The notes under the pieces were generated by a model that saw only the letters and a program-made list of their open reading frames with translations, was not told the origin of the DNA and made no database searches. From Bacillota bacterium (GTDB lineage Bacteria; Bacillota; Limnochordia; DTU087), in assembly GCA_012510855.1 (NCBI GenBank), contig JAAZHE010000113.1, forward strand, positions 1-32,225: DNA of 32,225 bases, given 5' to 3'. Below are positions 1 through 32,225 of the stretch, piece by piece. Numbering within the stretch: position 1 is the first letter of the stretch; each line of letters begins with the position of its first letter. The position numbers were made by a program, and so were the translations under genes.

Positions 1-18
1 ATCCCACCTTCGGCACCA
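1..18 (+). tRNA. 3' end of a tRNA gene (partial, cut by window start)
   Basis: The first 18 bases read as the 3' end of a tRNA: T-stem strand CCCAC, a seven-base acceptor strand CTTCGGC, discriminator A and an encoded CCA. The matching 5' acceptor strand would be GCCGAAG. That acceptor and A73 would suit a Leu or Thr tRNA, but the anticodon lies outside the window, so identity is open. A strong intrinsic terminator follows 18 bases later, as expected for the end of a tRNA transcript. Confidence 0.75.
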
Positions 19-35
19 TCTCTCTGTGAAAGTTG

Positions 36-61
36 ATCCCCGGCGATTGCCGGGGATTTTT
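36..61 (+). terminator. Intrinsic terminator of the tRNA transcript
   Basis: A perfect 9-bp stem (ATCCCCGGC at 36-44, GCCGGGGAT at 49-57) with a GATT loop runs into a T-rich tract. It ends the tRNA transcript and separates it from the chaperone operon. Confidence 0.9.
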
Positions 62-224
62 CTTTCGGGCAGCTGCCTTGTGGCTGCTGCTTTTTGATTA
101 TCCTTGGGCCTCTGATGTGTGCTGCAGACCGAGCAGTATAGCCGCTGTCTCTCAATAGAATGACTTTCTGAGCTCCATGGGCCACGTTATTGGCAGGGAT
201 CTTGTCCGGATGCGTGGAACAACT

Positions 225-239
225 AGTTAAACATTAACT
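225..239. promoter_or_regulatory. Perfect inverted repeat upstream of the chaperone operon (candidate operator)
   Basis: AGTTAA-ACA-TTAACT is a perfect 6-bp inverted repeat with a 3-base spacer, about 35 bases before the first start codon of the five-gene operon. A poor -35-like TTGTCC lies at 202-207, 17 bases before it, so the repeat would overlap a -10 position. It does not resemble the CIRCE element (TTAGCACTC-N9-GAGTGCTAA) of HrcA. Which protein binds it, if any, is unknown. The rest of 62-268 holds nothing I can identify beyond a weak GCAGC/GCTGC hairpin near 70-95. Confidence 0.4.
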
Positions 240-274
240 GGGAATAAAGAACCAATTCGGGAAGTGAAATGGGG

Positions 275-805
275 ATGCAAAACGAGAAAAGAGTCCTAAC
301 GACTTTAGTACTTGCCCTAGCTGTCGTGGTCCTGGGTGCTTTTTTTGTGAGCGGCTACCTCTTAGACTACTTTGCCGGCCCAGGCTCATCCTCTTCCATT
401 GAGGCGGATGATCTTGAACACCTTCAAGTAAGTGTAGCCGCAGTCCAAGCGGAACTATCCCGCCTATCTAAGCTGTCTGAGGAGCTGCTGGAGCGTCAAG
501 CTGAGCTTCTTTCCTTGACTTCTTCTCTTGCACAGAAGGAACCCCAAGCTCCAGAGGAGCAGGTTGAGCAGCTCGGGCAGGTTGAGCAGGCTGCAGAGGC
601 TGCTCCACGGACAATAGAACTACGTATGATGAGAGGTGACACCATCTGGGCTTTTCTACACCGCTTGGGTATGCAGCCTGATGCCCAGTTAGTTGAGAAC
701 GTCCTTAGACTCAACGGCTTCAGCGATGCCAGGCGTATACCAGCGGGTACTTACATACGTATTCCACTCCAAGATACCACTTCCAGCCGTGAGGAGACGA
801 ATTGA
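275..805 (+). CDS. Membrane-anchored coiled-coil protein with C-terminal LysM-like domain
   Basis: Small bitopic membrane protein. It has a short cytoplasmic N-terminus, one membrane helix (about residues 8-32), a heptad-like Leu/Glu-rich stretch (about 50-85), a Gln/Glu-rich linker, and a LysM-like domain (about 115-170) recognisable by RGDTIWAFLHRLG, an Asn-Gly turn and the closing PAGTYIRIP. LysM domains usually bind peptidoglycan or chitin sugars, so the C-terminus probably faces the wall, which is inference. ATG 275 is preferred over ATG 269 because GGGAAG at 259-264 sits 10 bases before 275 but only 4 before 269. First gene of a five-gene operon: its stop lies 2 bases before the ATG of the GrpE-like gene, so it may place that system at the cell envelope. 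Confidence 0.8.
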   Translation: MQNEKRVLTTLVLALAVVVLGAFFVSGYLLDYFAGPGSSSSIEADDLEHLQVSVAAVQAELSRLSKLSEELLERQAELLSLTSSLAQKEPQAPEEQVEQLGQVEQAAEAAPRTIELRMMRGDTIWAFLHRLGMQPDAQLVENVLRLNGFSDARRIPAGTYIRIPLQDTTSSREETN

Positions 806-807
806 CC

Positions 808-1599
808 ATGTCAAAGGACGTACACAATCACACTAATATAATCCACTATTCGGTGCTGGGTCTCGGAGTCGGACTCTTAGCCATTGCCATTGTCTGTTTG
901 ACCATTACCCTGGTCAATGTCCATAACTTCCAACGTTCTCTGGCTCACATCTTGCTTGCCGGCTCCTTGGCCCTACTGCTTTTTGCTCCGTTTCTGATTG
1001 TCTGGTCGTACACTATCCTGTGGTTCAGCCCGACCAGTGAAGCTGCCTCCCGTTCAGACATAACAGCCCCTGGCCAGGAGGTGCAACCCGTGACCGTAGA
1101 TGTTCAAGGAGCCCAACCTGAAAAGGAAGATGTCGCAGTCGCTCCGGGCCAGGCAGAGTTGGTGCAGCGCCTTTCCCAGCAGCTGGAGCTGCTGCAAAAA
1201 CTCCAGACTGAGCAAGAAAAGCAGCTCTTAGAGGCCAGGGTGGCCCTAACTAACCGGGAAGCAATGCTTACCGATTGGCAGGATCGGGCCATGGAAATGT
1301 TTCGCCTGATGGAGCGGATCCTGGCCGGCGGCGAGAGGTTGAATGAGGGCTATCGGCGGGCAGTCCAGGATCTTTTGAAGAGGTACACCAGGCTCATGGA
1401 ACCATTAGGGATCTCACCCATCATACCAGAACCGGGTGAACCCTTTGATGAACTGCTGCATAGCCCTTGCAATGTGGAGCTCAGTGAAGATGTGCCTGCA
1501 GACCATGTAATTCGCTGTATAAGCTGGGGATTTGTGGTAAACGGACAGGTCCAGATTCCAGCTGAAGTAGTAATTGCTGCAGATCAAGAGGAGGACTGA
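808..1599 (+). CDS. Membrane-anchored GrpE-like nucleotide exchange factor
   Basis: 263-residue protein with two predicted membrane helices (about residues 10-36 and 44-72), then a long charged coiled coil (about 110-190) and a C-terminal region resembling the GrpE beta-wing: ISPIIPEPGEPFDELLH (GEPFD at 210-214, His218) and GFVVNGQVQIPAEVVIA, compared with GEPFDPxLHEAV and GYxLNGRVLRPAxVxV in GrpE. GrpE is normally a soluble cytosolic dimer of about 170-210 residues that opens the Hsp70 nucleotide cleft to release ADP; a two-helix anchor is atypical. Immediately downstream are an Hsp70 and a J-like protein, which supports the assignment. ATG 808 is chosen with GAGGAG at 791-796; a TTG at 802 overlapping the previous stop is the alternative. 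The GrpE call rests on motif recognition by eye. Confidence 0.72.
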   Translation: MSKDVHNHTNIIHYSVLGLGVGLLAIAIVCLTITLVNVHNFQRSLAHILLAGSLALLLFAPFLIVWSYTILWFSPTSEAASRSDITAPGQEVQPVTVDVQGAQPEKEDVAVAPGQAELVQRLSQQLELLQKLQTEQEKQLLEARVALTNREAMLTDWQDRAMEMFRLMERILAGGERLNEGYRRAVQDLLKRYTRLMEPLGISPIIPEPGEPFDELLHSPCNVELSEDVPADHVIRCISWGFVVNGQVQIPAEVVIAADQEED

Positions 1600-1600
1600 C

Positions 1601-3166
1601 ATGAGTCAACAGGGTTTTACTGTGGGAATCGATTTAGGAACGACCACGTCTTTGGTGGGGGTATTTCGGGGAGGCAAGCCGGAATTGATTCTGGATCCTA
1701 ACTCCACCACCAGATCGCCCATTGTTCCCTCTTTGGTCGCCATGGATAGTAGGGGCAGGCTGGTGGTTGGCGAGCGAGCCCGGACTCTAGTTAACAAAGG
1801 ACAGGGCGTGCGGGAAGTAAAACGGAAAATGGAAACCGGAGAGAAAGTAAAGCTTGGCGATGAGTCTTATCGGCCGGAGGAAATCTCCGCTCTCATATTA
1901 AAGCACCTCAAGGCCAATGCTGAACTTTACCTAAATGGTCCCGTCACTGATGTAGTGCTGTCTGTACCGGCTCTTTTCACCCAGACGGGCATATTCAACA
2001 CCAAGCAGGCTGGAGAGCTGGCAGGGCTCAATGTGCTGCATGTGATGAGTGAACCAACGGCAGCCGCCCTTGCCTTCGGCATCGATCATATGGATGTTGA
2101 TGAAAAGATTATGGTGTTTGATTTCGGAGGCGGGACTTTAGATATCAGCATAGTGGAACTAGTCGATGGGGTAATCGATGTGACCAGTGCCTTCGGCGAT
2201 ACCACTCTGGGCGGAAAGGATTTTGACGAGGCCTTAGTGGAACTGATCCTGGCCAAGTTTAGAGCAGAGTGCGGCGATGATGTGGAGATAACTGAGACTG
2301 CTTTTCATCAGCTGAAGTCTGCCGCCGAAACGTGTAAGATCCAGCTGTCAAGTGATGACACAGGTTTTGTAGAGCTGTTGAGCTTCGGGCTGCAGGATGG
2401 GTTTCCAGTAGATCTGGAGGTGGAGGTGAGCCGGGATGAGTTCAATCAAGAAACGGCACATTTGTTGGAGCGGGCTCGAACCTGTGTTTATAAGGCCCTA
2501 GAGCCTAAGAACCTGAGACCTGAGATGATCCATCGGGTCCTATTAGTTGGTGGTACCACCTACATACCCGCTGTCCGGGAAATGCTGGAGGAGATTTTCC
2601 CCAGCCGAGTGCGGGCAGATGTCCCCCCCGACCTAGCGGTAGCTATGGGCACCACTATCCGCTCCGCCATGCTAACAGGGCAGACGGACCCCAGTAAAGA
2701 TATCTTGATTGTAGACAGTTGGGCCCACGGCTTGGGAGTAGAGGTCCTCACCTTCAGGGACAACCAACCCGAGAAGGCATACAGCCCTCTAATGGAACCG
2801 AACACGGTGATACCTTACTCGGTAAAGCGCCGGTATTCACTAGTCCATTTTGAACAAAACGAAGTAGAAGTGAAAGTGCGGCAGACTACTGTCCGCAACG
2901 CCTACTTTCTAGAAGATACTGTCGATACCGGTATCTCAGGGGTAATCACCGATATTCCCACATCTGCCACCGGCGTTCCCCATGATGTAGAGATTGAGTT
3001 TTCAGTTAATGTAGACAAACTGATCAACTTAACCGCAACCATCCCCGCGACTGGACAGGAACTTAAGCTGGAGTTTAACCTGACTGACCTTCAGCTGAAT
3101 ACCCAGGAGCAGGTGACGGCCGCCAAGCGACGGGTGGATGAGCTGTGGTCCAAAGCAAGGAGGTAG
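1601..3166 (+). CDS. Hsp70/DnaK-family chaperone lacking the C-terminal lid
   Basis: 521-residue Hsp70-type ATPase. The nucleotide-binding domain is intact: phosphate-1 loop GIDLGTTTS near residue 9, a KRKM segment at the catalytic lysine region, SVPALF, SEPTAAALAFG, phosphate-2 FDFGGGTLDIS at 173-183, GDTTLGGKDFD, and the adenosine motif LLVGGTTYIP near 315. The linker, DILIVDSWAHGLGVEV, differs from the DnaK DVLLLDVTPLSLG. A beta-type substrate domain follows (about 370-490), then only a short helix; the alpha-helical lid of about 100 residues in DnaK is absent (typical DnaK is 600-640 residues). ATG 1601 follows GAGGAGGAC with good spacing; an in-frame TTG at 1574 lies inside the preceding gene and has no such site. 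It probably acts with the GrpE-like protein just upstream and the J-like protein just downstream. It is not the housekeeping dnaK. Confidence 0.92.
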   Translation: MSQQGFTVGIDLGTTTSLVGVFRGGKPELILDPNSTTRSPIVPSLVAMDSRGRLVVGERARTLVNKGQGVREVKRKMETGEKVKLGDESYRPEEISALILKHLKANAELYLNGPVTDVVLSVPALFTQTGIFNTKQAGELAGLNVLHVMSEPTAAALAFGIDHMDVDEKIMVFDFGGGTLDISIVELVDGVIDVTSAFGDTTLGGKDFDEALVELILAKFRAECGDDVEITETAFHQLKSAAETCKIQLSSDDTGFVELLSFGLQDGFPVDLEVEVSRDEFNQETAHLLERARTCVYKALEPKNLRPEMIHRVLLVGGTTYIPAVREMLEEIFPSRVRADVPPDLAVAMGTTIRSAMLTGQTDPSKDILIVDSWAHGLGVEVLTFRDNQPEKAYSPLMEPNTVIPYSVKRRYSLVHFEQNEVEVKVRQTTVRNAYFLEDTVDTGISGVITDIPTSATGVPHDVEIEFSVNVDKLINLTATIPATGQELKLEFNLTDLQLNTQEQVTAAKRRVDELWSKARR

Positions 3167-3170
3167 GACC

Positions 3171-4604
3171 GTGGACAACCACTACGTTACCCTGGGAGTG
3201 CCGGTACATGCTGCTCCTGAGGACATCCGCAAAGCCTATTTTCGCCTAATCCGCCGTTTTCCTCCGGAGACCCATCCTGAGGAATTCCAGAGGATCCGGA
3301 CGGCCTATGAAGTACTCAGCGATCCCGTGGCCAAGCAGCGCTACGATGCGTTTCTTAAGCAAGGCAGCCGTATTAATGAACTGCTGGAGGCAGCGGCCCT
3401 GCATGAGGCCCAGGAGGATTGGTACGGAGCGGTAGAGGTCTTTCTAAAGCTGCTGCAATTCCTTCCTGAGGATCCCGATTTATCACTGCGCCTAGGTGAG
3501 TGCTATCTTAGGCTGCATTCATATAAGAAAGCTGCGGAGATTTTTGAGAAGCTGGTCAAAAAAGACGATCAGGAGTTTGCCAACTGGTTCGGTCTGGGCC
3601 GGGCTTATCTTGGTCAGGCGGTGAATGAAGAGGAAAGAACTACTCGATTTGCCCTGCTGACAGAAGCACGGGATGCTTTTGGGCGGGCACAAAGGCTAGA
3701 GCCTAAGGAAAGGGCTGTTTACTCCCTCCTGGGTACCGTATATGAAATTCAAGGCGACTTCTCCTCCAGCATAGTCTGCCTGAAACAGGGGATAGCAGCC
3801 AACGGAGCTCCATCTTTTGGGGATCTGGGGCTCCTAATTCAGCTTTGTGGCGTTCTTTTGGTGAGAAATCAGTTGGGAGAGGCTAAAGAATATTTCGGAC
3901 AGATCGCTGAGATAGCTGTTTCGGATCCATATCAGCGGAGCTATGCTGCCCAAAGACTGGTCAGGGAAGCGGCCAGGTGGACGGAGAATTATAGATATGA
4001 TCTGGCGGTGCCCTATGTGGAACAGGCCAACCGCCTCTCTCCAGAGGACTTTGGCCGCGATTCAGTGGATTGGCTGGCGGACATGGCCGCTAGCATTGCT
4101 GCCCTGGAAAAGATCAAGTACGCGTATATTCCGCCCATCTACGAATTGTCCCGGTTTATCATTCACGAGCACCACATGTGCGGTCAAGGTGAGGAGCTCT
4201 CCGAATCCAGGCGAATAGAATTCCGGGATGCCCTGGTTGAAGACCTGCTTCAGTACAGCCCCCAGGAGCTTCTCTCCAATCTAGAGCGCCTCCGACAGGA
4301 GTACCCTGCTTTGATTCGTTTGGACGGAGGCTGGTTTTCGTCTCTAGAGACATTGTGCCGGGAAGAACTGGACCGACAGAGAACTGCAGGGTCGAAGTCC
4401 CACTCGCATGTTACCGCTGCAACTGCCTCCTCAACCCAGACCGGTTCCTACTCATCTAGGCAAGCCGCGGCATCCCCATCCCGCTCCAGCGGTGGCGGTA
4501 AGGCAGTGGGAGCGGTGGTGGGCGGTGTCATCGGTGCTGCTGTGGGTGGCCCTATAGGAGCCATTATCGGTGCCTGGCTCGGGAGCAGCTTGGGTGGTGA
4601 TTGA
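3171..4604 (+). CDS. J-domain-like TPR protein with glycine-zipper C-terminus
   Basis: 477-residue protein starting at GTG 3171 after AAGGAGGT. Residues 3-62 form a J domain (HYVTLGV, AYFRLIRRF, IRTAYEVLSDP, RYDAFL), but HPD is replaced by PPE (31-33) and the following loop is short. Tetratricopeptide-like helical pairs occupy about 72-330. After a Ser/Thr-rich linker (about 405-437) comes a Gly/Ala-rich segment from about 440 to the end (AVGAVVGGVIGAAVGG), a glycine-zipper pattern that often packs in membranes. Canonical J proteins stimulate Hsp70 ATPase through HPD; loss of HPD usually marks J-like proteins that recruit or scaffold instead. Its start lies 4 bases after the Hsp70 stop, so the two are probably a pair. 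The stop overlaps the next start as TGATG. Confidence 0.85.
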   Translation: MDNHYVTLGVPVHAAPEDIRKAYFRLIRRFPPETHPEEFQRIRTAYEVLSDPVAKQRYDAFLKQGSRINELLEAAALHEAQEDWYGAVEVFLKLLQFLPEDPDLSLRLGECYLRLHSYKKAAEIFEKLVKKDDQEFANWFGLGRAYLGQAVNEEERTTRFALLTEARDAFGRAQRLEPKERAVYSLLGTVYEIQGDFSSSIVCLKQGIAANGAPSFGDLGLLIQLCGVLLVRNQLGEAKEYFGQIAEIAVSDPYQRSYAAQRLVREAARWTENYRYDLAVPYVEQANRLSPEDFGRDSVDWLADMAASIAALEKIKYAYIPPIYELSRFIIHEHHMCGQGEELSESRRIEFRDALVEDLLQYSPQELLSNLERLRQEYPALIRLDGGWFSSLETLCREELDRQRTAGSKSHSHVTAATASSTQTGSYSSRQAAASPSRSSGGGKAVGAVVGGVIGAAVGGPIGAIIGAWLGSSLGGD

Positions 4605-7084
4605 TGAGCAAGTCAACTAATCTGCCTGATCACAAGGAGGCCATGCCGGTGCTGAAAGAGGTCAGACCCACCCCTGAACAGGAGAGGTTCGTCCAGTCAG
4701 TACACGATAGTATACTCCTTCACGCTTGTGTGGGAACAGGCAAGACTTTTGCCCTCGCCAACCGAGCTGCCGAAGCCATCCGTCGCGGGATTCCTCCAGA
4801 ACGTATTCTATGCGTCACCTTTACTAACCGAGCTGCGCAGGAAATGCGCGACCGGGTAGCCCTGTACTGTCCTCAAGACAGCCATAGGATAGTAATTAGA
4901 ACCTTTCACGGCTTGTGTGCTTGGATCTTGCGCCTTCGGGCACGGCAGTTGGGCATTCCCCAAGACTTCAGCATTATCGATGAAGACGATGCCCAGGAGA
5001 TCATCACCCACCTAAAGCTACCGGAGCGGACAGGGATGAAAGCGTCCGAGATTTACCACCTTCTGCAAGACCTCAAGATCCACAGGCATTCTAAGAATGG
5101 GGAGAGTAGGTCTTATGTCAATGGGAAGCGGCTCCAGGAGATTTATGACCATTACCAGTCAGAGCTGGTCGCCTATCGGGGTTTAGATTTCGGAGATCTG
5201 ATTGCCTTAACCCATCAGGCTTTTTCTCCGGGAGGTCCGCTAAACCAAGAGTGGAGCCAGCGTTTTGATCTAGTGCAGGTGGATGAAATGCAGGATACCC
5301 ACCTAGTTGAGTACGACATCGTAGCTCATCTGGCTCGCCGCTCCCAGAACCTGGTACTGGCAGGGGACTTTGATCAGACTATTTACGAATGGCGGGGGTC
5401 AAATCCCCAAAAGGTTTTGTCCCAGTTCAAGAAGGATTTTCCCAGATACAAGGAGATGACCTTCACTTTTAATTTCCGGGCAACTAGAACACTGATTGCT
5501 GCTGCCCAGGCGGTGGTTACCTCTCTGAGCAATATCAAGCCCCAGCCGGCAGTGTCTTCTGTTCAAGGCCAACCCATAGTCGTGCATCGGGCCCGGACAG
5601 AAGAGGGGGAAGCTAACTGGATCGCTTCGCAGATCAGAATCTTGCACCAGCAGGGGACGGCCTACGACAGGATCGGAGTGCTCTGCCGTTCCAACAAGCG
5701 GGCCCAGGTTATCTCACGTGCTTTAGAAAGGCGTAGGATTCCCCATCTGACTGTGGAAACCTACGAGTTCTTTCGAAGGCAGGAGGTCAAAGACTGCCTG
5801 GCCTATCTGCGGATGCTCCTGAACCCAGAGGACAGCGTGAGTTTGCGCAGGGTTCTCCGCAGACCGCCTCGGGGCATAGGCGAGCGGACCCTCCAACGCA
5901 TAGAGGAAAGTGCTGGGGTGGGCCTACGTCTGCCGGACCTCTTGAACCCAGCAGCATTGGAAACCGGCGACCCCTTTGCCCCCTTACTCATGGCTTTAGA
6001 GTACGGCACTGTGATCGTATTTGACTGCGAGACTACGGGAATTGATCCAGCTGTAGATGAGATCATCGAGATTGCCGCGTACAAAATCCACCGGGGTCAA
6101 CTGGTGGATACTTTCCACCGCTATATTACCCCGAGCAGAAGCGTGGGACATAGCGTGCATGTGCACGGCCTGACCGATGAATTCTTGGCGGAGCAGGGGA
6201 AGGCCCCCCAGATTGTGCTGCAGGAGTTTCAGAGCTTTATCGGGGAGGGCCTCCTTGTAGGCCACAATGTAGTCTTTGATCTGCGGATGTTGGAAGCCGC
6301 GTGCCACCGGCACGGGATACCCTTCCAGCGGGATAGCTGGGTAGATACCCTTTCTTTGGCCCGGCGCTTTGTGCAGAGCGACACCTACAAGCTGGGGGAT
6401 TTGGCAGACCTCCTGGGTTTGGCCCAAAGACCAACCCATAGAGCCCTAGATGATGTGGGCGCTACCTGGGAGCTGCTGAAATATATAGTGCCCAAAACTA
6501 AGCAGGGTGCCCAGAAGCGTCGGGAGATGGTGCAGGCCGTTGCCCATGCCTTTTGGCCCCTGGCGGAGCAGATCAGCCACTGGCAGGGACTGGTGCAGAA
6601 ATTGAGGCCCCATCAGCTCCTTACCTGGGTCCTAAGTGAGAGCGGCCTGCTGGAATACTATAAGAGAGAAGAGAAGCGGATGAACAACATCCAGGAGCTG
6701 CTCAAGACAGCCCAGGAACTTGACGACCCCAAGCTGCCCCCTGCCACTGCGCTCGAGTCCTTTACCAGCTTTGCCGCCTTAGCCCGCAACATAGACCGTG
6801 TTGACCGGGCGGAACGGGTGACAGTAATCACTGTCCACCAGGCCAAAGGCTTAGAATTTGATGTGGTGTTTATGGCGGGGTTGTCCCACGATGAATTCCC
6901 CCATTATCTATCCATGAAAGAGGGCAGAGAAGAGGAGGAAAAAAGACTCTTTTATGTGGGAATTACCAGGGCTAAACAGCGGCTGTTTATGAGCTATCAT
7001 CAGTTGACCGATAAGGGATATAGCCGTGTCCCCAGCCGCTATCTGGACTTGATTCCCAACACTATTGAGGCAAGGAGCGGCTGA
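4604..7084 (+). CDS. UvrD/PcrA-type SF1 helicase with an inserted DEDDh 3'-5' exonuclease domain
   Basis: 826-residue fusion. Helicase motifs are in order: Walker A CVGTGKT (Lys47), Ia FTNRAAQEM, II VDEMQDT (Asp227, Glu228), III GDFDQTIYEWRGS, IV TFNFRAT, V TVHQAKGLEFD (about 743), VI YVGITRAKQR (about 784). After the RGIGERTLQRI segment of subdomain 2B the chain enters a complete DnaQ/PolC-type exonuclease (about 468-630): ExoI FDCETTG (Asp474, Glu476), ExoII GHNVVFD (Asp559), ExoIII HRALDD (His612, Asp617). Helicase sequence then resumes. All catalytic residues of both enzymes are present, so a machine that unwinds DNA and trims 3' ends is likely, probably in repair. ATG 4604 overlaps the previous stop (TGATG), implying translational coupling. 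A TTG at 4601 is the alternative start. Confidence 0.93.
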   Translation: MSKSTNLPDHKEAMPVLKEVRPTPEQERFVQSVHDSILLHACVGTGKTFALANRAAEAIRRGIPPERILCVTFTNRAAQEMRDRVALYCPQDSHRIVIRTFHGLCAWILRLRARQLGIPQDFSIIDEDDAQEIITHLKLPERTGMKASEIYHLLQDLKIHRHSKNGESRSYVNGKRLQEIYDHYQSELVAYRGLDFGDLIALTHQAFSPGGPLNQEWSQRFDLVQVDEMQDTHLVEYDIVAHLARRSQNLVLAGDFDQTIYEWRGSNPQKVLSQFKKDFPRYKEMTFTFNFRATRTLIAAAQAVVTSLSNIKPQPAVSSVQGQPIVVHRARTEEGEANWIASQIRILHQQGTAYDRIGVLCRSNKRAQVISRALERRRIPHLTVETYEFFRRQEVKDCLAYLRMLLNPEDSVSLRRVLRRPPRGIGERTLQRIEESAGVGLRLPDLLNPAALETGDPFAPLLMALEYGTVIVFDCETTGIDPAVDEIIEIAAYKIHRGQLVDTFHRYITPSRSVGHSVHVHGLTDEFLAEQGKAPQIVLQEFQSFIGEGLLVGHNVVFDLRMLEAACHRHGIPFQRDSWVDTLSLARRFVQSDTYKLGDLADLLGLAQRPTHRALDDVGATWELLKYIVPKTKQGAQKRREMVQAVAHAFWPLAEQISHWQGLVQKLRPHQLLTWVLSESGLLEYYKREEKRMNNIQELLKTAQELDDPKLPPATALESFTSFAALARNIDRVDRAERVTVITVHQAKGLEFDVVFMAGLSHDEFPHYLSMKEGREEEEKRLFYVGITRAKQRLFMSYHQLTDKGYSRVPSRYLDLIPNTIEARSG

Positions 7085-7248
7085 TCTGCCGCTGGTGCAC
7101 GGCGGTTTCCGTGTTACGGGCTCCAGGCCTAATTCTCAACATTGAGTCGAATGCGATGGGACTGAAAGCATGTCCCAGCAGTTGACGCTGTCTAGGAGAT
7201 CGCGACTCATGGGTAGAATAACCATGGGTCGTAGTAGGGGGGGAGCAT

Positions 7249-7734
7249 ATGGATTTTTCTATCCGCAAGATCGAATCAAGTGATACCAGTGTTCTCAAAG
7301 AGATGCTGTACCATGCCATCTTTGTTCCAGAAGGGGCACCTAAGCCTGCCCCGGACATCGTGGAACAGCCGGAACTAAAGAGATACATTGTCGGCTGGCG
7401 GTATCCGGAGGACATGGGCTTTGTTGCTGTGGCAGATCAGAGGGTGATCGGGGCAGCTTGGACCCGTCGATGGAGTTCGGACAATCCGGGGTATGGGTTT
7501 GTGGATGAGCATACACCAGAGCTAAGTATAGCAGTACTGCCTGGTTATCGAGGGCAGGGGATTGGAACAAAGCTGCTTGCACGGCTGTTCCAGGAGCTAC
7601 AAGACTTAGGGGTTAAGTCAGTCTCCTTGAGTGTTGATCTTAGAAATCCAGCAGTACGTCTCTACGAGAGATTCGGTTTTACCATTGCTGAAGTCAAAGG
7701 TACATCCTGTGTGATGCAGTGTCGGTTATCTTGA
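7249..7734 (+). CDS. GNAT-family N-acetyltransferase
   Basis: 161-residue single-domain GNAT enzyme, which transfers the acetyl group of acetyl-CoA to an amine. Motif A is clear: LSIAVLPGYRGQGIGTKLL, with RGQGIG matching the R/QxxGxG/A pyrophosphate-binding loop at about residues 103-108. The motif B region is SVDLRNPAVRLYERFGF, typical of the family's C-terminal half. ATG 7249 has a G-rich site (GGGGGAG) just upstream. The substrate cannot be read from sequence; small-molecule, antibiotic or protein N-terminal acetylation are all possible. It stands alone behind a 164-base gap that contains only a weak CATGG/CCATG hairpin near 7208-7226. Nothing ties it functionally to the upstream operon. 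Confidence 0.9.
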   Translation: MDFSIRKIESSDTSVLKEMLYHAIFVPEGAPKPAPDIVEQPELKRYIVGWRYPEDMGFVAVADQRVIGAAWTRRWSSDNPGYGFVDEHTPELSIAVLPGYRGQGIGTKLLARLFQELQDLGVKSVSLSVDLRNPAVRLYERFGFTIAEVKGTSCVMQCRLS

Positions 7735-7957
7735 ATGAGGAAGGCAAATAATAATTAATGGCAAGGAGGAAAGCTTTGAGGTGGCTTGGGGGATTTCATC
7801 AGGCTGGAGTTTCGCTTTAGCGTAGCCTGTCAAGGCCGTCTCGCTCAATCCTGCGTAACCATTGCCAACAGTGTAACAAGAAAGGGTTTTTACCCGATTT
7901 AGAGAAATTATTTGTAGTCTGGTATCAACCAAGCTGCCTTGGAAAGGGATGGTCGGT

Positions 7958-8506
7958 ATGGCAAAAATCGGTATTGTGGTCGGGAGCCTACGCAAAGAAT
8001 CTTTTTCCAAGAAGATCGCCAGCAATGTAGCCAAACTGTTTCCGGATAGCTGTACAACTGAGATAGTCGACATTGGCAATCTCCCCTTGTACACCGAGGA
8101 GTATGATGAGAACCCTCCAGCTGAATATACAGCCTTTCGCTCTAGGGTGCGGAGCTTTGACGCCATTTTATTCGTCACCCCCGAGTATAACCGTTCTATA
8201 CCCGGTGTCTTAAAAAACGCCATTGATGTTGGTTCCAGACCTTACGGTCAAAGCGTTTGGGCTGGCAAACCGGCGGCAATCATCAGCCAATCTATTGGCA
8301 ACATCGGTGGCTTTGGAGCCAACCACCATCTTCGTCAAATACTAACTTTTCTTGACATGCCGATACTGCAGCAGCCAGAGGCATATTTGGCCAACTCACC
8401 AAGTCTTTTTGACGAAAATGGGGAGATTAAGAAGCAGGATACAGTTCAATTTCTCCAATCCTTTGTGGACGCCTTTGTGGCCTTAATCCAACGATACAAA
8501 GGGTAA
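7958..8506 (+). CDS. NADPH-dependent FMN reductase (flavodoxin-fold, ChrR/YieF-like)
   Basis: 182-residue flavodoxin-like oxidoreductase. The N-terminal IGIVVGSLRKESFSKKIA contains the FMN phosphate-binding loop (GSLRxxS), and TPEYNRSIPGVLKNAIDVGSRP is the signature of the NADPH_dep_FMN_red family that includes E. coli ChrR/YieF. These enzymes reduce quinones and, adventitiously, chromate and azo dyes, using FMN and NAD(P)H. ATG 7958 is chosen because GGAAAGGG at 7941-7948 lies 9 bases upstream; an in-frame ATG at 7949 directly abuts that site. A split chromate transporter lies 14 kb away, but there is no direct link. The 223 bases upstream hold only a short GGGT/ACCC hairpin. Confidence 0.92.
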   Translation: MAKIGIVVGSLRKESFSKKIASNVAKLFPDSCTTEIVDIGNLPLYTEEYDENPPAEYTAFRSRVRSFDAILFVTPEYNRSIPGVLKNAIDVGSRPYGQSVWAGKPAAIISQSIGNIGGFGANHHLRQILTFLDMPILQQPEAYLANSPSLFDENGEIKKQDTVQFLQSFVDAFVALIQRYKG

Positions 8507-8532
8507 GAAGACGCAGCACGGAGCAATAAAGA

Positions 8533-8569
8533 TAAGAGCTTCTGCAGTGTTTATCTGCGGAAGCTCTTA
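8533..8569. terminator. Long stable hairpin between convergent genes (probable transcript end)
   Basis: TAAGAGCTTCTGCAG (8533-8547) pairs with CTGCGGAAGCTCTTA (8555-8569) over 15 base pairs with one G-U pair and a 7-base loop. It lies 26 bases after the FMN reductase stop, between two convergent genes, and could cap both 3' ends. No T-run follows on either strand, so it is not a textbook intrinsic terminator and may instead be an RNA-stabilising 3' hairpin. Confidence 0.55.
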
Positions 8570-8699
8570 CAATCTACGGGCTGGTTCTTTGGCCCTCAAG
8601 TGCTGCTCCAACTGAGCAGAAATACGTACATAAGCAAATATAGGTACTCGGACTGAGGGGCTCTTGAAAGACTCAGGAGGCAAGTGTGGGGACCCGAGT

Positions 8700-9839
8700 C
8701 TACGCGCCTTTTTCCGATTGTTTGTTGGAATACATTAAGGAGTCAATGAGTCTCTTAAACTCCGCCAGTGTCATACCACCCTCTAGATCGTATACCGCGT
8801 AACCCATGCTAACAGATAGTTTATATGGCCGAGAGTTGGTCTCATTGAACTCCGCAAGACAATTCTTGATTCTCTCCGCCAGCTCTACAAGCTCAGCCTC
8901 GCTGGCAATGTCGGATATGATGCAGAACTCATCTCCCCCGATCCGGGCAATGAAATCTGTCTCTCCTATACACGAAGAGAAAAGCCTTGCTGCAGTCCGT
9001 AGGGCGTCATCTCCCGTGTCGTGGCCGAAAACGTCATTAATAGCTTTAAAGTCGTCCAGATCCATCATAATGGCTGAAAATGTCTTTCCTTCGCGACTCA
9101 GGTCAATTATCTGCTGCAAATATAGGTCGAACTTCTTGCGGTTGTTGATACCCGTCAGGTAATCAGTGTAGATATCTTGATCTTGAAGATTGAGGAGCAC
9201 GATTAAGAAGGAGATTACTACACTGGGAAGCACAAAAGACATTCCGTAAAGCGCGTATTGTAACGCTATGCCCGTGACGGGGGGTACTATGAAAAGCGCC
9301 AAGGTACGAAAATTGCCCCGCTCAATCCTTTGTCGGTGTACTAACAGAAAAACCAGGGAAACCAACAGAATGAGACCAATGATCAGTACAGAGACCCAGA
9401 ACAGAGGCCCACGGTGATAGACATTGCTAGAGTCGATATAATACAACCACCCGGTAAAAGGTGTCGATAATATCAAGAACACATGCACCGCATAGAGTGC
9501 AAAGAGGAAGCCTAGGACTCTCCGGTCCACTGGTTCTTGAGGAAGCACAATAGAGTGTACGTACACCACCCACAGGGATGGCAAGACCGGATTAAGCAGG
9601 AAAACTAAGAAGTTCCCTATTTGATTAGTTGCCCTGTAGATCCAGGGCCCATCGCCGTCAAACCTGCTCATGATGTCAAGAAAAAGTAAAAGCATGGTAA
9701 CCCATAGCATGCCATTGAAGATTTTGCGCTGCATCGAGTCACGGGTGTCTTGCTTGCGAGAATGATGATAAATCACTAGGAGCAGGATCACAGAATATAT
9801 ATTGAGCACTGTGTTGTGTATCAGATCCAATACCCTCAT
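8700..9839 (-). CDS. Membrane diguanylate cyclase (GGDEF) without inhibitory site
   Basis: 379-residue protein with a multi-helix membrane sensor (about residues 8-215, roughly seven hydrophobic segments, resembling the 7TM region of some histidine kinases) and a C-terminal GGDEF domain beginning at DYLTGINNRKKFD. The active-site motif is intact (ARIGGDEFCI, about 299-303), so synthesis of c-di-GMP from two GTP is expected. The RxxD inhibitory site, normally five residues before GGDEF, reads GETD, so product inhibition by that route is probably lost. GAGGAG lies only about 1 base before ATG 9839; an in-frame TTG at 9830 would have normal spacing and may be the true start. It is monocistronic and convergent with the FMN reductase gene. 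Ligand unknown. Confidence 0.92.
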   Translation of the reverse strand: MRVLDLIHNTVLNIYSVILLLVIYHHSRKQDTRDSMQRKIFNGMLWVTMLLLFLDIMSRFDGDGPWIYRATNQIGNFLVFLLNPVLPSLWVVYVHSIVLPQEPVDRRVLGFLFALYAVHVFLILSTPFTGWLYYIDSSNVYHRGPLFWVSVLIIGLILLVSLVFLLVHRQRIERGNFRTLALFIVPPVTGIALQYALYGMSFVLPSVVISFLIVLLNLQDQDIYTDYLTGINNRKKFDLYLQQIIDLSREGKTFSAIMMDLDDFKAINDVFGHDTGDDALRTAARLFSSCIGETDFIARIGGDEFCIISDIASEAELVELAERIKNCLAEFNETNSRPYKLSVSMGYAVYDLEGGMTLAEFKRLIDSLMYSNKQSEKGA

Positions 9840-10202
9840 TCTCCTCTTTTTCTGCCTAGTGAAACGAGTATGGCCATAACCGAGAGCGGGCTTTTCAAGC
9901 GTGGAGAAGCAATATCCCTTGAGAAGCTATCTAACGAACCACGGAATTTTTTGACCCCTATATTACTATTCTGTCATGGCATGTTGCCTATTGCAACATA
10001 TTGGAGAAAATATGGGCTTAGGGGACAAAAATCCTCGGCGTTTGAACTCAGGCAAAGGAAACCCCCATCGGAAGGAGGCTTTCAGATGGGGGTGGTTGCT
10101 TGTCTTAGACCCGTAAGTCTCGTTTAAGATCTAATAGCTAACGCCTGCCGGCGAGAGAAAACCTCTCCCAGACGTCCTGAGAGCGGTTCATTCACCTGCC
10201 CC
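9840..10202. other. Intergenic region between two minus-strand genes
   Basis: 363 bases without a credible gene. It contains a perfect 7-bp inverted repeat ATGTTGC-CTATT-GCAACAT at 9981-9999 (operator-like, about 140 bases upstream of the cyclase start) and the hairpin at 10061-10093 that probably ends the upstream minus-strand operon. No strong sigma-A promoter is evident for the cyclase. An open frame at 9816-10127 has no homology I recognise and is dismissed. Confidence 0.5.
10061..10093 (-). terminator. Probable terminator of the B12-uptake operon
   Basis: ACCCCCATC (10061-10069) and GATGGGGGT (10085-10093) form a perfect 9-bp stem about 110 bases beyond the stop of the exported protein gene. 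Read on the minus strand the stem is followed by TTCCTTTG, a modest T-rich tail, so this is a plausible but not ideal intrinsic terminator. Confidence 0.5.
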
Positions 10203-10919
10203 CTATTTGAGGACGGTCTGCAAATTCACCGGATTGCCGTCCTCTGTCTGCCAAACCCCAACTCTTAGCGCAATATAGCTTACCGCTGTGTCAGCTTTAA
10301 GGGTAGCAGCTGTGATCCGATCTGAGAAGCCGATTTCTAGCTCAAGACATGTAGCTCCCCTTTCTCTAAAGCGCCGGAATTCCTGCTCTAAGTCTCTGCT
10401 ATCTGCAGGGATCTTAACCACCAGTATCGGTCCATAACCGCCTTCTCGGTTAACAATGGAAGCAACAGCATCAGCGTTGTGGAGCAGTTGTCCTTCTGGA
10501 AGGGTTCCAGCCACCTGGGAGAGGCTGACAGTCCCTTCGGGATAGATGATATAATCCTTCACTCGGTACTTGGGTGCAAAGCGTCCTTCAAGGTAAGTAG
10601 GAGTATAGCTGAAGTGGTACTGCCATGTAATCCCACCAATGGTGCGGACGTAGACATCATCTCCCTGCTCGAGGGGAGCCATATCGGCAATCCTCGCCCA
10701 CTCATCAGGGGTGAAATAGGCATAACGCACACCTGCCCCGTAGTCGATCACCCGAATGTAATGGGGTTCTCCCAGTTCCTTGTAGATTTCACTTGGAGTC
10801 ATACTTAAAAATCCCTTTTCTTCTGGAGCTGCTGCTGCCAATGTCTCAAGACAGCCGCTCCAGAAAAAAACTGCCGCCACAAGTATTGCCAGCCATTGTA
10901 TGGATCTTTGCTTATACAT
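10203..10919 (-). CDS. Exported protein of unknown function, possible lipoprotein
   Basis: 238-residue protein with a basic N-terminus and hydrophobic core (MYKQRSIQWLAILVAAVFF) followed by WSGC. This could be a lipobox with an unusual Trp at -3; alternatively signal peptidase I could cut after LAAAA. The mature part is mixed alpha/beta with many Tyr/Trp residues (SPSEIYKELGEPHYIRVI-like start, TIGGITWQYHFSY in the middle) and ends without a membrane segment. I do not recognise the family. ATG 10919 follows GGAGGGG at a 9-base distance; an upstream in-frame TTG at 10937 forms part of that ribosome-binding site and is rejected. It lies 93 bases downstream of tonB on the same strand, so it may be the last gene of the cobalamin-receptor operon; a role in corrinoid handling is only a guess from position. 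Confidence 0.75.
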   Translation of the reverse strand: MYKQRSIQWLAILVAAVFFWSGCLETLAAAAPEEKGFLSMTPSEIYKELGEPHYIRVIDYGAGVRYAYFTPDEWARIADMAPLEQGDDVYVRTIGGITWQYHFSYTPTYLEGRFAPKYRVKDYIIYPEGTVSLSQVAGTLPEGQLLHNADAVASIVNREGGYGPILVVKIPADSRDLEQEFRRFRERGATCLELEIGFSDRITAATLKADTAVSYIALRVGVWQTEDGNPVNLQTVLK

Positions 10920-11012
10920 CAATGTAAACCCCTCCAAAGTCTGATATGTATAACCGTGTGGTTGAGCACATCTGTAATGACTATCACCTATTGATGCTAC
11001 GTCTGTAGTCCA

Positions 11013-12719
11013 TTACGGCATTTTCTCATCATTTAACCTAAAGTAAATTTGAACCGTTACCCAGGTCCCATCTCTTGCAGTAGTCTCCGAATATGGAGTG
11101 AAAAGCCACTCCTTGACTGCCTCCAGTGCTGAGTTATCTAGATCCCATCTGCCTGAACTCTCAGCGATGACTACTTCTTGGGGAACACCATCGGGGTTGA
11201 CCCTGACCCAGAGTCTAGTTGCTCCCTCTTTTCCCTGCCGTAAAGCCGCCTGAGGATACTGGGGCTTTACGTACCTGATGACCTCCAAGCTCGCCGGCGA
11301 TAGCTGAGCCCGTTCGGGGTTATTGTCAAGATCTACTCCACCTGCAGTCTCCAACTCCCTTGCGGGGTGGGGTAGGGGAGGCAGAGCCGCCGGCGATAGT
11401 ATTCTATCTAAGTCGGCTTTTGCAACCTGTGCCAGTACATCCTCAGATACCATCGCCTTGTGAGGTTGAGACGGGTTCATTCCTGCGTCAATCCTCTCTG
11501 CTGGCGGCACAGACTCCGCCCTTGTCGGTGCCGTGTTGAGCCCTTCCACCGCAACCTGTGGTGCAACAATTGTCGCCGACCGAGGGACTTCTGCCGGGAT
11601 TCTGACCTCGGGAACCTCTGCTGTATCTGCACCTTTGTTCTGGGGCAGGCCATCAGTATGGGTCAAATCTGATGGCATCGTTCCAGCCCGTCTAGAGTCA
11701 GCGGCCAGGGCCCTTTCAGACCCATAGCTATGTCCAGATAACTGCGTAATGCCGCCTTTGGAAGGAAAGCGTCCGGAAAGCGCCATACCCGATGCCGTAC
11801 CAATGTGGGACAGGGCAGCAGTCTCTCTGCTCCCTGCCCCTTGATCTGAAGACAGTAGAGGTTGGACGTCGCCGATTATATGTTCATGGGTATGGGTTAG
11901 CGCCGCTACAGCCGGTTGTACGGACCGCTCTTGGGCCGCTCCCCGGTTGTAACTATATTTGGGCCTCATTTCTTTTGGGTGAGGCTGGGAAGGCGGCTGC
12001 GGGTTTGGATCAGCAGCCAGTACCGGCGACTCTCTTCCTGCTGCTGTCGGGTTTCCTTCTCGAATCTCCCGTGCCATGGCGATGGTGGCGGGAGATTGAG
12101 AAACCGTTGGTACGGTCTCAACTGCACCATGCGGCAGACTGCCAGGAATATCCTGGATTGCCGGCTGCGGCAAAATCTGAGTAATGTCTTGGTCTACAAG
12201 CTGCCACGTGGTCTGATGAGTCATTTCCGATTTGGGTTCAGGCACGATTTCTTGCGGTCGGGAGACCGCCCACTGGGGAGTCTCAGGCATTAGCGGTGGC
12301 ATCTTACGGTCAAGCGGCGGTGTTGCCATGGGTATAGGCTCCTCAGGTAGAGCCTTGTCCACGATAGGAACTGAATGCTCACCAACTGGCTCCACCAAAA
12401 CCTCGCGGGCAGGTCTTGGTACGCGATCGATGGGCAATGGAGTCCGTTCCCAATTGGGTCGTTCCATTGGCTGTCTGGTCGGTGTTAATCCTGGTGTTAC
12501 AGCAGGGCTCTTTTGCAGTGTGATCCTCGGCCCGCTGTGCCACTGGGTTCTTAATGGCTTTGTTTGAGAAGGCATGGGCTCTGGCTGCGCAAAGAAACGT
12601 CCACCCGCCACCACTAAGAAGAATACGTGGAATAGAAGAGATAGCCCTAAACAGCGCTTGAGGAGCTGTCTGTTAACAGTGGTTTTTTCCATTGCCCTTG
12701 CCCCGCTTGCGCAGTCCAT
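11013..12719 (-). CDS. tonB: TonB-family energy transducer, unusually long
   Basis: 568-residue TonB-like protein. One membrane helix (about residues 19-42) carries Ser27 and His31 in SLLFH, the spacing of the functional Ser16/His20 pair of E. coli TonB. A very long Pro/Glu/Thr-rich, probably disordered region spans about 50-470. The TonB C-terminal domain occupies about 480-565 (YVKPQYPQAALRQGKEGATRLWVRVNPDG, then AVKEWLFTPYS). TonB carries proton-motive energy from ExbB-ExbD to outer-membrane receptors by binding their TonB box. E. coli TonB is 239 residues, so this one is more than twice that length. ATG 12719 directly abuts the exbD stop and is preceded by GGAGGAG at an 8-base distance. 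The operon mate btuB encodes the likely client receptor. Confidence 0.92.
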   Translation of the reverse strand: MDCASGARAMEKTTVNRQLLKRCLGLSLLFHVFFLVVAGGRFFAQPEPMPSQTKPLRTQWHSGPRITLQKSPAVTPGLTPTRQPMERPNWERTPLPIDRVPRPAREVLVEPVGEHSVPIVDKALPEEPIPMATPPLDRKMPPLMPETPQWAVSRPQEIVPEPKSEMTHQTTWQLVDQDITQILPQPAIQDIPGSLPHGAVETVPTVSQSPATIAMAREIREGNPTAAGRESPVLAADPNPQPPSQPHPKEMRPKYSYNRGAAQERSVQPAVAALTHTHEHIIGDVQPLLSSDQGAGSRETAALSHIGTASGMALSGRFPSKGGITQLSGHSYGSERALAADSRRAGTMPSDLTHTDGLPQNKGADTAEVPEVRIPAEVPRSATIVAPQVAVEGLNTAPTRAESVPPAERIDAGMNPSQPHKAMVSEDVLAQVAKADLDRILSPAALPPLPHPARELETAGGVDLDNNPERAQLSPASLEVIRYVKPQYPQAALRQGKEGATRLWVRVNPDGVPQEVVIAESSGRWDLDNSALEAVKEWLFTPYSETTARDGTWVTVQIYFRLNDEKMP

Positions 12720-13127
12720 TTACAGTTCTCCTCCGAGCCGATGTACAGCAAACCCAATGTTTTCAATGCCAAGTAATCGGATTTCGTCCATGAGACCCAT
12801 GATCACCGCGAACTCTGCTTTGGCATCTGCGAAGATGAAAGCTTCAGAAAACCCACCATCCTCAAGTGCCTGTCTTAGCTCTTGTCTGAACAGGTCCATT
12901 GCCACCGGCTTATTGTCAAGGTAGACCAGCCCATTTTGGGAGACGAAGAGCACTAAAGAGGCCCCCCTGGGATCAGTGCCGCTATAGGCACCGGGCAGTT
13001 GGATGGCTACCTCTGCTGGTTGAGCTATTGTTCCCGCGCTGAAGATGGCGAAAACCAATAGCTGAAAAACTATATCTATGAGAGGAGCCATACTAATTCT
13101 GGGCTGCCTGCGCCGGGGTCGGTACAC
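12720..13127 (-). CDS. exbD: ExbD/TolR biopolymer transport protein
   Basis: 135-residue bitopic protein. The basic N-terminus YRPRRRQPRISMAPLIDIVFQLLVF is the ExbD/TolR signature; Asp18 in the membrane helix is the conserved proton-pathway residue. A periplasmic domain follows (about 45-135). GTG 13127 is chosen: GGGAG lies 5 bases upstream and the length then fits ExbD (about 140). A longer open frame from 13187 would add 20 residues that lie inside exbB. The start overlaps the 3' end of exbB by 35 bases and the stop touches the tonB start, so the motor genes are translationally linked. ExbD dimers sit in the ExbB pentamer pore and couple proton flow to TonB movement. Confidence 0.93.
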   Translation of the reverse strand: MYRPRRRQPRISMAPLIDIVFQLLVFAIFSAGTIAQPAEVAIQLPGAYSGTDPRGASLVLFVSQNGLVYLDNKPVAMDLFRQELRQALEDGGFSEAFIFADAKAEFAVIMGLMDEIRLLGIENIGFAVHRLGGEL

Positions 13128-13758
13128 GGTGTCTCCCTCTTTTCTGCAAGAGATCCTGCAGTTCCATCCCACAGGTTTGGCTTTCAAGAGCTAATCTGTC
13201 TATCTGCTTGGTTAGGTAATGGTACACAGCCAAATTGAAAATAGCCACCATTAAGCCCGCTGCCGTGGTAATTAGCGCTTCCGATATTCCTCCAGCCAGC
13301 AGCATTGGCTGCTGCATACCGTGTCTGGAAAAGACCGAAAAGGTATCAATCATACCGGTCACTGTGCCCAGTAGTCCCAACAGCGGAGCTAGATCTGCAG
13401 TCAAGGCAATAATGTCCATATGCTCTTCCAGTCTGGCAAATTCGGTTTGCTCTTTTTCCTCCATGCCTTGCTGAACCGTTTTGTTTCCAGAAATCCAAGC
13501 TGCCAGTCCGCCCTCAAGGACTGCAGCCACTGGCCCTTCGAAGGAGGCGGCCGCCCGTCGAGCGGCCTCAGGTCCTTCCTTCTCGAGGGTACAGGCGATC
13601 AAGTCCATCAGCGCCTGGTGGTCCTGGTCGGCTCTTCGTACATGATAGAAGCGCTCTAAGGCAAAGGCTAGGCTGATTGCAGACAATCCCAGGATGACTA
13701 CCAGGACTGGTCCGCCTTTAATTAGTAAACCAGTCACCTGAATCCCACCACCTGTCAT
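13093..13758 (-). CDS. exbB: ExbB/TolQ/MotA-family proton channel
   Basis: 221-residue inner-membrane protein with three predicted membrane helices (about 10-30, 115-140 and 155-185) and the cytoplasmic loop typical of ExbB. The family signature is LLGLLGTVTGMIDTFSVFSRHG followed by GGISEALITTAAGLMVAIFNLAVYHYL, which lines the proton channel and contacts ExbD. It lies 20 bases after btuB and overlaps exbD, so the order btuB-exbB-exbD-tonB is a self-contained outer-membrane uptake module. TolQ or a MotA relative would share these motifs, but the TonB and receptor neighbours favour ExbB. Confidence 0.93.
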   Translation of the reverse strand: MTGGGIQVTGLLIKGGPVLVVILGLSAISLAFALERFYHVRRADQDHQALMDLIACTLEKEGPEAARRAAASFEGPVAAVLEGGLAAWISGNKTVQQGMEEKEQTEFARLEEHMDIIALTADLAPLLGLLGTVTGMIDTFSVFSRHGMQQPMLLAGGISEALITTAAGLMVAIFNLAVYHYLTKQIDRLALESQTCGMELQDLLQKRGRHRVPTPAQAAQN

Positions 13759-13778
13759 GCATCCTGTCCACCGGTTAA

Positions 13779-15641
13779 CTAGAAAGAGTAGCTGAATCCT
13801 GCGCTGATCATCCGAGGCGGGGCGGGGTATCCTGCGCTGTCTTCGTATTCAGTATCAAAAAGGTTGCTAACCCGGCAGTGGAGCTGCCAGTCTGAGCCTA
13901 GTTCTTGCAGCAGATTCAGATTAGTGACAGTATAGGCTGGGAGTATCAGTCCTCCTTCAGCCGGTCTGTCACCTACATACAGGGTCTCCAGTGTACCTGA
14001 AAAACCCTTTGTATTAGTATAGGTAACCCCGGCCTGTGCCTTGTGGGAAGGAGCATATTCCAATGGCTGATTGTCATTCTTGACAGCATCCAGATAGGTA
14101 TAGTTGAACTGAGCTGTCAACGCAGCAGTCAATGGATAAGCAACCTCTACCTCAATTCCTTGGACCTGAACAGCGTCTATGTTAACCACTTTCCAGACAT
14201 ACGGTTCCACTTCCGCCCAGTTTATCATGTTGGTTACATCCCGATGGAAGACTGCTGCCGAGAAACTGGTGTGATTATCTAACCAGTGCTGCCACCCCAG
14301 CTCATAGTTCTTAGCCGTCTCTGGCTTTAGTTCAGGATTTCCGTACATAGACCAGGTTTCTTCCCACCAATAGAGGTCATTGAACGTAGGAGCTCGAAAT
14401 GCATTGCCCCAGGATGCATAGAGCTTGGTCCTGTCCCGCAACAGATAATTGAGACCGAGGCGACCGCAAAGGGAATCGCCGTGGCTGGAAAACCGGTCAT
14501 ACCGGCCGCTAATCACAATATCGAAACGGGGTGTTAAGCTGTAGATATCCTGGGCGTATACCCCCCAGTTGGTGCGTTCCTTAGGTTCTGCAAACTTGGT
14601 GCTGTTTACCCAGTTTTTCTCCCCCGCGACGCCGTATGTGAACAGATGCCGTGAGGTGGCCGGTATAGTGTTAATCTGCAAGTCCCAACCGGCTCTTTTC
14701 CCATTGTGTAGAGAATCATCGGTACCAAGATTATACATCTGTACACCATCGTAATATGTCCTGAGGGTCAGGTCAGACGATAGACTCAGAATCCGCTCAT
14801 ACCGGAAGTCCAGCGAGGTGTTCTTTCCCTCTCGCCAGCCTTCAGTGCCTGGCACACCAGGGTATGGAGGCACTTCCAAATCATAGTCTAAGTGTCTGAC
14901 TCCCATGGAAATCTGCTCAGTAGCAGACAAGTCATGGTCTAGCCTTAGATGAAAATCCAGTTTCCTATAGCTGCTGTGTTCCTGGAAACTGTCAGTACTA
15001 GATCTGTTTGCTGTAAGATAATATCCGGTTAACCCAGAACGACCTGCGCTGGTAAATGTCGCGGAGCGGGTGCCGTATTCTCCAACATCGATGGTCACGG
15101 TATGGGACGGCTCCCCTTCGCCTGCTGCAGTGATGATGTTGACGACTCCAGCTACGGCATCTGCCCCGTACAAGGCAGATGCAGCACCTTTGATGATTTC
15201 GATCCGTTCAATGTTGTGAACAGGTATAGTAGATGCATCGACTCCTCCCGACCGGGCATCATTGATGGGGCGACCGTCCATCAGAACCAATGTTTGTGGG
15301 TTGGATGAACCCCTGATGAATATGCTGGCAGGGCTGCCCATCGTACCTGTGTCCTTTATGTACACACCGCTGACAGTTTTGAGCGCTTCACCCAGATTGG
15401 TCACCCCTGTTCGCTCCAGCTGGGCTCTGGTGAGCACTACCACGCTGGCGGGAGTCTCGGTGATGATTTGAGGGATACGGCTAGCAGTAACTACGATGGT
15501 AAAGACCTCATTGCTCAAGGCCAGATCGTTCTGGGGAAGGTCTTTTGCAGAGATAGAGGTGGATAGAATTAGGCTGAATAAGCATGCAAAAACAATCTTT
15601 TTTGTATATCCGTGATTACCAGCAGGAAAAGTATGAGACAC
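13779..15641 (-). CDS. btuB: TonB-dependent outer-membrane cobalamin receptor (BtuB-like)
   Basis: 620-residue outer-membrane protein. It begins with a signal peptide (KKIVFACLFSLILSTSISA, cut before KD), then a TonB box FTIVVTAS that resembles the DTLVVTA box of E. coli BtuB. The plug domain (about 45-165) contains GEALKTVSGVYI, IFIRGSSNPQTLVLMDGRPIND and IERIEIIKGAASALYGADAVAGVVNIIT. The rest is a 22-strand-type beta barrel with many alternating aromatic residues, closing with MISAGFSYSF, a C-terminal Phe typical of BAM substrates. GTG 15641 follows AAAGGAG at 7 bases. A cobalamin riboswitch and a terminator precede it, which supports corrinoids as the ligand. BtuF/BtuCD are not in this window. 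Its presence implies an outer membrane. Confidence 0.95.
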   Translation of the reverse strand: MSHTFPAGNHGYTKKIVFACLFSLILSTSISAKDLPQNDLALSNEVFTIVVTASRIPQIITETPASVVVLTRAQLERTGVTNLGEALKTVSGVYIKDTGTMGSPASIFIRGSSNPQTLVLMDGRPINDARSGGVDASTIPVHNIERIEIIKGAASALYGADAVAGVVNIITAAGEGEPSHTVTIDVGEYGTRSATFTSAGRSGLTGYYLTANRSSTDSFQEHSSYRKLDFHLRLDHDLSATEQISMGVRHLDYDLEVPPYPGVPGTEGWREGKNTSLDFRYERILSLSSDLTLRTYYDGVQMYNLGTDDSLHNGKRAGWDLQINTIPATSRHLFTYGVAGEKNWVNSTKFAEPKERTNWGVYAQDIYSLTPRFDIVISGRYDRFSSHGDSLCGRLGLNYLLRDRTKLYASWGNAFRAPTFNDLYWWEETWSMYGNPELKPETAKNYELGWQHWLDNHTSFSAAVFHRDVTNMINWAEVEPYVWKVVNIDAVQVQGIEVEVAYPLTAALTAQFNYTYLDAVKNDNQPLEYAPSHKAQAGVTYTNTKGFSGTLETLYVGDRPAEGGLILPAYTVTNLNLLQELGSDWQLHCRVSNLFDTEYEDSAGYPAPPRMISAGFSYSF

Positions 15642-15704
15642 GGCTGTACTCCTTTCAATTGGCTCTTTTCGTTGATTGATGTAGTCTACCCAGCGCGAAG
15701 CGAC

Positions 15705-15736
15705 AAAAAATCCCAGCCACTTGCGCGACTGGGATT
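15705..15736 (-). terminator. Riboswitch-controlled intrinsic terminator upstream of btuB
   Basis: On the minus strand AATCCCAG (15736-15729) pairs with CTGGGATT (15716-15709) over 8 bp and runs into a T tract. It sits between the cobalamin aptamer and the btuB start, about 64 bases before the start codon, so ligand binding probably promotes termination. I did not find an obvious antiterminator pairing by eye. Confidence 0.85.
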
Positions 15737-15823
15737 AACTAATAGCTATGATCACAGGGAAATAGATAAACGATCACATTTTCCCCATATCACCATCCCC
15801 TTTCGCGAAGGACTTCGGTGACT

Positions 15824-15995
15824 CGGATTAGGCAGGTCTCCTGGCTCCCGGTCATCACAGACCTTGCACCTTCCCCGCGTTGGTGCGAGTGGCCTACGCA
15901 AGGCTGTTCCCCGGTCACAGTGGCGCGTCCGCGTGGTTATCATCTTACGATGACCCCAACTTCCCTATTATCCTCTCGATGAGGCACCTAATCCG
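15824..15995 (-). promoter_or_regulatory. Cobalamin (B12) riboswitch controlling btuB
   Basis: Read on the minus strand, a perfect 9-bp P1 stem (CGGATTAGG / CCTAATCCG) encloses the conserved elements in order: GGTGCCTCATCGAGAGG, TAATAGGGAAG, GCCACTG, GGGGAAGGTG and the B12-box region GCCAGGAGACCTGCC. This matches the Cobalamin RNA family. It lies upstream of a terminator and btuB, so adenosyl- or other cobalamins should repress the receptor and probably the following motor genes. Confidence 0.96.
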
Positions 15996-16153
15996 GATCG
16001 TATTTAGTTGTCAGGACAGCCCTTGCCTTCAACAGGTTGGCTGCATTGCCAGTATTTCACTGACGTCCCTATTGTATCTTGTCATGGGCTGGGCGTCAAC
16101 CAACCACTGGCTTTTCCGTTACTATGCCTGTTTCTGGAATACAAGCGGTCAAT

Positions 16154-16182
16154 TTGACATCCCCGGAGAGTTGTGGTAATTT
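16154..16182 (+). promoter_or_regulatory. Candidate sigma-A promoter upstream of the c-di-AMP riboswitch
   Basis: A perfect -35 TTGACA (16154-16159) is followed after 17 bases by TAATTT (16177-16182), a weak -10. Transcription would begin near 16190, giving a leader that includes the whole riboswitch. A competing candidate lies at 16216-16245. Confidence 0.4.
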
Positions 16183-16215
16183 ATGAACACGACCCAACGA
16201 TGCTGCGGTCGGCTG

Positions 16216-16245
16216 TCTACAACTTACCTTAAAGACTTCTATAAG
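16216..16245 (+). promoter_or_regulatory. Second candidate promoter just before the c-di-AMP riboswitch
   Basis: TCTACA (16216-16221), an 18-base spacer and TATAAG (16240-16245, five of six -10 matches) would start transcription near 16252, right at the aptamer's 5' edge. This suits riboswitch geometry better than the 16154 candidate, although its -35 is weaker. Confidence 0.45.
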
Positions 16246-16254
16246 TAACTGCAT

Positions 16255-16392
16255 ACTAGAACGCTGAATCCACCCTCCATGGGTGGAACGGGGGACCCGA
16301 GTTTTTGGGGTGAATCCTGTAAGTAATAACACAGGTAGGGCTATCCTGGGCCCGAATCCGTCAGCTAACTTCGTAAGCGTGAGAGGAAGTAT
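16255..16392 (+). promoter_or_regulatory. c-di-AMP riboswitch (ydaO-yuaA type)
   Basis: Conserved blocks of the ydaO-yuaA aptamer appear in order: GCTGAATCC near 16263, CGGGGGACCCGAG, GGGGTGAATCCTG near 16307, a variable hairpin, GGGCCCGAATCCGTCAGC at 16348-16365, then TAACTTCGTAAGCGTGAGAGG. An intrinsic terminator follows at 16415, so this is probably a transcriptional OFF switch that binds c-di-AMP. The downstream genes encode a peptide-type ABC transporter, which would be lowered when c-di-AMP is high. Known members of this class often control potassium, osmolyte and cell-wall genes. Confidence 0.93.
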
Positions 16393-16414
16393 GTGGTCTG
16401 GAGAATTCTGCTCT

Positions 16415-16448
16415 AAAAAACCACACGCTTGCGTTGTGGTTTTTTTCG
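16415..16448 (+). terminator. Riboswitch expression-platform terminator
   Basis: AAAAAACCACACGC and GCGTTGTGGTTTTTT form a long A/T-flanked stem with one bulged base and a tiny loop, ending in a run of T. It lies about 25 bases after the aptamer and about 65 before the binding-protein start, the usual place for a ydaO-type expression platform. Confidence 0.9.
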
Positions 16449-16514
16449 TTGCGGTTTTTTCCTTGTTGCCCACTGATTGCCGCCTGAAAAATTGACGAAG
16501 GGAGAGGTTTGGCT

Positions 16515-18035
16515 GTGAGAAAAGATATGTTCGTTTTGTTGCTGGTCTTGATGGCTCTTCTTGGAAACGGCATTCTCGGTGAAGCGAAAACACTTGTCAT
16601 TGGGATCCATGATGACCTTGCCACCTTGGATCCAGCCGATTTTAGCCATAGGCAGACGGAGATCATGCTCAGGCAGATTTATGAGGGAGTATCTACTTAT
16701 ACCCCTGCGCGGGAAATCCAATATGAGCTGGCAGAGAGCATCGAAGCTATCGATGATAAGACATATGAAATCCGGATCCGTAGAGGAGTCAAATTCCACG
16801 ACGGGACACCATAAACCGCGCAGGATGTGGCCTTCAGTATCAACCGGCTGGTGAAGCCAGGTGCCATGGCTGGGAGGACCTCTCAGCGGCGGGGACTGAT
16901 GGGACCAACCAAGGAAGCTGTGGTTGTCGATGATTACACCGTCCATGTAGAGCTGGAGAATCCCTGGCCCCTTTTCCCGAGATTCATTCCTTGGCAGATG
17001 ATTGTTCCGCATACTGTGGGTGATGGGTACATTACCGAGCCGGTGGGCACGGGACCATTTGTGTTTGATGAGTGGGTAAGGGATAGCCACTTCAGCGTTA
17101 TCGCCAATCCCAACTACTGGAGAGGTAGGCCCAACATCGATCGGGTGGTGTTTCGGGTCATTGGAGATGAATCGGCTCGCGTGTCGGCTCTTCGCGCCGG
17201 GGAAATTGATATTGCAACCATGGTCCCAGTGCACGAAATACCAGCTTTAGAAGCGACTCCAGGCATAGACGTAATGTCGGTTTTGGGTACCCGCAGCTAC
17301 TTCCTGGAGATGAATGTCAATAAACCTCCGTTTAATGATATCCGGGTGCGGCAGGCAATGAACTACGCTGTGGATATTGATACCATAATCGAGGTCTTAT
17401 ATGAAGGAAGAGCCACCCGCATACCCTTTGTGCTTTCTCCTCAAGCCTTTGCGTACCATGATGGGCTGCCGTTCTTTGAATATAATCCCGAAAAAGCAAT
17501 GCAGCTTCTGGCAGAGGCCGGGTATCCCAATGGTTTTGAATTTGAGCTGGATGTTGTGGACACCCATCGGTCTCGGGCAGAGATTTACCAGGCGATGTTG
17601 TCAGTAGTCGGGATTAATGCCAAGATCCGCACTTGGCCCACTGTCAGTGCCATGAGGGATGCCTGGATGCAGGCAAAGAATAAGCCGGTAAGGGAGCAGC
17701 GGGATGCTCTCCTCACCGACTGGGGCAATGCCTCCCTGGATCCCTTTGATATCATCATCCCCAAGTTTCATTCCGATGCGTCGGGACTGGGACGAAGCAA
17801 CTATTCGGGCTATTCCAATCCAGAAGTTGACCGGCTCCTGGAATCAACCCTTACCAGCAGTTCCGATGAAGAGCGCCGGGCGGCTTTCTTGAAAGCCCAG
17901 GAAATTATCCATGCCGATGTGCCTATGGTATTTGAATTTGTGGCCCACGAGATCTATGGCGTTAGGAATCGGGTTAAGAACTTCCAACCTAGCCCTGACG
18001 GTAGACTCCATTTATGGTCTGTAGATATCGAATAG
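16515..18035 (+). pseudogene. Peptide-type ABC transporter substrate-binding protein, interrupted by an in-frame TAA
   Basis: A 507-codon frame that would encode a family-5 (DppA/OppA/NikA) periplasmic binding protein, interrupted by one TAA at 16812-16814. The 5' part has a signal peptide without a lipobox Cys and the segment LDPADFSHRQTEIMLRQIYEG, ending at IRRGVKFHDGTP. The same frame continues directly with TAQDVAFSINRL, exactly the next conserved block (family pattern HDGxPFTAEDV), and stays open to 18035. So only one codon is wrong, where Phe, Leu or Val is expected. Causes could be a nonsense mutation (for example from TTA), a sequencing error, or readthrough. A GTG at 16827 could restart translation, but without the signal peptide. 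GTG 16515 fits GGAGAGG better than TTG 16509. The permeases and ATPases downstream are intact. Confidence 0.85.
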
Positions 18036-18048
18036 GAAAGGGTTTGCC

Positions 18049-18091
18049 GTTACAGTCTTGGGGCGGCACCTGCTGCTCCCAAGACTGTAAC
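18049..18091 (+). other. Intercistronic 14-bp perfect stem-loop between binding protein and permease
   Basis: GTTACAGTCTTGGG (18049-18062) and CCCAAGACTGTAAC (18078-18091) are perfect complements around a 15-base loop. The hairpin lies 13 bases after the binding-protein stop and just before the permease ribosome-binding site GGAGGAGGT. No T-run follows. Such hairpins commonly protect the upstream message from 3' exonucleases so that binding protein is made in excess over permease; partial termination is the alternative. Confidence 0.85.
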
Positions 18092-18109
18092 CGTGGGAGG
18101 AGGTTTTAA

Positions 18110-19117
18110 GTGGATAAGATCTTCCAGCGCCTGCTTCAGACTATTCCTGTCCTGATCGGGATCAGCCTAATCGTCTTCTCCTTGATGCATCTCACCCCCG
18201 GTGATCCTGTGGAAATCATGCTGGGTGAAGTCGGCTATGTGAGTCAGGAGGATATTGAACTGATGCGGGCTGAGCTTGGTTTGGATCGTCCTTTAATAGA
18301 ACAATACTTTCGTTTCGTAGCTGGAATCCTGCGGGGAGATTGGGGTACCTCCCTGCGGGCCCGTGTATCAGTGAAAGAGCTGATTCTAGAGCGATTGCCT
18401 GCAACTATTGAGCTAACCTGTGCGGCCATCATTGTGTCTCTGATTATCGGTATACCGGCCGGTGTCCTGTCCGCTGTCCGCAGATACTCATGGCTGGATA
18501 AGCTCAGCACATTAGCTGCTTTGGTGGGAATTTCCATGCCCCAGTTTTGGCTGGGATTGACCCTGATCTTGATCTTTTCGGTGGGACTTCATCTCTTGCC
18601 GGGAGGGGTACGTCTGGCCTTTGACATACCTGCACCTCCAACCGTCACTGGGCTGCTCTTGGTAGATTCGCTCATTGCAGGCAACTGGGCAGCCTTCTGG
18701 GGGACTCTAAAGCACCTGGCCCTTCCGGCACTCACCTTAGGGGCGCCCATGTCAGCACTGACAATGCGGGTTACCAGGTCCAGCATGTTGGAGGTAATTC
18801 GGCAGGATTATGTTACCTTCGCGAGGGCAAAGGGCGTGAAAGAGATGGCGGTGATCATCAACCATGCTCTGCGGAATGCTTTAATCCCCATTGTGACTGT
18901 GGTGGCATTGAACATGGGTTCCCTTTTGGGGGGCAATATGATTGTGGAACGGATCTTCAGCTGGCCGGGGTTGGGACAGCTGGTGCTTGATTCCATTCGC
19001 ACCTATGACTATCCGGTGGTACAGGTGTCTGTCATGATCTACGCCTTGACATATGTGGCGATGAACCTAATGGCCGATCTTCTATATATGCGTTTGAATC
19101 CCAGGGTGCGGATCTAG
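18110..19117 (+). CDS. dppB: ABC transporter permease, DppB/OppB type
   Basis: 335-residue inner-membrane permease with six predicted membrane helices. The N-terminus (LLQTIPVLIGISLIVFSLMHLTPGDPVEIMLG) is characteristic of DppB/OppB/GsiC proteins. The cytoplasmic coupling loop is DYVTFARAKGVKEMAVIINHALRNALIP, the EAA-type motif that contacts the ATPases. GTG 18110 follows GGAGGAGGT with normal spacing. It lies downstream of the c-di-AMP riboswitch and the stem-loop, and is followed by the second permease after 15 bases. The substrate (di- or oligopeptide, nickel, glutathione or other) cannot be read from the permease. Confidence 0.94.
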   Translation: MDKIFQRLLQTIPVLIGISLIVFSLMHLTPGDPVEIMLGEVGYVSQEDIELMRAELGLDRPLIEQYFRFVAGILRGDWGTSLRARVSVKELILERLPATIELTCAAIIVSLIIGIPAGVLSAVRRYSWLDKLSTLAALVGISMPQFWLGLTLILIFSVGLHLLPGGVRLAFDIPAPPTVTGLLLVDSLIAGNWAAFWGTLKHLALPALTLGAPMSALTMRVTRSSMLEVIRQDYVTFARAKGVKEMAVIINHALRNALIPIVTVVALNMGSLLGGNMIVERIFSWPGLGQLVLDSIRTYDYPVVQVSVMIYALTYVAMNLMADLLYMRLNPRVRI

Positions 19118-19132
19118 CGGGGAGGTGGTTGT

Positions 19133-20074
19133 TTGGATAGATACATGACTGGAGCCCAAGAATTTGTAATAACCGAGACACTGCAGCAAAAACTGGTACG
19201 GGTTTTTCGGAGAACCATCGCTAATGTTCAGGAATTCTGGCGCGTTTACCGCAAGAACCATTTGGCGGTAATCGGCGGCGTAGTTGTGCTGGTTTTCGTT
19301 CTTCTGGCGGTCTTTGCCCCTTGGGTTACCCCCCACGATCCGGTGGCACCCAATTTTAGAGCCATTCGCAAGCCGCCAGTCTGGATGAAAGATGGCAGCT
19401 GGACCTATCCCCTTGGTACCGACCACTTAGGCCGTGATATCTGGACGAGGATCGTCTACGGTGCCCGTGTATCATTATTTATCGGATTTGTCGTTGTGGG
19501 CTTTGCCACCGGGGTTGGCGTGATCCTCGGCCTTGTCTCAGGATATTACGGGGGCAGAGTCGATGCCGTGATTCAACGGGTGATTGATACGCTGCTGGCC
19601 TTCCCTTACTTGATTCTAGCTACGGCTTTGGTGGGAGTGTTGGGGCCGGGGCTGCGGAATATAGTGCTGGCTTTGCTGTATAAAGAATGGATCTACCCAT
19701 GCCGAGTAGTCCGGGGCGAAGTGTTGGTAGCCAAGGAGCAGGAATACGTGGAAGCTGCCCGTACCGTTGGGGCAGGTAATCGCCACATAATGTTTAGGGA
19801 GATTTTGCCCAATGTTTTGGCTTCCACAATTGTTGTAGCGACACTGCGAGTTGGTTCTGTCATCCTCATGGAGGCTTCTTTGAGTTTCCTCGGCTTAGGA
19901 GTGGAGCCCCCGACACCAGCGTGGGGCTCAATGGTCGCAGAGGGCCGCCGTTTCATCAATACCGAATGGTGGATATCTACTCTGCCTGGTTTAGCTATCT
20001 TGTTGACTGTGCTGGGCATCAATTTGATGGGAGAAGGTTTACGGGATGCCCTTGATCCTAAGTTGAGGGAGTGA
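19133..20074 (+). CDS. dppC: ABC transporter permease, DppC/OppC type
   Basis: 313-residue permease. An N-terminal cytoplasmic stretch leads to the OppC_N membrane helix (NHLAVIGGVVVLVFVLLAVFAPWVTPHDP) and the conserved PLGTDHLGRDIWTRIVYGARVSL, followed by five further helices and the coupling loop EYVEAARTVGAGNRHIMFREILPN. ASLSFLGLGVEPPTPAWGSM is the usual C-terminal signature. TTG 19133 is chosen because a G-rich GGGGAGG lies about 7 bases upstream; ATG 19145 would be too distant. It pairs with the preceding DppB-type protein to form the membrane channel. Confidence 0.94.
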   Translation: MDRYMTGAQEFVITETLQQKLVRVFRRTIANVQEFWRVYRKNHLAVIGGVVVLVFVLLAVFAPWVTPHDPVAPNFRAIRKPPVWMKDGSWTYPLGTDHLGRDIWTRIVYGARVSLFIGFVVVGFATGVGVILGLVSGYYGGRVDAVIQRVIDTLLAFPYLILATALVGVLGPGLRNIVLALLYKEWIYPCRVVRGEVLVAKEQEYVEAARTVGAGNRHIMFREILPNVLASTIVVATLRVGSVILMEASLSFLGLGVEPPTPAWGSMVAEGRRFINTEWWISTLPGLAILLTVLGINLMGEGLRDALDPKLRE

Positions 20075-20078
20075 GCCT

Positions 20079-21104
20079 ATGGGCAATTGGTTGCTGGAGG
20101 TAAGAGACCTGAAAACGTACTTCTATACCGACAACGGCGTTGCTATGGCCGTTGACGGCGTCAGTTTCTCCGTGGCTCATGGGGAAGCAGTGGGTATTGT
20201 CGGAGAATCGGGGTGCGGCAAGAGCGTCACTGCCCGCAGCATCATGCGGTTGGTTGATTATCCCGGCAAGATCGTTGGGGGACAGGTCCTCTTTAGGGGG
20301 GAAGACCTCTTAACAAAAAGCGAAAAAGAAATCCGACAGTTTCGGGGCAAGGAAATAGCCATGGTTTTCCAAGATCCATTGAGCACCTTAAACCCAGTTC
20401 TCACCGTAGGGGATCAAATAGTCGAAGCTATTGAACTTCATCACGGCAGCGGCAGCCTGTCCACTAGTTCACCCCTGGAGAGATTAAGCCCCTTTGCGCG
20501 GCGGAGAACGAGGGAAGAAGCCTGGAAGCGGGCATTGGAGATGATGGAGCAGGTGGGGATTCCGGCGCCTGAGCAGCGCATGGCAGAATATCCCCATCAG
20601 TTTAGCGGCGGAATGCGACAGAGGGTCATGATCGCCATTGCATTATCGTGCAATCCTGCCCTGTTAATTGCCGATGAACCCACCACTGCCTTAGATGTTA
20701 CAGTTCAAGCTCAGATTCTAGAGTTGATGAAGGAGCTGCAGCAGAAGCTCAATATGGCGGTGATCTTGATCACCCATGATTTGGGTGTGGTGGCTGAGTT
20801 TTGCGATCGGGTAATCGTCATGTATGCTGGCAAAGTGGTGGAGGCTGGGCCCGTAGATGATATTCTATTCAACCCCCGGCACCCATATACCGCCGGTCTG
20901 TTAAGATCAATTCCCCGCATTGAAGACCGCCATCGTCCGATTCAGACTATACCTGGCGTGGTGCCGGAACTATATAACCTGCCCAGCGGCTGCCGTTTCC
21001 ATACCAGATGTCCTTTGGCTGATGTCCAATGTGCCAAAGAGGATCCTCCGCTGGTGAACGTGTCCGATGGTCATCAAGTGAGCTGTTTGCAGGTCAGCAC
21101 TTAG
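20079..21104 (+). CDS. dppD: ABC transporter ATPase, DppD/OppD type
   Basis: 341-residue ATPase. Walker A is GESGCGKS, Q-loop VFQDPLSTLNP, ABC signature FSGGMRQRV, Walker B LLIADEPTTALD and H-loop ITHD, all intact. The C-terminal oligopeptide/dipeptide extension (from about residue 290) is present with GVVPELYNLPSGCRFHTRCP and further Cys residues. In some Dpp/Opp ATPases a C-terminal Cys cluster has been reported to bind an iron-sulfur cluster; whether these Cys do so is inference. An insertion of about 30 residues (SGSLSTSSPLERLSPFARRR) follows the Q-loop. ATG 20079 lies 4 bases after the permease stop, so translation is probably coupled. Confidence 0.95.
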   Translation: MGNWLLEVRDLKTYFYTDNGVAMAVDGVSFSVAHGEAVGIVGESGCGKSVTARSIMRLVDYPGKIVGGQVLFRGEDLLTKSEKEIRQFRGKEIAMVFQDPLSTLNPVLTVGDQIVEAIELHHGSGSLSTSSPLERLSPFARRRTREEAWKRALEMMEQVGIPAPEQRMAEYPHQFSGGMRQRVMIAIALSCNPALLIADEPTTALDVTVQAQILELMKELQQKLNMAVILITHDLGVVAEFCDRVIVMYAGKVVEAGPVDDILFNPRHPYTAGLLRSIPRIEDRHRPIQTIPGVVPELYNLPSGCRFHTRCPLADVQCAKEDPPLVNVSDGHQVSCLQVST

Positions 21105-21118
21105 AAAGGAGGTTTGTG

Positions 21119-22129
21119 ATGCTGAAACCCCTAGTTGAGGTAAGGAACCTCAAAGTGCATTTTCCCATAAAGCAGACTCTCAAGGAACGGCTAGCTGGAA
21201 AGCCTGCCCGCAGAGTCTGCGCAGTAGATGGTGTAGATCTGGAGATTTATCCCGGTGAAACCCTGGGTCTGGTGGGAGAAAGCGGTTGCGGCAAGTCCAC
21301 CTTGGCCCGGGCTCTCCTGCGACTAGTGGAACCTACAGCTGGGCAGGTCATCTTTGACGGCAGAGATATTCTGAGACTATCTCCTGAAGAAATGAGGGCT
21401 CAACGCAAAAATATGCAGCTCATCTTTCAGGATCCCTATGCATCGCTCAATCCCAGACAGACAGTAGAGCAGATCATAGGTTTGCCCCTTATCTTGCATG
21501 GCACAGCTCCCGGCCAGGTGCGATCTAAAGTGAAGGCACTTCTTAAACGGGTGGGACTGCATGAAAGCTGCATCGACAGGTTTCCCCATCAATTCAGCGG
21601 GGGGCAGCGGCAGAGGATCGTGATCGCCAGGGCACTAGCCGTCAAACCCCAGTTCATCGTCGCCGATGAGGCGGTTTCAGCTTTGGATGTTTCCATCCAG
21701 GCTCAGATCATCAATCTCCTTAAAGAGCTGCAGCGGGACTTTAGGTTAACATATTTGTTCATTACCCACGATTTAAGTGTTGTCAGCTACATCAGTGACC
21801 GCATAGCGGTCATGTACCTGGGACAGATCGTGGAAATAGCAGAGACAGAGAAGCTGTTTACCAATCCGCTGCATCCTTATACAAAGGCTCTGCTTTCTGC
21901 CATTCCCCGGGTGGATCGGCAAAAGCGGGAGAGAATTATCCTCAAAGGCAATGTGCCCACCCCTGTGAACCCTCCTGCTGGATGCCGGTTCTACTCACGA
22001 TGCTACTTACCGGAGAAGAACCAGGGTTGTCTAGTCGCACCTCGGCTCAGGGAAGTTGAACGGGGGCATTACGTGGCTTGTCACTGCGCGGCGTTGGAGT
22101 CTCCTTGGCTGACGCGGGGAGTCGGATAA
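21119..22129 (+). CDS. dppF: ABC transporter ATPase, DppF/OppF type
   Basis: 336-residue partner ATPase. Motifs are Walker [11 protein letters not shown]-loop [14 protein letters not shown], signature FSGGQRQRI, Walker [13 protein letters not shown] (Ala-Val where Pro-Thr is usual, as in many OppF/DppF proteins) and H-loop ITHD. The C-terminal extension ends with a Cys-rich segment, [17 protein letters not shown] then ACHC. ATG 21119 follows AAAGGAGGT; longer in-frame starts would overlap the previous gene by more than 70 bases. Last gene of the transporter operon; no clear terminator follows before 22248. Confidence 0.95.
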
Positions 22130-22247
22130 TTCAACTTTGCCCGTGCTTGGTCAAAGGTTTAGTTGCTGATCGGCTTTGCTGTCTTGCACAGTATGATATA
22201 CTATTGTCCGTGGGTTTGAAGAAGGAAAGACAGCGAAGCTTGAAAGG

Positions 22248-22853
22248 ATGACGACTTTGGAGCAAGACACGGGCAATTTGCAAATAAGGGCTCGGGACCA
22301 GGGAATTAGATTACTGCTGGATATTTTTACGACCTTTTGCCGGGTCGGTGCCTTTACCTTCGGCGGCGGATTAGCCATGCTTCCCCTCTTTGAAAGAGAA
22401 GTGATTGAAAAGAAGGGCTGGATCAAGCATGAGGATATCCTGGATATTTACGCGATCAGCCAGTCCCTGCCGGGGGTGATTGCTGTTAACGCCTCAACCT
22501 TTATCGGCTACCGCTTGGCTGGAGTGCCCGGGGCCGTGGCTGCCATAGCGGGAGTAATGACACCATCTTTGTTAATCATAATCGCCATTGCCAGCCTCTT
22601 TGTTCATTTCCGGGAGAATTTCTATGTAGCCAAGGCCTTTCGGGGGGTGAGGGCTGGAGTAGCAGCCTTGATTTTCCTGGCCGCATACCGGATCGGGAAG
22701 GCTACCCTAAAAGATGCGTTTACTTGGGTGGTAGCCGTCATAGCTTTTCTTGTGACTTTGCTATCCGACATTCACGTTATTTATATCATCCTTGCTGGAG
22801 CTTTGGTGGGCATTGCGGCATCTAAGCTGGGAACAGGGGGTGTTAGCCGATGA
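22248..22853 (+). CDS. chrA: Chromate transporter subunit (short CHR, N-type half)
   Basis: 201-residue membrane protein of the CHR family, half the length of fused ChrA (about 400). The family signature is FGGGLAMLPLFEREVIEKKGW, then SQSLPGVIAVNASTFIGYRLAG, with five or six hydrophobic segments in total. In bacteria with split CHR genes the two halves are encoded side by side and act together as a chromate or anion exporter. The start is uncertain: GAAAGG touches ATG 22248, and TTG 22257 would have normal spacing. A -10-like TATACT preceded by TTGCTG lies near 22175-22200, but the spacer is short. The stop overlaps the second half's start as ATGA. Confidence 0.92.
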   Translation: MTTLEQDTGNLQIRARDQGIRLLLDIFTTFCRVGAFTFGGGLAMLPLFEREVIEKKGWIKHEDILDIYAISQSLPGVIAVNASTFIGYRLAGVPGAVAAIAGVMTPSLLIIIAIASLFVHFRENFYVAKAFRGVRAGVAALIFLAAYRIGKATLKDAFTWVVAVIAFLVTLLSDIHVIYIILAGALVGIAASKLGTGGVSR

Positions 22854-23395
22854 TCTTCGCTCGGCTGTTTCTCAGTTTCTTTCGGCTAGGGCTGTTTACC
22901 ATCGGTGGGGGCTACGCGATGCTGCCTTTAGTTCAAAAAGAAGTGCAGCGCTACGGTTGGATGACCCCCGAAGAGTTCATCGACATGATTGCCATTGCCG
23001 AGATGACGCCGGGGGCCATTGGGGTAAACACCGCCACCTTTGTGGGATTTAGGCAAGGGGGGCTCTTGGGGGCAGTGGTCGCCACCGCCGCTATAGCACT
23101 GCCGTCGCTGATTCTAGTTGTGGCAGTGTCCAAAGTCTTGGATAAATTCCGGGAGCACCCACTGGTTGCCGGGATGCTCCTCGGCATTCGTCCTGTGGTG
23201 GCGGGATTGATTGCTTCGTCGGCTTTGTTTATCGCCGAGGCTGCCTTTAGAAAAATCGGCACCACTGGATTATCTGGGATTGATCCCCTGGCAGTAGTTC
23301 TGGCGGTTGTCAGTGCTGTACTTGTGAGGCGTTTTAGAGCTCATCCCATAGCCATCATTGTAGGAGCCGGTATTGTGGGGTTAGTTATATTCTAA
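22850..23395 (+). CDS. chrA: Chromate transporter subunit (short CHR, second half)
   Basis: 181-residue second CHR-domain protein, overlapping the first by ATGA. Signature residues are GGGYAMLPLVQKEVQRYGWM and AEMTPGAIGVNTATFVGFRQGG. It is homologous to its neighbour, and antiparallel pairing of the two halves is known for the family. No ChrB regulator or other chromate gene is adjacent, so the real substrate may be something other than chromate; members of this family are often annotated without proof. A terminator follows at 23466. Confidence 0.92.
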   Translation: MIFARLFLSFFRLGLFTIGGGYAMLPLVQKEVQRYGWMTPEEFIDMIAIAEMTPGAIGVNTATFVGFRQGGLLGAVVATAAIALPSLILVVAVSKVLDKFREHPLVAGMLLGIRPVVAGLIASSALFIAEAAFRKIGTTGLSGIDPLAVVLAVVSAVLVRRFRAHPIAIIVGAGIVGLVIF

Positions 23396-23465
23396 CGGCG
23401 GGACCAAGGGACTATGCCCTGTGCCTTTAAATCGGCAGGAAAATTCGTTAGGAAAAGGGTATTCT

Positions 23466-23494
23466 AGGACATGCAGCATAGATGTGCCTTTTTT
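23466..23494 (+). terminator. Intrinsic terminator after the CHR pair
   Basis: AGGACAT (23466-23472) pairs with ATGTGCCT (23482-23489), with one bulged G and a 9-base loop, followed directly by a T-run. It lies 70 bases after the second CHR gene. The remaining bases to 23611 hold nothing I recognise. Confidence 0.72.
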
Positions 23495-23611
23495 CACAGA
23501 TAGACAGACAAGGTCAGACAAGCCTCTAATAGGGATTGGGCTGAAATCAAGGTCCAACCACATCCGGGGAGGTACGGCAAAACCAGAGCAGAATAATTAG
23601 TGCCATGAAAA

Positions 23612-23640
23612 TTGCGACAGATGGGAATAAATGTTATAAT
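23612..23640 (+). promoter_or_regulatory. Sigma-A promoter for the second diguanylate cyclase
   Basis: TTGCGA (23612-23617), a 17-base spacer and a perfect TATAAT (23635-23640) form the best promoter in the window. Transcription would begin near 23647, about 47 bases before the TTG start codon. Confidence 0.75.
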
Positions 23641-23693
23641 AAGCCTGTCCTATACTTGTATTTGCGTGCGAGAGGACAAAGGGGGACAGGGCG

Positions 23694-24476
23694 TTGTCAG
23701 GCGTTAGCGTGGAGGTCGGATGCGCTCTTGGAGGAGCACTACTAGCAGGAATTTGGCTGATCATTTTCTGGAAACTGAGTCTTCACGGAAGATTCCCTGC
23801 CGCAGATCTTTCCTTGAAGGTAGGAGGCAGTTTACTAGCCGCAACCTATGTTCTGGAGTTGTTGGTGCTGATGGCTGGCAGCCAGGAGATCCCCCGAACG
23901 CTGCTCAAGATCGGGAGACAGGGATTGGCCTTCTTTCTTACTTTCAAAGGGCTTGTTTGGCTGAAGAAGTTGTATAAGGTTTGGGAGAACACCATTTCTG
24001 AAGCGGGAGTTGATTTTCTTACAGGGGTTGCTAACCGCAAGGTCCTTTCTGAGACTTTGGACCGCCTGTGTAAGAGCAAGCGGACCAGCGATGCACCTTT
24101 TTCAGTAGTATTGGTGGATCTTGATGGATTCAAACGGATTAACGATACCTACGGCCATCCGGCCGGGGATAGCTTTTTGCGGATGATGGCCAATATCATG
24201 AAAGAAGAGCTGAGGGATGGAGATTTGTTGGCCCGCTACGGGGGGGATGAGTTTGCTATTATAGTTAATCAAGCGACGGCTCAAGAAGCTGCTGTCTTGG
24301 TGCGAAGGTTGAAGGACCGAATCGCGAAGGCCGCCTGGCCGTTCCCCAGAATCGGCTTGAGCTGCGGCATAGCCGAGTTTCCTTCCGACGGCAATTCTTC
24401 CGCTGCCTTGCTGCGCATTGCTGATACCCGCATGTATGCCGACAAGCATCAACCTCAAGAAATAACAATAAATTAA
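23694..24476 (+). CDS. Membrane diguanylate cyclase (GGDEF) with intact inhibitory site
   Basis: 260-residue protein. Two or three membrane helices (about residues 6-26, 40-62 and 72-90) make a short sensor with no recognisable ligand domain, followed by a GGDEF domain from DFLTGVANRKVLSETLD. The catalytic motif ARYGGDEFAII is intact (about 183-187). RDGD, five residues before it, is a full RxxD site, so product inhibition by c-di-GMP is expected, unlike the other cyclase at 8700-9839. TTG 23694 is the likely start, with a purine-rich stretch GGGGGACAGG upstream; GTG 23709 is an alternative. Monocistronic under its own promoter. Confidence 0.92.
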   Translation: MSGVSVEVGCALGGALLAGIWLIIFWKLSLHGRFPAADLSLKVGGSLLAATYVLELLVLMAGSQEIPRTLLKIGRQGLAFFLTFKGLVWLKKLYKVWENTISEAGVDFLTGVANRKVLSETLDRLCKSKRTSDAPFSVVLVDLDGFKRINDTYGHPAGDSFLRMMANIMKEELRDGDLLARYGGDEFAIIVNQATAQEAAVLVRRLKDRIAKAAWPFPRIGLSCGIAEFPSDGNSSAALLRIADTRMYADKHQPQEITIN

Positions 24477-24497
24477 CGAAAGTGCAAAATATTTCAG

Positions 24498-24526
24498 TTG
24501 ACTAAATCCCTTGGATCTTATAATAT
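24498..24526 (+). promoter_or_regulatory. Candidate promoter for the codY leader
   Basis: TTGACT (24498-24503) is followed after 17 bases by TAATAT (24521-24526), or after 15 bases by a perfect TATAAT (24519-24524). If used, the codY transcript would have a leader of nearly 400 bases. Confidence 0.5.
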
Positions 24527-24591
24527 ATTCTTAGGGTATCTAGGATCTGCAATGTTTCCCAAAGTTATCCCAAAAAATACACCGTAGGGCG

Positions 24592-24900
24592 GCTGAGAAT
24601 GTAACAATTAAGAAAAAAATCTCAGCAAGGCCTTGCGGGAAAGTATACAGTGCTATATAATTGCGACTATATGAATCCCGTATGATAAGCGGAGCCGAAT
24701 TTATAGATCGAGTTTTGGAGCCTTAAATAGACTGACGATTGGTTATCTACAAGGCTTTGTTGAAATGGAAACAAGAGACTTAGGGGAGCCAGTCTAAGTT
24801 TACTGCGCCGCTTAGCTGGGTGACCTAAGTCCATGTAATATATCTTTTATATATCTTCGAATGTCTCGTATTTGGGGCAAGATACGAGAAAATATTCGAA
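24592..24900 (+). other. Series of four inverted repeats in the region upstream of codY
   Basis: This gene-free stretch holds four consecutive potential hairpins: GCTGAGA/TCTCAGC (24592-24598, 24620-24626), AGCCTT/AAGGCT (24719-24724, 24751-24756), a long one at 24777-24831, and TTCGAAT/ATTCGAA with an inner CTCGTAT/ATACGAG (24856-24900). The third has an outer 8-bp stem GACTTAGG/CCTAAGTC, inner CCAG/CTGG and CTAAG/CTTAG, and a 12-base loop. None ends in a T-run, so they are not simple terminators. They may be operators or a structured leader; I match no known RNA family. The last repeat ends 30 bases before the codY start. Confidence 0.55.
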
Positions 24901-24930
24901 CAACTATATCGGAGAAAGGACGGATTTTGA

Positions 24931-25713
24931 ATGCTGCTCAATAGAATGCAGAATGTATCTCAAGTTTTGCAGAATGACGGCAGTGCAGTAGATTTTAATG
25001 ATTTGGCTGAAGCACTGCGTCTTTCCTACGATAACACCAGTGTGTATATCATCAGCAAGAAGGGCAAAGTATTAGGTCACTCCTTGGAGGATGGCGTTGA
25101 GACCACTTCCTTTGATGAGGAGTGGATTGAGACCCTCCGGGTGCCCAACGATCTGAACTCGTCTTTGCTCAAGGTTGGAGCTCTCTCCTCTGGCAAGGAG
25201 CCCGGCGCCATGCTCGGTACTGATTGTGCTATGATCGTTCCCGTTGTCGGCGGCGGCCGTCGAGTTGGTACGCTCCTCTTTGTAAAGAGTAAGGGCGACT
25301 TCAATGAGGACGATGAAGTGATTGCCGAGTACGCTTCTACTGCCATTGGCATGATTATCTCTGTGGCCATTGATGAAGAATATGAGGCAGAGCTAGAGGA
25401 GCGGAGAATGGCCCGTTCCGCCATCAGAAGCCTGTCGTACTCTGAGATTATGGCTGTCCAGCATATCTTTGATGAGCTGGAAGGCGACGAAGGGCTCTTG
25501 GTTGCCAGCCGTATAGCTGATGAAGCCGGCATCACCCGCTCCGTGATTGTCAATGCCTTGCGGAAGCTGGCATCCGCCAATGTGATTGAGTCCAGATCCT
25601 TGGGAATGAAGGGCACTTACCTGCGGATCCTCAACAAGGAGATTCGGAGAGAGCTTGAGGCTCAACGCTATCCACAGATTAAGGATACCTCTGCTTTGAG
25701 AAAGCGTGCCTAG
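24931..25713 (+). CDS. codY: GTP- and amino-acid-sensing global repressor CodY
   Basis: 260-residue CodY. An N-terminal GAF-like domain (about 1-150) contains VVGGGRRVGTLLF and AEYASTAIGMII. A linker helix follows, then the highly conserved winged helix-turn-helix: SLSYSEIMAVQHIFDELEGDEGLLVASRIADEAGITRSVIVNALRKL and IESRSLGMKGTY, almost identical to B. subtilis CodY. CodY represses nutrient-acquisition and biosynthesis genes when GTP and branched-chain amino acids are plentiful. The loop between LLKVGALSS and AMIVPVV is about ten residues shorter than in B. subtilis, where it carries isoleucine-binding residues. The C-terminal tail is longer. ATG 24931 is preceded by GGAGAAAGGA. CodY is essentially a Firmicutes protein and anchors the taxonomic call. 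Confidence 0.97.
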   Translation: MLLNRMQNVSQVLQNDGSAVDFNDLAEALRLSYDNTSVYIISKKGKVLGHSLEDGVETTSFDEEWIETLRVPNDLNSSLLKVGALSSGKEPGAMLGTDCAMIVPVVGGGRRVGTLLFVKSKGDFNEDDEVIAEYASTAIGMIISVAIDEEYEAELEERRMARSAIRSLSYSEIMAVQHIFDELEGDEGLLVASRIADEAGITRSVIVNALRKLASANVIESRSLGMKGTYLRILNKEIRRELEAQRYPQIKDTSALRKRA

Positions 25714-25754
25714 CATTAGTAGCTCTTGAAGACATAGAAAATGCTGTGGTGAGG

Positions 25755-25781
25755 GGGTCAGCCGTAGAGGCTGGCCCTTTT
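25755..25781 (+). terminator. Intrinsic terminator of codY
   Basis: GGGTCAGCC (25755-25763) pairs with GGCTGGCCC (25769-25777), with one G-U pair, a GTAGA loop and a TTTT tail. It lies 42 bases after the codY stop and just before the convergent dinB stop. On the minus strand no T-run follows. Confidence 0.85.
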
Positions 25782-25791
25782 GCCGTGTTGA

Positions 25792-26952
25792 TTACCTATC
25801 AGTGGCATCCGAAGGAAGCTGCCTGCCCTTATACAAAACCGGTCTACCGTGGCGGGTATTAAGCTCATCCATAAGGCGAGTGAGTCTTTCCCGGCGGGGA
25901 TCGGAAAAGAGGGATGGCTGACCAAAGCCGGTCAGTTGCGAGACATACACTCCCAGGAGCCGTACAGGGCGCTGGCCTATATTATCCACCAGCAGCTTGT
26001 AGGCAGTATGAAAGATATCGTCATCGTTGTTCACAGGCTCCGGCAAAGAACTTGAGCGGGTGATGGTTGTAAAATCATCGTAGCGGAGCTTGAGTGTGAT
26101 GGTTCTAGCCCACAGCCCATGCCGCCGCAGCCGGTAGCCCACCTCTGCGGTCAGGTCTGCCAAGACTTGCCGCAGCTTGGACATTGCTGCTATATCCTCA
26201 GCGAAGGTAGTTTCTCTGCCGAGGGATTTGGTCTCAGCCTCAGGTTCCACCGGACTGTGATCGATGCCCCTGGCCAATTGATATAAAGTATAACCTTGTT
26301 TGCCAAACTGTCTGACAAGTGTTTCTCGGGAGCAGCGCCTTAAATCTGCGATTGTGTATACCTGCCAGCTGGCCAACACTTCTGCCGTCTTTTGGCCAAT
26401 GCCCCAGACCTTTTTGACCGGAAACTGCGCCAGCCAGTCCCAAACCTCTTGCGGCCTGACGACCACCAGGCCATCGGGTTTGCGGTAATCTGAGGCTAAC
26501 TTGGCAACAAATTTGTTGGGGCCAATTCCAACTGAGGCAGTGAGAGAGACAGTTTCAAAGATTCTCCGCTTGATGGCCCGGCCCAAGTCTTCTAGGCTTT
26601 CGTAGAGGTGCTCACAACCTGTCATGTCCAGGAAGGCCTCGTCGATGGAGACAATCTCTACTACCGGAGAGAATTCGTAAAAGACCGAGCGGATCTGGCG
26701 AGACACAGCCGCGTATTTCTTATGGTTGCCGGGAATGAAGATCCCATGGGGACACAGCTTCACCGCTTGGGCGATGGGCATAGCGGAATGCACGCCGTAT
26801 TTCCGGGCCTCATATGAACAGGTGGAGACAACGCCCCGCTTGCTGTCCCGGTGTCCTCCTACAATGACGGGTTTGCCCCTAAGCTCAGGGTTGTCACGCT
26901 GCTCAACGGCGGCGAAAAAGGAATCCATATCGACGTGCATAATTATCGCCAT
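25792..26952 (-). CDS. dinB: DNA polymerase IV (Y-family translesion polymerase)
   Basis: 386-residue Pol IV, which copies past lesions without proofreading. Catalytic residues are Asp8 and Asp10 (HVDMDSFF, steric-gate Phe13) and Asp104/Glu105 (SIDEAFLD). SYEARKYGVHSAMP and SVGIGPNKFVAKLASDYRKPDG are family signatures. A helix-hairpin-helix thumb (KKVWGIGQKT) and the little-finger domain follow. QPSLF at about 345-349 matches the beta-clamp binding motif; about 37 further residues come after it. ATG 26952 follows GGGGAGGTG at the right distance, and the conserved chain begins there; the open frame extends 126 codons further upstream without homology. No LexA box is visible. Confidence 0.97.
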   Translation of the reverse strand: MAIIMHVDMDSFFAAVEQRDNPELRGKPVIVGGHRDSKRGVVSTCSYEARKYGVHSAMPIAQAVKLCPHGIFIPGNHKKYAAVSRQIRSVFYEFSPVVEIVSIDEAFLDMTGCEHLYESLEDLGRAIKRRIFETVSLTASVGIGPNKFVAKLASDYRKPDGLVVVRPQEVWDWLAQFPVKKVWGIGQKTAEVLASWQVYTIADLRRCSRETLVRQFGKQGYTLYQLARGIDHSPVEPEAETKSLGRETTFAEDIAAMSKLRQVLADLTAEVGYRLRRHGLWARTITLKLRYDDFTTITRSSSLPEPVNNDDDIFHTAYKLLVDNIGQRPVRLLGVYVSQLTGFGQPSLFSDPRRERLTRLMDELNTRHGRPVLYKGRQLPSDATDR

Positions 26953-26976
26953 CCGCTCGCACCTCCCCTTGGTTCT

Positions 26977-27006
26977 ATTATACCACCGGCCAGCCGCCAT
27001 TGTTGA
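26977..27006 (-). promoter_or_regulatory. Candidate dinB promoter
   Basis: On the minus strand TCAACA (27006-27001, four of six -35 matches), an 18-base spacer and a perfect TATAAT (26982-26977) lie 25 bases before the dinB ATG. The leader would be short. Confidence 0.5.
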
Positions 27007-27130
27007 CTCTGTGGACCCCGGGGCGTAGAAAGCCTGAGGAGACTGCGTAATTAGCTCTAGAATTCGGGAAGACTGATCTTGGCCGCCTTTCGGGGGCCGA
27101 TTACTGCAAGTCCTACAGGGGGTGCGAATA

Positions 27131-27370
27131 GTGGGAGATGAGCGTTTCTTCAAAGATGATTTGCACGTAAAATATGGAGGTATGCGTTTTACTAAGCATG
27201 CATCTTCTGAGGAGATCAACCGGTTTGTCCGGGAGCTTTCTGCAAAGGAGAGGGAATCCCTGGCAATTGTTGTACGCAAACTGGAGCAAGCTGGACTTAT
27301 TTCCTTAGATGGAGAACATACGATGACCATTGATGATGAGATGCAGGACCTGCAGGAACCAAATAAGTAG
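27131..27370 (+). CDS. Small hypothetical protein upstream of hflX
   Basis: 79-residue acidic and hydrophilic protein, probably mostly helical (EEINRFVRELSAKERESLAIVVRKLEQAGLI), with no membrane segment, signal peptide or Cys pattern. I do not recognise the family. GTG 27131 is chosen, with GGGGGTG about 7 bases upstream; GTG 27122 would leave no room for a ribosome-binding site, and ATG 27140 is a third possibility. It lies 47 bases before hflX on the same strand, so the two may be co-transcribed. The length, codon pattern and start signal are consistent with a real gene, but this rests on the open frame alone. Confidence 0.6.
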   Translation: MGDERFFKDDLHVKYGGMRFTKHASSEEINRFVRELSAKERESLAIVVRKLEQAGLISLDGEHTMTIDDEMQDLQEPNK

Positions 27371-27417
27371 TACTAGAATGCAGAAAATGGGATGGGGGAA
27401 TGGAGGGGAGGAGAGAA

Positions 27418-28689
27418 GTGCCGGAGCAGAACATAGAACTGGCCATTGCCTGTGCTTTGCAGTTTCCCGAAAGCGGATTTATGGAGGTCGATGAATCGTT
27501 ACTGGAACTCAAGGCCTTAGCCCATACAGCGGGGGCACATGTGGTCGCGACCGTTATCCAGAGCAGGACCCGGCCCGACAATGCCACCTATATAGGTAGA
27601 GGTAAGCTCAAGGAGATCGATGAGCTGATCAATACCTACGGAGCACAGCTTGTGATTTTTGATGATGAGCTAACTCCAGCCCAACAGCGGAATTTGGAGG
27701 AAGCTTTGAATGCTAAGGTAATTGACCGTACTCAGCTCATCCTGGACATTTTTGCCCAGCGGGCCCGGACCAAGGAAGCGCAGCTTCAAGTAGAGCTTGC
27801 CCAGCAGCAGTATCTTCTGCCCCGGTTAGTTGGTAAGGGAACAGCTCTTTCCCGGCTTGGAGGCGGCATCGGTACCCGTGGTCCTGGAGAAACCAAGCTG
27901 GAAACGGACCGACGCCGGATCCGGCAGCGGATTGCCTACCTGCGGCGGGAAATCGATGAAATCCGGTCCCAACGCACTCTGCAGCGGAGGATCCGGCAGA
28001 AAAATGCAGTGCCGGTGGTAGCCTTGGTGGGATACACCAATGCCGGCAAATCCACCTTGCTGAACAGGTTGACAGGCGCGGGGGTTCTAGCTGAGGATAA
28101 GCTGTTCGCCACCTTGGATCCCACTATCCGCCGCTGGGAATTGCCAACATCTGGTCAGCCGGTCCTGTTTGTGGACACAGTGGGGTTCATCCGCAAGCTT
28201 CCCCATACTCTGGTGGCTGCCTTCCGGGCGACTCTGGAAGAGGTAATGGAAGCCGATGTTCTCATCCACGTCGTCGATGCCGCTGCCTATAATGCAGAGG
28301 CTCAAATGGAGGCTGTGCTCGAAGTTCTCGAGGAATTGGGATGGGCCGGTCAGCCGCTGATTACCGCGTTCAACAAGGTAGATACCTTTGATCGGCGGGC
28401 GGCGGTCTCCCATCTACTAGCGAAGACTCCCGATAGTGTTGCCATTTCCGCCTTAACAGGGATGGGCTTAGACGGGCTTTTCGACCTCTTGGAAAGAAAG
28501 CTGGGTGAGAGGCTGGTTTACGACACCTATGAGATCCCCTATGAGTACGGCAGCATAGCGGCGGCCATACGGGAGATGGGTCAGGTGGTGGAGGAAGAAT
28601 ATACCGAGACTGGGATCAGGATGCACGTAGGCCTGCCCAACGGCTCAGCCAGCCGCTGGGCCAAGTACCGGCTGCATTCCTCTAGATGA
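27418..28689 (+). CDS. hflX: Ribosome-associated GTPase HflX
   Basis: 423-residue GTPase that binds the 50S subunit and splits stalled or heat-damaged 70S ribosomes. The N-terminal HflX domain contains NATYIGRGKLKEID and VIDRTQLILDIFAQRARTKE, and the Gly-rich loop reads SRLGGGIGTRGPGETKLE. The G domain is intact: G1 GYTNAGKST, G3 DTVGF, G4 NKVD and G5-like SALTG. A short C-terminal domain follows (about 365-423). GTG 27418 is preferred, since GGGGAGG lies about 6 bases upstream; ATG 27400 would add six residues but has no spaced site. Confidence 0.96.
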   Translation: MPEQNIELAIACALQFPESGFMEVDESLLELKALAHTAGAHVVATVIQSRTRPDNATYIGRGKLKEIDELINTYGAQLVIFDDELTPAQQRNLEEALNAKVIDRTQLILDIFAQRARTKEAQLQVELAQQQYLLPRLVGKGTALSRLGGGIGTRGPGETKLETDRRRIRQRIAYLRREIDEIRSQRTLQRRIRQKNAVPVVALVGYTNAGKSTLLNRLTGAGVLAEDKLFATLDPTIRRWELPTSGQPVLFVDTVGFIRKLPHTLVAAFRATLEEVMEADVLIHVVDAAAYNAEAQMEAVLEVLEELGWAGQPLITAFNKVDTFDRRAAVSHLLAKTPDSVAISALTGMGLDGLFDLLERKLGERLVYDTYEIPYEYGSIAAAIREMGQVVEEEYTETGIRMHVGLPNGSASRWAKYRLHSSR

Positions 28690-28714
28690 CAGATGATCAC
28701 TGAGACTGCAGTTG

Positions 28715-28723
28715 TGCTATAAT
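28715..28723 (+). promoter_or_regulatory. Extended -10 promoter for the RCK_C membrane protein operon
   Basis: TGC followed by a perfect TATAAT (28718-28723) is an extended -10 element, 31 bases before ATG 28755. No good -35 is present 17 bases upstream (GATCAC), which extended -10 promoters tolerate. Confidence 0.6.
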
Positions 28724-28754
28724 ATTGACCTAGGAGATTTCAGGGGAGGATAAT

Positions 28755-29789
28755 ATGTCAGAAAAGTGGCCGGTACAGCTCATTCAGCTGTCTCGGGCTT
28801 TCACCGTCGGCGTGGCCTACTACTCCGTGATCAACATTCCCAGCCTTACCTCATCCTTTGTTGCAATTTTCGTCGCCCTGCTTCTTTTTGATCTGATGAT
28901 CTCATTGGAGCGGATCAGAGGCGGCTGGGATGTAGCTAAGAATGTAGTAAGGATAGTTGTACCCCACGTGGCAGGCACCGCCATGACTCTGGTTTACGGC
29001 TTGATGGTGGGCTGCATCTTTGCTGTACTGGTGCACTTAGGGCTGCCTGTTTCCCTCGGGGCAATTCTGACTGCGGGACTATCTTACTCTTTGACAGAAC
29101 GGGTCCCGGGCCGGACCTCAAGTACAGTAGGGATAGTGGGGGGATTGGCAGTCTTTGACAAGACATACAAACTGGCGACCAGTATTGAGTTTTTTCCCGA
29201 GGTCGGACCGGTGATTGTAGCCACCATTTACGGGACTTTCTCAGCCCTGGTGATGGGATGGGCAATTGGACTGTTGTTTGGGGGACTAACCCGGCTGGTT
29301 CTGCCCCGGGGCTATCGGACTGTGAGAAGTTCCGCCTATAAGCTGCCTTTGATGCTGAGGCCCATTCAAGAGGTGCTGGATTTAGAAGACAATGATGGTG
29401 TACTAGTAAATGTTCAAGTAGCTGAGAACTCAGCGGTTGTCGGCAGTCCCATCGGTGCCCTGGACCTGGATCATAGGTATGGAGCCAGGATCTTGCGGAT
29501 TGATCGTAAAGAGAGTAAGATCACCCTGCCGACAGGAGATGAAGTGCTGCAGGCAGAAGACGTTTTATTGGTTTATTTGGCGAAGTCCCGTCGGATAGAG
29601 CTCGAAAACCTATTCACGGCTGCTTCGCCGACAATGGTGTACGAGTTCCCAAAAGTGGAGATCGTACCTCAAGGAGAGCCGGAAGCACCAGTAGAGCCGG
29701 AAGTACGGGCAGACCTGGAAGCACAACCAGAGACGGAAGCTCAAGTAGAGATGGAATCTAGAGAGACGCAAGGGGAGCAGAGGGGGTAA
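28755..29789 (+). CDS. Integral membrane protein with C-terminal RCK_C (TrkA-C) domain
   Basis: 344-residue protein with about five or six membrane helices (residues 10-190), a basic connector, a TrkA_C/RCK_C domain (about 215-285; VLVNVQVAENSAVVGSPIGALDL, ITLPTGDEVLQAEDVLLVYL) and an acidic Glu/Pro-rich tail with short repeats (PEAPVEPEVRADLEAQPETE). RCK_C domains gate ion channels and transporters and in several Firmicutes proteins bind c-di-AMP. The membrane part matches no transporter I know and has no K+ selectivity filter (TxGYGD). GGGGAGG precedes ATG 28755. The DUF1385 gene starts 4 bases after its stop, so the two probably form an operon. Confidence 0.82.
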   Translation: MSEKWPVQLIQLSRAFTVGVAYYSVINIPSLTSSFVAIFVALLLFDLMISLERIRGGWDVAKNVVRIVVPHVAGTAMTLVYGLMVGCIFAVLVHLGLPVSLGAILTAGLSYSLTERVPGRTSSTVGIVGGLAVFDKTYKLATSIEFFPEVGPVIVATIYGTFSALVMGWAIGLLFGGLTRLVLPRGYRTVRSSAYKLPLMLRPIQEVLDLEDNDGVLVNVQVAENSAVVGSPIGALDLDHRYGARILRIDRKESKITLPTGDEVLQAEDVLLVYLAKSRRIELENLFTAASPTMVYEFPKVEIVPQGEPEAPVEPEVRADLEAQPETEAQVEMESRETQGEQRG

Positions 29790-29793
29790 ATAG

Positions 29794-30705
29794 ATGGGCC
29801 AGCGCTTTTCGTACGGCGGGCAGGCAGTTATTGAAGGAGTCATGATGCGAGGCCGAACTAACTTAGCTGTTGCTGTCCGCCGCAGCGACGGGATAGTTCT
29901 CCATGAGGAGAAGCTACGGCCGTGGGCCCAAAGGTATCCCATATTGGGCGTACCTTTTATACGGGGGTCAGTGGCTTTAATTGAGTCTTTGGCGATGGGA
30001 GTAAGGGCCTTGAGCTTTTCTGCCAGCCAGTTTGCTGAGGAAGAAGAGGCGGAGTTAACCACCAAGGATATGGTAATGACCATTGGTTTTGCTGTTTTAC
30101 TCACCGTGGGATTGTTTATTGCCCTGCCGGCTTATGTAGTGCGGCTGGTGCAGGCACACATCAGCAGCAATGTACTGCTCAATATCGTAGAGGGTCTGAT
30201 CAAAATCGGGTTTTTTCTGCTTTATATCCTCGGTATTTCTGCTATGGAGGATATTCGCCGGGTATTTGAATACCATGGGGCAGAACACAAGGCAATTAAT
30301 TGCTACGAGGCTGGGGAACCACTGACTGTGGAGAATGTGGCAAAGTACACGACGGTACACCGCCGCTGTGGGACTAATTTTCTCCTCATAGTGTTTTTTA
30401 CCAGTATATTCCTGTTTTCCTTTTTCGGTAGGCCCCCTTTCCTACAGCGGGTTCTGCTCCACATTGCTTTGCTCCCGGCAGTGGCTGGTATTGCCTATGA
30501 ACTGATTCGTCTTGCTGGTAGGCCCAAGCGGCCCTGGCGGGTGGAAGTGATCATAGCACCCGGCCTGTTGCTTCAAATGCTGACCACCAGGGAACCGGAT
30601 GCAGAGCAGATCGAGGTGGCCATCAAGGCACTGCAGGTAGTAGTAGAGAAGGATCAGGACAAGCTGGCAGCCGCTTTAGGAAGCCAATGTCATGCCGTGC
30701 ATTAG
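29794..30705 (+). CDS. DUF1385 family membrane protein (YqhQ-like)
   Basis: 303-residue protein of the DUF1385/YqhQ family. The N-terminal YGGQAVIEGVMMRG is the hallmark, followed by RPWAQRYPILGVPFIRGSVAL. Membrane helices lie at about residues 90-112, 128-150, 195-215 and 220-240. EYHGAEHKAINCYE and TTVHRRCGTNFLL, with conserved His and Cys residues, suggest a metal or catalytic site, but no reaction is established. In many Firmicutes this gene lies directly upstream of prfA, as here. ATG 29794 sits 4 bases after the RCK_C gene. Confidence 0.93.
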   Translation: MGQRFSYGGQAVIEGVMMRGRTNLAVAVRRSDGIVLHEEKLRPWAQRYPILGVPFIRGSVALIESLAMGVRALSFSASQFAEEEEAELTTKDMVMTIGFAVLLTVGLFIALPAYVVRLVQAHISSNVLLNIVEGLIKIGFFLLYILGISAMEDIRRVFEYHGAEHKAINCYEAGEPLTVENVAKYTTVHRRCGTNFLLIVFFTSIFLFSFFGRPPFLQRVLLHIALLPAVAGIAYELIRLAGRPKRPWRVEVIIAPGLLLQMLTTREPDAEQIEVAIKALQVVVEKDQDKLAAALGSQCHAVH

Positions 30706-30727
30706 TGCTGACGGGGGAATGTCAGCA
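30706..30727 (+). other. Short perfect hairpin right after the DUF1385 gene
   Basis: TGCTGAC (30706-30712) and GTCAGCA (30721-30727) pair around GGGGGAAT immediately after the stop codon. No T-run follows. It may stabilise the 3' end; the classical terminator comes later at 30829. Confidence 0.5.
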
Positions 30728-30828
30728 TAATATGCTGCCATTGGGATTTGCCCCAAAGTGTGTGACAGAGGCATTCAGACGGCGAGCTGCTGTTCAATCA
30801 GGTTTGCGGCAATGAGTGTGTGGCAAAG

Positions 30829-30856
30829 GCAGATCGCTAAGAAGGTCTGCTTTTTT
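30829..30856 (+). terminator. Intrinsic terminator or attenuator just before prfA
   Basis: GCAGATC (30829-30835) pairs with GGTCTGC (30844-30850) over 7 bp with one G-U pair and runs into six T. It ends 29 bases before the prfA start, so it either terminates the DUF1385 transcript with partial readthrough or attenuates prfA. I saw no separate prfA promoter between it and the start codon. Confidence 0.75.
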
Positions 30857-30885
30857 GCTAGCCTTGAGAGAGTGAGGAGTCTTCT

Positions 30886-31956
30886 ATGCTAGAGAAACTG
30901 GCAGGTATAGAGAAAAAATACGAAGAGTTAACCAGGAAACTAGGTGATCCGGAACTGCTCAATGATCCCCAGCGCTACGGGCAGGTTGCTAAGCAGCATG
31001 CTGAGCTGGAGGAGATAGTCAGCAAGTATCGGGAATACCTGCGGGTGGAACAGGAACTGCAGGATGCAGAGCAAATGCTGGCAGATGACCCCGACCCAGA
31101 GATGCGGGAACTGATCAGCGAGGAAATAGATGATCTCCAAGCAACTCAGGAAAAGCTGAGGCAAGAACTGCGGGTACTCCTCTTGCCCAAGGATCCCAAT
31201 GATGACAAGAACGTCATCGTGGAAATCCGGGGCGGAACCGGAGGCGAGGAAGCTGCCCTATTTGCCGGCGATCTATTTAGAATGTACAGCCGCTATGCAG
31301 AAAGGCAGGGCTGGAAAATTGAGCTCATGAGTTCTAATCCCACTGAGCTGGGAGGGTTTAAAGAGGTCATTTTCATGCTGGAGGGCCATGGGGCTTACAG
31401 CAAATTGAAGTTTGAAAGCGGGGTCCATAGGGTGCAGCGGGTTCCCACGACCGAATCTGGCGGCCGGATCCACACCTCTACGGCGACTGTGGCGGTGCTG
31501 CCTGAAGCTGAAGAAGTTGAGGTAGAGATCGACCCCAATGACCTCAGGATTGATGTGTTCCGATCCAGCGGGCCCGGCGGCCAGAGCGTCAACACCACCG
31601 ATTCTGCCGTTCGGATTACCCACTTGCCTACCGGTATAGTGGTTTCCTGTCAGGATGAGAAGTCGCAGCACAAGAACCGGGATAAAGCCATGCGGATCCT
31701 GAGAGCTAGGCTCTTAGATAAATACCAGCAGGAGCAGCAGGCAGAACTTGCCCAAGCCAGGAAGAGCCAGGTGGGGACCGGTGACCGGAGTGAGAGAATC
31801 CGCACCTACAATTTCCCCCAAGGACGGGTCACTGATCACCGCATCAACCTTACCCTGTACCGGATTGATGCCATCCTCGACGGCGAAATCGATGAATTGA
31901 TCGATGCACTGCAGACAGCTCATCAAGCAGAGCAGCTCAAGGCGATGGAGGAGTAG
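30886..31956 (+). CDS. prfA: Peptide chain release factor 1
   Basis: 356-residue RF1, which reads UAA and UAG and releases the finished peptide. The codon-recognition region carries PTT ([15 protein letters not shown]), the PxT form of RF1, not the SPF of RF2. The catalytic GGQ is at 231-233 ([16 protein letters not shown]), with Gln233 the expected methylation target of PrmC. The N-terminal helical domain and C-terminal coiled region are complete, and the length is normal. ATG 30886 follows GTGAGGAG. prmC begins 2 bases after the stop. Confidence 0.98.
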
Positions 31957-31958
31957 GT

Positions 31959-32225
31959 ATGTCCAAAGCATCTAGGCCTCCCCTGATCCTGGAGCTCATC
32001 ACCAAGGCCAGTCAGTATCTGACCAGTAAGGGGATCGATACTGCCCGCTTGGATGCGGAGATCCTGTTGGGCCATGTCTTAAATATGGAGCGCATTGACT
32101 TGTATGTAAGATTCGACCAGCCTCTGGAGAAGGCAGAGGTTGATGCTTACCGAGTGGCCATTGCCCAGCGGGCCCAAAGGATGCCTGTTGCGTATATTAC
32201 CGGTTCTAAGGAGTTTTACTCCCTA
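31959..32225 (+). CDS. prmC: Release factor glutamine methyltransferase, N-terminal part (cut by window end)
   Basis: The first 89 codons of PrmC (HemK), which methylates the GGQ glutamine of release factors using S-adenosylmethionine. ATG 31959 follows GGAGGAGTAGGT. The translated part is the N-terminal helical domain (ARLDAEILLGHVLNMERIDLYVRF, then RAQRMPVAYITGSKEFYSL). PVAYITGxKEF is the conserved end of that domain; the SAM-binding and NPPY catalytic parts lie beyond the window. The direct prfA-prmC linkage is standard. Confidence 0.95.
   Translation, partial: MSKASRPPLILELITKASQYLTSKGIDTARLDAEILLGHVLNMERIDLYVRFDQPLEKAEVDAYRVAIAQRAQRMPVAYITGSKEFYSL

Follow-up and report, generated by a model that had tools for sequence, protein, structure and literature searches.

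What kind of enzyme is encoded by a gene in which the motifs of a UvrD-type helicase surround those of a DnaQ-like exonuclease, and what might such an enzyme do? The question is raised by the open reading frame at positions 4604..7084 of the window, the 32,225-nucleotide stretch of Bacillota contig JAAZHE010000113.1 that was analysed here (all features described below are on the plus strand). The frame is intact, with no internal stops, its ATG start shares the sequence TGATG with the stop of the upstream gene, and its 826-aa product is an SF1A helicase of the UvrD/PcrA type with an internal DEDDh exonuclease. The first-pass annotation had described a complete SF1A helicase whose motifs flank a complete exonuclease (Asp474, Glu476, Asp559, His612 and Asp617), with the latter inserted inside subdomain 2B after the RGIG segment; the analyses reported below bear out this description in each of its parts.

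The N-terminal part of the helicase, 1A and 1B (residues 23–280, 4670..5443), matches Pfam PF00580 (UvrD-helicase, 2.9e-59) and contains the Walker A motif GTGKT (residues 44–48) and the DE pair (residues 227–228), which are near-invariant or invariant in the family alignment. The Pfam match to UvrD_C (residues 286–800, 3e-96) is split by a match to RNase_T (PF00929, residues 471–624, 1.1e-30). The first part of 2B (about residues 388–453, 5765..5962), recognized by profile alignment to PcrA, UvrD and UvrD1 and by helices at 393–453 in an AlphaFold2 (AF2) model, carries the GIG motif (residues 424–426, bases 5873–5881). It is followed by the exonuclease (residues 467–628, 6002..6487), delimited by Pfam, PDB matches, Foldseek and the profile envelope, and then by the second part of 2B (about residues 633–735, 6500..6808), which aligns with PcrA from position 456 on and is helical in AF2, with pLDDT mostly 82–94 past residue 650. 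The C-terminal RecA-like segment of 2A, with motifs V and VI (T743 to F752, R789), occupies 6818..7081 according to Pfam, the alignment and AF2. With Walker A and B, the remaining SF1 helicase motifs and 2B inserted in 2A, the protein belongs to SF1A by Pfam, alignments and fold search; the Asp-Glu-Asp-His-Asp active site, with all five residues present, and the DnaQ fold place the inserted domain among DEDDh exonucleases by Pfam, alignment, PDB matches and Foldseek. Its sequence matches in the PDB are to PolC, DnaQ and DEDDh proteins, the PolC exonuclease being the closest solved sequence. The gene product is a UvrD-type helicase with a complete DEDDh exonuclease inside 2B, and the matches that establish this are far beyond chance.

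In alignments of the family profile with solved structures, the aligned region breaks off at position 443 and restarts at 456 in Geobacillus PcrA, at 440 and 450 in Escherichia coli UvrD, and at 467 and 484 in Mycobacterium tuberculosis UvrD1. Because these are 2B positions, the insertion lies within this subdomain, where the exonuclease stands in for about 9–12 residues of UvrD and PcrA, about 20 residues C-terminal of GIG. Two AF2 models, built from different alignments, are complementary, and neither is good in both parts together. In the first, the exonuclease is modelled with confidence in a DnaQ fold (pLDDT in blocks of about 85–98 over residues 470–630; 1.9 Å rmsd to 8h2f by Foldseek), and the helicase C-terminus is poor; in its alignment, about 30 residues of helicase-only rows were misplaced into exonuclease columns. 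The second has a good helicase, with 2B helices on either flank of the insertion, and a disordered exonuclease of low pLDDT, as the alignment is shallow there. The best Foldseek matches of its helicase are closed, DNA-bound forms of UvrD and PcrA (TMt 0.82–0.86), and rmsd values were 5–6 Å to several closed DNA-bound structures as against about 16 Å to open forms. Since neither model is good in both parts, our claim is limited to the insertion point and excludes the placement of the exonuclease relative to DNA.

Members of the same family, a few of them partial or split between contigs, were found in 27 of 398 Bacillota genomes (about 7% of an even sample of the phylum), spread over ten families; one of these, f41, has a member in nine of its ten listed genomes. 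Profile scores are bimodal: members reach at least 490 bits, whereas ordinary helicases stay at or below 390 and match the profile over its first half only. Homologues that extend over the full length and contain the exonuclease are 65% (in a Bacillota MAG), 62%, 50%, 47%, 47% and 45% identical to the protein; that of Acetoanaerobium noterae is 34% identical, those on Chryseobacterium and Prevotella plasmids (Bacteroidota) are about 25% identical, and a Phocaeicola vulgatus plasmid carries another match of similar length. Members outside Bacillota are known from plasmid records only. Judging by these comparisons, the gene belongs to an old, scattered bacterial family and is not peculiar to the source genome. 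The first-pass annotation had made its reading depend on the retention of the insertion by relatives, and every homologue that groups with the protein carries it; it is the whole gene, unlike the insertion, that is missing from the sampled genus mates.

These homologues also bear on the trivial explanation, namely that an assembly or annotation artefact has fused pcrA with dnaQ. The source genome is a draft of 248 contigs, about 85% complete and with 6.5% estimated contamination, which would allow for such a chimera. However, independent genomes have the same junctions at 45–65% identity over the full length, and the flanking genes match the locus of genus mates at about 70–85% DNA identity. 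The chimera is refuted by homologues in which an insertion of this length recurs at this place, and its probability is negligible.

The five catalytic residues of the exonuclease are invariant in all 27 aligned members, as are helicase residues such as D227, E228, Q258, R292 and R789; the former are also invariant in an 11-row alignment with three Bacteroidota homologues. The distance between fixed 2B anchors, exonuclease included, is 208–215 residues throughout the 27 members. The two modules have been passed on in a single chain, with the insertion site unchanged. For five close pairs in which the exonuclease could be compared in full, dN/dS was about 0.08–0.24 for the exonuclease and 0.12–0.23 for the helicase, values by which both modules are under purifying selection; pairs with truncated exonuclease envelopes were set aside. 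As both active sites are invariant, two live enzymes seem to be kept together. In a tree of the helicase with the exonuclease cut out, a branch with SH-aLRT support of 99 separates all 26 exonuclease-bearing proteins from 33 exonuclease-less helicases. The exonuclease-bearing helicases are a sister family of PcrA, and a single origin is favoured, short of proof because the Bacteroidota and Acetoanaerobium rows sit on long branches.

The protein shares every helicase motif and the 1A-1B-2A-2B layout with UvrD, PcrA, Rep and UvrD1 but differs from them in forming a separate clade and in having a complete exonuclease between its 2B anchors. It is not a canonical PcrA/UvrD orthologue: it lies on its own side of the SH-aLRT 99 branch, and the NCBIfam PcrA equivalog TIGR01073 matches it in two stretches with 424 bits (cut-off, 911). 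The exonuclease has the catalytic set and fold of the PolC exonuclease, DnaQ and Cas2-DEDDh but, unlike these DnaQ-like enzymes, is inserted in a helicase subdomain. AddA, RecB and AdnAB likewise combine an SF1A motor and a nuclease on one chain, but theirs is a C-terminal nuclease with the RecB/PD-(D/E)XK fold. The protein is distinct from that arrangement, as the first-pass annotation had held: it lacks a RecB-type nuclease match in Pfam and stops shortly past motif VI. A helicase and a DEDD exonuclease are also joined in one chain in ExoDinG (Bacillus subtilis DinG), which differs in being an SF2, XPD-like helicase with an N-terminal exonuclease instead of one inside an accessory subdomain (PMC12525004, PMC11981726). 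B. subtilis DinG, the nearest analogue that has been studied, degrades 3' ends, and its ATPase neither helps nor hinders this (PMC12525004). In MrfAB of B. subtilis, a helicase and a DEDDh 3'-5' exonuclease serve repair as two separate proteins (PMC11194089).

The best PADLOC match is RTasHel (PDLC03802), the DRT reverse-transcriptase-associated helicase, with 605 bits over residues 23–817. The isolated exonuclease region scores 89 bits at profile positions 386–543 of 675 and, since it aligns there, RTasHel has the same architecture, which is therefore already catalogued. By this full-length match, exonuclease part included, the protein is a member of the RTasHel family; the profile has no mechanism attached, and its helicase part is matched by ordinary PcrA as well. 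A search of the source genome for reverse transcriptases found none (zero PF00078 matches at about 85% completeness), so that the protein is an RTasHel family member by architecture and lies outside a DRT system. Gabija (GajB) was rejected as well, as no GajA-type gene (OLD-type ATPase/TOPRIM) lies on either side of the helicase gene. A phage origin was likewise rejected: IMG/VR yielded only exonuclease-less UvrD helicases or DnaQ-type matches via the exonuclease alone, none of 80 helicase loci had both helicase and exonuclease in an ORF check, and no match in phage records spanned 80% of the query protein.

The source genome encodes a separate, ordinary PcrA on another contig (743–749 aa, 35% identical to the exonuclease-bearing helicase), and the latter is therefore an extra enzyme. 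A large AddA/RecB-like frame is present on a further contig. Five overlapping genes form an operon that ends with the helicase gene. The preceding four encode a small membrane-anchored protein with one N-terminal hydrophobic segment (269..805, from sequence), a GrpE-like protein whose two N-terminal hydrophobic segments are probably in the membrane (802..1599; sequence and Pfam GrpE, 1.8e-9), a 530-aa DnaK/Hsp70-like protein (1574..3166; Pfam HSP70, 8.6e-104) and a protein with a DnaJ domain, TPR and a glycine zipper (3138..4604; Pfam and sequence). By Pfam, the genes flanking the helicase gene encode GrpE, Hsp70, DnaJ-TPR, GNAT and FMN reductase proteins. Another genome, with one of the helicases closest to this one in the tree, has the small membrane-protein and GrpE-like genes too.

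A full-length member was found in none of four sampled genus mates, two of which are only 82–90% complete. In one that is 100% complete, the same site consists of joined fragments of the DnaK-like, DnaJ-like and GNAT genes, and the helicase gene is gone. Most simply, an ancestor had the operon at this site, and the operon can be lost. Because the genus mate retains fragments only, the operon is dispensable, and the absence of the helicase gene from all four genus mates, one with a clear deletion scar, indicates that this gene is non-essential. The neighbourhood is unstable across the family: some lineages have chromosomal housekeeping neighbours (comEC, glutamate dehydrogenase, holA), and in another genome the neighbours read by eye from the sequence as tig-clpP-clpX.

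On balance, we lean toward an accessory bifunctional DNA-processing enzyme that acts on branched or gapped DNA and trims 3' ends where there are forks, gaps or nicks. Family knowledge predicts 3'-to-5' translocation and 3'-to-5' exonuclease activity. The SF1A motor would load on single-stranded DNA, travel 3' to 5' and remove secondary structure, short duplex or bound protein, while the DEDDh domain on the mobile 2B arm would trim 3' ends that the motor exposes or reaches. Both predicted activities may act on the same DNA molecule, the end that is cut may be the one named in this proposal, and the role may lie in support of repair or replication rather than in dedicated defence. The accessory role is supported by the separate PcrA, the complete domains and motifs, the fixed insertion, purifying selection, the models and the housekeeping neighbours; the unstable neighbourhood, the neighbours of defence type, the PADLOC filing under reverse-transcriptase defence and the loss of the gene count against it.

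Dedicated defence is the main rival of accessory 3'-end processing. The protein would then be an anti-phage or anti-plasmid nuclease-helicase of defence modules, whose motor engages foreign ends or replication intermediates that the exonuclease degrades. The RTasHel match, whose profile spans the exonuclease, points this way, as do the patchy distribution and the operon loss. So do the settings of Bacteroidota members, which adjoin a DNA methylase, a DEAD helicase and a Sacsin/SF1B protein in one case and TerY-like, kinase, PP2C and FtsK genes in another, or lie on plasmids beside Fic/RhuM; in one further genome, a tandem of four UvrD-type helicase genes borders the gene for a large AAA_11/12-DUF559 protein. 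On the other hand, the source genome has no detected reverse transcriptase, the operon partners are Hsp70-type chaperones to which PADLOC gives a single weak match, and in f41, where nearly all listed genomes have the gene, and in a second family, f61, the gene lies among housekeeping genes. Defence as the main role is accordingly possible but doubtful.

Less probable still is a mainly regulatory attachment, in which the domain, located in 2B near GIG and the 2B-2B surface, would control duplex binding, dimerisation and helicase activation, possibly with 3'-end sensing. GIG touches the duplex in monomer-DNA complexes, in UvrD1 dimers it is close to the 2B-2B interface, and the orientation of 2B governs helicase activity, as reviewed by Lohman and colleagues (PMC13238157); an insertion so close to GIG would fit such control. 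However, all catalytic residues are invariant, unlike those of the structural pseudo-exonuclease of pExoDinG (PMC11981726), which makes this reading unlikely.

The first-pass annotation had also proposed that unwinding and 3'-end trimming are mechanically coupled and that the nuclease may switch helicase activity. Mechanical coupling of the predicted unwinding with 3'-end trimming is plausible. Known structures of DNA-bound monomers show 2B in contact with the duplex in front of the fork (PMC13238157). Because 2B leads at the duplex while the 3' end trails a 3'-to-5' motor, digestion in cis of that end of the tracked strand would not be an obvious geometry, and the trailing end would be an unnatural substrate unless 2B rotates widely or a second subunit takes part. 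Rotation of 2B might itself gate the access of 3' ends to the nuclease, one conformation unwinding and the other trimming; such a motor/nuclease selector, which we consider improbable, would be a coupling scheme unlike those of RecBCD/AddAB or ExoDinG. There is a long-standing debate over 2B of UvrD-type helicases, which has been cast as a passive clamp, as a wedge and as an activation switch. That a natural family keeps a live nuclease in 2B shows that a large moving cargo can be tolerated there and may be exploited, and inactivating each of the two sites in turn would be a direct test of the role of 2B. The protein is also of relevance to DRT systems, under which a profile of this architecture is already listed.

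The family is a genuine, old variant of the helicase-nuclease theme and not a one-off. It is apparently unstudied: among open-licence papers, we found none that describes a UvrD helicase carrying a DEDDh domain within 2B, and plasmid records name its members merely '3'-5' exonuclease' or 'ATP-dependent helicase'.

The helicase-exonuclease gene is directly preceded by an operon of overlapping genes (window positions 269-4604). Its products are a membrane protein, a GrpE-like protein that has two hydrophobic segments, a DnaK-like protein, and a protein combining DnaJ, TPR and glycine-zipper parts; together they look like a chaperone set linked to the membrane. The Bacillota MAG that is the closest named relative has, in place of these chaperone genes, upstream genes for an AAA_11-type SF1 helicase-like protein and a 209-aa protein (locus L005, 811-3173). 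A genus mate of the window genome carries a deletion scar (L281, G003:C94:4800-12000, at about 1208-1907), in which fragments of GNAT, DnaJ-like and DnaK-like genes are fused end-to-end and the helicase is missing. Another copy of the helicase-exonuclease gene, in a genome consisting of a single contig, is broken by an in-frame stop and frame changes (L043, G032:C1:2125000-2139000, at about 6363-7631).

Four UvrD-type helicase genes, one of which contains the exonuclease, form a tandem run in genome G120 (L086, G120:C135:4000-20000). This run adjoins the gene for an AAA_11/AAA_12 protein of 1452 aa whose C-terminus is DUF559/REase-like, and the region as a whole (2224-15725) looks like a defence island. 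On a plasmid of Prevotella sp. E2-28 (L046, 172-18526), a distant homologue is enclosed in a long gene cluster that includes TerY-C, kinase, VWA, PP2C, formylglycine-enzyme-like and two FtsK-type genes.

Elsewhere in the window, genes for TonB, ExbD, ExbB and a TonB-dependent receptor (11013-15641) suggest that this lineage of Bacillota has an outer membrane. A Y-family (IMS) DNA polymerase-like gene (25792-27330) encodes 512 aa, with about 130 residues N-terminal to the IMS domain.
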